The notes under the pieces: generated by a model
Told to the model about the DNA's origin: nothing
Seen by the model: the letters and a program-made list of their open reading frames with translations, nothing else
Databases searched by the model: none
Source of the DNA: Christensenella massiliensis
Lineage (GTDB): Bacteria > Bacillota > Clostridia > Christensenellales > Christensenellaceae
Assembly (NCBI GenBank): GCA_900155415.1
Contig: LT700187.1
Location: 1,116,001 to 1,180,000, forward strand
DNA: 64,000 nucleotides
Direction: 5' to 3'
Position numbers and translations under genes: made by a program
Shown: in pieces, positions 1 through 64,000 of the stretch
How the letters are laid out: every line of letters begins with the position of its first letter
Position numbering within the stretch: the first letter of the stretch is position 1

Positions 1-280
1 ATGAAGGGAGTCAAAAAGTAAAAGCAGTATATTGAATCCCGCAGTCAGAGTGGAACATCAGACCCTTGAGAACATTGTTGGCTACATAAGCTTTGCGAAA
101 AGCAGTAATCGTATGCTCCGCATCCTGCTTGGAAGATAAATGCGATGCATGACCTTACGGAAAAAAAGGTCAATTACAACGCAGGAATAATACCATTTTC
201 CATCAACTCGCAGATAAGTGATGTCACTCACTTAAACAAGATTAGGGTCATCTTGAGTAAAGTTTTGCCGAAGACGGCTG
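1..280 (-). pseudogene. IS3-family transposase (OrfB) remnant, partial at window edge
   Basis: Reading leftward, two frames carry recognisable pieces of an IS3-family DDE transposase core. One frame gives VSDITYLRVDGKWYYSCVVI, preceded by an in-frame stop where the family usually has Trp. The other gives KQDAEHTITAFRKAY, then GLMFHSDCGIQYTAF. The HSD..QYT signature is the second catalytic Asp region. One in-frame stop and at least one frameshift separate the pieces, so this is a dead copy. It abuts the 3' end of the leftward ABC ATPase gene, so an insertion may have removed whatever once followed that gene. The element continues beyond the left edge. Family assignment rests on motif recognition only. 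Confidence 0.75.
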
Positions 281-292
281 GGATAAAGACTG

Positions 293-1762
293 TCAATGGA
301 AAGCGGTATTTGCTACGATTTTATCCCTGGATAATTCATCATGGTTCAAAAAGCAGGATGGAGTTCCGTTTTTCATAATCATAACGCGGTCACACATTCC
401 GGAAATCTCCGAAAAATCAGATGAAATCAATAGAATAGAACGCCGTTTATTTACATATTCATTCATAAAATTATATAAATCAGATTTTGCTGCTGAATCT
501 AGCCCTATAGTAGGTTCATCAAGAATTAAAATATCAAGATCAAGATTCAGTAGCTTAGAAAGCGCGATTTTCTGCTGGGTTCCTCCACTTAAATATTTGA
601 TAGGAATGTCCAGTTCAGGAAGGTTGATCGCGAGTGTTTTCTGAAAAAAAGAACCAAGCTGTTTCTCGGCTTTAATCCGCAAAAGTCCAAATTTAGTCAA
701 TGCTGTTAAATTTCCGAGAGATACATTTTTACTGAGATCAAAATCTGGAATCAAATTCTGTAATATTTCATCAGAAAGATATCCACATCCGGATGATAAC
801 ATATATTTAGGAGAAAAATTTTGGACTTTTTTTCCATTTATATAGACGGAACCGGAAACAATATCCTCCAATCCAAAAAGAGCACGTGCTATACTGGATT
901 TTCCGCATCCAACAAGGCCGGTGATTCCTAATATTTCGCGTTCATATAAAGTAAATGAAATATTTTTTATATAATTGTTATTAAGATTTCGTATTTGCAG
1001 TAAAGGGGCCCCCTTTTTTTGTATAATTTTAGGATATCTATTTTTTAATTCATTTCCCGTCATCATTTTGAGCAATGTACGTTCTGAAGCATTCTCTGCT
1101 TCCAAATTACCGGAAACAGTTCCATCATGCAGTACAGTCACACGGTCACACATTTGAGCGACTTCAGATATTTTGTGTGTTGCAATTATTACGATTTTAT
1201 TCTGTGCTTTCAATTCATGGAGGATACTAATAAAGATATTGACTTCATGTTGGGAAAAAGATTCAGTAGGCTCATCGAAAATAAAAATATCAGCATCGCT
1301 GACAAGTGCTTTTGCAATTTCTATCATTCGTTTTTGAGCAAGCGAAAGATTGGATAATGGTATATGTCCGGGAAAATTAAGTTGCAAGCGGGAAGCGATC
1401 TTATCATATAGACGATAAACTTTACTGTAATCGATAAAAGATGGAAGAGCCTTAAAAAATATGTTTTCCGAAATAGAGAGTTCATCAAAAAGTGTAGGGG
1501 ATTGATAAACCGTCTCAATAGAAAAGGGCTGCTTTTGTTTTTGCAGCTTTAGTGGAATAAGTTCCCCATCCCAGTATAATTCCCCTTCCTCTGGGATTTC
1601 AAGATTGGAAAGGACTTTGATGAGTGTCGATTTTCCCGAAGCGTTTTCGCCGCATAAAGCATGAACTTCTCCGGATAAGAAATCGATGGAAACATGATTT
1701 AATATACTCTTCCCATTATAATATTTACTGATGTTGCGGATACTCAGTTTATGCGCGAACAT
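293..1762 (-). CDS. Sugar ABC transporter ATP-binding protein (RbsA/MglA-like)
   Basis: This 489-residue protein has the duplicated ATPase layout of ribose/galactose-type importers. The first domain has a Walker A GENASGKST (residues 38-46, diverged from the usual GENGAGKST), an LSLAQ signature and Walker B IFIFDEPTES. The second has GLVGCGKSS, LSGGTQQK and ILILDEPTIGLD. It would energise sugar uptake at the inner face of the membrane. The start is the ATG preceded by GAGGT seven bases upstream. It is the last gene of the leftward ADH-DeoR-ATPase set and has no permease or binding protein beside it; an IS3 remnant follows directly. It may be a leftover of a disrupted transporter, or may serve the permease of the divergent operon, which already has its own ATPase. 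Confidence 0.85.
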   Translation of the reverse strand: MFAHKLSIRNISKYYNGKSILNHVSIDFLSGEVHALCGENASGKSTLIKVLSNLEIPEEGELYWDGELIPLKLQKQKQPFSIETVYQSPTLFDELSISENIFFKALPSFIDYSKVYRLYDKIASRLQLNFPGHIPLSNLSLAQKRMIEIAKALVSDADIFIFDEPTESFSQHEVNIFISILHELKAQNKIVIIATHKISEVAQMCDRVTVLHDGTVSGNLEAENASERTLLKMMTGNELKNRYPKIIQKKGAPLLQIRNLNNNYIKNISFTLYEREILGITGLVGCGKSSIARALFGLEDIVSGSVYINGKKVQNFSPKYMLSSGCGYLSDEILQNLIPDFDLSKNVSLGNLTALTKFGLLRIKAEKQLGSFFQKTLAINLPELDIPIKYLSGGTQQKIALSKLLNLDLDILILDEPTIGLDSAAKSDLYNFMNEYVNKRRSILLISSDFSEISGMCDRVMIMKNGTPSCFLNHDELSRDKIVANTAFH

Positions 1763-1798
1763 AACGATTACCTCACATTATGAAATGAAAGACGAGTT

Positions 1799-2608
1799 TC
1801 AATCTGTTCTTGATAAAATGTCTGCTTGGTTTAGAGCTACAGAGCTTAAAGTGGTAAACAATTGAACATTTGCATCGTAGAAAGCTTTTTTATAGTCATC
1901 GCTAATATCTTCATTTGTTATAACCGTGGGAATTTGCTCCAATGGCATAAAAGGAATCAAGGAAGTTTGACCAAATTTTGCAGATTCCACAACGACAGCG
2001 CATTCGTTGGCGATATTAAAAATATGCGAATAAAAATCTTTTAAATATTCGCGCTGAAATGTATATCCGTGCTTCAATGATACTCCGTCTACCGTAAAGA
2101 AAGCTTTACTAATCAAAATGTTCTTAAAGAAATCTACTGCAGCCTCTCTCATGATATAAGTATCAGAACTGGATTTTTCTACGCGTCCGCCTGTTATTAA
2201 CAAATCGCATTTAGCATTGTTTCCAAATTCCGACAAAATGTGGACATTGTTCGTAATAATTGTGATACCCGCACTTTCTTGAAGTAATTTAGCGATTCGA
2301 GTGCAAATAAACCCGTGACCAAGAAAAACAACATCCCCCTCTTTTACGAGGCGTGTTGCATATTCTGCAATATTGCATTTTTCAATATAATATAATTCTT
2401 CTGTCGGTTCAACATCTGTATAATTATCTGTGTTGAGAACAGCACCGCCATATATACGCCGTACGACTCCACTTTCCTCAAGCTTTTCCAAATCTTTACG
2501 GATCGTTGGTTCAGAAACAGATAGCATCGCACTCAAAGTGCTTACATCAGCATGCTGATATTCCAAAAGGAACTCTTTAATTTTTTGGAGTCGTTCAGCA
2601 ACGAACAT
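1799..2608 (-). CDS. DeoR/GlpR-family transcriptional regulator
   Basis: The 269-residue protein begins with the DeoR winged helix-turn-helix: AERLQKIKEFLLEYQ, then VSEPTIRKDLEKLEESG and VRRIYGGAVL near residues 40-57. A DeoRC sugar-phosphate-sensing domain follows; it belongs to the ribose-phosphate-isomerase-like fold and carries GDVVFLGHGFICTRIAKLL. Such proteins usually repress carbohydrate operons until a phosphorylated sugar binds. It lies between the dehydrogenase and the orphan ATPase on the leftward strand, and the divergent GRE operon starts about 1.4 kb away. It is therefore the obvious candidate regulator of both arms. Effector and operator are not visible. The length is normal for the family. 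Confidence 0.88.
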   Translation of the reverse strand: MFVAERLQKIKEFLLEYQHADVSTLSAMLSVSEPTIRKDLEKLEESGVVRRIYGGAVLNTDNYTDVEPTEELYYIEKCNIAEYATRLVKEGDVVFLGHGFICTRIAKLLQESAGITIITNNVHILSEFGNNAKCDLLITGGRVEKSSSDTYIMREAAVDFFKNILISKAFFTVDGVSLKHGYTFQREYLKDFYSHIFNIANECAVVVESAKFGQTSLIPFMPLEQIPTVITNEDISDDYKKAFYDANVQLFTTLSSVALNQADILSRTD

Positions 2609-2735
2609 ATACTTTGTCCTTTTTCATTATAAGATAAGTTCATTATATCATTACCGAAATAAGTTCTCAAGCATTTTACTATGCTGAAGAACAGAAGCAA
2701 AATGCTTGAGACTTCATATTTTTAAAGATTATTTT

Positions 2736-3770
2736 TTAAAAACGAATTACAGCTTTTACAACATCACGTTTGTTGCGTATCGCCTCCAAGAAAGCTTTCG
2801 GAGTTTCTTCAAAATCAAATTCGTGTGTTACAATATCACTAATTTTGATATTACCTCCCGCAACTAAGCGAATAGCGGTAGGATACAAATTGCGATACCG
2901 GAAGACTGTTTTAATATCGGCTTCTTTAGCCATTAAAGTTGAGAAGTTATATGGTACGATATCGCTTCCCATGCCGACGAGAACAATGCGTCCTCCTCGG
3001 GTAACAATAGAGGAGGTCTGCGAAAGAGTAATATCACTACCCGCTGTTTCAATAACGATGTCGGTGCCGATTCCTCCTGTTAACGCCATGACCTGTTCTA
3101 TAACATCTGATTGAGATGCGTTGATAATTGCATGGGCCCCCATTCGTTTAGCAAAATTGAGACGTTTTTCGATAACATCTGCAACAATAATTTGTGTTGC
3201 TCCGAATGCTTTGCATGCAAGCAAAGTAACAAGTCCTATGCATCCTGCCCCCAGAATGGTAACGGAATTTCCAGGTCTTACGTTACCTTGAGTTGCAGCA
3301 TGTAATCCAACGCATAATGGTTCTATCAGAGCGCCCTCCTTGGTTGTTATATTGTCTGGAAGCTTGAAAGCCATATTTGCAGGAAACGCCATATAATTCA
3401 TGAGACAACCATCGTAGGGAGGCGTAGCTAGGAATTTTACGTTAGGACATAAATTATATTTGCCGGATTTGCAAAATTTGCATTGACCGCAGGTACAGCC
3501 AGGTTCCAATGCAACGCGATCCCCTCTTTTTAAATTCTTGACATTTGCGCCGACATCAGTTACAGTACCGGCACACTCATGACCTAAAATAAAATCACGA
3601 TCCACGATGAAATCTCCGATTCGTCCGGTTTCCAGATAATGGACATCTGAGCCGCATATTCCAACATATTCAAGTTTCAGCAGGATTTCATCGTCTTCCG
3701 GTACAGGAATGGGAATTTCGCGTTTTTCAAGTGAATTTAACTCAGTCATATAAAATGCGTAATTTTTCAT
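2736..3770 (-). CDS. Zinc-dependent alcohol/polyol dehydrogenase (sorbitol dehydrogenase-like MDR)
   Basis: This medium-chain dehydrogenase has 344 residues from the chosen start. Catalytic zinc ligands appear in GICGSDVHYLETG and ILGHECAG. The structural zinc loop is GCTCGQCKFCKSGKYNLCP with four Cys. The Rossmann motif is GAGCIGLVTLLACKAFGA followed by an acidic Asp (ADVIEKR), which suggests NAD(H) rather than NADP(H). It probably interconverts a polyol and a ketose in the cytoplasm. A longer open frame exists upstream, but the ATG at 3770 has an AAAGGG ribosome site and is where family similarity begins. It heads the leftward set and is divergent from the GRE operon, so its substrate may be the imported polyol or a pathway intermediate. 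The exact substrate cannot be read from sequence. Confidence 0.87.
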   Translation of the reverse strand: MKNYAFYMTELNSLEKREIPIPVPEDDEILLKLEYVGICGSDVHYLETGRIGDFIVDRDFILGHECAGTVTDVGANVKNLKRGDRVALEPGCTCGQCKFCKSGKYNLCPNVKFLATPPYDGCLMNYMAFPANMAFKLPDNITTKEGALIEPLCVGLHAATQGNVRPGNSVTILGAGCIGLVTLLACKAFGATQIIVADVIEKRLNFAKRMGAHAIINASQSDVIEQVMALTGGIGTDIVIETAGSDITLSQTSSIVTRGGRIVLVGMGSDIVPYNFSTLMAKEADIKTVFRYRNLYPTAIRLVAGGNIKISDIVTHEFDFEETPKAFLEAIRNKRDVVKAVIRF

Positions 3771-3922
3771 GTGCAACACCCTTTCATATATTTTTTGTAA
3801 TGGAATACAATTGGAAATTATTTTACATAACATATGTATCATATTTTTGCAAAAAAGTAAATATATTTTTCGAAATTATATATATTTATTTTCTTATTTT
3901 TTCTATTTTTTTCAAAAATATA

Positions 3923-3951
3923 TTGACATTGAAGAAAAACGGTGATATGTT
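3923..3951 (+). promoter_or_regulatory. Sigma-A promoter for the UroD/ABC/GRE operon
   Basis: A perfect TTGACA is followed, after 17 bp, by TATGTT. The site lies in a very AT-rich divergent intergenic region (about 3771-4056) with A/T tracts and short dyads such as TTTTTTCAAAAA just upstream. It is well placed for a leader of about 100 bases before the UroD-like gene. Operators for the DeoR protein could lie here, but none is clear. Confidence 0.6.
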
Positions 3952-4056
3952 TGAAGAAACTCAAATGAAATTATCCATAAAAATTATAAATTTATAAAAC
4001 AGTTATTTTCAGAGAATGGTTATTTAAAAATCTAAACTAATCGGAGGGAACTGCAA

Positions 4057-5379
4057 ATGAATGAACGATTGGGTAATGGCCTAGGTGATGCAAACGGGGT
4101 ATCGTTGGATTATAATTCGATACCGACCTATATGTCGATTCCGTTTGAAATTTCAACGGAAGAGCGCCGTATTTTACGTGAATTGGCCCAAAAATTACAT
4201 GAATTAGCGAATCGGCCGGAACAGGAAGAAAAAAAAGAGCTATGGTACCGCCACAATAATCTGGAAGAAACGCGGCCGCTCATTGTTTGCGATCCTGAAA
4301 ATGGATGGTATGAGATTATCCCGGCCTCATCTCTGCAATGTAAAAATCCATTGGCAAGAATGTGGGAATTTAGAATCAAGAAAGAATTATATTGGGGAGA
4401 GGTTTTAAAAGACGATAAGGTAATCGAAGACCTTTTTAACGTACATTATATGTTTTTGTACAGCGATTTTGGCGTGGAGAATCAAATGGAAATGCCCGAT
4501 GACTGCAATGGAGCTTACACATGGAAAGCTGCGATACAGGACTATGAAAAAGATCTTCCTCTGCTTCGGGTTCGTGATATCGATATAGATTATGATAAGA
4601 CATCACAGCTTTATAATCTTGCGCAAAATACATTTGGAGATATTATTCCAATAAAATTGAAAGGAGCATTCTGGTGGTCTTTTGGGATGACGGCGGACTT
4701 GGTGTATTTACGCGGCATGGAAAATATGATGATAGATATGTACGAGCATCCAAAAGAATTGCATAGGGTTATGGAGGTATTGCATCAGGATGCAATGAAT
4801 CGCATTGATTTTTTTGAATCCCATAATCTTCTTACGCCGAATAATCGGGGAGAATATATTGCTTCCGGAGGCTTCGGATGGAATCGGGATATGCTGGATG
4901 GCGACTTTGATGGCCGGGTGATGGCGAAAGATATGTGGGGCTTCTGCGAAAGTCAAGAAACATTAGGAATATCCGCGGAAATGTTTGAAGAATTTATTTT
5001 TCCTTATCAACAGCCTATAATGGAACGTTTTGGACTTTCCTGCTATGGGTGCTGTGAGCCTGTTAATCAAAGATGGCACGTTATTAGCAAAGCTAAAAAT
5101 TTGCGGCGTGTTTCCGTTTCGGCATGGGCGGATAGAAAGGCGATGGCAGAAATGTTAAATCAGAAATATATTTACTCATGGAAACCGACTCCATCTGATC
5201 TTGCAATGCCTCAAATAGATACAGAACATATTAGGACATATATAAAAGAGACAATGAATATAACGCGTTCGAACAGATGTCGGCTAGAGATAATTATGAA
5301 AGACAACCATACGCTTGGAAACAACCCCCAGAATGTGATCGATTGGGTTCGCATAGCGCGGGAGGTAACAGAAGAATAA
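4057..5379 (+). CDS. Uroporphyrinogen decarboxylase (UroD)-superfamily protein, methyltransferase-like
   Basis: This 440-residue protein belongs to the UroD/MtaA-CmuA superfamily. Members are either heme-pathway decarboxylases or zinc methyltransferases that move methyl groups between corrinoid proteins and thiols. The C-terminal half holds a Cys-rich loop, LSCYGCCEPV, followed by NLRRVSVSAWAD, the pattern of the non-heme subfamily. No corrinoid protein or heme gene is nearby, so a heme role is unlikely. It is the first gene of the sugar-type operon, with a strong GGAGGG site, and is followed 50 bases later by the ABC ATPase. A zinc-dependent demethylation or group transfer on the imported substrate is an inference only. 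Confidence 0.75.
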   Translation: MNERLGNGLGDANGVSLDYNSIPTYMSIPFEISTEERRILRELAQKLHELANRPEQEEKKELWYRHNNLEETRPLIVCDPENGWYEIIPASSLQCKNPLARMWEFRIKKELYWGEVLKDDKVIEDLFNVHYMFLYSDFGVENQMEMPDDCNGAYTWKAAIQDYEKDLPLLRVRDIDIDYDKTSQLYNLAQNTFGDIIPIKLKGAFWWSFGMTADLVYLRGMENMMIDMYEHPKELHRVMEVLHQDAMNRIDFFESHNLLTPNNRGEYIASGGFGWNRDMLDGDFDGRVMAKDMWGFCESQETLGISAEMFEEFIFPYQQPIMERFGLSCYGCCEPVNQRWHVISKAKNLRRVSVSAWADRKAMAEMLNQKYIYSWKPTPSDLAMPQIDTEHIRTYIKETMNITRSNRCRLEIIMKDNHTLGNNPQNVIDWVRIAREVTEE

Positions 5380-5429
5380 GAAAAATCTTAATAAAAAAAT
5401 CTTGATAAATAGAGGGGAGGAACCGCGAG

Positions 5430-6920
5430 ATGCCTGAAACAGAGTTTTTACTTGAAATGAAAAAGATTACCAAACGATTCTCGTCAAACACTGTATTGGA
5501 TGAAGTAGATTTTTCAGTACGGCAAGGGGAAGTGCACGCACTAATTGGAGAGAATGGTGCAGGAAAGTCGACTCTGATGAAAATATTATGTGGAGTTTAT
5601 CATGCGGATGATGGAAGTGTACTGATTCAAGGTGAAAAACAGAAAATCAAAAACCCTGCGGAATCAATCGCGCTTGGAATATCGATTATTAATCAAGAAA
5701 TGAGTCCGATGCGAGACCTAACTGTTGCGGAAAATATTTTTATGGGACGTCTTCCTATGAAAAATGGTTTTATAGATAAAAAGACAATGAATAAAATGGC
5801 ACAACTTCTTTTGGATGAGATAGGCTCAAAAATCGATCCATCACAATATATGAATTCTCTTAAAATATCGGATATGCAGATGGTCGAAATCTGTAAAGCA
5901 ATCTCTTTCGATGCAAAGATTATTATTATGGATGAACCCACATCGGCATTAAGTGAAAAGGAAGTGGAAGCGCTTTTTCAAATCATAAACAATTTGAAAT
6001 CGAAGGGAAAATCTATTATTTATATTTCTCATAAATTGGATGAAATATTTGCCATATGCGATAGTGCTACGATATTGCGCGATGGAAAATTGATAGATCG
6101 CTCAGACATTAAAGACTTGACAAAAGATCAGATGATATCAAGCATGGTAGGCCGGAAAATAGAGGATATTTTCCCACCAAGGCATCCGAAGTTTGGTGAT
6201 ATTATGCTTTCGATAAGAGATTATCAAACATCTCCGGGAGGACCGAAGATTAGCTTTGATCTTCGAAAAGGAGAAGTGCTTGGACTTACAGGATTAATGG
6301 GAGCAGGACGTACGGAACTTGCCGAAACTATATTTGGAATGCGTAAGCGATATGGTGGCGTATTAAAGATCGAAGACAAGGAAGTGACTGTAAATAACCC
6401 TCTCCAGGCCATGAAGAGTGGGATAGCTTTCTGCACAGACGACAGAAAATTAACGGGTCTGGTAGGCACAATGTCTATTAAAGAAAATATTACATTACCA
6501 ACGATACAAGATTTCTTCAAAGGGGGAATGTTGTCTTATAAAAAAGAAATTGATGCCACTAACCGCATGATGGAGATGCTGAGGATCAAAGCGACCTCTT
6601 ATATGACAAACGTAATGGAACTCTCCGGCGGGAATCAGCAAAAAGTGGTTTTAGCAAAATGGCTTTATCGTGAACCTAAAATATTGATTCTGGATGAACC
6701 AACACGTGGAATTGATGTAGGCGCAAAGGTGGAAATATACAATGTGATCAATGAACTTACGGATAAAGGATATTCTATATTGTTTATTTCATCAGAAATG
6801 CAGGAGATTATAGGTGTATGTGACCGCGTTTTGATTTTCCATGAAGGTGATGTGAATGGAGAACTCAATAGAGCCGAGTTTAATCAGGAATATATAATGC
6901 GCTGTGCAAGCGGATTATGA
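5430..6920 (+). CDS. Sugar ABC transporter ATP-binding protein (RbsA-like)
   Basis: This is a 496-residue duplicated ATPase. The first domain has a canonical GENGAGKST (residues 40-48) and IIIMDEPTSAL. The second has the degenerate Walker A GLMGAGRTE usual in the RbsA/MglA group, LSGGNQQKVVLAKWL and ILILDEPTRGIDVGAK. It powers uptake through the permease encoded 36 bases downstream. The ribosome site GGGGAGG precedes the ATG. Together with the permease and lipoprotein it makes a complete ribose-type importer, which implies a monosaccharide, polyol or similar small substrate. Confidence 0.93.
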   Translation: MPETEFLLEMKKITKRFSSNTVLDEVDFSVRQGEVHALIGENGAGKSTLMKILCGVYHADDGSVLIQGEKQKIKNPAESIALGISIINQEMSPMRDLTVAENIFMGRLPMKNGFIDKKTMNKMAQLLLDEIGSKIDPSQYMNSLKISDMQMVEICKAISFDAKIIIMDEPTSALSEKEVEALFQIINNLKSKGKSIIYISHKLDEIFAICDSATILRDGKLIDRSDIKDLTKDQMISSMVGRKIEDIFPPRHPKFGDIMLSIRDYQTSPGGPKISFDLRKGEVLGLTGLMGAGRTELAETIFGMRKRYGGVLKIEDKEVTVNNPLQAMKSGIAFCTDDRKLTGLVGTMSIKENITLPTIQDFFKGGMLSYKKEIDATNRMMEMLRIKATSYMTNVMELSGGNQQKVVLAKWLYREPKILILDEPTRGIDVGAKVEIYNVINELTDKGYSILFISSEMQEIIGVCDRVLIFHEGDVNGELNRAEFNQEYIMRCASGL

Positions 6921-6956
6921 TTTACAAAAGCAAACGATTGGGAGGAATTTATAAAG

Positions 6957-7907
6957 ATGGAGCGCAAATTAAAGACATTCAATGTAAAAAATATAATGAG
7001 CAATGTTGTACTTCTTATTGCCTTGATTGCCGTTATGATTATTTTTACATCATTAAACTCAAATTTTGCAACAGCGAAAAATCTTACAAATATTTTAACG
7101 CAGGTTTCTATAAACGGATATTTAGCAATTGGCGCAATGTGTATCATGATTACGGGTGGCATTGATCTTTCAAGCGGATCTATCCTTGCATTGTCAGGTG
7201 TTGTTACTGCATCGTTGGTACAGACGAGCGGAACACCGAATGTTCCATTGGCCATCTGTGCGGGAATGGGGATCGCAATTGCATTCGGAGCGTTGAATGG
7301 ATTATTAGTATCCAGATTTAAGATTGTACCATTTATTACAACACTTGCCACGATGATGATTGCACGTGGAATTGCATTTATATATAGCAACGGCCGACCT
7401 ATCACAGGTTTGGATGAAAGCTTCCTTGGGCTTGGAAGTGGAAAGATAGGAATGATTTCTTATCCGGTAATCATTATGATTATTGTTATAATCCTTGCTT
7501 ATATTTTTCTGTATCGCACAAAACTTGGAAGATATATTTATGCGGTAGGTGGAAACGAATATGCAGCCCGAGTATCAGGAGTAAAAGTGGAAAATGTAAA
7601 AATGATTGCTTATATTATCGGCGGTGCACTTGCAGGGCTTACGGCAGTCGTATTGACATCACGTGTGACGAGTGGCCTTCCACAAGCAGGAGATGGCTAT
7701 GAGATGGATGCCATTGCCGCCTGCGCGATTGGCGGCGTCAGCCTTTCGGGTGGAAAAGGAAAACTATGGACAGTTGTCATTGGTATTATATTGCTTGGTG
7801 TGATCAATAATGGCATGGATATGCTTAACATTTCGTCGTATTACCAAGATATATTTAAAGGAATCATTATATTGATTGCAGTAGGGTTGGATCTTAAAAA
7901 GAAATAG
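6957..7907 (+). CDS. Sugar ABC transporter permease (RbsC-like)
   Basis: The 316-residue protein is almost entirely hydrophobic and has the BPD_transp_2 signature GGIDLSSGSILALSG near residue 65. The later segments GRYIYAVGGNEYAARVSG and AIGGVSLSGGKGKLW are typical of RbsC/XylH permeases. It forms the homodimeric membrane channel. The gene lies between its ATPase and the substrate-binding lipoprotein, with GGGAGG before the ATG. A short hairpin (GCATAG/CTATGC) sits in the 61-base gap before the next gene and may adjust expression of the lipoprotein. Confidence 0.93.
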   Translation: MERKLKTFNVKNIMSNVVLLIALIAVMIIFTSLNSNFATAKNLTNILTQVSINGYLAIGAMCIMITGGIDLSSGSILALSGVVTASLVQTSGTPNVPLAICAGMGIAIAFGALNGLLVSRFKIVPFITTLATMMIARGIAFIYSNGRPITGLDESFLGLGSGKIGMISYPVIIMIIVIILAYIFLYRTKLGRYIYAVGGNEYAARVSGVKVENVKMIAYIIGGALAGLTAVVLTSRVTSGLPQAGDGYEMDAIAACAIGGVSLSGGKGKLWTVVIGIILLGVINNGMDMLNISSYYQDIFKGIIILIAVGLDLKKK

Positions 7908-7968
7908 TTATTATTTTAGCGGCATAGAGAAAACTATGCGCGAATAAAAATAAGGAGGAGAAATATTT

Positions 7969-9135
7969 ATGAAAAAACTAACAATGGTAGTGCTTTGTGT
8001 GCTGTTATCGGTATTTATGGTGACAGCATGTGCTGCGGAGTCAGCGGAGACAACCGTTCCGGAGGAATCAGCAGTAACTGACCAGGCTGACGCATCCGCT
8101 TCTGCTGAAAGCCTGGAGGAGACGGGAGCAGGATCCCAGGGAATTCCAGAAGACTGGGTCGAAATTGAACCTTTATCTGAAAAATATCCGGGGCCGGAGG
8201 TATCGCTTGCAGATTGGCTCGAAGGACATGAGGGCTTAAAAGGAAGTGAGAATTATAGAATTGCAATGATTCAGTATTCTATGCAGAATGAATTTCCGGT
8301 TTTAATGGCGGAAGCGGCGGAGAAACGAGCCGGGCAGCTCGGGATAACCGTAGAGTTTTTTGATGCGGAAGGTGATGTCAATAAAGAACTAGAAATTTGC
8401 GAAAATGCAATAGCTGATGGATATGATGCGATTATCCTTAACCCAGTAGATGCTAGCGGGAGTTATTCTCTGGTAACAAAGTGCAATGAAGCAAATATCC
8501 CGATCGTATGCGTAAACGCACTTCTTGATAATCTGGAAGGCTTGGCAGGCTCTTGTTCCTCCGACCATATTCAATCTGGAGAGTTGGTCGCAGAGTATAT
8601 TATTGAAGAGTGCTTGAAAGGAGAAGGAAATATTGTAATTCCGGAAGGCCCATTTGCACAATCTGCTACGCTTGATAGAAGCCAAGGAATTTATAACATT
8701 GTAAAAGAAAATCCGGGGATTAATATTGTTGCACACGATACGGCAAATTGGTCCCGTTCTGAAGCGCTGGATCTTATGGAAAACTGGCTGAATGCTTATC
8801 CGGAGACGATTGACGCAATCGTAGGTGAAAATGATGAAATGGCACTTGGTGCACTGCAGGCAGTCAAAACTTCATCTGAATCAGAGCGGACGATCTATGC
8901 AGGCGGTATTGACTGCATTGCGGATGCTCTTACAGCGATTGAAAACGGTGAAATGGCATGTACGGTGCTTCAGGATGCAATCGCGCAGTCTGCGATTGGG
9001 TTAGACATCGCAGTATTGGCACTGAACGGAGAACTCCAGGAAGGGGAAGGAAACGTATGGGTTCCTTATGAATTGGTTACGGCTGATAAAGTAGACGAAT
9101 ATAGAATGAGGACAGATTTATCAGTACTGGATTAA
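7969..9135 (+). CDS. Sugar-binding lipoprotein (Peripla_BP_4 / RbsB-like)
   Basis: The 388-residue product starts with a lipoprotein signal (MKKLTMVVLCVLLSVFMVTAC; lipobox VTAC). A Ser/Glu/Ala-rich linker runs to about residue 60. A type-I periplasmic-binding fold follows, with landmarks ILNPVDASGSY, NIPIVCVNALL and VGENDEMALGALQAV. It would sit on the outer face of the membrane and deliver ligand to the adjacent permease. The longer-than-usual segment between linker and binding domain (DWVEIEPLSEKYPGPEV) is unusual for RbsB. The ribosome site is AAGGAGGAG. Ligand specificity is unknown but should match the first substrate of the downstream glycyl radical pathway. Confidence 0.92.
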   Translation: MKKLTMVVLCVLLSVFMVTACAAESAETTVPEESAVTDQADASASAESLEETGAGSQGIPEDWVEIEPLSEKYPGPEVSLADWLEGHEGLKGSENYRIAMIQYSMQNEFPVLMAEAAEKRAGQLGITVEFFDAEGDVNKELEICENAIADGYDAIILNPVDASGSYSLVTKCNEANIPIVCVNALLDNLEGLAGSCSSDHIQSGELVAEYIIEECLKGEGNIVIPEGPFAQSATLDRSQGIYNIVKENPGINIVAHDTANWSRSEALDLMENWLNAYPETIDAIVGENDEMALGALQAVKTSSESERTIYAGGIDCIADALTAIENGEMACTVLQDAIAQSAIGLDIAVLALNGELQEGEGNVWVPYELVTADKVDEYRMRTDLSVLD

Positions 9136-9157
9136 AAATGGATGATCGGTTGTTTAA

Positions 9158-9185
9158 GCAGCGTAGGTTTTTTGACCTGCGCTGC
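9158..9185 (+). other. Intercistronic hairpin between binding protein and glycyl radical enzyme
   Basis: An 11-bp stem (GCAGCGTAGGT / ACCTGCGCTGC, one G-T pair) encloses a loop of six mostly-T bases. There is no trailing T-run, so it looks more like an mRNA processing or stability element than a terminator. It may keep the abundant binding-protein message separate from the downstream enzymes. Confidence 0.5.
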
Positions 9186-9219
9186 AGAACCGATTTTGAA
9201 AAAAAGGGGGCAGAATATA

Positions 9220-11634
9220 ATGGATAAATATATGCGAATAGATACCAATGATGTTATGGTGTCTGGAACACCTGAATATGAACGGATACAGAGACTGCGC
9301 AGACAAGTCGTAAGTGCAGTTCCGCATCTGTGTTTTGAACGCGCCAAAATTGTGACAGATTTTTTCAAGCGAAATCAGAATCTTTCACCATTCGAATTAT
9401 ATACTGGCGCATTTCGGGAAACGCTCTCTAAGATGAAGATTTATATTCTGCCCGATGAACTGATTGTGGGGCATCAAGCTTCTATGCACCGGAGTGCCCC
9501 GGTATTCCCGGAGTTTTCAGTAGAATGGATCAAAGACGAAATTGATTTGTTCCCGGTGAGAAAGCAAGATCCTTTTTTAGTAGCGGAAAAAGACAAGCAG
9601 TTATTTTTAAATGAGATATATCCCTTTTGGAAAGGGAGAACGATTTCGGACAAAATTCTGCATATGATGCCTGAAGATATATTTCTACAGCGCTTTCCAG
9701 CAGGCGCATTCAGCTTGGGAATACACGAACAAGGCGGTTTTGGACATGTGCTACCGGATTTTAAACAACTGGTAAATTGCGGTTTGGAAACAATCATAGA
9801 AGAATGTAAAGAACGGAAAAATGTGCTCAAAAGCTGGATAGTAGACGATTTGAAAAAAGCGGAATTTTATGATGCATGTATTACGGTATGTGAGGCAATT
9901 ATTGAATTTGCCAAAAGATATAGCAAACTGGCAAACGAAATGGCGGAACAGGAAACTGAATCAAAACGAAGGAAAGAATTATTTGAAATATCGGAAATAT
10001 GCTCTAAAGTACCGGCAAGGCCAGCAGAAAATCTGCATGAAGCGCTCCAGGCGGCATGGTTCTATCAACTAACGCTTCAGATATATGAAAATGCAGTTGC
10101 ACAATCTATTGGACGTGTTGATCAAATTTTTTATCCTTATTATCAGAAAGATATATTGGGGAAAAAACTGACAAAGGCGCAAGCAGAGGAATTATTATGT
10201 GCGTTCTTTCTTAAATTTGCGGAACCGCTGAAGGTTTATTGTGCAGCTGATTGTGAAATACATGCCGGCTTCCCGATGGGGCAAAATGCATGTGTAGGAG
10301 GATTGGATATTCACGGATGCGATCAAACGAATGATCTTTCTTATCGCTTTTTGGAGGCAAATCGTCATTTAAAGTTGGGGCAGCCCAATTTTACGGCACG
10401 TGTCCATAAGAATTCGCCTACTGAATTTTTACGGGCAGTTGCGCAAACGATACGCAGAGGAAATGGAATGCCACAACTTGCAAATGATGACGTATTTATC
10501 CCATCGCTTATGGAGATTGGCGTGAGCCTAAAAGAAGCAAGGGATTATGGGATCATCGGCTGCATTGAGGCATGTACGACAAATGCATGGGGAAGGACAA
10601 ACGGAGGCTATTTCAATATTGCCAAATATGTTGAACTTGCATTAAATGATGGTAAATGTATGATTTCGAACAGGCAAGTAGGCCCTAAAACGGGAGATGC
10701 CTCAAGATTTACAAGTTTCGAACAGGTGCAGGAAGCATTTAAAGTTCAACTGAATTATGGTATGCGCCTGCTGGTCACATGGAATAACATAATAGATGTG
10801 ATGCATGAGCGTCTGCATCCCAGTCCTATTGTATCAATGTTGGTGGGAGGATGCATTGAAAGCGGACGGGATGTAACATCAGGTGGAGCTAAATACAATT
10901 GGACAGCGCCGCTAGGTGTGGGCGTTGCGGATACAGGCAATTCTCTTTTTGCGATTCAATATGCAGTCTTTCAAGAAAAACGCTATACAATGACAGAATT
11001 GACAGACGCACTAAAAAATAATTTTGAGGGATATGCAGAAATGCAGGCATATTTAAAAAATTGTGTACCTAAATATGGAAATAATCAAAAAGAAGTAGAC
11101 GGTATAACAAGTTGGGCAATGGATATATTTTTTGATTCCATGCTTCCCTACACAACACCGCGCGGGGGGCCGTTTGTGGCATCCCTACTTCCGGTTGCTT
11201 CTTATGTTTCATTTGGAAAAACAACGGGCGCTCTCCCTTATGGGCGCAAGGCGGGCGAAGTATTGTCAGATGGAATATCTCCGACTGCGGGAACAGACAC
11301 AGAAGGCCCAACATCTGTTTTTCAATCTGTTTGCAAAATAGATCACGAACGTTGTCCGAATGGAGTCATATTCAATCAGAAATTTGTGCCAGCGGTCTTT
11401 GAAGGAAGAGATGGACTAGATAAGTTTGTCAGTTTGATGCGAGCCTATATTATATTGGGAGGCGGGCATGTTCAATTCAATATTATTTCTTCCGATATAC
11501 TGAAAGAAGCACAAAAAGATCCTGATAAATATAATGGATTGGTGGTGCGGGTAGCGGGGTATAGCGCGTTGTTCAACGAACTCAGCAAAGAAGTGCAAGA
11601 TACAATCATAAAAAGAACACAGCAGGGGATTTGA
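9220..11634 (+). CDS. Glycyl radical enzyme, C-x-E dehydratase/lyase subgroup (PFL-like)
   Basis: This protein has 804 residues from the ATG at 9220, which carries an AGGGGGC site; a longer frame from 9142 lacks support. The radical-bearing glycine lies in RVAGYS (Gly about 780). The thiyl cysteine lies in GIIGCIEAC (Cys about 448, Glu about 450). Cys-x-Glu marks the eliminase group (glycerol/propanediol dehydratase, choline TMA-lyase, hydroxyproline dehydratase, isethionate lyases) rather than formate lyase with CC. The enzyme should abstract hydrogen from a 1,2-diol-like substrate and eliminate water, an amine or a similar group in the cytoplasm. It is oxygen-sensitive and needs the activase encoded next. 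Neighbours suggest a carbohydrate-derived substrate. The exact reaction is not determinable here. Confidence 0.93.
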   Translation: MDKYMRIDTNDVMVSGTPEYERIQRLRRQVVSAVPHLCFERAKIVTDFFKRNQNLSPFELYTGAFRETLSKMKIYILPDELIVGHQASMHRSAPVFPEFSVEWIKDEIDLFPVRKQDPFLVAEKDKQLFLNEIYPFWKGRTISDKILHMMPEDIFLQRFPAGAFSLGIHEQGGFGHVLPDFKQLVNCGLETIIEECKERKNVLKSWIVDDLKKAEFYDACITVCEAIIEFAKRYSKLANEMAEQETESKRRKELFEISEICSKVPARPAENLHEALQAAWFYQLTLQIYENAVAQSIGRVDQIFYPYYQKDILGKKLTKAQAEELLCAFFLKFAEPLKVYCAADCEIHAGFPMGQNACVGGLDIHGCDQTNDLSYRFLEANRHLKLGQPNFTARVHKNSPTEFLRAVAQTIRRGNGMPQLANDDVFIPSLMEIGVSLKEARDYGIIGCIEACTTNAWGRTNGGYFNIAKYVELALNDGKCMISNRQVGPKTGDASRFTSFEQVQEAFKVQLNYGMRLLVTWNNIIDVMHERLHPSPIVSMLVGGCIESGRDVTSGGAKYNWTAPLGVGVADTGNSLFAIQYAVFQEKRYTMTELTDALKNNFEGYAEMQAYLKNCVPKYGNNQKEVDGITSWAMDIFFDSMLPYTTPRGGPFVASLLPVASYVSFGKTTGALPYGRKAGEVLSDGISPTAGTDTEGPTSVFQSVCKIDHERCPNGVIFNQKFVPAVFEGRDGLDKFVSLMRAYIILGGGHVQFNIISSDILKEAQKDPDKYNGLVVRVAGYSALFNELSKEVQDTIIKRTQQGI

Positions 11635-11637
11635 CGA

Positions 11638-12513
11638 ATGAATATTTCACTCTTTAATATACAAAAATACAGCCTTCATGATGGGAGCGGTATTCGTACA
11701 AATATTTTTTTTAAAGGTTGCCCGCTCAGATGTATGTGGTGTGCAAACCCAGAATCTCAGAATTTCTATTCGGAATTATTGTGGGATGAAAAAAAATGTA
11801 TCGGGTGCAATGCGTGCTTCCGTGTATGCCCGAAACATATGGTAGAGCCAATGGAAGAATGTAATCAATGTTTGTTGTGTACGGATGTATGCTGTACCGG
11901 TGCGCGCAAACGGGCGGGCGAGCAGTATGATGTCGAGACTGTCATGGAAAAAATACAACAAGATGAATTGTTTTACAGATTATCCGGGGGTGGAGTCACT
12001 TTTACTGGAGGAGAACCGTTTGGACAACCGGCTGCGCTTGCAGAATTGGCGGAACGAGTAAAACAAAAGGGAATCACTACGGCCATAGAAACCTGTGGAC
12101 ATGTAAAATGGGATGTAATACAATCTATGCTCCCGTTATTGGATATAATTCTGTACGATGTAAAATTAATGGATTCTGATAGACATAAAAAATATACTGG
12201 TGTTGACAATGCGCAGATATTATCTAATCTGGAAGCTCTGGCCAGGATTTGTCCTGATAAAATAACGGTTCGGGTTCCGCTTATAGGCGGAGTGAACGAT
12301 AGTGCGGAGAATCTGAAAGAACTGATGAAATGGATGAAAAAAAACAATTTGAAAAAAATAGATTTTTTACCCTATCACAGAATGGGAGAGTCAAAATATT
12401 TACGGCTTAGCCGCAATGAACCGGATAAATTTGCAATTCCGGAAAAATGTGATTTAGAAAATATAAAGCGGAATTTTATAGCGCAAGGGTTCCATGCGGG
12501 AATTTTTGGATAA
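11638..12513 (+). CDS. Glycyl radical enzyme activating protein (radical SAM)
   Basis: This 291-residue radical-SAM protein carries the activase CxxxCxxC motif in GCPLRCMWCANPE (near residues 29-36). An inserted two-cluster ferredoxin domain follows (CIGCNACFRVCP and CNQCLLCTDVC), as in dehydratase and choline-lyase activases. GGVTFTGGEPFGQP is the SAM-binding GGE-type motif. It reductively cleaves SAM and installs the radical on the glycine of the preceding enzyme. Only three bases separate the two genes, so they are translationally linked. The length is standard for the family. Confidence 0.95.
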   Translation: MNISLFNIQKYSLHDGSGIRTNIFFKGCPLRCMWCANPESQNFYSELLWDEKKCIGCNACFRVCPKHMVEPMEECNQCLLCTDVCCTGARKRAGEQYDVETVMEKIQQDELFYRLSGGGVTFTGGEPFGQPAALAELAERVKQKGITTAIETCGHVKWDVIQSMLPLLDIILYDVKLMDSDRHKKYTGVDNAQILSNLEALARICPDKITVRVPLIGGVNDSAENLKELMKWMKKNNLKKIDFLPYHRMGESKYLRLSRNEPDKFAIPEKCDLENIKRNFIAQGFHAGIFG

Positions 12514-12533
12514 ATGAAATGAGGATAAGTGAA

Positions 12534-13301
12534 ATGTTAGATTACACAGGAACAGATATAGACTTTTCACTGAAAGATAAAGTCGCTATCATTACTGGAG
12601 GTGCGGCAGGAATCGGATACGCCACTGTTGAATTTTTTACCCGCAAAGGCGCCGTCTGTGTTCTTGCAGATATAAATGAAAAAACAGACCAAATAGCACG
12701 AGAGATTTCTGCTAACAATATGGGAATTACAGGGGATCTAACGGATAGTAAATTTATGGGCAGAATCGTTGAACAGGCAGATAAGGCATTTGGACATATT
12801 GATTTTTTGATAAACAGCGCAGGCATTGTTGCTCTCGATAGTGCGGAAAATATTTCGGATGAATATTGGGACAAGACAATTCAAACCAATCTTACAGCAT
12901 CGTTTAAGATGGCGCGTACAATAGGAAAATATATGATTGAGAAAGGGATAGGAGGATCTATCGTAAATATAGGATCACAGGCAGGAGTGATCGCGCTTGA
13001 TAGGCATGTAGCCTATTGCGCGGCAAAAGGAGGTATTATTGCAATGACAAAAGTCCTTGCTTTAGAATGGGGTAAATATGGAATAAGAGTCAATGCGGTA
13101 TCACCAACCGTAGTATTGACAGAACTCGGCCATAAGGCTTGGGATGGGCCGGTAGGCGATTTGTTTAAAAAGGAAATCCCAGCAGAGAGATTTGCAGAAC
13201 CGGATGAGATCGCTGCTGCCATTGCGTTTCTCTGTTCTAAAAATGCTGGGATGATTACAGGGCATAATTTGATGATAGACGGTGGCTATACAATCAAGTA
13301 A
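12534..13301 (+). CDS. Short-chain dehydrogenase/reductase (SDR), first of two
   Basis: This is a classical SDR of about 255 residues. The nucleotide loop is TGGAAGIGYA, the structural motif is NSAGIV, and catalytic Ser precedes YCAAKGG (YxxxK). An acidic residue after the second strand (LADINEKT) favours NAD(H). An ATG 15 bases earlier is also open, but the ATG at 12534 has GAGG nine bases upstream and is preferred. It probably oxidises a polyol or reduces an aldehyde produced by the glycyl radical enzyme. C-terminal features (GHNLMIDGGYTIK) are typical. Substrate is unknown. Confidence 0.88.
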   Translation: MLDYTGTDIDFSLKDKVAIITGGAAGIGYATVEFFTRKGAVCVLADINEKTDQIAREISANNMGITGDLTDSKFMGRIVEQADKAFGHIDFLINSAGIVALDSAENISDEYWDKTIQTNLTASFKMARTIGKYMIEKGIGGSIVNIGSQAGVIALDRHVAYCAAKGGIIAMTKVLALEWGKYGIRVNAVSPTVVLTELGHKAWDGPVGDLFKKEIPAERFAEPDEIAAAIAFLCSKNAGMITGHNLMIDGGYTIK

Positions 13302-13320
13302 TTGAGGGAGAAGAGAAGAA

Positions 13321-14325
13321 ATGAAAAGAATGATAAATGATCCTAATCAAGTTGTGGAAGATATGCTGAATGGTTTTTTAAAAAGTCATTCAGACATAGT
13401 GAAGAGTACAAAAAATCCAAGGGTTATCAAATATAACAAGGCACCAAAAAAAAGCCGGGTTGGAATTGTGACAGGCGGCGGATCGGGTCATAAACCAGCA
13501 TTTATCGGATATATTGGAAAAAATATGGTAGATGCAGTAGCAATAGGAGAAATTTTTTCTTCCCCAACAGCAAAAGCGTTCTATGATGCCTTTCGAGAGG
13601 CAGATAGCGGAGAGGGTGTAGCTTGCCTGTATGGAAATTATGCAGGCGATAATATGAATGTTAAAATGGCAGTTAAAATGGCTGCCAAAGAAGGAATAGA
13701 AGTAAAGACAGTTGTAGCGAATGACGATGTAGCTTCTGCACCTAAAATTGAAAGCGAAAAGCGAAGGGGAGTAGCTGGCGAAATATTGATGTGGAAAGTT
13801 GGCGGTGCAAAAGCTGCCCGGGGAGGAACACTGGATGAAGTTATTGCGGCTGCCCAAAAAGCGATTGATCATACAAAAAGTATAGGGGTTGGCTTGGCAC
13901 CATGTACGATACCGGCCGTAGGGCATCCGAATTTTGAAATAGCTGACGGAACAATGGAGTTAGGGATTGGTCATCATGGAGAGCCCGGAATCGAAGTGGT
14001 ATCGCTTGGAACAGCCGATGAAATTGCTGAAAAAATGCTTGATATCATCGTGCCGGATCAACCGCTGACCACAGGAGACGAAGTTGCCGTATTGGTTTCA
14101 GGTCTTGGGGCGACTCCAGTTATGGAACTCTATATTGTGTTCAATAGAGTATACGATCTTCTAAAGGAAAAGGGCATTAAAGTATATCGGTCTTATGTGG
14201 GAAATTATTTTACTTCATTAGAAATGATGGGGGTAACGTTAAGCATTATGAAATTGGACGATGAACTGAAAGAGTTAATTGATATGGAAGTGGAAACGAT
14301 GGGGCTGACACAATTTGGAGGGTAA
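13321..14325 (+). CDS. dhaK: Dihydroxyacetone kinase-like subunit DhaK
   Basis: This 334-residue protein matches the DhaK fold. TGGGSGHKPAFIGYIG forms the ketone-binding loop. MELGIGHHGEPG contains the histidine that binds the ketone covalently in known DhaK proteins (His219 here). It works with a DhaL nucleotide-binding subunit to phosphorylate dihydroxyacetone or, in related polyol pathways, a four-carbon ketose such as erythrulose. The partner DhaL domain is encoded directly downstream. No DhaM phosphotransfer subunit is present, so phosphoryl supply is either ATP directly or a PTS DhaM encoded elsewhere. Confidence 0.93.
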   Translation: MKRMINDPNQVVEDMLNGFLKSHSDIVKSTKNPRVIKYNKAPKKSRVGIVTGGGSGHKPAFIGYIGKNMVDAVAIGEIFSSPTAKAFYDAFREADSGEGVACLYGNYAGDNMNVKMAVKMAAKEGIEVKTVVANDDVASAPKIESEKRRGVAGEILMWKVGGAKAARGGTLDEVIAAAQKAIDHTKSIGVGLAPCTIPAVGHPNFEIADGTMELGIGHHGEPGIEVVSLGTADEIAEKMLDIIVPDQPLTTGDEVAVLVSGLGATPVMELYIVFNRVYDLLKEKGIKVYRSYVGNYFTSLEMMGVTLSIMKLDDELKELIDMEVETMGLTQFGG

Positions 14326-14329
14326 TCAA

Positions 14330-15454
14330 GTGGAGTATTTCAGAAATAAAGATGGAGCGGTCATTGTTTCGGATTTGATCGAAACGATTCAAAAGAATAA
14401 AGAATATTTAAGTGAGATAGATGGAGCAATTGGTGATGGAGATCACGGAATCAATATGAATAAAGGTTTCACTTTGTGTAGCGAGCGCTTAAACAAAGAT
14501 ATGGATCTGAAAGATTCGCTCAATTTACTTGGAGATATTTTACTTTGTGAAATAGGAGGATCAATGGGGCCGATCTATGGGTCATTTTTTAATAGAATGA
14601 GCGAAATCGTGAAAAATACCGAAGATATTGATGAAACAATATTTGGTGAAATGCTGGAGGCGGGCTTGAACGGGATACGGGAGCTGGTACCAACGGATAT
14701 TGGAGATAAAACATTGCTTGATGCACTGATCCCAGCCGTAAATGCCTATTGCGGAGCGGAAAAAGCGGGGAAAGATTTTTCTGAAGCTCTTGATGCGGCT
14801 GCGCTTGCTGCGGAAAAAGGAAAGGAAGCAACTAGAGATATGGTAGCAAAAGTAGGAAGAGCGAGCAGACTGGGAGAACGTTCCCGTGGTGTACTGGATG
14901 CGGGAGCGGTCTCCTGCGCATTGATTGTGCGGAGTCTCTGTGCAACAACCCAAAAATTGATTGCAGAAAGGAATAGAGACTATGGAAAAAAAACGATAGT
15001 CATCGGCTGTGATAATGCGGCAGTTGAACTAAAAGATATGCTTAAAGAATACATACAAAATTTAGGTTATTTGGTAGAAGACATTGGATGTTATTCAAAA
15101 GAAGATGAAACATATTATCCCCATGTTGCACAAAAGTTATGTCAAGAGATCGAAAAGAGTGGGTTTGAAAAAGAAGGAATATTGTTGTGCGGGACTGGAA
15201 TCGGAATGGCAATGACGGCAAATAAATGTCCGGGGATACGGGCAGCAGTATGTCATGATAATTTTTCGGCAGAACGTGCAAAACTTTCCAATGATGGAAA
15301 TGTTTTATGTATGGGAGCGCGCGTTATCGGAGCAGAATTGGCAAAGAAAATCGTAAAAGAATGGTTAGCTATAGAGTTTCAAGGAGGCGCTTCGGGGCCG
15401 AAAGTAAATTCGATGATAGAGATTGAACACAAAAATTTTAAGAGAGAGCTATAA
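14330..15454 (+). CDS. DhaL-RpiB fusion: kinase nucleotide subunit fused to sugar-phosphate isomerase
   Basis: This protein of about 374 residues has two domains. The first (about residues 1-205) is DhaL: IGDGDHGINMNKGF provides the metal/nucleotide Asp-His cluster and GGSMGPIYG follows. The second (about 215-365) is RpiB/LacAB: IVIGCDNAAVELK, the active-site Cys region LLCGTGIGMAMTANK, and IRAAVCHDNFSAERAKLSND. The fusion couples ketose phosphorylation to aldose-ketose phosphate isomerisation. That fits a tetrulose or pentulose better than dihydroxyacetone alone. The start is the GTG with GGAGG eight bases upstream, which overlaps the end of dhaK; an in-frame TTG lies 15 bases earlier. RpiB-like isomerases acting after DAK-family tetrulose kinases are known from erythritol/threitol catabolism, so the comparison is reasonable but unproven. 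Confidence 0.9.
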   Translation: MEYFRNKDGAVIVSDLIETIQKNKEYLSEIDGAIGDGDHGINMNKGFTLCSERLNKDMDLKDSLNLLGDILLCEIGGSMGPIYGSFFNRMSEIVKNTEDIDETIFGEMLEAGLNGIRELVPTDIGDKTLLDALIPAVNAYCGAEKAGKDFSEALDAAALAAEKGKEATRDMVAKVGRASRLGERSRGVLDAGAVSCALIVRSLCATTQKLIAERNRDYGKKTIVIGCDNAAVELKDMLKEYIQNLGYLVEDIGCYSKEDETYYPHVAQKLCQEIEKSGFEKEGILLCGTGIGMAMTANKCPGIRAAVCHDNFSAERAKLSNDGNVLCMGARVIGAELAKKIVKEWLAIEFQGGASGPKVNSMIEIEHKNFKREL

Positions 15455-15473
15455 TAATTTTTTAGGAGAAATT

Positions 15474-16241
15474 ATGAACTATTTAGAAAAAATATTTGGT
15501 CTCAATGGAAAGGTAGCTGTTGTGACAGGAGGCGGACGCGGAATAGGGCAAGTGATTGCTTGCGGGCTTGCGCAGGCAGGCGCAGAAATAGCCATTTTAA
15601 GTCGGTCTGGTGCAGATAACACCTTGGAAATGATTGACGAGAGAGGCGGTAGTGGGTACTATATCAAAACAGACGTTACAGAAGAAGACGAAGTAGAGCG
15701 AGCCATGGAAAAGATTATAGACCGTTCGGGCTCGATGGATATTGTTTTTAATAATGCGGGGATATGTATGCATCAAGATACGTTGGATGCCACAGCAGAA
15801 GAATTTCGGAAAGTAATAGACGTAAATCTTACGGGGGAATTTATTGTGGCGCAAGCCGCAATACGTATTATGTTAGCGAATGGAATTCAAGGAAGTATAA
15901 TTAATATGGCATCTATGTCTGGCAGTATAGCCAATGTGCCCCAATGGCAGGTTTCGTATAATGCATCCAAGGCAGGGGTGATTCACATGACACGGTCGCT
16001 CGCGGCAGAATTTGCGGAAACAGGAATTCGTATCAATAGTTTAAGCCCAGGGTACATTGCTACGCCGATGTCGGCGGACACGCCCAAAGAATTGAGAGAT
16101 GCATGGATGCCACTGATTCCAATGCACCGTATGGGAAAACCGGAAGAATTAATACCAGCAGTATTATATCTCGTGAGTGATCAGGCAGGATATACGTCGG
16201 GAAGCGACATAGTTATAGATGGAGGATATACTTGCATTTAA
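15474..16241 (+). CDS. Short-chain dehydrogenase/reductase (SDR), second of two
   Basis: A 255-residue classical SDR: TGGGRGIGQVIA, NNAGICMH, a Ser in MASMSGSIA and YNASKAG (YxxxK), ending SGSDIVIDGGYTCI. The residue after beta-2 is Ser-Arg-Ser (ILSRSGAD), unlike the Asp of the first SDR, so cofactor preference may differ (NADP(H) is possible). The frame opens earlier, inside the DhaL-RpiB gene, but the ATG at 15474 has AGGAG eight bases upstream. It is the last recognised gene of the operon. Two SDRs in one pathway suggest an oxidation and a reduction step that balance redox. Confidence 0.88.
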   Translation: MNYLEKIFGLNGKVAVVTGGGRGIGQVIACGLAQAGAEIAILSRSGADNTLEMIDERGGSGYYIKTDVTEEDEVERAMEKIIDRSGSMDIVFNNAGICMHQDTLDATAEEFRKVIDVNLTGEFIVAQAAIRIMLANGIQGSIINMASMSGSIANVPQWQVSYNASKAGVIHMTRSLAAEFAETGIRINSLSPGYIATPMSADTPKELRDAWMPLIPMHRMGKPEELIPAVLYLVSDQAGYTSGSDIVIDGGYTCI

Positions 16242-16814
16242 TGAAATTATTTTCGTATAGATGCTATACTGTACATGAGTCATATTCAACATCATTTCAG
16301 CTACCTCCTGAGCATTTTATCACTCTTTAAGGTAGCTGATTATTATGGGTGCTGATAGTGGCTCTTTTTTAGCCATATGGGTACTCGCTTTTTAAAGATC
16401 CACCGCACATTTCTATTAACCTGATACATAAATAGAGAGAGAATAGGCCAATTATCAATGCAAGAAATTTAAAAACATATCTCTTGCGGAGAAGATGAAA
16501 ATCTGTGCGTTTGTCGATATGAGTATTGAAACTATGTCTGACGATACTATAGTAGCGGAAAATCTACGTTATCGTTTCTTTTGGTATTTTATAGATATCT
16601 ATACTATATCCGCTTCTGTAATGTTAGTAAAGGCAGCTATCCCATTTTGCCGTTCCATTTGCAAACTCCTTATCCTTATAATGTAAATTATCGGCCATAT
16701 TTTTCACGGGTTCCAATATTTCTGAAAAATCGGCAAAAATTTATTTTTGAAATAAAAATTTTTTATATATTGCCGAATCCGTGGTATAATAAAAGCAGTG
16801 AATGAGGTACTGCT
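16242..16814 (+). other. Intergenic region after the GRE operon
   Basis: No convincing gene is seen. The region holds an 8-bp inverted repeat CAGCTACC (16298-16305) / GGTAGCTG (16331-16338) with a 25-base loop, possibly a weak terminator or operator. Near the right end is a TATAAT box (about 16792) serving the Fic gene. Short frames here have no ribosome sites or recognisable motifs. Confidence 0.5.
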
Positions 16815-17717
16815 ATGAAATTCTTATCGGTTGCGGAAACAGCTAAAAAATGGGATATATCTGAGAGAAGCGTGCGGAATTATTGTGCGAACGGAAGAAT
16901 ACCGGGGGCGTTCCGAAAAGGAAAGACGTGGAATATCCCGGAAAACGCCGTGAAACCCAAACGCGCCAACAAGAAAAAAGAAACGATGCAGGTACTTCTG
17001 GATATTTTGCGTGCGGAAAAAGATTCCGGTATGAGAGGGGGTATCTATCATAAGATACAGATCGACCTGACATATAATTCAAACCATATGGAAGGCAGCA
17101 GACTCACCCATGACCAGACGCGGTATATTTTTGAAACGAACACTATTGGCGTCGCAGAGGATGGGATGAATGTAGACGATATTATCGAGACGGTCAATCA
17201 TTTCCGCTGTATCGATATGGTGATTGAAGACGCGGGAAAAATGCTCAGCGAAAGATGGATTAAAGAACTTCATCAGACCTTAAAGAATGGAACGAGCGAC
17301 TCGCGGAAAAGCTGGTTTGCAGTTGGGAAATATAAACGGCTGCCGAATGAAGTCGGAGGAAAAGCAACGACGCTGCCGGAAGATGTAGAAACAGAGATGA
17401 ATTCCCTGCTCAAAAAATATAGGGCAATCGAATCGCCGACGCTGCATGATATAATAAACTTCCATGTACGCTTTGAATTGATCCATCCGTTTCAGGACGG
17501 AAACGGGCGTGTGGGGCGGCTTATCCTGTTCAAAGAGTGTTTGAAGCATAATATCGTTCCCTTTATCATCGATGATAAATTAAAAATGTTTTACTATCGG
17601 GGATTGGCCGAATGGCATCATACAGAGGGATATTTGACCGATACCTGTCTTGCGGCGCAGGATACATTCAAACAGTATCTCGATTATTTCCGCATTGGCA
17701 TTGGCTATATGGGTTGA
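16815..17717 (+). CDS. Fic-domain protein with N-terminal DNA-binding-type helix-turn-helix
   Basis: The 300-residue protein opens with a MerR/excisionase-like HTH (FLSVAETAKKWDISERSVRN, then GRIPGAFRKGKTWNIPENA). A Fic domain follows, with the catalytic motif HPFQDGNGRVGR near residues 219-230. Fic proteins transfer AMP or related groups from nucleotides to target side chains; many act as toxins or signalling enzymes. An inhibitory S/TxxxE(G/N) helix is plausible in the N-terminal part (NHMEGSRLTHDQ region) but not certain. The start has GAGGT upstream. It lies next to a serine recombinase, consistent with accessory cargo. A decayed relative with an internal deletion lies at 38325-38480. Confidence 0.87.
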   Translation: MKFLSVAETAKKWDISERSVRNYCANGRIPGAFRKGKTWNIPENAVKPKRANKKKETMQVLLDILRAEKDSGMRGGIYHKIQIDLTYNSNHMEGSRLTHDQTRYIFETNTIGVAEDGMNVDDIIETVNHFRCIDMVIEDAGKMLSERWIKELHQTLKNGTSDSRKSWFAVGKYKRLPNEVGGKATTLPEDVETEMNSLLKKYRAIESPTLHDIINFHVRFELIHPFQDGNGRVGRLILFKECLKHNIVPFIIDDKLKMFYYRGLAEWHHTEGYLTDTCLAAQDTFKQYLDYFRIGIGYMG

Positions 17718-17770
17718 AAGGCGATTGCACAGCCAGATGATTTCTAAAGGACAAAAGCGGGAGGAAAATC

Positions 17771-18067
17771 ATGAACTCAATCAGCAAAAGGATCACTTTG
17801 CCCTGCGATTGCAAATGCTGTACGTTTGTGATCGAGAAGACGGTGTGGGAAGAAGGAGACATCGGTTATAATATTTCGATTCAGGATTCCAGATATGATC
17901 ACAATTATAATACCGTGTGGGAACGAATAAAACGAGCGGTAAAAATTTTATTCGGCAAGCCGATTTATTACAATGACGTTTATTTGGACGGCGAGGAAAC
18001 TTTCCGAAATCTGGTAAAGGATATGGGCGAATTGGCGAAATCGAATCCGGAGGAATCGAAGCAATGA
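17771..18067 (+). CDS. Small hypothetical protein coupled to the recombinase
   Basis: A 98-residue protein with a GGGAGG site 7 bases before its ATG. Its last codon overlaps the start of the recombinase gene (ATGA arrangement), so the two are translationally coupled. It has a Cys cluster (LPCDCKCC) near the N-terminus, then a mixed charged/aromatic segment (YYNDVYLDGEETFRNL). I do not recognise the family. Coupling to the recombinase suggests a mobile-element protein, possibly a directionality or accessory factor, but that is inference. Confidence 0.7.
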   Translation: MNSISKRITLPCDCKCCTFVIEKTVWEEGDIGYNISIQDSRYDHNYNTVWERIKRAVKILFGKPIYYNDVYLDGEETFRNLVKDMGELAKSNPEESKQ

Positions 18068-19707
18068 ACGGAGTGATCTATGCGTGGTATTCCTCGGACA
18101 ACCAGCGCGAGGAATCCATTGAAGGACAGATTCGCGAATGTATGGAGTTTGCAGAAAAACAGGATATCAATATTCTTGGAACATATATTGACCGGGCACT
18201 TTCGACTAAAACGGATAACCGGCCGGATTTCCAGCGAATGATTAAGGACAGCGCAAAGGGCCTGTTTGACGTGGCGATCGTATGGCGGCTCGACCGCTTC
18301 GCGCGCAACCGCTACGACTCCGCCCATTATAAGATGATCCTGCGGAAAAACGGCGTGAAAGTCGTTTCAGCACGGGAGAGTATCGCAGAGGACTCGACAG
18401 GTATCCTGTTGGAATCGGTTTTAGAGGGATATGCAGAATTCTTTTCGGCAGAGCTTTCCGAAAAGGTCAGGCGCGGCATGAAAGAAAATGCGCTGAAATG
18501 CAAATCTAACGGGTGCAGTATACCGATGGGATATGTGGTCGACAGCGAACGGCATTTTCAGATCGATCCAGTTGCTGCCCCCATTGTGCAGGAAGTTTTC
18601 AACCAATATGCGGAAGGTGCAACAATGAAAGAGATCGCGGACGGGCTGAACGCTAAGGGGATCCGTTCTTCAAGAGGCGGACCGATTTCTTTGAATATCA
18701 TTTCCCACATGCTGAAAAACAGGCGGTATCTTGGCGAATACCGCTATGGGGATATCGTAACGCCGGGCGGGATGCCTGTGATCATTTCAGAAGAATTGTT
18801 TGAACGTGCGCAGGAGCGGATGAAGCAGAACAAGAAGGCTCCGACAAGACACAAGGCGGAGGACGATTATCTGCTGACGACAAAGCTGTATTGCGGAAAG
18901 TGCGGAGCCTTTATGGTGGGGGAAAGCGGTACGAGCCATACGGCGAAGATCTATCGCTACTACAAATGCACGAATACCAAGCAAAGAAAGACCTGTGATA
19001 AAAAAGCTGTGCAAAAGGACTGGATCGAGAACTTTGTAGTCAGCCGCATTATGCAGGAATTGATGCATGACGACGAACTGGAACGGCTGATCGACGCGCT
19101 GTTGAATCTGCAATCCAAGGAGAGCAGGGAGCTTCCTTTGCTGGAACGGCAGCTTGCGGAAACGGAAAATGGGATACGAAATTTGCTGGACGCGATCCAG
19201 CAGGGACTTTTGACAGAATCGACAAAGGAAAGGCTGCGGGAACTGGAGGAAACGAAAAGCAAACTGCAAACGAGTATCCTGCAGGAGAAGATACGGCATC
19301 CTTTATTGACGAGGGAGCAGATATCCTTTTTCATCTATCGTTTCCGGGACAGCGATATCACGAAACGGGAGCAGAGACAGAGGCTGATAGACAGCTTCGT
19401 CAACGCGATTTATTTATATGACGATAAGGTCGTCATCACATTAAATTATACGGAAGGTGCAAAGACCATTTCCCTTCGGGATATAGAGGGTTCGGATTTA
19501 TTGAAAGAGGCTACACCAAATGCCATTCCGTGCGCGAAGCGTATGGAATGGCATTTTTTATGTCATGGAGGATTCGAAGCCCCGGGGGTTCATGCAAGCG
19601 CAAGCCAAAGGCGCAGCGCGCGCTATCCCTTCTGGCACACCAGAAAAAAGCCTTTAACCATACGGGTTAAAGGCTTTTTTCTTTATCTTCTTGTTTTTGA
19701 TTTGTGA
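18064..19707 (+). CDS. Large serine recombinase, C-terminus runs into a repeat
   Basis: This is a 547-residue recombinase. The N-terminal resolvase domain has its nucleophile in AWYSSDNQREESIEGQ (Ser about 10-11) and VWRLDRFARNRYD. A recombinase domain follows (FNQYAEGATMKEIADGLNAKG). A zinc ribbon (YCGKCGAF ... YYKCTNTKQRKTCDKK) and a coiled-coil come next. Such enzymes integrate and excise conjugative or mobilisable elements. The recognisable protein ends near SLRDIEGSDLLK (about 19505). Beyond that the frame translates a terminator hairpin and a repeated sequence, so the final 65 or so residues are probably acquired by read-through across a junction. The rest of the element is not evident: no relaxase or replication gene flanks it. 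Confidence 0.9.
   Translation: MNGVIYAWYSSDNQREESIEGQIRECMEFAEKQDINILGTYIDRALSTKTDNRPDFQRMIKDSAKGLFDVAIVWRLDRFARNRYDSAHYKMILRKNGVKVVSARESIAEDSTGILLESVLEGYAEFFSAELSEKVRRGMKENALKCKSNGCSIPMGYVVDSERHFQIDPVAAPIVQEVFNQYAEGATMKEIADGLNAKGIRSSRGGPISLNIISHMLKNRRYLGEYRYGDIVTPGGMPVIISEELFERAQERMKQNKKAPTRHKAEDDYLLTTKLYCGKCGAFMVGESGTSHTAKIYRYYKCTNTKQRKTCDKKAVQKDWIENFVVSRIMQELMHDDELERLIDALLNLQSKESRELPLLERQLAETENGIRNLLDAIQQGLLTESTKERLRELEETKSKLQTSILQEKIRHPLLTREQISFFIYRFRDSDITKREQRQRLIDSFVNAIYLYDDKVVITLNYTEGAKTISLRDIEGSDLLKEATPNAIPCAKRMEWHFLCHGGFEAPGVHASASQRRSARYPFWHTRKKPLTIRVKGFFLYLLVFDL
19518..19560 (+). terminator. Rho-independent terminator inside the recombinase read-through tail
   Basis: A perfect 12-bp stem AAATGCCATTCC / GGAATGGCATTT with a 14-base loop is followed by T residues. 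It lies inside the open frame of the recombinase, which indicates that the native gene once ended before this point or that the frame crosses an integration junction. Confidence 0.8.
19564..19680 (+). repeat. 117-bp direct repeat, copy 1, ending in an intrinsic terminator
   Basis: The sequence starting CATGGAGGATTCGAAGCCCC recurs at 21028-21143 with only a few differences. Its right end is a strong terminator (AAAAAAGCCTTTAACC, 19644-19659, paired with 19665-19680). A smaller hairpin TTCTGG-CACA-CCAGAA lies just before. Similarity continues weakly beyond the terminator into the toxin-antitoxin locus, so the duplicated unit is larger than the near-identical core. Confidence 0.85.
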
Positions 19708-19746
19708 CACATTATAGGAAAAAATGAAAAAGAAAAAAAGAAACTA

Positions 19747-19776
19747 TTGCATAATTTTGTGAATAGTGTGTATAAT
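19747..19776 (+). promoter_or_regulatory. Promoter of the antisense (antitoxin) RNA
   Basis: TTGCAT, an 18-bp spacer and a consensus TATAAT lie on the plus strand. Transcription should begin near 19781-19784 and produce a short RNA ending at the hairpin 19828-19855. Confidence 0.65.
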
Positions 19777-19782
19777 AAAAGC

Positions 19783-19860
19783 AAGGGTACAACCGCAAAG
19801 CGGTTAGCCCGGTGTGTTATTTGTTTAAATAACCGTCCGTGCAGGGGCGGTTATTTTTTG
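19783..19860 (+). ncRNA. Candidate type I antitoxin RNA
   Basis: An RNA of about 75-80 bases is predicted between the upstream promoter and a hairpin AATAACCG / CGGTTATT followed by five or more T residues. It starts with GCAAGGGTACA and contains GCGGTTAG. Both motifs also start the convergent toxin mRNA, giving direct repeats. The terminator overlaps the toxin stop codon, so the two RNAs are complementary at their 3' ends. This is the layout of the fst/par type I systems. It is seen in sequence only; no expression data. Confidence 0.6.
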
Positions 19861-19919
19861 ATGTCTGAAAAAATTTTCCAGAGCACGACCAATGAAATTA
19901 CTAAAAATACTAATTCCAT
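19851..19919 (-). CDS. Putative type I toxin: 22-residue hydrophobic membrane peptide
   Basis: The leftward frame encodes a 22-residue peptide beginning MELVFLVISLVVLWK and ending in two lysines. It has one membrane-spanning stretch and a short charged tail, as in Fst/TxpA-type membrane toxins. GGGGATGAGG precedes the ATG. Upstream on the same strand are TATAAT and then GCAAGGGTACA and GCGGTTAG, the same repeats found at the start of the opposing RNA. The untranslated leader is long (about 55 bases) and could fold to limit translation. The gene is too short for standard callers. I infer a toxin role from architecture, not from a family match. Confidence 0.62.
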   Translation of the reverse strand: MELVFLVISLVVLWKIFSDIKK

Positions 19920-20015
19920 AAGCCTCATCCCCTTTCATAAGGGAGTGACTAACCGCCCGCTTATGTACCCTTGCAAATTATATTTTAACGTGGCAAAAAG
20001 GAAAAAGCAACAAAG

Positions 20016-20189
20016 TTACTTTTTCTTTTCATTGAAACAAGCGTGATAGATTTTCCAAAAAAGGTCAATTTCTTTTTTGGCTTCCGTTACGGAATCCGCA
20101 ACGGAGCAGTTGAAGCTGTTAGGCTGAAATGCCACTTTCCCGTTTTGAAAAACAATGACGATGAAATTCCGACAAAGATATTTTTTCAT
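20016..20189 (-). CDS. Small hypothetical protein (57 residues)
   Basis: A leftward ATG-to-stop frame of 57 residues (starts MKKYLCRNFIVIVFQNGK, ends in four charged residues) has an AAAGGCGG site upstream. Composition is that of a normal soluble protein with a C-terminal helix (VADSVTEAKKEIDLFWKIYH). I do not recognise the family. Its position between the toxin-antitoxin locus and the GC-rich hairpin tract suggests a mobile-element or plasmid-type gene. Confidence 0.5.
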   Translation of the reverse strand: MKKYLCRNFIVIVFQNGKVAFQPNSFNCSVADSVTEAKKEIDLFWKIYHACFNEKKK

Positions 20190-20453
20190 GATTGAAAACC
20201 GCCTTTCGCCGCAAAAATGCGAATTTTTATGATATAGGGCATATTTTACCGCCGCGACAATGGCACGGAGTGCGCGGAGCGTTTACCATTGCCGCAAGGC
20301 GGGGAAAATATGCGATACTGGAAAGATTCGCAAGGCGGCAGGATAGGACGCAGGGCGGCGCAATACGCCGCTAAAATGGGGTCCCCGGCGCACTCGAACA
20401 AGCGAAGTGCCGTGAGTGCGTTGGGGTAAGCGAGGAACCGCCCGGCAAGCGGA

Positions 20454-20480
20454 ATAACGCCGTGTGATTAACGGCGTTAT
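20454..20480 (+). repeat. 9-bp perfect inverted repeat
   Basis: ATAACGCCG / CGGCGTTAT with a 9-base loop. No T-run follows, so it is not an obvious terminator. Confidence 0.7.
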
Positions 20481-20710
20481 GAAGCGCGTAGGGCGTGTTC
20501 GGAGCGCGTGCTTGCACACCACGACCCGGGAGGAATACCCGTTAGTTTAAAAAATAGGCGCACTTATGGCGGCGGTGAGCCGAAGCGAACGGGAGCCGCC
20601 CACACATAAGCGGCGGGAAGCGGGAACGCATAAAAAGCCCGCGCCGCAAGCCGGGCTTGCGGTTTTCTGTTTTTTCCCCTCTCATGAAGCGAGCAAGCTA
20701 TCAATAAAAA

Positions 20711-20754
20711 GGCAACCGCGCCGCAAGCATGACCCGAGACGCGGCGCGGTTGCC
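20711..20754 (+). repeat. 14-bp perfect inverted repeat
   Basis: GGCAACCGCGCCGC / GCGGCGCGGTTGCC with a 16-base loop. It is an exceptionally stable stem in DNA or RNA and has no T-run on either side. Confidence 0.8.
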
Positions 20755-20769
20755 TACCGAAACAAAATG

Positions 20770-20812
20770 CCCCCGCACACATGAGCGTTTCATTGATGTT
20801 TGTGTGCGGGGG
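20770..20812 (+). repeat. 12-bp perfect inverted repeat
   Basis: CCCCCGCACACA / TGTGTGCGGGGG with a 19-base loop. The right arm is followed by a G/A-rich run. On the minus strand the stem is followed by CATTTTG, a weak terminator at best. Confidence 0.75.
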
Positions 20813-20871
20813 GAAAAAAGGGGGAGTTTGAGGGGGAAAAAACACGCGGGCGTGTGATAAGAGAAAAGAGT

Positions 20872-20899
20872 TTGCGCCGGACAGTTTTTGCAGTATAAT
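20872..20899 (+). promoter_or_regulatory. Promoter for a possible structured RNA
   Basis: TTGCGC, a 16-bp spacer and consensus TATAAT. No coding start with a ribosome site follows within the next 240 bases. Confidence 0.45.
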
Positions 20900-20905
20900 G
20901 ACAAC

Positions 20906-21143
20906 TCATTTTTCAATATGGTACGGGTGCGCGCCGCGCACTTCCTTTATCCCCGCGAAATCCATTTCGCCATGCTCCATTGAGCTTTCGCGGGACCCCT
21001 TCATTTTTCTTGGCATCTTTTTTATATCATGGAGGATTCGAAGCCCCGGGGGTTCATGCAAACGCAAGCCAAAGGCGCAGCGCGCGCTATCTCTTCTGGC
21101 ACACCAGAAAAAAGCCTTTAACCCGATGGTTAAAGGCTTTTTT
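20906..21143 (+). ncRNA. Candidate structured non-coding RNA ending in repeat copy 2
   Basis: Between the promoter at 20872-20899 and the intrinsic terminator at 21108-21143 there is no supported gene, but there are stems: GTGCGCG/CGCGCAC near 20928-20941, and CCCGCGAA / TTCGCGGG around 20955-20995. This would make an RNA of about 240 bases. Function unknown; it could equally be debris around the repeat. Confidence 0.3.
21028..21143 (+). repeat. Direct repeat, copy 2, ending in an intrinsic terminator
   Basis: Nearly identical to 19564-19680. The terminator is AAAAAAGCCTTTAACC (21108-21123) paired with 21128-21143, loop CGAT. The sequence after it is related to that after copy 1 (a GCGACACA/GTGACACA stretch, ATTAT, then AAAAAAAGAAACT), which shows that the duplication originally covered the toxin-antitoxin locus too. 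Confidence 0.85.
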
Positions 21144-21189
21144 TTCTTTGAAATTTTGCGGTTTGCGACACAGTTGCGATATATTATGA

Positions 21190-21390
21190 GAAAAGCGGGA
21201 AGTAAAAAAAGAAACTGAGGTTAGCCCTAAGCGTAAGGTATAAAATAATCGTCACCATTGAGCCTGAAGTGCACCCCGAAAGTTAGATAAAACCTAACAA
21301 ACGGAGGTACATTTTAAAAAGGAGAAACGGCTAACCGTCCGATATATCCTTGCAAACGATGCTTTAACGCTGCAAAAGATATCATTGATT
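21190..21390 (-). pseudogene. Decayed second copy of the type I toxin-antitoxin locus
   Basis: On the leftward strand GCAAGGATATATCGGACGGTTAGCC matches the toxin-RNA start at copy 1 in pieces: GCAAGG, then CGGTTAG. The region upstream (GCGTTAAAGCATCGTTTGCAAGG, read in parts) matches the copy 1 promoter but the TATAAT box is lost. The antitoxin side keeps AAAGAAACT and GGTTAGCCC. The toxin frame itself is absent and is replaced by an IS3-like terminus. The locus therefore looks dead. Confidence 0.55.
21265..21314 (+). mobile_element. Solo IS3-family terminus
   Basis: TGAAGTGCACCCCGAAAGTT, with AGATAA and GGAGGTAC shortly after, looks like the left terminal repeat and orfA ribosome site of an IS3-type element (commonly TGA.GTGC.CCCAAAAGTTAGACA). 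No transposase frame follows, so only the end survives, inside the decayed toxin-antitoxin copy. An IS3-type transposase fragment also occurs at the left edge of the window. Confidence 0.5.
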
Positions 21391-21579
21391 TGTATAAAAG
21401 CTGTAATGAAATCATTCATATTATGAATTTATTTATAAAATAAAATAATTAAACAAAAAAATTATAATTGCTTGTATATGAAATTTGGTATAAGATAATA
21501 TCAAAGAAAAAACGGTTTTCCTGCGATGGACCGTTTTCAGACAGGATATGTATTGAGAAAGTGGGGAATGAGAATTTAT

Positions 21580-22803
21580 ATGGCTGCTACAAAAGGAAAA
21601 AATCTTGAAAATATTCAGCAGATGAACAGGACGTTGGTCTTGAAGCTGCTTCAGCAAAACAAGATATGTGCGCGTTCCGAACTTTCCAAACAATCAGGGC
21701 TGAAGCAGGCGACTATTACCAATATTATCAATGATTTTATTGCGTGGGGGATCGTTGAGGAGATCGGCTTTTTGGAAGGCATGAGAGGGAGGCGTTCTAT
21801 TGCTGTTACGCTGGAACGGAAACGGCATTGTGTGGCAGCGGTTCGCATCTCAAGGAGATATTTTATGGTCGGTCTCGTTGATTTCCTTGGAGAAGAAGTT
21901 TCAAAACCTTATAAGGAAAACGTTAGCGGTCAAGCGCCGGAAATGATCATCGCCAAGATCAAGCGTACGATCAAAAGAGTGATCGCTGAAAATGACAAAA
22001 TTATTTCCGCGATTGGCGTTGCGGTGCCTGGTCCTTATTTTTATAAGGAGGGAGAAATCGGCATTATAACAGACGCGCCCGGATGGGAAAAGGTATCGAT
22101 CAAAAAGGAGCTGGAACAGGATTTCAGTATTCCGGTCGTGGTAGATCACGACGCCAATGCGGGAGTACTTGCGGAATGCTCTTTTCGTGAAACAAAGTTT
22201 TCAAATGACACTATTATCTATCTCGCGGTCGGACAAGGCATTGGCGCGGGGATATCCTATCATGGACGGATTATCCGCGGCTCCCTCGGTATTGCGGGCG
22301 AAGTAGGGCATGCCAGTATTAATGCAAACGGAATCAAATGCGAATGTGGAAACAGGGGATGCCTGACGCTCTATGCATCAAGCAGAGCGTTTATGGAGCA
22401 GGCAGAAAGAGAACGGAGCAGTGGAAAAAAGACCATGCTCAAGGAAGGCTTTACGTTGGATGAACTGATTGAGGCGACAGTGGAAAGGGATAAGATGGCC
22501 TATTCTGTTTTTAAAAAAATCGTTTACTACCTGAGTGTGGGAATCATCAATATTATTTATATCTATAATCCGCACACTCTGATCATTGGAGATGAAATGG
22601 CTGCTATTGGCCCGCTGCTGATCGATGAGATCATGCAGAACGTCGATAAGCTTAAGTCAAAACGGATCGCAGAAAACGTGAATGTACGCCTGTCATCCTT
22701 CCAGCCGGATCCCGCCTATATTGGAGCGAGTGCCGTCGCAATCGATCACCTGTTTAAAAATACGGAATTGTTCGATAGTGCAGAGGAAAGGTCGGCTAAA
22801 TGA
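21580..22803 (+). CDS. ROK-family transcriptional regulator (NagC/XylR type)
   Basis: A protein of about 407 residues from the ATG at 21580; the frame is open from 21526, so the start is uncertain (only a weak GGGGA lies upstream). The N-terminus is a winged HTH (NRTLVLKLLQQNKICARSE, then SGLKQATITNIINDFI). The ROK domain has GVAVPGPYF, DHDANAG, GQGIGAGI and the zinc signature CECGNRGCL. ROK repressors sense sugars and control uptake and hydrolysis genes. It precedes the GH32-like/ABC/xylulokinase locus and is its likely regulator. AT-rich dyads just downstream of the promoter at 24592-24620 are candidate binding sites. Confidence 0.9.
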   Translation: MAATKGKNLENIQQMNRTLVLKLLQQNKICARSELSKQSGLKQATITNIINDFIAWGIVEEIGFLEGMRGRRSIAVTLERKRHCVAAVRISRRYFMVGLVDFLGEEVSKPYKENVSGQAPEMIIAKIKRTIKRVIAENDKIISAIGVAVPGPYFYKEGEIGIITDAPGWEKVSIKKELEQDFSIPVVVDHDANAGVLAECSFRETKFSNDTIIYLAVGQGIGAGISYHGRIIRGSLGIAGEVGHASINANGIKCECGNRGCLTLYASSRAFMEQAERERSSGKKTMLKEGFTLDELIEATVERDKMAYSVFKKIVYYLSVGIINIIYIYNPHTLIIGDEMAAIGPLLIDEIMQNVDKLKSKRIAENVNVRLSSFQPDPAYIGASAVAIDHLFKNTELFDSAEERSAK

Positions 22804-22833
22804 GGGAAGGATCGGGGCAGAGTATACCGTAAA

Positions 22834-22871
22834 AATAAAATATCCCGGCGATTTTGCCGGGATATTTTATT
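22834..22871. terminator. Bidirectional terminator between ROK and GH32-like genes
   Basis: A 16-bp perfect stem AATAAAATATCCCGGC / GCCGGGATATTTTATT with a 6-base loop. A- and T-rich ends make it a terminator for both converging genes. Confidence 0.85.
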
Positions 22872-22888
22872 GGAGCGTAGGAAGGAGG

Positions 22889-24376
22889 CTATTCCAGATT
22901 CTGAAAAGAAAGGTTATGGAAGTCCACGTTACTGTCTTGCGCGAACAGGCCGATTTCGTGCTCTGCAGGTTCGTAGGAACGATAGGAGAAAGCGATCATA
23001 TCGTCTATAAACGCTTCAATAGTGGTTTTGCCGACTACGATCTTAACATTGATAGTATCTCCGCTTCCAAAAGGAAATGTTTTCTCGCATACACGGGGAC
23101 CGTCCACCTCGGGAAGGGGCTGTTCTTTCCCTGAAAGTGTTGCCCAGAAAGGATCAAGGGGTGCGGGAAGTTTGTTGAGGGAAACGCGTTGTCCGGCGAG
23201 ATCGAAAGCAAGCAGATATCCCTTATCAAGATCAGAATCTGTTTTCAACGTGATACCAAAATAATCTCCACAGTCGCTGGGAACGATATTGCATTCAAAG
23301 AGAAATTCTTTTTGGGCAGGCAGATCAAAAAATCCGTAGCTGAGTGAGCCGATGGAATTGATGGAAACGGACTTGTTGCCGTAACTGCGTGTATTACCAA
23401 AATGAGGTCTGAAATCTGCGGAAAATCCTGCACCAAAAGAATGATAGATATTTTCAGGCATAGATACATAAAGATTGCCGTCCGGTGCGGATTTTACCTC
23501 ATGCGGGATCGCGAAGTCGCCGCCCCATTGCCACCAGCCTTCATCAGAAGCGCCCTCGCGGTCATGGATCCATCCGAAATAGAAGCGATGGCCTTCTTTG
23601 TCGCTTAGTGATTTCGCTGCATAAAAGCGGCGGCAGTCAATACCGTCAAACTGCGGAGTACGCCATGGACCGTAAGGAGACATAGAAAAACGATAGAGAG
23701 TCTGCGCGCGTTCGGAAAAACGAGAATAGGAGAGATACCAGAAATTTCCAAGACGATACATCTCCGGGCATTCAGGACAGTTTGTGTGGTAAGGCTCATA
23801 GAGGACGCCGTAGTGCTCAAAGGTCCTTAAATTCTGGGATTTGTAAAGTACGACGCAGCCACGTCTGTTTTCCGGCCCTTCATTACGGCGCGCAGCAATC
23901 AGCATCCAATAGCACGCATCCTCATCGTTATAAAAAACATAGGGATCACGCCAATCTATGGATTCGTAATACCTTGTATCCGGAACGATGTAGGGGCTGT
24001 CCTCATCTTTTACCCATACAATGCTGTCGTCACTGGTTGCATGACAAATGGTCTGCGGGAATTCAGCGGAAATATGATAACCAGTATAAAAAATATGGTA
24101 TTTTCCCTCCGCATAAATAGCAGAACCTGTCCAACAGCCATTTGCATCTACCTGAGGCTCCTCGCCGGGAACAAGCGCTGGAGGAAGCTCCTCCCAATGA
24201 ACGAGATCGGCTGAACGGGCATGCTGCCACGTTGTACGAACCCGATCGGGATACCGAGTGGTGTCCGGCGGGCTTGTCAGATAAAATAAATGATAAACGC
24301 CGTCATGATAGAATGGGATCGCGTCTCCGGATGCAAAACCTTCTTTACTTCTTCTGAATAACTTCATATTTTTCAC
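22889..24376 (-). CDS. GH32-like glycoside hydrolase (clan GH-J type beta-propeller), paralog A
   Basis: The 495-residue protein has the five-bladed propeller plus C-terminal beta-sandwich layout of GH32 enzymes. It lacks the usual WMNDPNG block, having SGDAIPFYHDG instead (candidate nucleophile Asp18). The RDP motif is intact (WRDPYVF, 143-145) and the acid/base motif appears as CPECPEMY (Glu202). There is no signal peptide, so it should act in the cytoplasm on an imported saccharide. It diverges from the ABC operon across a 388-base regulatory region and is homologous to the enzyme at 30060-31571. Fructoside or other furanoside hydrolysis is expected from the fold, but the altered first motif means specificity is open. 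Confidence 0.8.
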   Translation of the reverse strand: MKNMKLFRRSKEGFASGDAIPFYHDGVYHLFYLTSPPDTTRYPDRVRTTWQHARSADLVHWEELPPALVPGEEPQVDANGCWTGSAIYAEGKYHIFYTGYHISAEFPQTICHATSDDSIVWVKDEDSPYIVPDTRYYESIDWRDPYVFYNDEDACYWMLIAARRNEGPENRRGCVVLYKSQNLRTFEHYGVLYEPYHTNCPECPEMYRLGNFWYLSYSRFSERAQTLYRFSMSPYGPWRTPQFDGIDCRRFYAAKSLSDKEGHRFYFGWIHDREGASDEGWWQWGGDFAIPHEVKSAPDGNLYVSMPENIYHSFGAGFSADFRPHFGNTRSYGNKSVSINSIGSLSYGFFDLPAQKEFLFECNIVPSDCGDYFGITLKTDSDLDKGYLLAFDLAGQRVSLNKLPAPLDPFWATLSGKEQPLPEVDGPRVCEKTFPFGSGDTINVKIVVGKTTIEAFIDDMIAFSYRSYEPAEHEIGLFAQDSNVDFHNLSFQNLE

Positions 24377-24591
24377 CTCGTATTTTATTGTAAAGCATGA
24401 TTTTTAAAAAATGATGGCGAATAACTGCTTAATAATTATTTCTATTTTAAAGAGAGATTAACACAGGAAAATAATTATGTCAATAAATTAATTAATAAAA
24501 TTTATAAATTCATAAAAAGATGAAATTTGGAATGAAAATCCGCATATATAAAGGATTTTTTTAATGAATAAAAAATAGAGGAAAAAATATA

Positions 24592-24620
24592 TTGACATAA
24601 TATAAAATGAATAATATAAT
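24592..24620 (+). promoter_or_regulatory. Consensus sigma-A promoter of the second sugar operon
   Basis: Perfect TTGACA, 17 bp, perfect TATAAT. AT-rich dyads follow immediately (for example ATAAT-TAAATG-ATTAT near 24632-24647), suitable as a repressor site overlapping transcription start. The rest of 24377-24764 shows no gene. Confidence 0.75.
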
Positions 24621-24764
24621 TAATTCGATAAAATAATTAAATGATTATCCAATCTAAAAAAGAATAGCACAGAAAAACTCAAGAGTCTTAAAGAACGGAC
24701 GGCAGAAAACCAGATATCAGAGTTTGCCTGAAAGGGCAAAATAAAATAATTTGTGGAGGAAACA

Positions 24765-25844
24765 ATGAAAAAGGTACTATTGATCGTATTGTGTGTAGTG
24801 CTCGCGTGCAGTGCTGTTGCATGCAGCGCGGAGGCCCCGGCAGAGACGGGATCTGCTCCGGCAACGGAATCTGTTGCGGTATCCGAGGAGCCGAAAGAAA
24901 CGGAACCTGCCACAACAGCGGAATCTGCGGATGCATCCGCTTCAGAGGCTGTGGAAACAGCTCAGTACGAAGCGCGGGAACCCAAGAACGGTGATCATTA
25001 TGTGTTCGGTTTTACAGAATGGGGCGCGGGCAGTTTCTTTGATTCTGTTTATGGGGCAATTGAAGAGGTGGTACTACAAAACGGAGATGAGATCATCCAT
25101 CTGGAAGGACAATCGGACAGTAATGCGCAGTTGCAGGTCATTGAGGATTTTATCAGTCAGGATGTAGATGCGGTATTCTTTAATCCGGTAGATGCGGAAG
25201 CGTGCAAACCGGCAGTGCAAGCGCTGGTTGATGCAGGGATCCCGATCATTAATTTTGACTCGGCGGTTGCAGATATCGAGCTTGTAGATACGTTTGTGGC
25301 GACGGATAACTACAAAGCCGGACAAATTGCGGCCGAACAGATGATGAAAGATTTTCCGGACGGCGGTAAAGTGGCAGTGCTTGATTATCCGATCAATACA
25401 GCCGCCGTTGACCGTGCAAATGGCTTCATTGATGCGCTGAAAGGAAGCAATTTCGAAGTGGTAGCACAATTTGATGCAAGCGGAAAACCGGAAACAGGCC
25501 TTTCCGTGACAGAAGATATTTTACAGGCCCATAGTGACCTGACAGCGATTTTTGCAATCAACGATGAATCCGGAATGGGCGCGTATGCGGCGGTCGTAGC
25601 ATCGGGCGACGATGTTGCGATCTATGGTGTAAACGGCAATCCGGAAACAAAGGTGGAAATTGCAAAAGCAGATTCGCCCTATAAGGCAACGGCGGCGCAG
25701 TCTACGATCGGAATGGGACAGCAGAGTATTGAAGTCGCATACAAGATCCTGAAAGGGGAAGAATTCCCAAAACAGATCGACGTAGCACCTTTTATTATCA
25801 ATGCGGACAACGTAAATGATTATCCGTTAGACGGCTGGCAGTAA
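24765..25844 (+). CDS. Sugar-binding lipoprotein (RbsB-like)
   Basis: A 359-residue lipoprotein. The signal is MKKVLLIVLCVVLACSAVAC, followed by a Glu/Thr/Ala-rich linker to about residue 65. The type-I binding-protein fold shows SDSNAQLQVIEDFI, FFNPVDAEACKPAV, GIPIINFDS and FAINDESGMGAYAAV. The ATG at 24765 with GGAGG directly upstream is preferred over an in-frame GTG 12 bases earlier. It supplies ligand to the permease at 27502-28497. The expected ligand is a small sugar, possibly the saccharide cleaved by the flanking GH32-like enzymes. Confidence 0.93.
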   Translation: MKKVLLIVLCVVLACSAVACSAEAPAETGSAPATESVAVSEEPKETEPATTAESADASASEAVETAQYEAREPKNGDHYVFGFTEWGAGSFFDSVYGAIEEVVLQNGDEIIHLEGQSDSNAQLQVIEDFISQDVDAVFFNPVDAEACKPAVQALVDAGIPIINFDSAVADIELVDTFVATDNYKAGQIAAEQMMKDFPDGGKVAVLDYPINTAAVDRANGFIDALKGSNFEVVAQFDASGKPETGLSVTEDILQAHSDLTAIFAINDESGMGAYAAVVASGDDVAIYGVNGNPETKVEIAKADSPYKATAAQSTIGMGQQSIEVAYKILKGEEFPKQIDVAPFIINADNVNDYPLDGWQ

Positions 25845-25875
25845 TCAGTAAAATAAAAGGCGGATAAGTAATACT

Positions 25876-25909
25876 GGCGCTTCCCGCGGCCGAGAATGCG
25901 GGAAGCGCC
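25876..25909 (+). other. Intercistronic hairpin after the binding-protein gene
   Basis: A 12-bp perfect stem GGCGCTTCCCGC / GCGGGAAGCGCC with a 10-base loop, followed by AAATAATTTT. Such stems after binding-protein genes often stabilise that message or partly terminate transcription, so more binding protein is made than ATPase. Confidence 0.65.
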
Positions 25910-25986
25910 AAATAATTTTAAATGTAACCAGTAGGGCAAGGAATGCTGGCTGGATCAGATGATCTCACGATGGGGAGGAAAAAAAG

Positions 25987-27477
25987 TTGAGTGAATTACT
26001 GGAAATGAAACATATATGCAAGCGTTTTCCAGGCGTAAAAGCTCTTGATGATGTCCAGTTGACAGTAAAAGCAGGAGAAGTCCATGCGCTGCTAGGAGAA
26101 AACGGCGCGGGAAAGTCTACATTGATCAAGGTGCTCGGCGGGATCTATACAAAGGATGAAGGGGAAATTCATATTGACGGAAAACAGGTTGATATTCATG
26201 ACGTGGAAAGTGCGCGTGCAAATGGTGTGAGCGTTATCCATCAGGAATTGATGAGCGTGCCGTATCTTTCGGTTGCTGAGAATATTTTTCTGGGACAGGA
26301 GGAAACAAAATCCGGTTTCGTGAAAAAGGTACAGCAAAATAAACGGGCGCAGGAAATTTTAGACGAATATGAAATGGATGTCCGGGCCGGACAGCTTCTT
26401 GGCGAACTCACGATCGCACAGCAGCAAATGGTCGAGATCATCCGTGCAATTTCGTTTGGAGCACGAATCATTGTGATGGACGAACCAACCTCTTCTCTTT
26501 CTACAAAAGAGGTCGATATCCTGTTTGATACGGTTCGTAAGCTCAAAGAACGTAAAATCGGAATTATTTATATTTCACATAGAATGGCTGAACTGGACGA
26601 GATCGCAGACCGTATCACGATCATGCGCGACGGCCAATATATCGATACAGTAGTCACTTCGGAAACGCCGCGGGAGAGACTGGTGGCGCTCATGGTCGGA
26701 CGCGAGCTTTCGAGCTATTATACAAAAACGGATACGGCGACGGAAGAAGTTATTTTAGAGGCGGAACACCTCTCAGATGGAAAAGATGTATTGGATGCGA
26801 GCTTCAACCTGCGCAGGGGTGAGATCCTTGGATTCTCCGGCCTCGTTGGGGCAGGACGCAGTGAAACGATGAAAATTTTGTTCGGGCTCCAAAAACCTAT
26901 TTCTGGAACGATCAGATTGAATGGGGAAGAAGTAAAAATCAGTGATCCCCAAGAGGCGATCAGGCTTGGGATCGGAATGGTTCCGGAAGACAGGAAAGAT
27001 TTAGGTTTATTTCAGGAATCCAGCGTGCGGTTCAATATGACGATCGACGTATTAAAACAGTTCATTAAGGGGATATCTTACAGCAGGGCGAAAGAAATGC
27101 GGCTTGTAGACGAGTATATCAAAAAAATGTCGATCAAGGTGGCTTCGCCGGAACAGCTCGTATCGGGCCTTTCCGGAGGGAATCAACAGAAGGTGCTGAT
27201 CAGCCGCTGGCTGATGTGCACGGAAAAAATATTGATATTAGACGAGCCGACGCGCGGCGTAGATGTCAAAACCAAAGCAGAAATATACTATCTGATCAAT
27301 GAACTGGCCGCGAACGGACTCTCCATCATTATGGTATCGTCTGAGCTTCCGGAACTCATCAATATGAGTGATCGCGTGGTAGTTATGTGTCATGGACGGA
27401 CAACGGGTATTCTGGACCGCGCTGAATTAGATCAGGAAAAAATCATGACATTAGCGACAACGGATATCGTTGCATAA
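25987..27477 (+). CDS. Sugar ABC transporter ATP-binding protein (RbsA-like)
   Basis: A 496-residue duplicated ATPase: GENGAGKST and IIVMDEPTSSLS in domain 1; GLVGAGRSE, LSGGNQQKVLISRWL and ILILDEPTRGVDVK in domain 2. Translation starts at a TTG with a strong GGGGAGG site eight bases before; no better start is available. It energises the adjacent permease. It is closely similar in design to the ATPase at 5430-6920 but clearly a separate lineage by sequence. Confidence 0.93.
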   Translation: MSELLEMKHICKRFPGVKALDDVQLTVKAGEVHALLGENGAGKSTLIKVLGGIYTKDEGEIHIDGKQVDIHDVESARANGVSVIHQELMSVPYLSVAENIFLGQEETKSGFVKKVQQNKRAQEILDEYEMDVRAGQLLGELTIAQQQMVEIIRAISFGARIIVMDEPTSSLSTKEVDILFDTVRKLKERKIGIIYISHRMAELDEIADRITIMRDGQYIDTVVTSETPRERLVALMVGRELSSYYTKTDTATEEVILEAEHLSDGKDVLDASFNLRRGEILGFSGLVGAGRSETMKILFGLQKPISGTIRLNGEEVKISDPQEAIRLGIGMVPEDRKDLGLFQESSVRFNMTIDVLKQFIKGISYSRAKEMRLVDEYIKKMSIKVASPEQLVSGLSGGNQQKVLISRWLMCTEKILILDEPTRGVDVKTKAEIYYLINELAANGLSIIMVSSELPELINMSDRVVVMCHGRTTGILDRAELDQEKIMTLATTDIVA

Positions 27478-27501
27478 TACAGAAATATACAGGAGGGAAA
27501 T

Positions 27502-28497
27502 ATGAAAGGTCAGGAAATGCTGGGGAACAGGAGTTCCCTTTCGAGATTCGGCGGTTCTTTGAAGACTGGATTGAAAGACAAACTGGGGATTTTAATTGGG
27601 CTGATCGCAATGTGCGTCTTGCTGGCGATTTTTACGGATTCTTTCGCGACGTCCAGAAACATTATCAATGTACTGCGGCAGATGTCGGTCAACGCATTTT
27701 TAGCCTGCGGTATGACGATGGTCATTATTCTCGGCGGAATCGATCTCTCGGTAGGATCTGTGATTGCGGTTTCGGGCTGCCTCTGCGCGGGGCTCATTAC
27801 CAATAATGGGCTCCCATCCGGACTTGCCATTTTGCTGGCGATGGGGGCAGGTACACTGGTCGGCGTATTTAACGGACTTGTGATCTCGCGGACAACGATA
27901 CCGCCTTTTATTGTGACGTTGGCGACAATGAATATTGGGCGCGGTTTTGCGCGGGTCTATACTGCGAATAAAACAATTATGGTTTCAGATGACCTGTTTG
28001 GCTTTATCGGCACAGGCTATTATGGTGCGATACCGGCGCCGGTCATTTATATGATCATTGCAATTGCAGTTGTAGGCTGCATACTCGCTTTTACGCGGTT
28101 CGGGCGGCATATCTATGCGGTTGGCGGAAACAAGCAGGCTGCGATTTATTCCGGTATCAACGCTAAAAATGTCACATTCACCGTATATATCCTTGCGGGG
28201 CTGCTTGCTTCCTTTGCGGGTATTATAAGCGCATCGAGGACGTTTTCAGGACAATTTAATGTGGGCGATGGCGCGGAGATGGATGCGATTGCGGCAGTTA
28301 TTCTGGGAGGGACCAGTATGACAGGCGGTGTGGGAACGCTGTCCGGTACAGTGATTGGCTGCTTTATCATCGCAGTGCTTAATAACGGGATGAATCTCCT
28401 AGGGATAGATTCATCGTGGCAATATATCGTGCAGGGAATTGTGATTTTGATCGCCGTTATGATCGATTTCCTGAAAAAGCGGAACCAGAAGTTTTGA
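27502..28497 (+). CDS. Sugar ABC transporter permease (RbsC-like)
   Basis: A 331-residue polytopic membrane protein with an N-terminal charged segment, the signature GGIDLSVGSVIAVSG, and YAVGGNKQAAIYSG and VILGGTSMTGGVGTLSG near the C-terminal half. It belongs to the BPD_transp_2 family and forms the translocation channel. A GGAGGG site precedes the ATG, 24 bases after the ATPase gene. The downstream kinase begins 46 bases later, so import and phosphorylation are linked in one operon. Confidence 0.93.
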   Translation: MKGQEMLGNRSSLSRFGGSLKTGLKDKLGILIGLIAMCVLLAIFTDSFATSRNIINVLRQMSVNAFLACGMTMVIILGGIDLSVGSVIAVSGCLCAGLITNNGLPSGLAILLAMGAGTLVGVFNGLVISRTTIPPFIVTLATMNIGRGFARVYTANKTIMVSDDLFGFIGTGYYGAIPAPVIYMIIAIAVVGCILAFTRFGRHIYAVGGNKQAAIYSGINAKNVTFTVYILAGLLASFAGIISASRTFSGQFNVGDGAEMDAIAAVILGGTSMTGGVGTLSGTVIGCFIIAVLNNGMNLLGIDSSWQYIVQGIVILIAVMIDFLKKRNQKF

Positions 28498-28543
28498 ATA
28501 ATAGGATAATGCAGAAAAATTGTAACGTCGAAAAGGAAAAAAT

Positions 28544-30028
28544 ATGTCGGTAGTTTTAGGAATAGATCTGGGAACATCAAGTGTGAAAGCGTTGCTGATC
28601 GACTGCGAAAGAGGCGTGATCGGGCAGGCTTCTCAGGATTATGATGTATCCATCCCCATAAACGGATATGCGGAACAAGAACCTGAGATGTGGTGGAACG
28701 CCACCTGTAAGATCCTTCTGGAATTGAAAGAAAAATATTCGGATGTGTTTCAAAAAATTGCAGCTGTTGGACTTTCGGGACAGATGCACGGACTGGTCGC
28801 AGTAGACCGGGCGGGGAACCCGGTGCGGCCGGCGATCATCTGGCTTGATCAGCGCTCAGAGGAACAAGTAAGGGAGCTCCAACGTAGAGTATCGCACAAC
28901 GAAATCCAAAATATACTGCAAAACGAGCCTTTTACAGGTTTTGCTTTCCCATCATTGCTGTGGGTCAGGGAACATGAGCCGGAGATATACCGGCAGATCG
29001 ATAAGATTTTCCTGCCCAAGGATTACATTCGTATGAAGCTGACCGGAAAAATCGCTTCTGATGTGACGGATGCAGCTTCAACAGGATGCTTTGATATCGG
29101 CCGGCGCGACTGGGCCTACCGGATTGCGGAAAAGTTTTCTGTGGAAAGCGGTTTGCTGCCGGAATGTCATGAATCAACGGAAGTCGCCGGGGAAACTACG
29201 GCCGAATGCATGAGGCAGACTGGGCTCGCGGTGGGGATCCCTGTGATTTACGGCGCGGGAGATCAGCAGTGTCAGGGGATTGGGAATGGTGCTGACAAAG
29301 AAGGTATCGTCATATCCAATATCGGCACAGGAGGTGAAATATCCTCCTATATCGACAAGGATGTTTTCGACCCGATGATGAGGACACATACTTTTTGCCA
29401 TGCGGTAAACCGTGGATATATTATCTATGGTGCGACGTTATGCAGCGGTATGTCGCTGAAGTGGCTGAAGAATAATATATTAAAGGCGGCCTCCTTTGAA
29501 GAATTGAGTAAAATGGCCTCCGAGATCCCCGCTGGAAGCGATGGTGTTATTTTTCTTCCGCATCTGACCGGCGAACGAACGCCCTACATGAATCCAAAAG
29601 CAAAAGGGATATTATTCGGCCTTCATTTAAAACATGATTCACGGTATTTGGCCCGCGCAGTGATGGAGGGCGTAGTATACAGTTTAAAAAGCACGTTGGA
29701 AATTTTCCGGGGGCTGGGAATACAGACAAATAAAATTATTGCCTCGGGCGGCGCTGTGTCAAGCCCCGTATGGCTGCAAATACAAGCGGATATTTATGAA
29801 AAACCGGTCGTGGTTTCAAAAATAAAAGAACAGGCAGCGCTCGGAGCAGGAATTCTTGCGGCACTGGGAGCGGGAATATTTCGTTCAGACGCCGACTATG
29901 CACATCTAATAGAGATGGACAAAAAGGTTTACTTTCCAAATAGCAAGAACGCAGAATGCTACCGGAAGGCATACGCTGTCTTCATAGAACTCTATCAGAG
30001 AAATAAAGATTTGTTTGAAAAAAATTAA
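28544..30028 (+). CDS. xylB: FGGY-family carbohydrate kinase, xylulokinase-like
   Basis: A 494-residue kinase. The N-terminal phosphate-binding loop is GIDLGTSSVKALLID, the substrate-binding stretch is LSGQMHGLV, and an FGGY C-terminal domain has SGGAVSSPVWLQIQADI. Residues WLDQRS and GAGDQQCQGIGNG fit xylulokinases best. It should phosphorylate a ketopentose such as D-xylulose, but FGGY specificity changes easily, and fructose-like or other ketoses are possible given the GH32-like neighbours. It overlaps slightly with an alternative upstream frame of the next gene. Confidence 0.87.
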   Translation: MSVVLGIDLGTSSVKALLIDCERGVIGQASQDYDVSIPINGYAEQEPEMWWNATCKILLELKEKYSDVFQKIAAVGLSGQMHGLVAVDRAGNPVRPAIIWLDQRSEEQVRELQRRVSHNEIQNILQNEPFTGFAFPSLLWVREHEPEIYRQIDKIFLPKDYIRMKLTGKIASDVTDAASTGCFDIGRRDWAYRIAEKFSVESGLLPECHESTEVAGETTAECMRQTGLAVGIPVIYGAGDQQCQGIGNGADKEGIVISNIGTGGEISSYIDKDVFDPMMRTHTFCHAVNRGYIIYGATLCSGMSLKWLKNNILKAASFEELSKMASEIPAGSDGVIFLPHLTGERTPYMNPKAKGILFGLHLKHDSRYLARAVMEGVVYSLKSTLEIFRGLGIQTNKIIASGGAVSSPVWLQIQADIYEKPVVVSKIKEQAALGAGILAALGAGIFRSDADYAHLIEMDKKVYFPNSKNAECYRKAYAVFIELYQRNKDLFEKN

Positions 30029-30059
30029 TAAAAAAGACGATATTAAGGAGGATAAGATT

Positions 30060-31571
30060 ATGTCTAATATTTATCGCCGCTCAGGCACGAATAACCCGCC
30101 TGCAAGTGATCCGATGCCCTTGTTTGTTGACGGGGCTTATCATGTGATACACTTGAGCCCGCCGTGGGATTCTCTGGGCGAGATCGTACCGGAAATTCGG
30201 AGCAAGGATACGCAGCGCCACATTTCCAGCACAGATATGGTACATTGGACCGTACATGAGCCTGCGCTTTATCCCGGTAAGCCCGGAGAGATAGATGAGG
30301 ATGGGTGCTGGACTGGCAGTTTAGTACGCAAACGCGACGATGGTATGTTCTATCTGTTCTATTGCGCGTTCGATCACGATGCGGAAAATCCACAGAAAAT
30401 CTGTCTTGCGACCAGTGAAGACGGATATCAATATACGAAACGTCCGGATTTTCCGACACTCCGTCCGGCAGCTGATCTGGAACAGATCGATTACCGAGAT
30501 TCCTATGTGTTCTGGAATGAAGATGAACAAATATATTGGATGGTACTGGCTGCAAGATATCAGGATGGCGGTCCGTTCCATCGGAAAGGCGTTATCACCT
30601 ATCGTACGTCGAAAGACTTGTGGAACTGGAGCGAAGACAATATATTATATGCTCCGTGGTATATGATTTGCCCGGAATGCCCGGAAATGTTCAAAATGGG
30701 TGACTGGTGGTATCTTGTTTATTCGCATTTTGACCAGAATGCCAAGACGACCTACCGTATATCCAAAAGCTGTCATGGGCCGTGGCGTGTTCCGAGCCTT
30801 CCGGGGTTTGACGGGAGACGTTTCTATGCGGCAAAATCTCTTACAGACGGAAAACGCCGCTTTCAGTGGGGAAATATTTATGAACGTGAAACACTGACAA
30901 ACGAGGGCAGATGGACCTATGCGGGCGATATGGCAATGCCGCACGAACTTCTGCAGAGGGAGGATGGTTCTCTCGCGGTATGCGTACCGCATGAGATCGT
31001 AGACAATTTCGCCAAACCGGTACAGAAGAAATTTAAGCAAATGATGGGCGATTGGCGGCAAGACGGAGATTCCATTCAGGTGGATTCTACATCTACGTTT
31101 GCTTACGGTTTCTTTGAAGAAGAGAGCAAAGATGCGGTGATGCTGCATGCAAAGCTGAACCTGAAGGACGGATACGGAGCATTCGGTCTGCTTCTGAAGA
31201 GTACGGAAGGCCTGTCTCCGTCGTGGGAACTGATTTTTGAGCCTGCAAGGTCACGGGTGAGTATCACACGCTACCCGGTCGCATTGGATCCTTTCTGGGA
31301 AACATTGAACCCAAAAATCGACGATGCGCCGATGGAGGTAGATGGTCCGAGGACGATCGAACGTCCGATCAGGATCGAAAACGGTAAGGAAATCGATGTA
31401 AAAGCCTTTGTGGATGATTCTTTTGTCGAATGCTTTGTAAACGACGAGCTGGCTCTTTCTTTCCGTATCTATGATCCTACGGGCGGAGCACCCTTCCATA
31501 AATTCGGACTCTTTGTCGAGGACGGCGTTCTTGATGTAACACAGATCGAATTGAATGAAGAAATAGATTGA
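30060..31571 (+). CDS. GH32-like glycoside hydrolase, paralog B with altered RDP motif
   Basis: A 503-residue paralog of the enzyme at 22889-24376. The shared blocks are CWTGS, CPECPEM and RRFYAAKSL. Its first motif is PASDPMPLFVDG (candidate Asp17), and the acid/base block is CPECPEMF (Glu206). The transition-state motif is RDS (DYRDSYVF, 146-148) rather than RDP. There is no signal peptide, so it is cytoplasmic. The ATG at 30060 follows AAGGAGG; an earlier in-frame ATG overlaps the kinase and is less likely. Two cytoplasmic paralogs flanking one importer suggest different linkages of one glycan family, or one enzyme that has changed function. Confidence 0.8.
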   Translation: MSNIYRRSGTNNPPASDPMPLFVDGAYHVIHLSPPWDSLGEIVPEIRSKDTQRHISSTDMVHWTVHEPALYPGKPGEIDEDGCWTGSLVRKRDDGMFYLFYCAFDHDAENPQKICLATSEDGYQYTKRPDFPTLRPAADLEQIDYRDSYVFWNEDEQIYWMVLAARYQDGGPFHRKGVITYRTSKDLWNWSEDNILYAPWYMICPECPEMFKMGDWWYLVYSHFDQNAKTTYRISKSCHGPWRVPSLPGFDGRRFYAAKSLTDGKRRFQWGNIYERETLTNEGRWTYAGDMAMPHELLQREDGSLAVCVPHEIVDNFAKPVQKKFKQMMGDWRQDGDSIQVDSTSTFAYGFFEEESKDAVMLHAKLNLKDGYGAFGLLLKSTEGLSPSWELIFEPARSRVSITRYPVALDPFWETLNPKIDDAPMEVDGPRTIERPIRIENGKEIDVKAFVDDSFVECFVNDELALSFRIYDPTGGAPFHKFGLFVEDGVLDVTQIELNEEID

Positions 31572-31607
31572 ACGGCATACAGCTGCAAAATAAATTAAAA
31601 CAGAGAT

Positions 31608-31645
31608 AAAAAACCGGAGATTTTATGAAACTCCGGTTTTTTATT
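31608..31645 (+). terminator. Intrinsic terminator of the second sugar operon
   Basis: The stem ACCGGAG / CTCCGGT is flanked by A and T runs (AAAAAACCGGAG ... CTCCGGTTTTTTATT). Confidence 0.9.
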
Positions 31646-31649
31646 GCGT

Positions 31650-31902
31650 GATGGCTATACTGGGCATGCTGCTTTAACATTTCGGGAAAGGAAATGGTAG
31701 GGGGCGGTTTTGATAACCGGGAAACAACTGAGATGGTTTGTCTAAACGGCATTGCAAGAATAAAGAGCCTACATATTGAGAGGCTGCAATGGCTGCTTAT
31801 AAATAGAAAAAGACTCTATGACAGCGTTGGGCTGAAGGAACAAAGATAAAGATATAGTACCGGATATCGGAAATGGGAGAAACATTAGGCGCGGGGCAAA
31901 AG
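31650..31902 (+). other. Intergenic region between converging operons, with a weak 40-codon frame
   Basis: No supported gene. A rightward ATG-to-stop frame of 40 codons lies at 31733-31855 (starts MVCLNGIARIKSLHIERLQW), but its ribosome site is poor and it matches nothing I recognise. It could be the tail of a lost gene. Confidence 0.3.
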
Positions 31903-31956
31903 AAAAATAGAAAGGACCTGTCTGAGCGCTGCTGTGGCAGCGTGGACAGGCCCTTT
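31903..31956 (-). terminator. Intrinsic terminator of the leftward 2-oxoacid dehydrogenase operon
   Basis: Read leftward: AAAGGGCCTGTC pairs with GACAGGTCCTTT (one mismatch), with an inner stem CGCTGC/GCAGCG, followed by CTATTTTTC. It sits about 40 bases after the E1 stop codon. Confidence 0.85.
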
Positions 31957-31997
31957 CGTGAGATATACCACAAAAAATTTACATGGAACGAATATCC

Positions 31998-34463
31998 TTA
32001 TACACCTGCTTTGTTTCGACGGTCCATTTCGGCGACCGAAAAGGAACGCTTTGGCGTATAGCCCGGAAGCGGCTGTATTTTCTGGTGATATGCGTCGAGA
32101 AACCAATCAGCCTGTGGAAAGAAAGAATCCTCCAATTCATATACGGGGGTGATCCAGTTTCTGGCGCCTAACACAACAGGCGGAGCATCCAGATAATTGA
32201 ACAGGGAGGAACAGATATTCTGGGCGAAATCATTGATGATGGAACCTTTCTGACATGCGTCGCTTGCGATGATGATACGGCCTGTCTTTTTTACAGATTC
32301 CTGAACCGGACCAAAATTAAAAGGAACAATGCTCCGCGCGTCGATCACTTCCGCGCTGATTCCATACTGATCTTCAAAGAGCTTTGCGGCCTCTATCGCC
32401 TTATACAGCGTAGCGCCAATGGTCAGGATCGTAAGATCGGAGCCACGCCTTTTGATATCCGGCTCCCCAATCGGGATTTCATAATAATCCTTTGGAACGC
32501 CGCCTTTGTGGAAAGTTTCGCCAATACCATAGAGAGATTGACTTTCAAGATAAATAACGGGATCCGTTCCGGAGAGAGCGGAGTTAAGAAGCCCCTTTGC
32601 GTCATATGGGGTGACGGGGAATACGACCTTAAGACCGGGAACGTGTGCGCAGATACTCGACCAGTCTTGAGAGTGCTGCGCGCCATATTTTGCACCCACG
32701 CCCATACGCAGAACGACCGGCATTCTCACCTGTCCTGCAGTCATACTCTGCCATTTTGCCAGCTGGTTGAGTACTTCATCGCCTGCGCGGCCAAGAAAGT
32801 CACAGTACATCAGCTCAGGAAGCGCTCTGCCGCCCATCATGGCATACCCGACGGAAGCGCCGACAATGGCGGATTCCGATATCCCGGAGTTGAAAAGCCG
32901 ATGATAAGGAACAGACTTATCGAGGTCCTTATAAGCCCCGTAGGCGCTGCCCCAGATCCTTAGGTCTTCGCCGAACGACACCAAGGTTGGGTCCTCATAG
33001 AATTTATCCAGAACAGACTCAAAAATCGCATCGCGCAGCTGAACGACTGCGGAAGAAGGCAGCTCTTTACCGTCCTTTATCCCGTCGCGGCTCTTTTTCT
33101 TCAGACGCTGAAGGCGTGGGTTTTCTTCCTTAGGCGCACAGACCTCAACGGGAGTATCCGCCATTTTAGGCATGTGCCGGTTGGAATACATATATTTTTC
33201 AATGCTGTCCGGCTCTCTCAATAGGTCCATACGCGGAGAAATGCTATCATCGACCGCCAGCTTGAATACGGAAAAAATCAGGCTGCGTACTTCTTCCCGC
33301 AGGGAATCAGCTTGTTCCTTTGTCAGGACAGCATTTTCAACAAGCTGTTTTTCATAATCAGCAATCGCATCCTGTGCCTCCCAAGCGTTGATTTCTTCTT
33401 GTGTGCGGTTGGGATTGGCGTCCGATGTGGAGTGACCGGAGAAACGATAGGTGATAACATCGAGGAGAGCCGGGCCTTTTCCTTCTTCGAGCAGCTTTTT
33501 TTTGCGTTTCATTGCATCGATCACGGCGAATACATTGAAACCGTCTATACGTTCCGCATGCATCTGATCTGGATTGATGCCGGCGCCCACACGTGCGAGT
33601 ATGCCGTATGCCATGGTTTCGCCGCTGGTTTGGCCGCCCATGCCGTATCCGTTATTGTTAAAGTTGAAGAGGATCGGCAGGCCGCCTTTATATCCTTCTT
33701 CCCATAGCGTTTTATATTGATCCATAGAAGCGAAATTCATAGATTCCCATACCGGGCCGCAGCCGAGCGAGCCGTCGCCTGCATTGGCAACTATGATACC
33801 TTTTTTCCTCATATTCTTTTTGTAGAGCGCCGCACCTGTCGCGATCGGTGCGCTGCCCCCGACGATGGCGTTGTTGGGATAAACGCCGAAAGGAATAAAA
33901 AACGCATGCATAGAATTGCCGAGGCCTTCCGCAAAACCATTTTTGCGGCCAAATATCTCCGCCATAATACCATATAGGTAGAAACGTTTTGCGGTTTCAC
34001 GGACATCAAGGGAAAAATGTTCTTTTACGACACGGTATTGCGCCCCGCCGTTTGAACGCTCCATGATCTCCTCAAGTTCCCGGTCTGTCAGCTTGCGCAA
34101 AGCAGAAAAGCCTTTTGCAATCAGCTCGCCGTGGCTGCGGTGCGTACCGAAAACCGCATCGTTGCAGTCGAGCAGGAACGCTTGACCGACAGCGACGCTT
34201 TCCTGACCGATACCAAGATGTGCCGGACCGGAATAGTTGTAAGCCATATCGCAATATTTGCCTGTCAGACGGAGATCCTGCATCATAGTTTCGAACTCGC
34301 GGATCGTCAGCATATCGAAAAAGATATTGATGAGCTCTTCGCTGGTGAATTCGCCGAGGACGTCCTTCATTTTTTTCTGATAGTTGTTCAGTGGAATATC
34401 CTTGAATGCGGATGTACCGCGCGCTCTTATTTGAGCCGGATCAAGATACAGTTCTTTTGTCAT
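31998..34463 (-). CDS. 2-oxoacid dehydrogenase E1, alpha-beta fusion (TPP-dependent)
   Basis: The 821-residue protein joins E1-alpha (about residues 40-410) and E1-beta (about 480-810), normally two genes. The alpha part has HLGIGQESVAVGQ, HRSHGELIAKG and the TPP motif GDGSLGCGPVWE...NFNNN. The beta part has FGEDLRIWG, GISESAIVGASVGYAMMG and DFLGRAGDEVLNQLAK. The reaction is oxidative decarboxylation of pyruvate, acetoin or a branched 2-oxoacid with acyl transfer to lipoate. The gene is last in an operon with E2 and E3, so a complete complex is encoded. Substrate cannot be fixed from motifs alone. Confidence 0.9.
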   Translation of the reverse strand: MTKELYLDPAQIRARGTSAFKDIPLNNYQKKMKDVLGEFTSEELINIFFDMLTIREFETMMQDLRLTGKYCDMAYNYSGPAHLGIGQESVAVGQAFLLDCNDAVFGTHRSHGELIAKGFSALRKLTDRELEEIMERSNGGAQYRVVKEHFSLDVRETAKRFYLYGIMAEIFGRKNGFAEGLGNSMHAFFIPFGVYPNNAIVGGSAPIATGAALYKKNMRKKGIIVANAGDGSLGCGPVWESMNFASMDQYKTLWEEGYKGGLPILFNFNNNGYGMGGQTSGETMAYGILARVGAGINPDQMHAERIDGFNVFAVIDAMKRKKKLLEEGKGPALLDVITYRFSGHSTSDANPNRTQEEINAWEAQDAIADYEKQLVENAVLTKEQADSLREEVRSLIFSVFKLAVDDSISPRMDLLREPDSIEKYMYSNRHMPKMADTPVEVCAPKEENPRLQRLKKKSRDGIKDGKELPSSAVVQLRDAIFESVLDKFYEDPTLVSFGEDLRIWGSAYGAYKDLDKSVPYHRLFNSGISESAIVGASVGYAMMGGRALPELMYCDFLGRAGDEVLNQLAKWQSMTAGQVRMPVVLRMGVGAKYGAQHSQDWSSICAHVPGLKVVFPVTPYDAKGLLNSALSGTDPVIYLESQSLYGIGETFHKGGVPKDYYEIPIGEPDIKRRGSDLTILTIGATLYKAIEAAKLFEDQYGISAEVIDARSIVPFNFGPVQESVKKTGRIIIASDACQKGSIINDFAQNICSSLFNYLDAPPVVLGARNWITPVYELEDSFFPQADWFLDAYHQKIQPLPGYTPKRSFSVAEMDRRNKAGV

Positions 34464-34485
34464 GATTTTGATTACCTCCTAAAAG

Positions 34486-35850
34486 TTACATGAAAAGCAC
34501 TTCGCGAATAATTTCGCAGACTGTCGGATGAGGAAAGATCGTTTTCCGGATGCTTTTTACCGGGATCTTATTCTGGATCATCAGCGCAAGAGAATAAATT
34601 ATCTCGGAAGCATAGGCGCAAAACAGTGCCGCTCCTAAAACCGTTTGTCCTTTTTCATCAAGGATCAGTTTACAAAAGCCCTCGCTTATGCCATATTCGG
34701 CAACGTGCCGTCCGCTTAGGTTGATCGTTGCTTTTTTGACCACTGTTTTGATTCCCCGGGAATCCGCCTGCTGTTCCGTAAGACCGCAGAAGGCAGCTTC
34801 CGGCTGTGTATAAATCACGCCGGGGACTGCGGCATAATCCATTTCGTCCGGCACTCCTGTCATATTATTGATTGCTACTTCAGCTTCACGATAGGCAACG
34901 TGGGCAAGCATGTACTTTCCGTTTACATCACCCGCCGCATATAGATTCGGTATATTAGTCTCACAGTGGAGATCTGTTGAAACCGCGCCGCGCTCCACAT
35001 AAAGGCCCATATCGGAAAGACCCGGGATATGAAGGGACGGCCTTCTTCCTACACACAGCAGAAGTTTATCATAAGGCAGGTCTTGATTGCCGGAAGGTGT
35101 TTCGATACGTGCGGTTTTTCCGGACACATCAACGACCTTGCTTCCCAAGATAAATTTGATCCCCGCTTTTTCCAGATGAGCTTGCAGCGCGAAGGAAAGC
35201 TCGGCGTCGATTGGGCCGCCGATCTGCTCCAGCATTTCGACGACGGTGACCTTACTTCCCGCGATGTTGAAATAAGCAGCCATTTCAAGACCAATAACGC
35301 CTGCCCCTACAATGACAAGCTCTTCAGGAACTTCCTGCAGCTCCAAAATTTCGCGGCTGGTAAGCACCGAGCCGTCTCCAATGCCGCCTGCAATGCCGGG
35401 GATATTGGGAATGACGGGTTCGGAACCGGTCGCAAGCAGTACTTTTTCTGCGCAGAAGGAGCTTCCGCCGCACAGAATAGTGAACCCATGCTCCGCCCTG
35501 CGTAGCCCCGCTTCGCCCCGTACGACGTCGACCTTTTTACGCGTGAGGGCGGAGGATACGCCGCCGACAAGCGTATTTACCACAGATCGTTTGCGGGCAA
35601 GCACCATAGTGTGGTCAAGCGCTGCATTTTCACAGCAAAGGCCTAAGTCTTTGCCTTTATGGTCTTCGTATTCAAATATTTTTGCGGAATAAAGGAAAGT
35701 TTTAGTGGGAATGCACCCTTCGTTGAGACAGACGCCGCCGACTGTCCGCTTTTCCGCAAGCAAAACTTTTTTTCCGGCGTCAGCCGCGCGTTCCGCCGCG
35801 AGATACCCCGCAGGCCCGCCGCCGATTATGGCAATATCATATGATTCCAT
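34486..35850 (-). CDS. lpdA: Dihydrolipoyl dehydrogenase (E3)
   Basis: A 454-residue flavoprotein disulfide reductase. It has the FAD site GGGPAGYLAAERAADAG, the redox-active disulfide GGVCLNEGCIPTK, the NAD site GAGVIGLEMAAYFNIAG, FAD-binding YAAGDVNG, and the C-terminal dimer motif FPHPTVCEIIRE with the catalytic His. It reoxidises the lipoyl group of the E2 encoded 12 bases upstream and passes electrons to NAD. The length is standard. It is a dedicated E3, located within the complex operon. Confidence 0.95.
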   Translation of the reverse strand: MESYDIAIIGGGPAGYLAAERAADAGKKVLLAEKRTVGGVCLNEGCIPTKTFLYSAKIFEYEDHKGKDLGLCCENAALDHTMVLARKRSVVNTLVGGVSSALTRKKVDVVRGEAGLRRAEHGFTILCGGSSFCAEKVLLATGSEPVIPNIPGIAGGIGDGSVLTSREILELQEVPEELVIVGAGVIGLEMAAYFNIAGSKVTVVEMLEQIGGPIDAELSFALQAHLEKAGIKFILGSKVVDVSGKTARIETPSGNQDLPYDKLLLCVGRRPSLHIPGLSDMGLYVERGAVSTDLHCETNIPNLYAAGDVNGKYMLAHVAYREAEVAINNMTGVPDEMDYAAVPGVIYTQPEAAFCGLTEQQADSRGIKTVVKKATINLSGRHVAEYGISEGFCKLILDEKGQTVLGAALFCAYASEIIYSLALMIQNKIPVKSIRKTIFPHPTVCEIIREVLFM

Positions 35851-35862
35851 GATATGTTCCTC

Positions 35863-37107
35863 CTATACGAGTTGGTCAAATTGCTCCAGATTTTTGCATA
35901 CCGCTTGCAGAAACTTGGAGGAAGGCGCACCGTCAACGGCGCGGTGGTCATAGGTGAGAGACAAATGGCCGGCCGGGTAATATAGGATGCCTTCGTTTGT
36001 CTTTTTAACTGCGTAATCAATGGTTCCGATGCCAAGAATGCCTATTTGGGGCGGATTCAGGATGGGGGTGAATCCGGTTACGCCAAATCCGCCGAGGTTA
36101 GAGACCGTAAAGGTCGCCCCCGACATTTCCTCCGGCCGGATACTCCCATCGCGGCATTTCGCTGCAAGCTCCTTGAGCCTTCTCGACAACTCAACGAGCG
36201 AAAGCTCCTGAGCCTTTTGGATGGTGGGAACCATGAGGCCGCGTTCCGTATCGACCGCGCAGCCGAGATTGATATCATCGAAATATTTGATTTCCTCATC
36301 GCTGACCATATGCGCATTCATATAATTGAACTGCTGAAGTGCTTTTGCCGTTGCGAACAGGACCATATCCGTGATCGTGACATTTTTTTCATCCCCCGGC
36401 GACAATTTCAGCCATTCGCGGTATCGCTGGATACACGAAGCATTGTAGGTCATGTGTGAAGTGAGCTGTGCGGTACTGGACAAAGAACGCACCATGTTTT
36501 TGGCAATCGCACGGCGGATCGGAGATGTTTTTTCGAGCCGTGAATCGTCTGTGCGAACCGCAGCGGAAGCCTCGGGCACCGAAGGCGCTGCTTGCGCCGC
36601 GGGAACGGGAAAAGCTTCCATCGCACGGATCACATCCGCTTCGATGACCCTGCCTTCCGCACCGGACGCAGTGAGCAGGGATGCATCTACAGCGTTTGCC
36701 TCGGCAAGCCTGCGTGCGCGGGGAGATAAAAAGCCTCCTGTCTGAGACGCCGGTGCAGGCGCGGATATGGATGCCTCTGTTGTCGGGGGAACGGGTACGG
36801 TCCTCTGTTCCTGCACGGGTTCGGCTTCCGTTCCGGCTTTTGCTGGCTGGATACCGCTGATATCCTCTCCCGGATTCCCGATGACGCAGACCGGCGTCAT
36901 TACAGGAACGACATCATAGGGTTCATAGAAGCGTTTCAGAACTGTTCCGCCTGTTTCGGAATAAACAGTCATAGAGGATTTGTCCGTTTCGATGGAAAAA
37001 AGCTCGTCGCCATTTTGGACCGGATCGCCTTCGGACACGAACCATTCGCCGAGCACGCTGGCGTCTTCGTTAAGCCCGAGCCGAGGCATATTTACAACTT
37101 CTGCCAT
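35863..37107 (-). CDS. Dihydrolipoamide acyltransferase (E2)
   Basis: 414 residues from the ATG at 37107, which has AAGGAGG upstream; the frame opens 54 bases earlier without support. One lipoyl domain (IETDKSSMTV with the lipoylated Lys) is followed by a Pro/Ala-rich linker. Then come a peripheral-subunit-binding domain (SPRARRLAEANAVD ... GAEGRVIEADV) and a catalytic domain ending in the transferase motif DHRAVDGAPSSKFLQ. It forms the core of the complex and transfers the acyl group to CoA. Single-lipoyl E2 proteins of this type are common in acetoin and pyruvate complexes of Gram-positives. Confidence 0.93.
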   Translation of the reverse strand: MAEVVNMPRLGLNEDASVLGEWFVSEGDPVQNGDELFSIETDKSSMTVYSETGGTVLKRFYEPYDVVPVMTPVCVIGNPGEDISGIQPAKAGTEAEPVQEQRTVPVPPTTEASISAPAPASQTGGFLSPRARRLAEANAVDASLLTASGAEGRVIEADVIRAMEAFPVPAAQAAPSVPEASAAVRTDDSRLEKTSPIRRAIAKNMVRSLSSTAQLTSHMTYNASCIQRYREWLKLSPGDEKNVTITDMVLFATAKALQQFNYMNAHMVSDEEIKYFDDINLGCAVDTERGLMVPTIQKAQELSLVELSRRLKELAAKCRDGSIRPEEMSGATFTVSNLGGFGVTGFTPILNPPQIGILGIGTIDYAVKKTNEGILYYPAGHLSLTYDHRAVDGAPSSKFLQAVCKNLEQFDQLV

Positions 37108-37206
37108 ATTGTTTTCCTCCTTAGTAAAGTCAGATTTGAAAAACCGATTGCAGTATACCATTGCAGAGCTCTATGTCCAGCAAAAAGGAAAGATCCGGCA
37201 AAAATC

Positions 37207-37248
37207 CCACAAAAAAAACCTTTTTGAAACTAATTTCAAAAAGGTTTT
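37207..37248 (-). terminator. Terminator after the SorC-family gene; perfect 15-bp palindrome
   Basis: AAAACCTTTTTGAAA (37215-37229) and TTTCAAAAAGGTTTT (37234-37248) are perfectly complementary with a 4-base loop. In the leftward direction a T-run follows. It sits between the regulator's stop and the E2 gene, so it may separate their transcription. Its symmetry could also make it an operator. Confidence 0.7.
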
Positions 37249-37265
37249 CGGCTGCGGGCAAGAAT

Positions 37266-38231
37266 CTATTTTTTAAGCAAACGGGCTTTTTTCAGGACAT
37301 CTTTCGCCGTAATTTCGTCTGTATAAAGGCGGTTCACGATCCCGCCGCGCAGGGCGCCCAAGATGGCATGGCTTTTGTGTTCGCCGATCGCGATGCAGAT
37401 ACGGTTTTTCTTTTTCTTAAGGTCTGCAAGAGGAATGCTCATGATCCGGCCGGTAATATTACTCTGGATCTCGTTGCCGTTGATGTCGAAATTACGCCCT
37501 GCAACATCGCCGACGCCTCCGCTGTGTGCGATTTTATTATAAACGCTGAGATTATAGGTCCCTTCATCCGTCAGAAAAGTATCCTTTAGGTCTGTTCCCC
37601 CTACGGAAAGGATAACGGTTTGCGCCTTGCGGCAAAGGTTCATGACGTAGCGTATATTGGAATCGGATAGCAGTACCTGCGCAATATGTTCCGTATCGAC
37701 CAACAAGGGAGCCGGCATGACAAAACCCTGTGCAGAAAAAATATCCGCGAATTTTTCGATAATATGAGTTGCTTTCATAGAAGCGATGGTTCCTGTCACG
37801 AAGCCGCTCAGCATACAGATTTTTACGTTCCGTTTTTCCTGCGAGGGGGGAATCAGGTTCTTAGCGAGATATTCGGTTGTACGCCCCCATGTGACTCCGA
37901 TAGTCTCGCCGTCCTCGATATATGCGGGAATATCGCGTGCGGCATATGCGCACACATCATCAAGCCGCGGGAGGTAATCGTCTACAAATGAGGGAAGTAC
38001 TGTGCAGGGAATGCCAAAGAAATCGAACAGCTCCTGCTGGAGGTGAATTACCGCCTCGCCCGAATAATTGATTTTAAATTCGACATATCCAAGATCGACC
38101 GCTTTACGGATCAGGCGGGAGACCGTAGACTTGGAAACATAGGCTTTCCTCGCGATCTCTTCCTGACTGATACCAAGCTGGTAATATTGCTTTGCAGCAC
38201 TGATCATCAATTGAAATTCTTTTTCGTTCAT
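37266..38231 (-). CDS. SorC/DeoR-type sugar-binding transcriptional regulator
   Basis: 321 residues from the ATG at 38231 (GGGAG site); the frame runs 105 codons further upstream with no start support. The N-terminal HTH is ISQEEIARKAYVSKSTVSRLIRKAVDLGYV. The remainder is the SorC effector domain, with YAARDIPAYIEDGETIGVTWGRTTEYLAKNL and VILSVGGTDLK. These proteins bind phosphorylated sugars or polyols. It precedes the E2-E3-E1 operon on the same strand and is its most likely regulator, which links complex expression to a carbohydrate signal. Confidence 0.88.
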   Translation of the reverse strand: MNEKEFQLMISAAKQYYQLGISQEEIARKAYVSKSTVSRLIRKAVDLGYVEFKINYSGEAVIHLQQELFDFFGIPCTVLPSFVDDYLPRLDDVCAYAARDIPAYIEDGETIGVTWGRTTEYLAKNLIPPSQEKRNVKICMLSGFVTGTIASMKATHIIEKFADIFSAQGFVMPAPLLVDTEHIAQVLLSDSNIRYVMNLCRKAQTVILSVGGTDLKDTFLTDEGTYNLSVYNKIAHSGGVGDVAGRNFDINGNEIQSNITGRIMSIPLADLKKKKNRICIAIGEHKSHAILGALRGGIVNRLYTDEITAKDVLKKARLLKK

Positions 38232-38324
38232 ACGTTCTCCCGTCCGAAATGGATTATTTATTATTATACCACATAGGCAATAGGCAAGTAACAAACCGGC
38301 CTGACATATCGTTCCTCCCGCCGC

Positions 38325-38480
38325 ATGGGAAGCAGGCTCATCCGTGACCGGACGTACTATATTTATAGTTTGGAAAAGAAATATAAACGGCTGCCGAACG
38401 AAGCCGGAGGGAAGGAGACGACACTGCCGGAAGATGCAGGAACGGAGACGGATTCCCTGCCCAAAAAATATAAAGTATAA
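38325..38480 (+). pseudogene. Remnant of a Fic gene with an internal deletion
   Basis: The 51-codon frame GSRLIRDRTYYIY ... KYKRLPNEAGGKETTLPED ... SLPKKYK matches two separated parts of the intact Fic protein at 16815-17717: GSRLTHDQTRYIF (about residue 94) and KYKRLPNEVGGKATTLPED (about residue 172). About 65 residues between them are missing, and the catalytic HPF motif is absent. No ribosome site is present. The remnant ends exactly where the 267-bp surface-protein leader begins. Confidence 0.8.
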
Positions 38481-38738
38481 AATTATTCTCTTCATTTCAC
38501 CCGGATTTATCCGCTGTTCGTCATTTTTTGTACAGAGGGGCCGCAAACGCGGTCTTATCTGCTATGATATTTTTACCGGTTTCGTGCGCACCGCTGCGGC
38601 GCGCGCGGAAGCTTATTATATAAACTGTTCTGATTCGTCAGCTTATGGAGGGCTCGATATGAAAAAAATTGTGTGTATGATATTGGCTGCCGTCATGATA
38701 TGCTCATTCGGCGCGACAGGCTTTGCGCAGGACGGCAT
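38472..38738 (+). repeat. 267-bp leader plus signal-peptide cassette, copy A
   Basis: This segment covers 187 bases upstream of the surface-protein ATG plus the first 80 coding bases. It matches 53348-53614 without gaps; I count seven mismatches, about 97% identity. Similarity stops abruptly at both ends. It contains the ribosome site ATGGAGGG and the whole signal sequence. Confidence 0.92.
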
Positions 38739-41700
38739 TCCGGAGAGCGGCGGGCTGCCGCCTGTTCAGGATAGCTCCGTCAATGATGCGGAAGCGCCGC
38801 CGTCTGCGGAGCCGTCCGCTCCGCCGCAGGAAACGGATGCTTCTCCGGGGGAGAGCGGCCCGGAAAATGCCGGACCGTCCCCGTCTGCGGTTGTTTCGCC
38901 GCAGCCTGCGCAGGTACAGAGCGCGAATGCTGCCCCTGTCCCGAGCGCGGCTCCCGCATTGGGAGAAACGTCCGGCGCGGGCGGCACGGCAGTGTCGCGC
39001 GGTATTATCGGCAGGATTAGGGAGCCGCTGTCTGAACGGGCAAAAGAACTGCTCGAGACGCAGATCGTACTGGCGTTGGAGGATATGTCGGAGGATGGAA
39101 GCGAATTTGCCGGAGGCCTGCTGTTCTTCTTCTACAATGCGACCGATTATACGCTCGTTGAGATATACGAGACAGTGCTCGAAACGCTGGAGGTCGTCAA
39201 TGAGATCGACGACGAAGTGGACGCGCTCACCATACGGATGGAGGAGCTGTTCGATGAAATAGAAAGAGGATTTGCGCAGAACGCCTATAACGACTGCGCC
39301 GAGGATCTGGACGCGGTATACGGACGTCTCGCCCCGCTTTGGGAGGATTACACGGCGCTTCTGGCGGAGGCCGACGCAAAAGCGGAGGACGGCGAGATTT
39401 CGGAGCCGGAAGAGCTTGCGATCCAAGGAAAAACAAAAGAACTGATGCAGGATATCTACGCAGTCTACGGTCCTTTTGGCGTCTCGAGCTTTGAAAGCGA
39501 CCTTGAACTGGTGCACAATGCGATGTACAGCCCGTCCGGGCGCACGACGTTCACGGACGCGCAGATCGAACTGTCCCGTCTGAATCTTCCGTTTGAGCAT
39601 CAGATCGTAGACGAAGCGGCTGCGGCGTTCAATTACGGGGCGGCTCTGCAGACGGCCCTGCTCTGGCTGTATGGAGAATATTCAAACTATATGCTGAGCA
39701 ATGATACCGTGCTGAACGACCCGCAGGTAACGCTCCATCCGTTTGCGGCGGTCGGCGATCAGACGATCGAAAACCTGAACGCGCAGGCGGAGAAAAGCGG
39801 CATAAACGAGCTGATGACGCCGGAGGAGGTCGAGACGAGCATCACGCTGGCCGACGGTACAGTGCTGCCCGCCTATCATGTGATCGTGAACGCGGACGGG
39901 CACGAATATATGATCGGCCGGGAAACGCTGCGGCTGGGTTCTGCCGTCACGAGCTATAGCAGGGAAAACGATATCTACCGTCAACCGAGCCACGAGGGAA
40001 AGCTGACCAGTGCGGACGGGCGTTGGTATATCCCGGCGACCGAGAGCGAGATGAAAACGCTGTTTACCTCCACGATCACGAACCCCGGCTCGTGGCTGTC
40101 GGATCAGGGCAAGCTTTCCCTGCCCTCGCATGACGCGCTTCTTTTGGCCGATATCAGCCAAAAGACCGAATCGCGCCTGAACGGTATCCAAAAGCAGTAT
40201 ATCTATTCGTTCGATCAGGGCATGCTGGATTCCCACCACCTGACGGGAGACAGGGATAAAGTAACGGCTAATTCCTATCACGACATAGTGGATGAAGATA
40301 CGAGCGTAAAGTGGGCGGGCCGCTCAGAGGAAATTTTATTCCAAGATACGGAGCTGCTGTATGTTTTCTTTGATAAGAGCAACCAGACGGCAGGGATCCC
40401 TACGGACGACAATGGTTTCCTCGCGCCCAGCGATCCGACGACTCTGCCGGATGAGATCTATCTCGGCGAGGGCAGCGGACTGAACCTGACCAAACTGAAT
40501 TCCACGGATATGCTCAATAAGGTGGTGGTCGTATCGGGAAACGCCGCGATTTTAGGCGGCGGACGCACCTACCAGAACCTCCAAATCCAAATGCGCCCCG
40601 GGGCGGATCTGACGGTGGACGGCCTGAACATAGACCACAAGAATATGAATAAGGCGGCGGTCGACGTATATGCATCGGACGCGAAGCTGACCGTAAGGGG
40701 CGAATGCAGCTTCCGCGGCGGCGCGGGGATGTATCTGGATAAGGACAGCGTGCTCGATGTGAAAGGAGAGGGCGAAGGCGCAGCTATTACCATTGCCGGA
40801 ACGTGGGGATTCAACGTCCATGAGGACAGCTATGGGAATTTTCTTGGGCCGACAACGGCAAGGTTTGACGGTCTTGCGGTTTCCGTACAAGGCACGGAAT
40901 ATGGGCTTCGCGGGTTGTATTGGATGGAATGCAGAAACTGCGACGTATATATAAGCGGCGACAAGTGCGATCTTTATACACGGACGACCGGCGGAGTGAA
41001 CTGCTATTTTTACGACTGCAACGTAACGATAGCCCATAATACAAAAAAAGATCATCATGTGAACGTGAAAATATCTGAATCTACGGCGATCAACACGCCG
41101 GTAAGCTACAAAATAAAGACCGCTACCAGTTATGTCAAGAACGCCGAGAGCAAGTCGGATATTTACCTCTACCTTACGGGAACGGACCGGTCCGGTAATA
41201 CTGTGACCACCAACGGAGTCAATATTACGGATTTAGCGGGCGGCAAATTTACCAATAACAGTTATGATAATTTCTATACGGATTTTGACGTGTATCTGAC
41301 GGATATTGATTATATCACGCTGGTCAACAAGGGCAGCGACGCATGGTATCCGGACTGGATCGAGATCACAAACGATTATGAACTGCCGAATCCGGAGACC
41401 GGAGAAGAGTGTTACTATCATTTCAAGGTTGATTCGTTCATCGATACGAAAAACTATGAGTACCGGTTTACTCATGACGGCAAACGGAACGCGCCTGCAA
41501 CGGTTGGCTCGACACAGCCGATCAGCGATGAAGAGCTGATCGCCATGCTGGAAAAGGCAGGTGCGCCGAGCACCCTGCAAACGACCGTGGACGATGGGCA
41601 TACCGTTTCCGCGCAGGTTCTCGCAGCGCTCAAGCGTTTGGGGCAGCGGCTGCAATATGCCGTAACGGACGCGGACGGGAACACGCTGTACCAGTGGAAA

Positions 41701-42165
41701 TTTGACGGCACAAAAATTACGGATGCTTCCCTCCTGACGAGGCTGGGCATCACGATCGCAAAAACGCAGGAGGATGATTACGGCGGCCTGCTCGCGGGAA
41801 AAGACGGGCTGGTACTGCGCTTTGCGCACGACGGCCTGCTTCCCGGCGGAACGCAGGTCCGCGTCAACGCCGCGCGGCACGGCTATGCCGAGGGCGATAT
41901 CTTTACGCTGTATCATATCGGGGACGGCGCGCTGAAAACGGCGGCGGAGGGCCTCGCTGTGGGAGAAGACGGATTCGTCACGCTGGAGATATCCCATTGC
42001 TCGGATTATGCGCTGGTCAAAACAGGAACGGGCGGGAGCGCGAACCCGAAAACAGGAGACGGACGCGATATTGCTCCGTGGCTCGCCCTGACGGCGGCTG
42101 CGGCAGGCGCGGCGGCGTTTTGTGCGGCCCGTTTGAGAAAACGGCGCAGGGGGGATATTTCCTGA
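38659..42165 (+). CDS. Large sortase-anchored surface protein
   Basis: 1168 residues from the ATG at 38659 (GGAGGG site); the frame is open far upstream but only through the leader. The signal peptide (MKKIVCMILAAVMICSFGA) is followed by a Pro/Ala/Ser-rich region to about 110 and a helical acidic region (about 115-400). A middle part rich in short beta-strands and Asn/Gly turns follows (ILGGGRTYQNLQIQMRPGAD onward), resembling a right-handed beta-helix. At the C-terminus NPKTGD is followed by a hydrophobic helix and RLRKRRRGD, a sortase sorting signal. It is presumably covalently linked to peptidoglycan. No enzymatic motif is recognised; adhesion or glycan binding is plausible. Confidence 0.85.
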   Translation: MKKIVCMILAAVMICSFGATGFAQDGIPESGGLPPVQDSSVNDAEAPPSAEPSAPPQETDASPGESGPENAGPSPSAVVSPQPAQVQSANAAPVPSAAPALGETSGAGGTAVSRGIIGRIREPLSERAKELLETQIVLALEDMSEDGSEFAGGLLFFFYNATDYTLVEIYETVLETLEVVNEIDDEVDALTIRMEELFDEIERGFAQNAYNDCAEDLDAVYGRLAPLWEDYTALLAEADAKAEDGEISEPEELAIQGKTKELMQDIYAVYGPFGVSSFESDLELVHNAMYSPSGRTTFTDAQIELSRLNLPFEHQIVDEAAAAFNYGAALQTALLWLYGEYSNYMLSNDTVLNDPQVTLHPFAAVGDQTIENLNAQAEKSGINELMTPEEVETSITLADGTVLPAYHVIVNADGHEYMIGRETLRLGSAVTSYSRENDIYRQPSHEGKLTSADGRWYIPATESEMKTLFTSTITNPGSWLSDQGKLSLPSHDALLLADISQKTESRLNGIQKQYIYSFDQGMLDSHHLTGDRDKVTANSYHDIVDEDTSVKWAGRSEEILFQDTELLYVFFDKSNQTAGIPTDDNGFLAPSDPTTLPDEIYLGEGSGLNLTKLNSTDMLNKVVVVSGNAAILGGGRTYQNLQIQMRPGADLTVDGLNIDHKNMNKAAVDVYASDAKLTVRGECSFRGGAGMYLDKDSVLDVKGEGEGAAITIAGTWGFNVHEDSYGNFLGPTTARFDGLAVSVQGTEYGLRGLYWMECRNCDVYISGDKCDLYTRTTGGVNCYFYDCNVTIAHNTKKDHHVNVKISESTAINTPVSYKIKTATSYVKNAESKSDIYLYLTGTDRSGNTVTTNGVNITDLAGGKFTNNSYDNFYTDFDVYLTDIDYITLVNKGSDAWYPDWIEITNDYELPNPETGEECYYHFKVDSFIDTKNYEYRFTHDGKRNAPATVGSTQPISDEELIAMLEKAGAPSTLQTTVDDGHTVSAQVLAALKRLGQRLQYAVTDADGNTLYQWKFDGTKITDASLLTRLGITIAKTQEDDYGGLLAGKDGLVLRFAHDGLLPGGTQVRVNAARHGYAEGDIFTLYHIGDGALKTAAEGLAVGEDGFVTLEISHCSDYALVKTGTGGSANPKTGDGRDIAPWLALTAAAAGAAAFCAARLRKRRRGDIS

Positions 42166-42235
42166 GAAAATGCATGAAAATAAACACGGCCCGGAAGCAT
42201 CAGGCGGCGCTTTCGGGCCGTTGTTTGCCTAAGGA

Positions 42236-44224
42236 CTATTCTGCAAGAGGCAGACGGACGGTAAATTCGGTTCCATGTCCCTCCTCAGACTGCACACCGA
42301 CGTCGCCCCCATATTCCTGCGCGACGGTACGCACGATATAGAGCCCCATTCCGGTTCCCCCATCGGCCGAACGCGTCGTGAAAAAGCGGTCGAACACGCG
42401 CGGGAGGATGTTTTTCGGAATACCGCTTCCCGTATCCCGCACCGAAAGGAAAGCGTCTCCGTTCCGGCAGGAAAGCGACAGTATAATACTGCCGCCCGGC
42501 GGGGTAAAGCTGACGGCGTTATACAGCAGGTTTTGAACGAGCCGGGTAAGCTTCTCCGGATCCGCATAGACCGTGCAGGCTCCCTGTTTCGGCAGTTCAA
42601 GGGAAAAAATTTGGCCGTCCATCTCCACATCCGGCTTGTTGAAGCGGTAAAGGTCACGGAGAAAGACGCACAGGTCAAGCCTTTTGCGGGGCGTTATCAG
42701 ACGGTTTTCAGCGGCGTATTGCTGTACCTGCCTGATGCGGTCGCTGAGCATGCCGCACTTTTCCTCGATGACTGCAAGCTGTTTCCGCGTTTGCTCATCC
42801 AGCTGCACATTGTTGCTGCGTACCATCTGTGCGTAGGAAAGCATAAACGCTGCCGGCGACTTCATATCGTGCAGGAACCGGGAGATCAGGTCCTCACGTT
42901 CGCTTACCATCAGACGGATATCATGGGTCTGCCGCTCGACCTCTTCCTGCAGATGTTGGGTGAGCCGCAGGTTTTCCTGTACGACGGCATAGCTTCTGCG
43001 CACCACGAGAATGCCGAAGCATACGACAAGCGCCAGCGCGCCATATTCCTCCATCCAGCCAAAGCGCATGGGCTCAAAGGTGCTTACGGTAAGCGCGCCG
43101 GCAAGTATTCCCGCACCGTAAAATCCGGAGCCGGCAAATATCCATGCCATGTTGTCTTTCCCACGCAGCGTTCCGTAGAAAGAGAGCGCGGTCAGGATCC
43201 CGGCGCTCAAAAAACGGTATACGGTAACGAGTGTTCCATACCACGCGGCAAAAGCAGGAAAAACGGGCAGAATAAACAGCGGAATGATCCCGCCCACGAA
43301 TACCATCGTAAGCGCGGTGCGGGAGATGATGTGGGCAAACCGCGTATGAGACAGGCCGCATACCCGCAGCGCTATGCAGAACGTTCCCCATAGGAGCAGC
43401 AGGAATGCCGCGTCCTCAAGCGCGTAACACAGGTTTACGGCAGACGTTCCGAATGTCCAAATAAAAGCATGGGCCGTCCAAACGGAAAAAGCAAGGGCGA
43501 GCACTCCGAAGCTCTGTATCAGACTGTTCCGTTTCTGCCGCTTCCCCATCCAAAAAGCAGCGGAAAACACTGCGGCGGCAAGCGTGCCGAAGCAAAGGAG
43601 CCCATAAAAAGCGAGCCGTGCCGCGCGAAGCTGTCCGACCGTCTGCGCCGTTCCAAGAACAGGCGGATAGGTGAGTCCGCTGTAATAATGTGTGGCATTG
43701 ATGGTCTGCAGGACGATCTCGTTTTCTTTGGCCAGAGAAAATGAGACGGCCGTGTCACGCACAAACGGAGCATACGGCTGTGTGGAGCCGCATTCTGCTG
43801 CCAGCCTGCCGTTGATATAAAGCCGGAACGCGCAGAACACCTCCGGCAAAAGCAAAGAGGCCGTGCCTTCCGGGCCGCTGTAGGAAAAGCGGAGACGCCA
43901 TGTCGCGCTGCCGTAGGGATCGCCGTCCGAATGGAACGAAGAAAGCGTCAGGTATTCTCCCACAAAAGCATCGGTCGGCCGGATATCCCCGGCTGAAAGC
44001 TCCGACGGGGAAAGGAGGCGGTCGGGATACAGCTCCCAGCCGTCCGCCAGACTGACGCCCGCCGCAAGGTTTTGCCGCGTTACGGAAAGGATTCCATCTT
44101 GCGAAACGGGAACTCTGTCGGTATACTTGTTATCGTAATAGAAAATAAACGTAAAAAATACGGTCGCAAAGCAAAGAACGATGCCGAATATGATTATAGA
44201 ACTGCATGCTGTCCGTATTTTCAT
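42236..44224 (-). CDS. Sensor histidine kinase with 7TM-DISM-type sensor region
   Basis: A 662-residue membrane kinase. One N-terminal helix leads to an extracytoplasmic beta-rich domain (about 35-200). Multiple membrane helices follow (about 205-400), then a coiled-coil. The HisKA box is FLHDMKSPAAFMLSYAQM and the HATPase has NLLYNAVSF (N box), DTGSGIP and GGTGMGLYIV (G boxes). It should autophosphorylate on the His of HDMKSP and pass phosphate to the response regulator encoded at 45874-46572. The two are separated by a divergently transcribed surface-protein gene, which is unusual. The start has GAGGTGA. Confidence 0.9.
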   Translation of the reverse strand: MKIRTACSSIIIFGIVLCFATVFFTFIFYYDNKYTDRVPVSQDGILSVTRQNLAAGVSLADGWELYPDRLLSPSELSAGDIRPTDAFVGEYLTLSSFHSDGDPYGSATWRLRFSYSGPEGTASLLLPEVFCAFRLYINGRLAAECGSTQPYAPFVRDTAVSFSLAKENEIVLQTINATHYYSGLTYPPVLGTAQTVGQLRAARLAFYGLLCFGTLAAAVFSAAFWMGKRQKRNSLIQSFGVLALAFSVWTAHAFIWTFGTSAVNLCYALEDAAFLLLLWGTFCIALRVCGLSHTRFAHIISRTALTMVFVGGIIPLFILPVFPAFAAWYGTLVTVYRFLSAGILTALSFYGTLRGKDNMAWIFAGSGFYGAGILAGALTVSTFEPMRFGWMEEYGALALVVCFGILVVRRSYAVVQENLRLTQHLQEEVERQTHDIRLMVSEREDLISRFLHDMKSPAAFMLSYAQMVRSNNVQLDEQTRKQLAVIEEKCGMLSDRIRQVQQYAAENRLITPRKRLDLCVFLRDLYRFNKPDVEMDGQIFSLELPKQGACTVYADPEKLTRLVQNLLYNAVSFTPPGGSIILSLSCRNGDAFLSVRDTGSGIPKNILPRVFDRFFTTRSADGGTGMGLYIVRTVAQEYGGDVGVQSEEGHGTEFTVRLPLAE

Positions 44225-44260
44225 AGGATCACCTCGTTTCCAAAGAAAGGAGCGCCGTTT

Positions 44261-45856
44261 ATGTCAGAGCGACGGTTCCTGCGCAAGGCAGGTCTCATTC
44301 TGGCTGTATTGCTGGTTTTTTTAAATATTCCCATTATATCATACGCCTCCGGCATGGAACAGACGGACACACAGGAAACGGTGTGGGAGGAGGCGTCCAG
44401 TTTTGCGGAGCTTACGGAAAAGCTGGATTCCATGCGGCAAACAGGCGGGAATCTGCGTCTTACGGCAGATATTACCGTTGAGCAGGGAGAAGCCTATGAT
44501 TTTATTGCACCGCAGCTCATGGGAAAGGAGCCGGTCCTTTTGGACCTTGGCCCATACACCATTACAGTGCGGGGAACGCTTGCGCTGTATCCATACCTGC
44601 ATATCACGGGACAGGGCGGGCAGGATGGCCTGTTCCATGTAGAGGAGGGCGGATGGCTGGAAGTGTGGAGCATAACGGTCTCCGCGCAGGACGGCGTTGC
44701 GATACGGCAGGAAGACCGCTCTATTCTCGCCTATGGCAATCTGTTTGACGGAATGCCGGATTTCGCGTGTGAGGGGGAGATCATCCTTGCCGGCCCGGTC
44801 GCGGTGCCGAGATCGGCGGATGACCATGAATATCTTCCGGTTTTATATGTGCGCGACGGCGAGCGGCTGGAGGATGTTCTTCCCGAAACGGACCGCGCGG
44901 CTTTCTATGAAAACGGAACGGTCGATTATGAGCGCGACCTGCCTGTTTTATGGGATACCGAAGCGTTCGCCGGGCAGATCGGGCGCAAGGAACGCTTTCT
45001 GCTCACCGGAACCTACAGGGACGCGGCGGATTTTTCACCGCCGCAATGTCTGGTGACATTCGAGAACGGGAATCCTGCCACACTGCTTGCCTGCAGCACT
45101 TCCGCTATGCAGGGAGGGCTGATCGGCGACGTATGGGTCGCGTTTCCCCGGCCGGGCCCGGAATGCCGGCTGGACTGGTCTTCCGATGGGGAGCACTGGC
45201 AGCCCTGTGTATTCGAGATACAGCGCGAGCAGGACGGCAGGATACAATATGCAATAGAGCTCCCGGGAGCAAGCTATCCGTTTTATCTTTCCGCTGCCGT
45301 CCGATCGGAAACGGGCGGGGAAAGCTATTCCGATACCATCCGCATCGATGGTCCGGACGATACGGGAAAGATCGGCGGCAACCGCGGCGGCGGAACGGAT
45401 ATTTTAGAGCCTGACCTGCCGCCTGTTGTTTCCTCTCCCGGACAGGAGCAGGAGGGGCCATCCTTGTCTTCTGAGGCTTCTTCCGGCCAGAACGGCAGCG
45501 GAACGCCTGCTGCGGAACCGGATAAGATGGCACCGGCTGAAGCCGGTGCGCCCGCATCCGCACGGGAACAGAACGGCTCTTCCCCAGAATATGAAGAGCA
45601 GCCGTCGCCGTCTCAGCCGGTGCAGGAGGAACCATACAACGAAAAAAATGCCGGACAGGAGTCTGGAGCTGCGGAAGAGCCCGCCGAGGCATCCTCCGCG
45701 CAAAATATACAGAAAAAGCCGGAATATATGGCTCCCGCGCTGCAAATCATAATAGGCGCTGCGGTCATCGCGGGAATTGCTGCGCTCGTATTCACATGGG
45801 GGACCAAAGCCGGACTTGGCGCCAAGCTCAAGCGGCTTTTCCGTAAAAAGCAATGA
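44261..45856 (+). CDS. Membrane-anchored surface protein, pectin-lyase-like beta region
   Basis: 531 residues from the ATG at 44261 with AAAGGAG; the longer frame overlaps the kinase gene and is rejected. The signal peptide is RKAGLILAVLLVFLNIPIIS. The N-terminal third (ELTEKLDSMRQTGGNLRLTA ... LHITGQGGQDGLFHVEEGG) looks like the start of a beta-helix. A Pro/Glu/Ser/Ala-rich linker (about 385-485) leads to a membrane helix (LQIIIGAAVIAGIAALVF) and a basic tail, with no LPxTG motif. It lies between the two halves of a two-component system on the opposite strand and may be its target or a signal partner. Confidence 0.8.
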   Translation: MSERRFLRKAGLILAVLLVFLNIPIISYASGMEQTDTQETVWEEASSFAELTEKLDSMRQTGGNLRLTADITVEQGEAYDFIAPQLMGKEPVLLDLGPYTITVRGTLALYPYLHITGQGGQDGLFHVEEGGWLEVWSITVSAQDGVAIRQEDRSILAYGNLFDGMPDFACEGEIILAGPVAVPRSADDHEYLPVLYVRDGERLEDVLPETDRAAFYENGTVDYERDLPVLWDTEAFAGQIGRKERFLLTGTYRDAADFSPPQCLVTFENGNPATLLACSTSAMQGGLIGDVWVAFPRPGPECRLDWSSDGEHWQPCVFEIQREQDGRIQYAIELPGASYPFYLSAAVRSETGGESYSDTIRIDGPDDTGKIGGNRGGGTDILEPDLPPVVSSPGQEQEGPSLSSEASSGQNGSGTPAAEPDKMAPAEAGAPASAREQNGSSPEYEEQPSPSQPVQEEPYNEKNAGQESGAAEEPAEASSAQNIQKKPEYMAPALQIIIGAAVIAGIAALVFTWGTKAGLGAKLKRLFRKKQ

Positions 45857-45873
45857 AATACAGCGCAGCACGG

Positions 45874-46572
45874 TCAGCTTTCTTCTGAAACGAACCGATA
45901 GCCCTGACCGCGTATCGTTTCGATATATTCTTTTTCAGGGCAGAGAAAATGCAGCTTGCGCCTTACTTCAGATATGCGCGCCTGAATCGCATGGCGCCCT
46001 AAATTGACCGGTTCGCGCCACACCCTGTCGTGCAGCTGCTCATAGGAAAAGACACGGCCGGGATGGCGCGCAAGAAACGCGATGATCTCAAACTCGATCC
46101 GCGAAAAGTCTCCTTTTTGCTCTCCATACCATACCTCGCGTTTTCCGGTATCGATTTTGAGCGGGCCAAATTGCAGGAGCTCCGGCGGAAAATCCTCCGT
46201 GCGCCGTTGGATGCGCAGGCGTATCCGTGCTTCCAGCTCCAAAAAGGAGCAGGGCTTGCATACATAATCGTCTCCACCGATCGAAAGTCCACGCACACGG
46301 TGCTCCTCCTCCGTATAGACGGAAAGAAAAATGATAGGAACCGAAGAAACCGCGCGGATAGCGGTACATACGTCGAACCCGTCCCATTCCGGAAGATCGA
46401 CGTCCAGTACGATGCAGTCAAATGCGGTAGAGGTCACGGAGCGGAGCACGTCTTTTGCATCGGAAAGACATGTGACGGTATAGCCGCGTTCCTTAAAAAA
46501 ATCACGGCAGATCTGCAGGAAGTCCGTATCGTCATCTATAAAAAGCAGCTTATAATTTTTATGGCCTGTCAT
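45874..46572 (-). CDS. OmpR/PhoB-family response regulator
   Basis: A 232-residue regulator. The receiver domain has acidic DDD at residues 13-15, the phospho-acceptor Asp in IVLDVDLPEWDG, Thr/Ser in LSVYTEEE and Lys in CKPCSF. The C-terminal winged helix has FSRIEFEIIAFLARHPGRVF and IQARISEVRRKL ... IETIRGQGYRF. The ribosome site is GGAGGC. It is presumed to pair with the histidine kinase at 42236-44224 and to regulate the neighbouring surface-protein gene, with which its 3' end converges only 17 bases away. Confidence 0.92.
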   Translation of the reverse strand: MTGHKNYKLLFIDDDTDFLQICRDFFKERGYTVTCLSDAKDVLRSVTSTAFDCIVLDVDLPEWDGFDVCTAIRAVSSVPIIFLSVYTEEEHRVRGLSIGGDDYVCKPCSFLELEARIRLRIQRRTEDFPPELLQFGPLKIDTGKREVWYGEQKGDFSRIEFEIIAFLARHPGRVFSYEQLHDRVWREPVNLGRHAIQARISEVRRKLHFLCPEKEYIETIRGQGYRFVSEES

Positions 46573-47042
46573 GACAGCATTGCCTCCGGGATACTGATTT
46601 CCTCCCTATTATAGCATAGGGAAAAATGCGGAATATTTGGAAATTGTCCGCTGGACGTCATATTTTGACGTTTCGTCCGCAGGCTGTGATAATAAAATGC
46701 CGTAAAAATCAGCGGAAAGAGATTCACGGCGGCCCGAGAGAAACTGCGGTATTGGAAAACAGCCGAAAAAATTCTGGAATATAAAAAAGCAGGGGGCCGC
46801 GGAACAATAGGCAAAAATCAGGCTGTGGACCCGCCTTGACGACGGACCCGCGCTGTTTGCCCGAGCATGCTCCGGCACGCTGGCTTACAGAAAATAATAG
46901 GAAAGCGGACGAGCCGCTTTTTCAGGACGACAGACTCCGGATATAGTCATCGTCTCCCCAAACGATACGCAAAGCATATCGTTTGGGGGAATCGCTGTAC
47001 CGGAAAACCAAAGCCGGATGAAGCTCCCGTTTTATTAAAAGC
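46573..47042. other. Intergenic region with a 12-bp perfect inverted repeat
   Basis: No supported gene. It contains CCCCAAACGATA (46956-46967) / TATCGTTTGGGG (46977-46988) with a 9-base loop and no T-run on either strand, so an operator or RNA element is more likely than a terminator. A smaller AAAGCGG/CCGCTTT stem followed by TTTC lies at 46902-46922 and may be a weak rightward terminator. Confidence 0.5.
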
Positions 47043-47543
47043 TCACGGCTCGAAACAGATCTCCCGTACCCCATCCTCGATATAGTAGTGCATCTCCTCA
47101 TGCACATCCGCATCCGCTGCGATCTTCTGGATATCCATTCTGCAATAGGTGACCTCGGCGGAAGCGAGCGGCTCGCCGCGCACATCCAATATCTCCGTAT
47201 TGACGCGGAAGAAAAGCGGGCTGCTTTTGGCAAGCCGTCCTCTTCCGAATAGGTCGGCGCCGTAGGGAACAGGCTTCCTGTATTTCACATTCAGATTGAT
47301 GGTGACGCCCCACGTATCCTCCGCTTCCGTCCAGCAGGCCCGAAGCCCGAGCTCGTCGAGCATGGCCGATATGAGGCCGCCGTGCACCCGGCCGGGATAG
47401 CTCTGGTGCTCTTCGCGGAACTGAAACGGCGTTAAGACGCTGCCGTCCTCCATATTATAGAACTGGGCCTTCAGGCCAAAGGGATTATCCATACCGCACA
47501 TCACGCACATGCGGCTGTTCCTCTGCTTGCTCAAAACTTTCAT
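47043..47543 (-). CDS. PaaI-type hotdog-fold thioesterase
   Basis: A 166-residue hotdog protein. HQSYPGRVHGGLISAMLDELG carries the family HGG motif and the general-base acidic residue, and GVTINLNVKYRKPVP is the second strand pair. An N-terminal CVMCGMDNPFGL segment is frequent in this subgroup. It probably hydrolyses acyl-CoA thioesters in the cytoplasm. The start has GAGGTGA. It stands alone with no clear pathway partners. Confidence 0.85.
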   Translation of the reverse strand: MKVLSKQRNSRMCVMCGMDNPFGLKAQFYNMEDGSVLTPFQFREEHQSYPGRVHGGLISAMLDELGLRACWTEAEDTWGVTINLNVKYRKPVPYGADLFGRGRLAKSSPLFFRVNTEILDVRGEPLASAEVTYCRMDIQKIAADADVHEEMHYYIEDGVREICFEP

Positions 47544-48177
47544 GCATTCACCTCAAAATATACCGTAAGATTTCCGAAATGCGGAGATAAAATATATTAT
47601 AATAGAAAGGAAAAAGATAAAAAAGGAGTTTTGAAGAGAATTCCATGCAGAACGGATGAAAAGGGATGAACGAAAAGCAAAGGGCAGCAGTTACAGCTAT
47701 GGAAAAATTTGGCCGTGTGTTTGCCGGAGCAGACTCGCGTTTGTTGCGATGACACGGGCACAAAAGAAGCGGTGGCTCTCCGGCGCGTTTTGATGGATCG
47801 CCCTGCCATCCATTCCGCTTTCTGTTTGATATTGGCGCAAAGTTCGTCTATACGCGGTAACAATGGGCTTGTGGAAGAAACGAGAAATTATGTACGCTAT
47901 TGCCGGTAAAATATGCCGGAGAGAATATGGAGGCTCCCGTTTCCGGACGCGCAGAGGGAAAGCACGCGGTATTCAGCTGTGGAACGGTACTGGATGCGGA
48001 TATGGATAAGGCGGCGTATGCCGCCCGGTTCGATGGACTGGATATGCCACGGCGCATCTCATTCCGTGTGAAATTGGAAAAGTTATAAACGCCTCTATAT
48101 GCGGGAATCGAAAAAAGCGTAGTAACGGATTGCTTTTTTTGGTATAATAGAGAAATCATATGGGGCCTGCGGCCGCC
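47544..48177. other. Intergenic region, possible gene remnants, promoter of the rhamnose operon
   Basis: About 640 bases with several short rightward frames broken by stops (for example MEKFGRVFAGADSRLL and the frame 47900-48088). They have no common reading frame and no recognisable family, so a decayed gene is possible. A TATAAT box at 48143-48148 lies about 40 bases before the glycosyltransferase start. Confidence 0.4.
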
Positions 48178-48190
48178 GGAGGATATGTTT

Positions 48191-48988
48191 TTGAAGTATG
48201 ACGTGACGCTCAGCATCGTCAATTACAACGACTATGACCGGGCAAAAGAGGCGATCGCCTCTATCCTGCAATATACGCACGGGATACGTGTAAAGATCTA
48301 TCTTGTGGATAACGCGTCCAAAGACGGGAGCGCGACGCGGCTTGCGGACGAGTTTTCCGCGATCAGCGTGATCTTCAGCGATAAAAATCTGGGTTTCGGC
48401 GCGGGGCACAATCTCGTCCTGCCTCTGATCGATTCGGATTTCCACGCGGTGGTGAATCCGGATATCATTCTTGCGGGCGATATCCTTGCGGAGCTTGCGG
48501 ACTATATGCGCCGTCACCCGGATATCGGGATGTGTACGCCCGCCATCCGCTATATGGACGGAACGCCCCAGCATCTTCCCAAACGCAATCCGCGTTTGAA
48601 ATACCTGATCGCAAACCGTGCGCCGGGCAAACAGTGGGAGCCTTTGCGGCGGCACTATAAAATGCTGGACGAGGATCTCTCGGACGTAACGGATATCGAG
48701 TTTGCGTCCGGCTGCTTCCTATTCGCGCGCACGCCGCTCTTAAAGCTTGTGGGCGGGTTTGACGAACGGTATTTTATGTATTTCGAGGATGCGGACCTTA
48801 CGCGGATGCTGCGGAAAAATGCGCGCGTGGTCTATTATCCGTATGCGTACGTCTATCACGATTATTCCCGGACGAGCGCGCACAGCGCGCGCTATCTGAT
48901 GATCCATATCGCTTCCATGTTCAAGTATTTCTGGAAATGGCGGGGAGCGGGAGCTGTGCAGGACGGCATTACAGTCGGACCGGGATAA
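48191..48988 (+). CDS. Family 2 glycosyltransferase (rhamnosyltransferase-like)
   Basis: A GT-A enzyme of about 265 residues. [19 protein letters not shown] and [14 protein letters not shown] bind nucleotide sugar, VVNPDIIL holds the metal-binding DxD equivalent, and [18 protein letters not shown] carries the ED catalytic region typical of rhamnosyl transferases. The TTG at 48191 has GGAGG at the ideal 8-base spacing, while an ATG two codons earlier is only two bases from that site, so TTG is preferred. It is the first gene of the rml operon and presumably builds rhamnose-containing cell-wall glycan. Confidence 0.85.
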
Positions 48989-49014
48989 AATACGATTTGA
49001 AAGAGGGAAAAGAA

Positions 49015-49896
49015 ATGAAAGGAATCATATTAGCGGGCGGAAGCGGCACGCGGCTCTATCCGCTCACGATCATGACGAGCAAGCAGCTTTTGCCCGTCTA
49101 CGACAAGCCGATGATCTATTATCCGCTTTCCACGCTGATGCTTGCAGGGATCAAGGATATCCTGATCATCTCCACGCCCGTCGACCTGCCGCGGTTCCAA
49201 AACCTGCTGGGAGACGGACAGCAGTTCGGTATCTCGCTCTCCTATAAGGAGCAGCCGTCGCCGGACGGCCTTGCGCAGGCGTTTATCCTCGGAGAGGAAT
49301 TCATCGGAGGCGATTCGTGCGCAATGATCCTCGGAGACAATATTTTTTACGGAAACGGCCTTTCGCAGCTGATGGCAGAAGCGGTCGCAAACAAAAACCG
49401 TGCGACGGTGTTCGGATATTATGTAGACGACCCGGAACGCTTCGGCATCGTGGAGTTCGATGCAGACGGCAAGGCGCTGTCGGTAGAGGAGAAGCCGGAG
49501 CAGCCCAAATCCAATTATGCCATCACCGGCCTGTATTTTTACGATGAACGGGTGGTGGAATACGCGAAAAGCCTCAAGCCAAGCGCACGCGGCGAGCTTG
49601 AGATCACGGACCTCAACCGCATCTATCTTGAAAAGGGCGACCTTGACGTGAAACTCATGGGGCGCGGCTATGCATGGCTCGATACGGGAACGTTCGATTC
49701 GCTGATCGAGGCGGCGGAATTTGTGCGCATGCTGCAAAAGCGGCAGGGCATCGTGATGTCCGCGCCGGAGGAGATCGCCTACCGCAGAGGCTGGATCGAC
49801 GAACGGACGCTTGTGGAAAGCGCGGACCGGTATGGAAAATCATCGTATGGGCAGCATCTGCATGCTGTCGCGAAAGGAAAGGTGCTTGATATATGA
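49015..49896 (+). CDS. rmlA: Glucose-1-phosphate thymidylyltransferase
   Basis: 293 residues from the ATG at 49015. The nucleotide-binding motif [20 protein letters not shown] and [17 protein letters not shown] are diagnostic, as are [24 protein letters not shown] and [11 protein letters not shown]. It makes dTDP-glucose from glucose-1-phosphate and dTTP, the first step to dTDP-L-rhamnose. The stop overlaps the start of rmlC by four bases. Confidence 0.96.
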
Positions 49897-50438
49897 AAGC
49901 GATAGAAACGGGGATCGAAGGCCTTGTGGTGATCGAGCCTGACTGCCACGGCGACCACCGCGGCTGGTTTATGGAAACGTACAGCAAGCCGAAGTTTGAA
50001 GCGCTCGGCATCACCTGCGAATTTGTGCAGGACAATCAGTCGTACTCGGCACAGAAGGGAACGCTGCGCGGCCTGCATTTTCAGAAGAATCCGATGGCGC
50101 AGTCGAAGCTTCTGCGGTGTACGCGGGGAAAGATACTCGATGTGGCGGTGGATATCCGCAAAAATTCACCGACCTATAAAAAATGGTATGCGGTGGAGCT
50201 TTCGGCGGAAAACAAAAAACAGTTCTTTATGCCGAGGGGCATGGCGCATGGTTTTGTCACGCTCACGGACGACGTGGAGGTGCAGTATAAGGTGGACGCG
50301 GTCTACGCGCCCGACTGCGACCGCTCCATCCGGTTCGACGATCCGGAGATCGGCGTCGACTGGGGCGTCACAGAACCGATTCTTTCGGAAAAAGACCTCA
50401 AAGCGCCTCTGCTTGCGGACAGCGACGCAGATTTTTAA
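49893..50438 (+). CDS. rmlC: dTDP-4-dehydrorhamnose 3,5-epimerase
   Basis: A 181-residue cupin-fold epimerase. [19 protein letters not shown] holds the catalytic His, and [14 protein letters not shown] and [20 protein letters not shown] are diagnostic. It acts on dTDP-4-keto-6-deoxyglucose. It overlaps rmlA and is followed by a cluster of small hairpins before rmlB. Confidence 0.96.
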
Positions 50439-50440
50439 GC

Positions 50441-50517
50441 GCACGCGCGAAAGCGTGCCGCAAGCGCCTGTGAAACAGGCAGCGGACCGCCCAAAAGGCG
50501 TTTCCTGAACTTTCAGG
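50441..50517 (+). other. Cluster of four small hairpins between rmlC and rmlB
   Basis: Four consecutive stems lie in 77 bases: GCACGC/GCGTGC, CCTG/CAGG, CGCC/GGCG and CCTGAA/TTCAGG, mostly with A-rich loops of 5-6 bases. No T-run follows. This could be an mRNA stability or processing element, or a small repetitive insertion. Confidence 0.5.
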
Positions 50518-50560
50518 CGCACGGCGCGGCGATACAGATCAATTTTAAGGAGTTTATGAT

Positions 50561-51583
50561 ATGACGAAAGTACTTATCACCGGCGGCGCCGGATTCATCG
50601 GGAGCAACTTTGTGTTCCACATGCTTGAAAACCACCCGGATTATGAGCTTGTGGTCGTTGACCTGCTCACCTATGCGGGCAACCTCGAAACGCTGAAAGA
50701 CGTTTTGGACCGCCCGAACGTCCATTTCTATAAGGCGGATATCGCGGACCGGGAAGCGATTTTTGAGCTTTTTGAAGACGAACGCCCCGACACGGTGGTC
50801 AACTTCGCGGCAGAATCCCATGTGGACCGTTCCATCGAAGACCCGGGCATCTTCCTGCGTTCTAATATCATCGGCACGCAGACGCTGATGGACGCCTGCC
50901 GCAAATACGGGATCGGACGCTATCATCAGGTCTCTACAGACGAGGTGTACGGCGATCTGCCGCTCGACCGTCCAGACCTGTTTTTCACAGAGGAAACGCC
51001 GCTCCACACGTCGTCGCCCTATTCGGCGTCCAAAGCCAGCGCGGACCTGCTCGTGCAGGCGTATCACAGGACGTATGGGCTTCCGGTCACGATCTCGCGC
51101 TGCTCGAACAACTACGGGCCCTACCATTTCCCGGAGAAGCTGATCCCGCTCATCATTTCGCGGGCGCTTGCGGATGAAAGCCTGCCGGTGTACGGAACGG
51201 GCGAAAACGTGCGCGACTGGCTGTATGTGCGCGACCATTGCACAGCCATCGACCGTATCATCCACGACGGACGTGTGGGCGAGGTATATAATATCGGCGG
51301 GCACAACGAACGCACGAACCTTCAGGTCGTCAAAACGGTCTTAAAGGAGCTTGGAAAGCCAGAGAGTCTCATTACATTCGTCAAAGACCGCGCAGGACAC
51401 GATATGCGCTATGCGATCGATCCGGCCAAGATGATGCGGGAGCTCGGCTGGGAGCCGACGACGACATTCGACGAGGGGATCAAAAAAACCGTGAAGTGGT
51501 ATCTTGAAAACGAGGAATGGTGGAAAAACATCATCAGCGGAGACTATCAGCAATATTACGAAAAGATGTATGCGAATAGATAA
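50561..51583 (+). CDS. rmlB: dTDP-glucose 4,6-dehydratase
   Basis: A 340-residue extended SDR. The Rossmann motif is [15 protein letters not shown], the active site is STDEVYGDL (Thr-Asp-Glu), and YSASKASAD is the YxxxK pair. [12 protein letters not shown] and [19 protein letters not shown] are diagnostic. It converts dTDP-glucose to the 4-keto-6-deoxy sugar. AAGGAG precedes the ATG. The final enzyme, RmlD, is encoded 4 kb away at 55599. Confidence 0.96.
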
Positions 51584-51622
51584 CGGGGCGCAGGGCTCCT
51601 AAGCTGACGACACAGATTTACC

Positions 51623-51661
51623 GCATATAAAAAACGCCGGATACCGGCGTTTTTTATATGC
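51623..51661. terminator. Bidirectional terminator after rmlB
   Basis: GCATATAAAAAACGCCGG pairs with CCGGCGTTTTTTATATGC around a two-base AT loop, with long A and T flanks. Confidence 0.92.
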
Positions 51662-51731
51662 AGCAGAGCGCGCGGCACCCCGGCAGACAGAGATAAGAAA
51701 AACGTACGGAAACAGATTTTTGGAAAGTGTA

Positions 51732-51762
51732 TTGACTTAGAGTGAACTCCAAGATTTATAAT
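51732..51762 (+). promoter_or_regulatory. MerR-type promoter with 19-bp spacer and dyad operator
   Basis: TTGACT and consensus TATAAT are separated by 19 bp, too long for ordinary sigma-A use. The spacer holds an imperfect palindrome, CTTAGAGT-GA-ACTCCAAG. Over-long spacers with a central dyad are the hallmark of promoters activated by MerR-family proteins, and this motif resembles those of AdhR/NmlR-type aldehyde or electrophile sensors. No MerR gene is found within the window beside it. It drives the CMD-cupin gene. Confidence 0.75.
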
Positions 51763-51848
51763 GGTCCTGACAGCAGGGGAACGTAAGGGAACCTTTCAGA
51801 ATATTTGCGGTAAAAATGGCGAATATATAGGCATAAGGAGGGAACAAA

Positions 51849-52607
51849 ATGAAAAAGCAAACGGCGGGGCGGGACAGCCTCGGAAAATTTGCACCGAAAT
51901 TTGCGCAGCTGAACGACGACGTGCTGTTCGGTGAGGTATGGAGCAGGGAAGACAAGCTGTCGCTGCGGGACAGGTCGCTCGTGACGATATGCGTCTTTAT
52001 GGGGAAAGGCTTGGTGGACAGCTCGTTGAAGTTCCATCTGGTAAGTGCAAAAAACAATGGCATCACGCAGGAGGAAATGGCGGAGATCATTACGCACGCT
52101 GCCTTTTATGCCGGCTGGCCTAACGCGTGGGCCGTATTCAACATGGCGAAAGAGGTATATGCGGACGGCGATGCCGAAAAAGCGCATGGCGGACTATTCG
52201 GAATGGGAGAGCCCAACACGGCCTTTGCACAGTATTTCACAGGGAATTCCTATCTGAAGTCCCTGACGGACCCAAGCGGAGCGCTGTTTTTAGCCAATGT
52301 GACGTTTGAACCGGGCTGCAGGAACAACTGGCACAAGCATCTCGCCAAAAGCGGCGGCGGACAGCTTCTCGTCTGCGTCGAAGGAGAGGGCTGGTATCAG
52401 GAGGCGGGCAAGGCGGCTCAAAGCCTGAAAGCGGGAGACGTTGTTACGATACCGGCAAACGTCAAGCATTGGCACGGCGCGAAACGGGATTCATGGTTCA
52501 GCCATATTGCGGTCGAGGTTCCGGGAGAAGAGACTGAAAACGAATGGATGGAGCCTGTAACAGATGAGGAATATGGGAATTTAGAGCGGGAGGCGCGCGG
52601 CGAATAA
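51849..52607 (+). CDS. Carboxymuconolactone decarboxylase-like/cupin fusion protein
   Basis: A 252-residue two-domain protein. The N-terminal CMD domain (about 1-105) has RDRSLVTICVFMGKGLVDSS and EEMAEIITHAAFYAGWPNAW. It lacks the CxxC of AhpD-type peroxidases. The C-terminal cupin (about 130-235) has NNWHKHLAKSGGGQLLVCVEG and a second HWHGA motif for metal binding. Such fusions are common beside electrophile- or aldehyde-responsive regulators. The MerR-type promoter upstream supports a stress-induced role. The reaction is unknown. Confidence 0.87.
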   Translation: MKKQTAGRDSLGKFAPKFAQLNDDVLFGEVWSREDKLSLRDRSLVTICVFMGKGLVDSSLKFHLVSAKNNGITQEEMAEIITHAAFYAGWPNAWAVFNMAKEVYADGDAEKAHGGLFGMGEPNTAFAQYFTGNSYLKSLTDPSGALFLANVTFEPGCRNNWHKHLAKSGGGQLLVCVEGEGWYQEAGKAAQSLKAGDVVTIPANVKHWHGAKRDSWFSHIAVEVPGEETENEWMEPVTDEEYGNLEREARGE

Positions 52608-52652
52608 GAGGCCGCGGCTCAAGAGAGCAAGAAGCTGACGGAAGGAGGAAGT

Positions 52653-53213
52653 ATGCGAAAAAAACGAATAAGGTTCGCGGGACTTGTCCTGACGGCGTTT
52701 GCCCTCGCGGCTGTGATGACCGCTGCCGCATGTGCGGAAGCAGAACCGCAAAAACAAAATGACGACGGCAGGGGCTATGCCGCAGCCGGCGTGGAAGAAC
52801 AGGCTGATGAGATGAAAAATAAAAATGCGGATATGGAGGAGGCGGCGAAGAACGCAGAGCTGAAGATCGCCGTGGGCGACACGGTTCTGACGGCATCGCT
52901 GGAAGAGAATTCTTCTGCACAGGCATTGGAGCAGCTGCTTGCAGACGGCCCGCTTACTATTGAAATGCGGGATTACGGTAATATGGAAAAGGTGGGAGCG
53001 CTCGGCGCCGAGCTGCCGGAAAACAATGAGGAGCTCACGGCGCAAGCGGGAGACCTGATTCTCTATCAGGGAGATTCATTCGTCATCTATTATGCGCAAA
53101 ACACATGGAACCTCACAAGGCTGGGGAAGATCAGGCATACCACAGCGGACGAACTGAAAGAAATACTCGGGAATGGTGATGTTACCGTCACGCTTTCACT
53201 GAATAAAGAATAA
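52653..53213 (+). CDS. Cyclophilin-like-fold lipoprotein
   Basis: A 186-residue protein with a lipoprotein signal (MRKKRIRFAGLVLTAFALAA, Cys about residue 27). A charged linker with helical repeats follows, then a cyclophilin-like domain (about 70-186): GDTVLTASLEENSSAQALEQ, MRDYGNMEKVGALG and AGDLILYQGDSFVIYY. The domain family is widespread in anaerobes and of unknown function. AAGGAGG precedes the ATG. The gap to the CMD-cupin gene is 45 bases, so the two may be co-transcribed from the MerR-type promoter. Confidence 0.82.
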   Translation: MRKKRIRFAGLVLTAFALAAVMTAAACAEAEPQKQNDDGRGYAAAGVEEQADEMKNKNADMEEAAKNAELKIAVGDTVLTASLEENSSAQALEQLLADGPLTIEMRDYGNMEKVGALGAELPENNEELTAQAGDLILYQGDSFVIYYAQNTWNLTRLGKIRHTTADELKEILGNGDVTVTLSLNKE

Positions 53214-53223
53214 CGATATGTAA

Positions 53224-53250
53224 AGGCGCGGCAAAAAGCCGCGCTTTTTT
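53224..53250 (+). terminator. Intrinsic terminator
   Basis: GCGCGGC / GCCGCGC stem with a five-A loop, followed by six T. It ends the CMD-cupin and lipoprotein transcript. Confidence 0.9.
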
Positions 53251-53347
53251 GCGCGGCGCTGCTCCCCCGCTTCTCCGCCGGGTTCATTTTACTGACGTTC
53301 CATTCAATCTCGGCAAAGATTTCGTTTTATCTGTATCTGTTTTGCAA

Positions 53348-53614
53348 AAAGTATAAAATTATTCTCTTCATCTCACTCGGATTTATCCGCTGTTCGTCAT
53401 TTTTCGTACAGAGGGGCCGCAAACGCGGTATTATTTGCTATGATATTTTTACCGGTTTCGTGCGCACCGCTGCGGCGCGCGCGGAAGCTTATTATATAAA
53501 CTGTTCTGATTCGTCAGCTTATGGAGGGCTCGATATGAAAAAAATTGTGTGTATGATATTGGCTGCCGTCATGATATGCTCGCTCGGCGCGACAGGCTTT
53601 GCGCAGGACGGCAT
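53348..53614 (+). repeat. 267-bp leader plus signal-peptide cassette, copy B
   Basis: A gap-free match to 38472-38738 (see copy A). The sequence before it (53251-53347) is unrelated to that before copy A, where the Fic remnant sits. Confidence 0.92.
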
Positions 53615-55334
53615 GAACGGCACGCAAAACCCAGCCGGAACGGCGGGTAATTTTACCGTCACCTATAAAACCAACGCCGATGTGGAAATGGGGACGCTGA
53701 CCTATGAGATCGGCGGCGAAAACGCCCTGCCTACAGCCGGCGAACTCAGCTCAAAATTCAGTACGTTTATCCAGCGCGCAAAGCAAAAGGGCGATGTATA
53801 CGTGCCGAACGACGGCGTCCTTTGGTACGAAGATAAGGAATTTACAAAGCCTGCCGCATTCCCAAACGGGCAGAAAGATGAAAACTATACCCTGTACTGT
53901 AAACTGACGATAGGCTCCATATCAGCAGGAAGCGTTAGCAATGGTGCGGAAAATAAGTCCTATGCGGACGTCGGCGGAACGATCCAGCCGTACTTAGCGG
54001 TAAGCGGCTATTACACAACAGGACGCAACGACGGATACGACGGAACGAAAGCTATCTTTGAGAAGAAAAATGCCGAAGGAAACTGGACAGAGGTGCCGGA
54101 AGAATACTGCACAGATAAATCCGGCAATACATGGCCGAATATGATTTATTTCAGCAGCGTATCTGACAGCGGCACATACCGGCTGAAAGATGTGCGCTAT
54201 ACGGCGACGGATAATGACGGAAACATCCTCTATTATGTCAATGCGGAGGATACGCCGAAAGATGAACATATCGTTACGATTGCCCCCGTGGAGCTTACCA
54301 TTACAGGCGTAACGGCACAGGACAGAAATTGCGACGGTACCGATACGGTGCAGCTTACCGGCGGTGCGCTGCAAGGCGTTTTATATGGCGATGATGTATC
54401 TTTCAGCCTTGGAAGCGGCACAGTTGCGGATAAAACCGCAGGCAGCGGCAAGCCGGTAACAACGAATATTACCCTGACGGGAGCGGATGCCGGAAACTAT
54501 ACGCTGAAACAGCCGGAAAACATTACGGTGACAATATCCCATACAGTAGATCATACCGTCTGGCATTCCGATGAAAACAGGCATTGGAATACCTGTGTCT
54601 GCGGAGAAAAAATGAACGCGGACAGTCATACCGGCGGCACGGCGACCTGTACCGAACAGGCGGCTTGCGCAATCTGCGATCAAAAATACGGAGCTTTGCT
54701 CAAACATGAGCTGACGCCTGCGGAAAAGGTAGAAGCTACCTGCACCACGGACGGCAAGGAGGCATACTATACCTGCGAAGTCTGCGGTAAGCATTTTTCA
54801 GACGCTGCCGGGCAAGACGAAATCGGTGACCTTGACAGTTACGGCATTATTGGAGCGGCAGGCCATAGCATGACGCATCATGAAGCTGTGACTGCAACCT
54901 GTGCCGCGCCGGGCAATGTGGAATACTGGCATTGCTCTGTATGCGAAAAGAGCTTTGCGGACAAACAAGGAACGCAGCCTCTTATCAGCACGGAAATTCC
55001 CGCAGGTCATAAGGCTGAAAAGACTGATAGGGTGGAACCCACCGCTGCGACGCCGGGGAATATCGAATATTGGTACTGTCCGGCCTGCGGTCAGTATTTC
55101 AAAGACAAAGACCTGACGGAAGTAATCGCGAAAGAAGAAACAGTCCTTGCGGCAATTGGTGAAACAACGCAGTCAAATCCGGAACAACCGAAAAACGGGG
55201 ATGCTGCCGCTGCAAACAATCCGAAAACCGGGGATAACAGCAATCCGGTTTTATGGATCGTACTCTTGATATTTGCAGGCGGCGCGGTCGTGGGAAGGAC
55301 TGTTTACGGACGAAGAGTGAAACACAGCAGATGA
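53535..55334 (+). CDS. Sortase-anchored surface protein with CxxC repeats
   Basis: 599 residues from the ATG at 53535. The signal peptide is almost identical to that of the protein at 38659. A beta-rich N-terminal part (VTYKTNADVEMGTLTYEIGG) is followed by a YDG-type domain (LTITGVTAQDRNCDGTDTVQ, ITLTGADAGNYTL). The second half has five CxxC pairs (CVCGEK, CAICDQ, CEVCGK, CSVCEK, CPACGQ) in repeats of about 55 residues with G(H/A)-type turns, resembling extracellular zinc-ribbon-like modules. The C-terminus is NPKTGD, a hydrophobic helix and RRVKHSR, a sortase signal. Function is unrecognised; adhesion is plausible. Confidence 0.87.
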   Translation: MKKIVCMILAAVMICSLGATGFAQDGMNGTQNPAGTAGNFTVTYKTNADVEMGTLTYEIGGENALPTAGELSSKFSTFIQRAKQKGDVYVPNDGVLWYEDKEFTKPAAFPNGQKDENYTLYCKLTIGSISAGSVSNGAENKSYADVGGTIQPYLAVSGYYTTGRNDGYDGTKAIFEKKNAEGNWTEVPEEYCTDKSGNTWPNMIYFSSVSDSGTYRLKDVRYTATDNDGNILYYVNAEDTPKDEHIVTIAPVELTITGVTAQDRNCDGTDTVQLTGGALQGVLYGDDVSFSLGSGTVADKTAGSGKPVTTNITLTGADAGNYTLKQPENITVTISHTVDHTVWHSDENRHWNTCVCGEKMNADSHTGGTATCTEQAACAICDQKYGALLKHELTPAEKVEATCTTDGKEAYYTCEVCGKHFSDAAGQDEIGDLDSYGIIGAAGHSMTHHEAVTATCAAPGNVEYWHCSVCEKSFADKQGTQPLISTEIPAGHKAEKTDRVEPTAATPGNIEYWYCPACGQYFKDKDLTEVIAKEETVLAAIGETTQSNPEQPKNGDAAAANNPKTGDNSNPVLWIVLLIFAGGAVVGRTVYGRRVKHSR

Positions 55335-55398
55335 CCGGCGTTTCACGGCAGTATTGAGTACAGATGCCGCTTAGAGAAAGGAAGCGCGGAAGCTGGGG

Positions 55399-55435
55399 GG
55401 CGGCCGACCCATTGAGCGGATCGGCCGCCTTGTTT
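55399..55435 (+). terminator. Intrinsic terminator after the surface protein
   Basis: GGCGGCCGA / TCGGCCGCC stem with a 13-base loop, followed by TTGTTTAT. Confidence 0.7.
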
Positions 55436-55518
55436 ATCTGTCCGGCGGTCTGTTGCTTTTCCGGAAGTATAACTGCAGACTGAAGCGTGGAACGATGGAT
55501 TTCATATATCTGCCGCCG

Positions 55519-55547
55519 TTGTCATAAAGCGGGTAAAGTGGTATACT
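55519..55547 (+). promoter_or_regulatory. Promoter of rmlD
   Basis: TTGTCA, 17 bp, TATACT, about 50 bases before the rmlD start. Confidence 0.65.
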
Positions 55548-55598
55548 TGCATCAGCGGATTAGCTGAATAAAAAATGTACGGAATGAAGGAGCAGATC

Positions 55599-56453
55599 AT
55601 GCGGGTACTTGTAACGGGCGTAAAAGGACAGCTCGGCTATGACGTTGTGCGGCATCTTGAGGCGCGCGGCATCGAGAACAGAGGCGTGGATATCGAGGAT
55701 TTTGACCTGACGGATGAAGCGGCAGTGCGTGCTTACGTCCGGGAATACAGGCCCACGTGTATCGTGCACTGCGCGGCTTATACCGCCGTGGACAGGGCGG
55801 AGAGCGAGCCGGAGAAATGCTTTGCCGTCAATGTGACGGGCACGAGAAATATCGCGCTGGCAGCCAAAGATGTGGACGCGGAGGTGCTGTATGTCAGCAC
55901 GGATTATGTGTTCGACGGGAGGTCGAAGGAAAGCCCGTGGGAGGCGGACGATCCGAAAGGACCGCAGAACGTATACGGAAAAACCAAGTATGAGGGCGAG
56001 CTTGAAATAGAAAAGCTTCTCGACCGCTACTACATCGTCCGCATTTGCTGGGTGTTCGGCAAAAACGGGAACAATTTCGTAAAGACCATGCTGCGCCTTG
56101 CGCAGTCGCATGATGAAATATCCGTCGTGTGCGATCAGCACGGCGCCCCCACCTATACCTACGATGTGGCGGCGCTGATGTGCGACATCATCGCGTCCCA
56201 TAAATACGGCGTGTATCAGGCGCCGAACGGCGGAGACATCACATGGTATGATTTTGCGGTGGAGATTTTCCGGCAGGCTGGCAGGAATGTGACGGTGCAT
56301 CCCGTTTCCACGGAAGAATACGCGAAAATGAATCCGCAGGCCGCGGCGCGGCCCAAAAATTCGCGGATGTCGCAAAAAGCACTGGTCGAGGCAGGCTTTA
56401 CTCCTCTGCCGGACTATAAGGACGCGCTCGCGCGGTATTTGAAAGAGCTATGA
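55599..56453 (+). CDS. rmlD: dTDP-4-dehydrorhamnose reductase
   Basis: 284 residues from the ATG at 55599 (AGGAG site); an ATG eight codons earlier is less well placed. VTGVKGQLGYDVV binds the dinucleotide, STDYVFDG and YGKTKYEGE (YxxxK) are catalytic, and NGGDITWYDFAVEIF and ARPKNSRM are diagnostic. It completes dTDP-L-rhamnose synthesis with the rmlA, rmlC and rmlB products. The separation of 4 kb from the rest of the set, by a surface protein and stress genes, suggests insertion into an ancestral cluster. Confidence 0.95.
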   Translation: MRVLVTGVKGQLGYDVVRHLEARGIENRGVDIEDFDLTDEAAVRAYVREYRPTCIVHCAAYTAVDRAESEPEKCFAVNVTGTRNIALAAKDVDAEVLYVSTDYVFDGRSKESPWEADDPKGPQNVYGKTKYEGELEIEKLLDRYYIVRICWVFGKNGNNFVKTMLRLAQSHDEISVVCDQHGAPTYTYDVAALMCDIIASHKYGVYQAPNGGDITWYDFAVEIFRQAGRNVTVHPVSTEEYAKMNPQAAARPKNSRMSQKALVEAGFTPLPDYKDALARYLKEL

Positions 56454-57373
56454 GAAAAGAGCCGCTCATCTCCGTTATCATACCGTCCTATAATTATGAA
56501 GCCTATATCGGACAGGCGGCTGAAAGCGCCGCCGCGCAAAGCTATCCCGAGCTTGAGCTTGTGGTCGTGGACGACTGCTCGAAAGATGCAAGCTTTGCGC
56601 TCATTTCCGCTCTCGCGGAACAGGAGCGTATCAAGGAACGTTTTTCCGGCAGGATCATCGTGCGCCGGAACGAGCGGAATCTGGGTGCGCACGAGACGAT
56701 AAACCGTGCGGTCGGACTGGCGCACGGGGAATATCTTGCCATTCTCAATGCGGACGATCTTTTTGAAAGCAACCGCTTTTCAGTCATGCTGGAGGAAATG
56801 CGGCGCAAGGGTGCAATGTGGGGCTTTTCGCGCGTGCGGTGCATCGGCGCGGACGGAAAACCGCTTGAAACAGAGCAGGCGCAGGCTTTCGAGCGCATTC
56901 AGGAAAAGCTCTCCGGCAAGCGGCATACCGCGCTCGCGGCGGTGGCGGAGAACATAGGCATCTCGACGGGGAACCTCCTTTTTTCGCGGCAGCTCTATGA
57001 GGGGATCGGCGGTTTTAAAAATTATAAATATGTGCATGATTATGATTTTTTCCTGCGGGCGTGCTTGTATGACGAGCCTGCTTTCACGGCGGAAACAGCT
57101 TATTTATACCGCCTGCACGGGGAAAATTCCTTTTTATCCCTGCATGAGGAGGGCGTGCGGGAAAACCGCGTCGTTTGGCTGGAGTTCTACCGCGCTGTGC
57201 AGCGGGGAGAAGTGGCTAACCGCGTCATTCTTGAAAATCCGGCCTATTTGCAGGAGTTCTACGAGGCAGTGTGCGCGGAGGGAAGTAAAAAACGCACGCT
57301 GTGGAAGCTGGCGCGCAACCCGCTCCTGCGCGCGGGTCTCAAGCTGGTCAAGGCAAAGTACCGCATGGAATAG
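56450..57373 (+). CDS. Family 2 glycosyltransferase
   Basis: A 307-residue GT-A enzyme. SVIIPSYNYEAYIGQAAESA and VVVDDCSKDASFALI form the nucleotide-sugar site, LNADDLFESNRF contains the DD metal motif, and YVHDYDFFLRACL is the acceptor-side acidic motif. Its ATG overlaps the rmlD stop (ATGA), so it is translationally coupled and probably uses dTDP-rhamnose or a partner sugar in cell-wall polysaccharide assembly. Confidence 0.9.
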   Translation: MRKEPLISVIIPSYNYEAYIGQAAESAAAQSYPELELVVVDDCSKDASFALISALAEQERIKERFSGRIIVRRNERNLGAHETINRAVGLAHGEYLAILNADDLFESNRFSVMLEEMRRKGAMWGFSRVRCIGADGKPLETEQAQAFERIQEKLSGKRHTALAAVAENIGISTGNLLFSRQLYEGIGGFKNYKYVHDYDFFLRACLYDEPAFTAETAYLYRLHGENSFLSLHEEGVRENRVVWLEFYRAVQRGEVANRVILENPAYLQEFYEAVCAEGSKKRTLWKLARNPLLRAGLKLVKAKYRME

Positions 57374-57392
57374 ACGAAAGCGTATCCAAACG

Positions 57393-57415
57393 AGAGCCGT
57401 CAGGCTCTTTTTTTT
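57393..57415 (+). terminator. Intrinsic terminator
   Basis: AGAGCC-GTCA-GGCTCT followed by at least seven T. Confidence 0.9.
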
Positions 57416-57504
57416 GCTGAAAACCGCTTGCCCGCGCATTAAGATTGTGTTAAGATAATCCTTGCTTTCAAAAGCCGCAGGAGGAAGGAGCGACGTATTT
57501 CAGA

Positions 57505-58917
57505 ATGGAAAAAGGACTGAAAAAGAGCATGGACCACAGGAACATGCTGAAGATGTTTTTGACGATCGCGCTGCCGGTAGCCCTGCAAAATCTGCTGACG
57601 TATGCGGTGAGCCTGATGGATTCTATCATGGTCGGCTCTCTCGGCGAGGTGCAGCTTTCAGCCGTTACCGTGGCGAATCAACCCTTTTTCCTGTTTATGA
57701 TGTGTATGTTTGGGCTGTCGTCCGGCGCATGCGTTTTGATCTCACAGTATTGGGGCAAGCAGGACCGCGAGACGATCTCGCGGATATTCGGCATCGTCAT
57801 CAGGCTCGCGGTACTTATCGGGATTGGTGTGACTGCTGTGGTGCTGCTCTTCCCGCGTCCCGTAATGGCGCTCTATACAAGCGAGCAGCCGGTGATCGAG
57901 TATGGCGTGCAATATCTGCGGGTGGTCGTGTTCTCCTATATCCCGTTCGCTTTTACGAACGGATATCTCACCTGTGTGCGCAGCGTGGAACGGGTCAGGA
58001 TCGCAGTCGTTACTTACAGCATTTCCTTTTGCGTCAACGTATTTTTCAATTATGTATTTATTTTCGGAAAGTTTGGTGCGCCGGCGCTCGGCGTTGCGGG
58101 TGCAGGCGTCGGAACGGTGATTGCCCGCGCGACGGAATTCGCGATCGTACTTATCTACGCGCTCAAAAAAGAGACGCGGGTCACTCTGCGGTGGCGGTAT
58201 ATCCTCAAGAGTGAAAAGTGGCTGTTCCGTGATTTTATCCGCTTTGCAGCGCCCGTCATGGTGAACGAGATGATGTGGGCGTTCGGTTCCTCCGCGCACA
58301 CGGCGATACTCGGACGCATGAGCGTTTCGGCAATCGCCACGGTGAGTATCGTTTCTACGGCGTTTCAGATCGTGACGGTCTTTATCTATGGTGCGTCGTC
58401 CGCGACGCTCGTGATCGTGGGGAAGAACATTGGGGAGAAAAAATTTGAACTTGCCCGGAAAAGCGCCAACTGGCTTGTTGTCGCCAACGTCGTGATCGCC
58501 GCGGCAACGGCTGCGGCTTTCCTGCTGCTGAAGGATACTTTCATGAGTTTTTATACCATCACGCCGGAAACCAAAACGGCGCTCGATGCCACGATGGTCG
58601 TCGCCGCGGTCATCATTTTGTTCTATTCGGTCAACATGGCGTGCATCGTAGGCGTTTTCCGCGGTGGTGGAGATACGATGTTCGCAATGTATCTGGATAT
58701 TATCGCAATGTGGGGGATTGCGGTGCCGCTGGGTGCGCTGGGTGCGTTCGCATGGGGCCTTTCCATTCCCGCTGTCTATTTTCTTCTGAGGTCCGACGAG
58801 GTCGTAAAAGCGGTGGTATGCCTTTTGCGCATGAAAAGCGGAAAATGGCTGCGGTCGGTCACGCGGAACACGGACGGAACGGATGATGCGCTGCCGCCGC
58901 AGCGGGAAGTATGCTGA
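57505..58917 (+). CDS. MATE-family multidrug/cation antiporter
   Basis: A 470-residue protein with twelve predicted membrane helices in two similar halves. LPVALQNLLTYAVSLMDSIM and SAVTVANQPFFLFMMCMFGL are typical of the N-lobe, and FAAPVMVNEMMWAFGSSAHT and FRGGGDTMFAMYLD of the C-lobe. It exports organic cations or other compounds in exchange for Na+ or H+. The ribosome site AAGGAG is 14 bases from the ATG, rather distant, but there is no other start in frame. A long antisense frame here is a composition artefact. Confidence 0.9.
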   Translation: MEKGLKKSMDHRNMLKMFLTIALPVALQNLLTYAVSLMDSIMVGSLGEVQLSAVTVANQPFFLFMMCMFGLSSGACVLISQYWGKQDRETISRIFGIVIRLAVLIGIGVTAVVLLFPRPVMALYTSEQPVIEYGVQYLRVVVFSYIPFAFTNGYLTCVRSVERVRIAVVTYSISFCVNVFFNYVFIFGKFGAPALGVAGAGVGTVIARATEFAIVLIYALKKETRVTLRWRYILKSEKWLFRDFIRFAAPVMVNEMMWAFGSSAHTAILGRMSVSAIATVSIVSTAFQIVTVFIYGASSATLVIVGKNIGEKKFELARKSANWLVVANVVIAAATAAAFLLLKDTFMSFYTITPETKTALDATMVVAAVIILFYSVNMACIVGVFRGGGDTMFAMYLDIIAMWGIAVPLGALGAFAWGLSIPAVYFLLRSDEVVKAVVCLLRMKSGKWLRSVTRNTDGTDDALPPQREVC

Positions 58918-59230
58918 AGAGGAGTACAAGGCTCGTTTCAGACCGCCTGTCTTTATCATAGGCGGGCAAGCAGGCTTTTTAAGCTTTTATTTGCGGAAAA
59001 GGGCGGCATGTGCGCCATCAGGTCTGCTTTTATGCCGGTTTTACGGCCGTGCGACGCGGTAAAAACGGTGCGGGCCCCAAAAGCGTCGTCCGGCCGCGCA
59101 GCGGCGGGACTGTTCCGAAAAATGCAAAGGAGCCGCAAGGCTCTTTTTTTGTGGTAAAATAAAAGAATAAGGCGGAAAATTCCTGTTTATAACATACGCG
59201 AAGCTTTTTATCTTGAGAAAGGTGAGGATC
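58918..59230 (+). other. Intergenic region between MATE and amylase genes
   Basis: No gene. It contains a GC-rich dyad CCGCCT/AGGCGG near 58940-58966 followed by a CTTTTT run, and an intrinsic terminator listed separately. TAAAAT at 59155-59160 may belong to the amylase promoter. Confidence 0.5.
59130..59150 (+). terminator. Intrinsic terminator
   Basis: GAGCC-GCAA-GGCTC followed by seven T. It resembles the terminator at 57393 in stem sequence. Confidence 0.85.
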
Positions 59231-60673
59231 ATGGCGCAGAACGGAACGATGATGCAGTATTTTGAATGGTATCTCCCGCCGGGAATGCTGTGGACCAAAA
59301 TCAAAGAGGAGGCGCAGTCCCTTTCGCGCTGCGGGATCACCGCACTGTGGATACCGCCCGCCTATAAAGGCAGCGCGGGGGTGAACGACGTAGGTTACGG
59401 CGTTTACGACATCTATGACCTCGGGGAATTCGGGCAGAAGGGCACGGTCGCGACCAAATACGGAACAAAAGACGAACTGCTTGCAGCGATTCACGCCGCG
59501 CATGAGGCGGGCCTGCAGGTATATGCGGATATCGTGCTCGACCACATGATGGGCGCGGACGGGCTGGAGCTCGTCAATGCCTCGGAGGTCGACCCGAACG
59601 ACCGCAATGAGGAAGAGGGCGAACCGCAGAAGATCGCGGCGTGGACGCATTTTTATTTTCCCGGACGGAATAAGGTATATTCAGATTTCGAATGGCATTG
59701 GTATCACTTCACGGGCATCGACTGGGATCAGCTGAAAAAGGAATCTGCGGTCTATAAATTCGAGGGCAAGGAATGGGAGCAGGAGGTAGACCGGGAAAAC
59801 GGGAATTTTGACTATCTGATGGGCGCGGACCTCGATCTCGACCACTTCGACGTCATTACCGAGCTGACACGCTGGGGAAAATGGTTCATCGAAACGACGG
59901 ATATCGACGGCTTCCGGTTTGACGCGGTCAAGCACATGAAGTTTTCTTTCTACCAGAACTGGCTCGATTCCATGCGGCGGGATGCAAAGGAGGAGCTTTT
60001 CTCTGTAGGAGAATATTGGAACGCGGATATCCGCGCGCTCAGGAATTATATCGATATCACAAAAGGGGCGCTTTCCTTGTTTGACGTTCCTCTGCACTAC
60101 CGCTTCGTTGATGCGGCAAATGCGGGCAGTGCGTTCGATATGCGCACGATATTTGACGGTACGCTCACGCAGGACAATCCAACGCGGGCCGTAACGTTCG
60201 TGGATAACCACGATACGCAGCCGGAGCAGGCGCTCGAGTCGTGGGTGCCGGATTGGTTCAAGCCCCTCGCCTATGCACTCATCCTTCTGCGGCAGGATGG
60301 CTATCCCTGCGTTTTTTATGGGGATTACTACGGCATCGCACATAACGGCATCGCTGCGAAAAAAAGAGAGATCGACCGTCTGCTGTCTGCACGGCGGGAC
60401 TGTGCCTACGGAAAGCAGAACGATTATTTCGACCATCCGAATCTCATCGGATGGACGCGCGAAGGGGATGAAGAGCATCCGGACGGTCTTGCCACCCTGC
60501 TGACGAACGGCGACGGCGGCACAAAGCGCATGTATGTCGGGCAGGCGCACGCAGGCGAGGTCTGGCACGACTGTATGGGGAACCGTGCGGAGGAAGTGAC
60601 CGTCGGAGAGGACGGGAACGGAGAGTTTTCGGTAAACGGCGGATCGGTTTCCGTATGGATCAAAAAGAAATAA
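59231..60673 (+). CDS. Cytoplasmic alpha-amylase (GH13, subfamily 5-like)
   Basis: 480 residues from the ATG at 59231 (GGTGAGG site; an in-frame TTG lies six codons earlier). MMQYFEWYLPP at the N-terminus and the lack of a signal peptide mark the intracellular bacterial type. The catalytic residues are Asp231 (DGFRFDAVKHM), Glu261 (GEYWN) and Asp328 (VDNHDTQ). DIVLDHMMGAD is conserved region I. It cleaves internal alpha-1,4-glucan bonds of glycogen or imported maltodextrin. It is followed by an aldo/keto reductase after 18 bases. Confidence 0.94.
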   Translation: MAQNGTMMQYFEWYLPPGMLWTKIKEEAQSLSRCGITALWIPPAYKGSAGVNDVGYGVYDIYDLGEFGQKGTVATKYGTKDELLAAIHAAHEAGLQVYADIVLDHMMGADGLELVNASEVDPNDRNEEEGEPQKIAAWTHFYFPGRNKVYSDFEWHWYHFTGIDWDQLKKESAVYKFEGKEWEQEVDRENGNFDYLMGADLDLDHFDVITELTRWGKWFIETTDIDGFRFDAVKHMKFSFYQNWLDSMRRDAKEELFSVGEYWNADIRALRNYIDITKGALSLFDVPLHYRFVDAANAGSAFDMRTIFDGTLTQDNPTRAVTFVDNHDTQPEQALESWVPDWFKPLAYALILLRQDGYPCVFYGDYYGIAHNGIAAKKREIDRLLSARRDCAYGKQNDYFDHPNLIGWTREGDEEHPDGLATLLTNGDGGTKRMYVGQAHAGEVWHDCMGNRAEEVTVGEDGNGEFSVNGGSVSVWIKKK

Positions 60674-60691
60674 GAAAGGGTGAGGAACGGT

Positions 60692-61555
60692 ATGAACGAA
60701 GGAAGAATACGTCTGCGTCTGAAAGACGGCGGCGAAATGCCCGCGCTCGGGCAGGGCACGTGGCACATGGGCGGTCATAAGAACAAGGAAGAGCGGGAGA
60801 TAGAAAGCATACGCCTCGGGGTATCTCTCGGCATGACGCTCCTCGATACGGCGGAAATGTATGGGGAGGGCGCGTCTGAACGCATGCTCGGCAGGGCGAT
60901 CGCGCCGCTGCAGCGGAAAGAGCTGTTTCTCGTTTCCAAGGTCTATCCGTGGAACGCGGGGAAGGAGCACATCTTTGAAAGCTGCGAAAACAGCCTGCGG
61001 AGGCTGAAGACGGATTATCTTGACCTCTATCTTCTGCATTGGCCGGGAAGCGTGCCGCTCGCGGAAACGGTGGACTGCATGGAACGGCTTGTACGCGAGG
61101 GAAAAATACTGCGCTGGGGCGTATCGAATTTCGATACGGACGATATGGAGCGGCTATGGGCCGTACCGAATGGCGACCGGTGCGCAGTCGATCAGGTGCT
61201 TTACCACCTCGGCTCACGCGGCGTGGAATACGATCTGCTTCCGTGGCTGCGGCAGCATGAGGTCGCCATGATGGCCTATTGCCCGGTCGCGCAGGGGGGA
61301 ACGCTGCGGGGGCGGCTCCTTACGGATCGGACGCTGAACGATATTGCCGCTGCGCACGGCGTCAGCGTCATCCAGCTTCTGCTTGCCTTTGTGCTCCGGC
61401 AGGAGGGCGTGGCAGCCATTCCAAAAGCGGGGACCCCACAGCATACGCGGGAGAATGCGGAGGCCGCGCAAATCAGGCTGACAGAAAAGGAGTGGAAAGA
61501 AATAGAAGCCGCTTTTCCGGCCCCTGCGCATAAAACGCCCCTCGACGTTCAGTAA
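60692..61555 (+). CDS. Aldo/keto reductase
   Basis: 287 residues from the ATG at 60692 (GGGTGAGG site). The AKR tetrad is visible: Asp and Tyr in LLDTAEMYGEG, Lys in LVSKVYPWN, His in LYLLHWPGS. WGVSNFDTDDM and IPKAGTPQHTRENAEA bind NADP(H). It resembles 2,5-diketogluconate reductase-type AKRs. It probably reduces aldehydes or ketoses in the cytoplasm. The gene is co-transcribed with the amylase, but a metabolic link is not evident. Confidence 0.92.
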   Translation: MNEGRIRLRLKDGGEMPALGQGTWHMGGHKNKEEREIESIRLGVSLGMTLLDTAEMYGEGASERMLGRAIAPLQRKELFLVSKVYPWNAGKEHIFESCENSLRRLKTDYLDLYLLHWPGSVPLAETVDCMERLVREGKILRWGVSNFDTDDMERLWAVPNGDRCAVDQVLYHLGSRGVEYDLLPWLRQHEVAMMAYCPVAQGGTLRGRLLTDRTLNDIAAAHGVSVIQLLLAFVLRQEGVAAIPKAGTPQHTRENAEAAQIRLTEKEWKEIEAAFPAPAHKTPLDVQ

Positions 61556-61609
61556 AAAGCACAGGAACTGTTCCGGTCAGCTGTCGGCGACCCTTTCCGC
61601 AAACGTAAA

Positions 61610-61635
61610 AACCGTTCCCAAAGGGAACGGTTTTT
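61610..61635 (+). terminator. Intrinsic terminator
   Basis: AACCGTTCCC / GGGAACGGTT stem with an AAA loop and a T-run. Confidence 0.9.
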
Positions 61636-61742
61636 CAGATACGAGGCATCTCATACAATATCATATTTGAAAGAAACAGTCTATACTTTTTTTCGGTTTC
61701 TGATAATCTTTTTATGGAAACGATCAGGAGGGGAGAGAAAAT

Positions 61743-62393
61743 ATGGCGGTAGATTTTGATAAAGCGGCGTACTATTACGATGCGATGTACGGAAATGAGG
61801 AGGAATACCGCACGGAGGCGGAGCATATCAGGAAACTCGCGCAAAAATACGGAGCGGGAAAGAGGCTGATCGATATCGCCTGCGGTACGGGTCTTGCGGC
61901 AAAATATCTGCTTCGGGATTTCTGTGTGACAGGCGTGGATCTTTCGGAAAGGATGCTGGATAAAGCGAGGAAAAATGCACCGGGGGCACGCTTCCTGCGG
62001 GGAGATATGTTCTCGTTTTCGCTGCGGGAAAAATTCGATATTGCCGTAAATCTCTATGGAAGCGCCGGATTCGCAAAAGATACGGACGCACTTGCGGCAA
62101 TGTGCGCGTGCGCATATAAATGCCTTGCGGGCGGAGGGCTTTTTATTCTTACGCCGTGGAGCACACGCGAGACGTTTGCGGAAAGCATCACTGCGGACAG
62201 CGGCAGGCGCGGCGGGCTCGCCTTTTGCAGAATGGAGGCGGTGCGCAGAAAAGACGCGCGGCGCGCGGAGATCGAGATGATCCATCTGTTTCGTCGTTAC
62301 GAATTAGAACGGTTTCATCCAAGCCCAGATTGCCAAGCAGCCGGAGGTAAATATCCACATTCCCATCCTTGTCCACCTCAATCTTCTGGATGA
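61743..62393 (+). pseudogene. Class I SAM-dependent methyltransferase, truncated by a mobile element
   Basis: The first 180 or so residues are a normal class I methyltransferase: RLIDIACGTGLAAKYLL (SAM motif I), VTGVDLSERMLDKAR (motif II), FDIAVNLYGSAGF and GGGLFILTPWSTRE. The similarity ends near IEMIHLF (about 62290). From there the frame translates the antisense of the recombinase 3' end, so the C-terminal domain is missing. The start has AGGAGGGGAG. The protein may still be made as a truncated form but is unlikely to be active. Confidence 0.85.
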
Positions 62394-63819
62394 TCCGCTT
62401 GAGTTGGGCGTTTGTCATTTGCCGCACATCCGTGATGTCCTCAATCTCCTTGAAAGTCTGTTGCAGAATACTTTCCAATTGCTCGCCCTTTGTCAGATGG
62501 TAGGACACCATTTTCAGTTCATTTTCCAGCCGTTCAATCTCTTTCCGCATCCCGCCGATCTTATCATTGAGTTCCTCGCGGGAGATTAAATCATCGGCGT
62601 ACATATCCATGTATTTCTGCCGCGTCTTTTGCAGTTTGGCAAGCTGGGCGGTCAATTCCTTTTCATAGTTCAGGTTTTCATCCTTTGCCTTATAGACCCG
62701 CTGGAATTCCCCTACTACATAACGGATCACATTCTTTTTTGCTTTCAGCAGCCCGGCGAAATACTCCTGTAAAACCTCGATGAGTTCATCTTCATCCACC
62801 GTCACGGCGTTGGGGCAGTTGTCCGCCCCGCGCCCATTGTGGCCGGAGCAGACCCACCGGACATAGGTGTTCTTGTAGGTGCGGACGGTACGCCGGAAGG
62901 ACCAGCCGCACTCCTTGCATTTAATGAGGGTGGAGAACAGGTATTTGTTGCTCTGGCGCTCCTTGTCCACCTTGAACGCCTTACCGCGGGATTTCATAAT
63001 CTGCTGCGCCTGTTCAAAGGTTTCCGGGTCGATGATCCGCAAGTCCGGGCGGTCAACCACCATCCACTCCGAAGCATCCTTGTCCGCCCGCTGGCCGGTC
63101 AGAAAGTCGGTGACTTCCTGTTTGCCATTGATGATTTTCCCCGTATAGAGTTCATTGGTCAGGATGCGGCACACCCCGTTCTGGCTCCATTGGCAATTCC
63201 GCTTTGTCCGCAGGCCGCGCTCGTTGAGGAAGATGGAGATTTTTGCCGCCCCGTAGCCGTCCTTGATGTACCACTGGTAAATCTGGCGGACAACCGCCGC
63301 TTCTTCCTCATTGATTGCAAGGTTGAAGTAATCCCCGATGGTCTTATCATACCCATAGACGATATTGGGGACGCGGCCTTTTTCCGCGTTCATTTTCTTG
63401 CCAAATTTAACACGCTTGGAGGTGTTCGCACTTTCTTCCTGCGCCAGCGCCCCGAAGATGGTCAGGACAAATTCGCTGTTGCCCATGCTGGTCATGTTGG
63501 CGGTCAAAAACTGCGTTTCAATCCCCAACGCTTTCAGCTTGCGGACATTCTGCAAGAGGTCAACGGTGTTCCGGGCAAAGCGGGAAATATCTTTTACCAC
63601 GACCATATCAAAGAGGCCATGTTCCGCATCCGCCATCATACGCAAAAACTCTTTCCGGTTCTTGATTTTCGTCCCGGAAATGCCCTCGTCTGCGTAAAGG
63701 CGCACAAGGTTGTCCCCGGTGCGTTTGGTATATTCGGAGAAGAATTCTTTCTGCGCTTCCAGGCTGTTGAGCTGATCCTCTTTGTCGGTGGAAACGCGGC
63801 AGTAAGCTGCGATGTTCAT
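62188..63819 (-). CDS. Large serine recombinase with host-encoded C-terminal tail
   Basis: A 543-residue recombinase. The resolvase domain has the nucleophile in YCRVSTDKEDQLNSLEAQ (Ser9), VVKDISRFARNTVD and GALAQEESANTSKR. A recombinase domain follows (YGYDKTIGDYFNL, GAAKISIFLNERG). Next come a zinc ribbon (KCKECGWSFRRT ... WVCSGHNGRGADNCPNAV) and a long coiled-coil (ISREELNDKIGGMRKEIERL). The family-like part ends near GNLGLDETVLIRND (about 62290). The last 30 or so residues (SPRAARLFCAPPPF onward) are the antisense of the disrupted methyltransferase gene. The start has AGAGAGGT. It is unrelated in detail to the recombinase at 18064, so two different elements have entered this window. Confidence 0.93.
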   Translation of the reverse strand: MNIAAYCRVSTDKEDQLNSLEAQKEFFSEYTKRTGDNLVRLYADEGISGTKIKNRKEFLRMMADAEHGLFDMVVVKDISRFARNTVDLLQNVRKLKALGIETQFLTANMTSMGNSEFVLTIFGALAQEESANTSKRVKFGKKMNAEKGRVPNIVYGYDKTIGDYFNLAINEEEAAVVRQIYQWYIKDGYGAAKISIFLNERGLRTKRNCQWSQNGVCRILTNELYTGKIINGKQEVTDFLTGQRADKDASEWMVVDRPDLRIIDPETFEQAQQIMKSRGKAFKVDKERQSNKYLFSTLIKCKECGWSFRRTVRTYKNTYVRWVCSGHNGRGADNCPNAVTVDEDELIEVLQEYFAGLLKAKKNVIRYVVGEFQRVYKAKDENLNYEKELTAQLAKLQKTRQKYMDMYADDLISREELNDKIGGMRKEIERLENELKMVSYHLTKGEQLESILQQTFKEIEDITDVRQMTNAQLKRIIQKIEVDKDGNVDIYLRLLGNLGLDETVLIRNDETDGSSRSPRAARLFCAPPPFCKRRARRACRCPQ

Positions 63820-64000
63820 AGCAAAACCTCTCTGTTAAAATCAAACCGTTCTGTTACAACCCTATTTTATCATGTGCTGTTTGGGATTGCAATAGGGAAA
63901 GGGGCGCCCCGTTTATGCAGGGCGCCCCTCGTTATCCTTTTCGCCGGAACCATCCGCCGTATCTGCGGCAGCCTGTATGGCAAGCTGTACCTTTTCCTGG
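62290..64000 (-). mobile_element. Left end of an integrated serine-recombinase element (ICE/IME), continues past the window
   Basis: The boundary lies between about 62270 and 62320, where methyltransferase coding sequence changes to recombinase sequence. The recombinase gene is at the very end of the element and points out of it, as is usual for large serine integrase elements. The remaining cargo and the right end are outside the window. Confidence 0.75.
63913..64000 (-). CDS. C-terminal end of an unidentified protein, partial
   Basis: The leftward frame entering from the right edge reads QEKVQLAIQAAADTADGSGE and ends at a TAA at 63913-63915, about 95 bases before the recombinase start. Its acidic, Ala-rich tail has no recognisable family. 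The stop sits within a hairpin (GGGGCGCCC / GGGCGCCCC, 63901-63928) that may separate it from the recombinase. It presumably belongs to the mobile element. Confidence 0.55.
   Translation of the reverse strand, partial: QEKVQLAIQAAADTADGSGEKDNEGRPA

Follow-up and report, generated by a model that had tools for sequence, protein, structure and literature searches.

Two genes for unrelated predicted surface proteins of Christensenella massiliensis, P1 and P2, begin with a nearly identical 267-bp cassette, which is probably a 5′ module copied by recombination and now standing ahead of two different protein bodies. The module would comprise a regulator box, an extended −10 promoter, the 5′ UTR, a ribosome-binding site, and a signal peptide; most likely, the stretch was copied once, which would have placed a second protein behind the same switch. 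Within the window (the whole analysed stretch of 64,000 nucleotides), the copies occupy positions 38472..38738 and 53348..53614, both on the + strand and thus in direct orientation. The first covers a 187-nt leader, the signal peptide, and the first mature residues of P1, and the second is the upstream part of the P2 gene. They align without gaps, with 7 mismatches (97.4% identity), and the start codons (ATG at 38659 and 53535) divide each copy into 187 nt of leader and 80 nt of coding sequence. An earlier sequence-only reading had described this match, with about seven mismatches followed by divergence, and the description is confirmed by alignment, by a repeat search that returned exactly the 267-bp block, by BLAST (E 1.1e-126), and by the unlike flanks: the edges are sharp, and similarity continues on neither side of either copy. 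Near-identical upstream DNA thus precedes non-homologous genes, as is characteristic of copied promoters, and a DNA-level copy that includes non-coding sequence before unrelated bodies backs the cassette duplication or gene conversion considered in that reading. It is hardly conceivable that the repeat is an assembly artefact, given the seven differences, the unlike DNA bordering each copy to its left and right, and the single-contig assembly.

P1 (38659..42165, + strand, 1168 aa) carries a PLAT domain and P2 (53535..55334, + strand, 599 aa) a YDG domain. At both C-termini, the anchor motif NPKTG is followed by a hydrophobic stretch and then by a basic tail, and both proteins are predicted by motif to be sortase-anchored. 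Beyond the cassette, they align convincingly at the anchor alone, so that the mature proteins are indeed unrelated, as had been claimed. Judged from their sequences, the two bodies are without close relatives, P1 being not entirely relative-free: residues 28–1074 of P1 and 28–245 of P2 find matches in their own genome only (151 genomes sampled from the order, E up to 1e-5). A search of the own genome found neither body a second time; the C-terminal half of P2 has one 25% match there. Searches of genome contigs and viral contigs for the P1 body matched patterns with no relative confirmed, plasmids gave no match to P1, and phages matched only the C-terminal half of P2.

Counted genome-wide, as the sequence-only reading had proposed, the cassette is present in two copies in its own genome (E up to 0.001; 2,560,186 bp, single contig; all 24 candidates scored), and no silent bodies lacking a leader, also suggested there, were found in that genome. 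Across 395 further genomes from this order (best 2 candidates per genome scored), only short scraps are seen among the matches listed. The cassette has no match in phages and plasmids, no exact 20-mers in genome contigs, and no exact 20- or 21-mers in viral contigs.

These counts bear on a surface-variation system in which bodies would be exchanged behind a common expression leader by homologous or site-specific recombination. According to the portions of the literature consulted, the 5′ UTR and signal-peptide region of the mycoplasma vpma and vsp genes is conserved while the bodies differ (PMC2268961, PMC5634654), and the vpma-type system is described as having a single promoter that is active, genes that are silent, inversions, and a recombinase gene close by (PMC2268961). 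The layout of P1 and P2 resembles that of the vpma/vsp/vsa surface lipoproteins in its conserved 5′ UTR and signal peptide before different bodies; moreover, a serine recombinase gene lies at 18064–19707, and other surface-protein ends are duplicated as well. However, compared with what these sources describe, there are just two copies here, each with a whole leader, so that neither is silent for want of one, and no spare bodies were found. Recombination between the direct copies would yield a deletion of 14,876 bp, including rmlA, rmlC, and rmlB. Of the 11 open frames between the copies that are counted as genes here, Pfam identifies none as a recombinase, integrase, or transfer gene (one, 44264–45853, is without a Pfam family); the serine recombinase lies about 19 kb upstream of the repeats. 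Body swapping behind one leader is therefore improbable, and a reversible switch is not supported.

The copies might also be the ends of a 14.9-kb mobile element that integrated at the 5′ terminus of a surface gene, restoring the gene in the process. Direct repeats do bound the segment, and the relatives searched yield no DNA match to its left part. However, the glycosyltransferase-rmlA-rmlC-rmlB stretch between the copies also occurs in three congeners, which contradicts such an element; besides the lack of integrase and transfer genes by Pfam, the actual insertion relative to the congeners is at 51584..55604 (+ strand) rather than the repeat-bounded interval, which leaves this origin a vanishingly small probability. 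The insertion, of ~4.0 kb, lies between rmlB and rmlD, carries a CMD/cupin gene, a cyclophilin-like gene, and P2, and is absent in all three congeners compared.

For the preferred reading, a copied 5′ module, the edges are of interest. The right edge falls just beyond the signal peptide; the left edge of the homology coincides in copy 1 with the junction between the leader and a decayed fic remnant (38301..38472, + strand), which ends there. A copy made from P1 would need to start exactly at this junction, which points to P2 or a gene since lost as the donor; however, the edge could also stem from a deletion that later occurred at P1, and no conclusion on the direction of copying follows. The unit originally copied measured at least 267 bp.

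The sequence-only reading had also argued that conservation of the untranslated leader requires more than the signal peptide, and this is borne out by a box and a promoter-like element, both common to two further genes. In the leader, a core box TCCGCTGNNCGTCAT lies ~58 nt ahead of the point where transcription from an extended −10 promoter, TGCTATNAT, is predicted to begin. The box TCCGCTGTTCGTCAT, a candidate regulator site centred at about −58, is found at 38510..38524 and, identically, at 53386..53400, and the extended −10 TGCTATGAT at 38560..38568 and 53436..53444 (all on the + strand). The latter was found by comparison and is presumed to be a promoter; in a sigma-70 scan of the + strand, the sole site is weak and overlaps the ATG. 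The mismatches (38496, 38501, 38529, 38554, 38559, 38706, and 38707 in copy 1 numbering) include five in the leader, none of them inside the box or the extended −10, and the mismatch-free run 38560–38705 starts with the extended −10 bases. This clustering is weak (Fisher p 0.04, with the split chosen afterwards; mismatch-free run p 0.03–0.06).

The exact core box occurs in four places, namely both leaders, the region upstream of a third predicted surface-protein gene (L114), and that upstream of a response-regulator gene, in a scan of 2,316,296 bases (both strands, with some redundancy, and without 10 loci that overlap the cassettes), the motif having been defined after it had been seen. At all four, TGCTATNAT is nearby at similar spacing, with the box at −53 to −58. 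In a 400-kb sample of the own genome (800,000 bases, both strands), the exact core box is absent; TGCTATNAT occurs 16 times there and four times in the window, three of these at the box. It is missing from the surrounding printed sequence of all four further places that match the core box with one mismatch, and the congener DNA examined contains no exact core box. The response-regulator-gene box (46647..46661, + strand) is exact and inverted relative to its gene, whose extended −10 TGCTATAAT (46608..46616, − strand) puts the box centre at about −53. This inverted box is left unaligned in a four-way alignment of the upstream regions and has 4 mismatches to a longer 23-nt motif, which a locus from another genome, picked for its likeness to the leader and without TGCTATNAT nearby, matches equally well.

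The response-regulator gene (45874..46572, − strand; Pfam Response_reg and an OmpR-type C-terminal domain, Trans_reg_C) lies between the copies, as does a sensor histidine kinase gene (42236..44224, − strand; Pfam HATPase_c). Thus, the leader looks like a regulated promoter whose box may be bound by the product of the adjacent regulator gene, and module copying probably put both cassette genes under this two-component system. That P1, P2, and the third surface protein belong to one regulon, which the second protein entered through the copy event, has about an even chance of being true; it would accord with a site that the regulator gene and its candidate targets share in their upstream regions, in four places, a pattern recognised post hoc. 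The box of the third gene is separated from the ATG by ~474 nt, an interval that holds a (CAGA)17 repeat and, judged by eye, a further promoter-like sequence as well as a hairpin resembling a terminator; the box may therefore not drive this gene. The anchor of this protein was read from its tail (Pfam anchor model 12.1 bits against a cut-off of 20).

Alternatively, the 5′ end may have been duplicated or gene-converted without any regulatory meaning, the identity reflecting only how recent the event was. Recency alone fits 97.4% identity, the mismatch clustering is weak, and the genome holds further recent duplications of surface-gene ends; the box and promoter-like element in two upstream regions without the cassette count against this explanation, which is rather unlikely.

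RNA structure was considered as a cause of the leader conservation and rejected: the full leader of copy 1 folds with z −1.96, a value matched by 3 of 200 shuffles, whereas the 5′ UTR, as predicted, folds no better than its own shuffles (z −0.96), with only two copies to compare. The predicted whole-leader fold differs between the copies, whereas a predicted G+C-rich hairpin in the 5′ UTR (38578..38612, + strand) is constant. A terminator-like site is predicted in the leader of copy 2 and absent from that of copy 1, and no Rfam family reaches its gathering score in the window. In both copies, the reading frame of the gene stays open through the 62 leader codons ahead of the ATG and continues beyond them; this is taken as chance, since the ATG is marked by a ribosome-binding site and by the signal peptide.

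In known promoter copying, an existing promoter is copied ahead of another gene (PMC5906472), a process for which that source, as far as consulted, cites the term "promoter propagation" (putative mobile promoters) and a 2012 paper. The copied 5′ module resembles this in bringing an existing, here putative, promoter in front of another gene, but differs from the cases described in that the unit brings a signal peptide and a ribosome-binding site along and continues in frame into the new body. A literature search for Christensenella with sortase returned nothing on such a cassette by title. The case is a concrete one in which a new surface protein of a human gut commensal may join regulation and export in one step, and it provides candidates for direct testing: one short regulator site, one regulator, and three target genes.

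Other surface-gene ends in the genome are recent duplicates too. One gene pair (L117/L118) and a four-copy 3′ block combine near-identical ends with differing bodies, as in gene conversion among paralogous surface-protein genes, but most bodies compared there are related, unlike those of P1 and P2. It is conceivable, though unlikely, that the sortase-anchored surface proteins of this species are assembled with exchangeable ends, a 5′ module for regulation and secretion and 3′ modules for anchoring being copied onto fast-changing bodies, one 3′ anchor module travelling with its own sortase; new surface proteins would then be born already regulated, exported, and anchored. Beyond locus–locus overlap, no near-identical block between different surface genes was seen in 24 loci of ~3 kb from three congeners, which are centred mostly on gene ends and leave leaders largely outside coverage; they include one related surface-gene pair at 71–79%.

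The segments 38472-38738 and 53348-53614 align without gaps over 267 bp with seven differing positions, and the similarity ends abruptly on the left and on the right in both the flank comparison and the repeat search, which bears out the near-identity followed by complete divergence noted in the sequence-only reading. Two cassettes are present in the 2,560,186-bp genome (one contig), both within the window, and none further was found there. The first 88 nt contain five of the mismatches and the last part of the cassette two, with 146 mismatch-free nt in between; this clustering is no more than suggestive (p 0.03-0.06), and the mismatch-free run starts at the TG of an extended -10 element. The homology stops shortly beyond the likely signal-peptide cleavage site, as read by eye. 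The leaders (38472-38658 and 53348-53534) have no stops in the ATG frame in either copy, the frame before the ATG being open for 118 and 107 codons, respectively.

The cassettes precede two surface proteins, P1 (38659-42165, 1168 aa, with a PLAT domain) and P2 (53535-55334, 599 aa, with a YDG domain). Both C-termini carry NPKTG followed by a hydrophobic stretch and basic residues, and they are read by this motif as sortase anchors. With the Pfam anchor model, P2 scores 17.6 bits, short of the 20-bit cut-off, and P1 is not listed; these weak scores mean little because at the loose limit used the model also scores in 13 of 14 control genomes, and the anchor assignment, made in the earlier reading as well, therefore rests on the motif. 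Beyond the cassette, P1 and P2 align convincingly only at the anchor, in agreement with the earlier view that the mature proteins are unrelated. Searched against 151 genomes of the order, residues 28-1074 of P1 and 28-245 of P2 find only their own genome (E up to 1e-5). At a limit of E 0.001, 5 of 17 relatives have a match to whole P1, chiefly to its C-terminal part (26-42% identity, best E 6.1e-13), in one relative, G009, also to its middle (22% identity, E 3.5e-7), and in another, G003, weakly to its N-terminal stretch, while whole P2 finds matches in 10 of the 17, mostly in its C-terminal half. Given these partial matches, the bodies are without close relatives yet not wholly unique.

The sequences come close to showing that a 5′ module, comprising a predicted regulated promoter and a signal peptide, was copied between the P1 and P2 genes, whose bodies are unrelated; of the earlier proposals, cassette duplication or gene conversion is thus favored. 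The other proposal, a recombination system switching surface-protein bodies behind one shared leader, is not supported: only two cassettes were found, their direct orientation speaks against it, Pfam shows no recombinase among the 11 open frames taken as genes between them, and further bodies are lacking. No second copy of either body and no silent body was found in the own genome, where P2 has a single 25% match, covering residues 317-590.

Across 395 further genomes from the order, counterparts of the cassette are limited to short scraps (among the matches listed, two best candidates per genome), and 40 relatives gave no match at E up to 0.001. There was no match in phages and plasmids, no exact 20-mer in genome contigs, and no exact 20-mer or 21-mer in viral contigs, all of which are collections that may omit records of this genome or a very near one.

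By BLAST, the leader matches another place in the same genome over 26 bp, 24 of them identical (E 6.7e-5 in 166 kb). The match lies upstream of a predicted surface-protein gene in L114, a locus chosen for a weak anchor match (12.1 bits) and not for the leader; judged by eye, the encoded protein begins like a signal peptide and its tail resembles an anchor. A 23-nt motif, TTATCCGCTGWTCGTCATTTTTT, is common to the leaders and the L114 region with 1 of 23 positions differing, and the extended -10 element TGCTATNAT is located 53 nt (leaders) and 52 nt (L114) from its start. Scanning for this motif with up to six mismatches returned, within the window, both leaders plus position 46644 (four mismatches), upstream of a response-regulator gene (45874-46572, minus strand); L114 alone among the own surface-gene loci; three places in a 400-kb own-genome sample and one in the fetched congener DNA, each with six mismatches. 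A wider scan added one four-mismatch place, in L054, a locus fetched for resembling the leader. The core of the motif, the box TCCGCTGNNCGTCAT, is exact in both leaders, in L114, and upstream of the response-regulator gene, and nowhere else in the 2,316,296 bases scanned, a total that counts both strands, contains some redundancy, and excludes 10 cassette-overlapping loci; with one mismatch it occurs in four other places, none having TGCTATNAT in the adjacent sequence inspected.

At the response-regulator gene, TGCTATAAT lies downstream of the box at a similar distance, reading toward the gene, and the box is inverted relative to the predicted promoter. The box centers are about 58 (leaders), 57 (L114), and 53 nt (response-regulator gene) before the predicted starts, by hand count and with starts taken 7 nt after the -10. 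Since TGCTATNAT occurs 16 times in 800,000 bases of own-genome sample, it is very unlikely to have come by chance to within ten positions of the same spacing three times, with the caveat that the motif was settled on post hoc. We infer that the leader element is a promoter and that it is regulated; the P1 and P2 genes are probably both under the two-component system encoded between them, which includes a histidine kinase gene (42236-44224, minus strand).

Ahead of its ATG, the predicted surface-protein gene in L114 (about 334.6-335.1 kb of the genome, minus strand) also has a (CAGA)17 repeat in tandem, located within a short open frame, and, close to the ATG, what looks by eye like a terminator hairpin; it is a candidate for phase variation or attenuation.

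Recently duplicated ends occur in other surface genes of this genome. L117:4032-5677 and L118:4378-6023 have 1646 bp in common at about 99%. This module covers a small surface protein's anchor end, a sortase gene (scoring best with the NCBIfam class B model, at 143.4 bits and thus short of its 153.75 cut-off), and the gene of a regulator of the Rrf2 type, and the small surface proteins carrying this module differ from each other. Four surface-protein genes (three gene ends in L107, one in L109) have a 3′ block in common, some 515-640 bp long, at 95-97% to the query copy and 91-98% pairwise; elsewhere the proteins, one seen in part, are 25-55% identical (the top figure includes the shared end) or unalignable. 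Gene conversion between relatives suffices for both cases. The small surface proteins of L117 and L118 are each preceded by a gene with a dockerin-like end, as judged by eye; Pfam listed no dockerin in the L117 gene, the one scanned. The copying of promoters to other genes (PMC5906472) and a shared 5′ UTR with signal peptide in surface-protein families (PMC2268961, PMC5634654) are already known, so the cassette is a variation on known kinds.

As to the surroundings, rmlB and rmlD are adjacent in three congeners and are separated here by about 4.0 kb holding a CMD/cupin gene, a cyclophilin-like gene, and P2. Left of P1 lie an aco operon (named from sequence) and a SorC-type regulator gene, common to two congeners. 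The region 38232-48134 has no DNA match except a fic fragment in five congeners and two additional members of the family (best candidates, up to 37 per genome). A decayed fic remnant, made up of two collinear stretches from the fic gene (16815-17717), extends up to 38472, where the cassette starts. Comparison of 21.3 kb of the window with the own genome revealed no other repeat of >90% identity and >100 bp around the cassette (best candidates, up to 40 or 37 per genome). Some 180 bp from the SorC-type regulator gene (37612-37793) recur at 1340204-1340383 of the genome with 88% identity, a second scattered fragment of a gene besides the fic remnant. Finally, a serine recombinase gene (18064-19707) ends next to a 134-bp direct repeat (93%; 19549-19680 and 21011-21143), which could resemble an attachment site.
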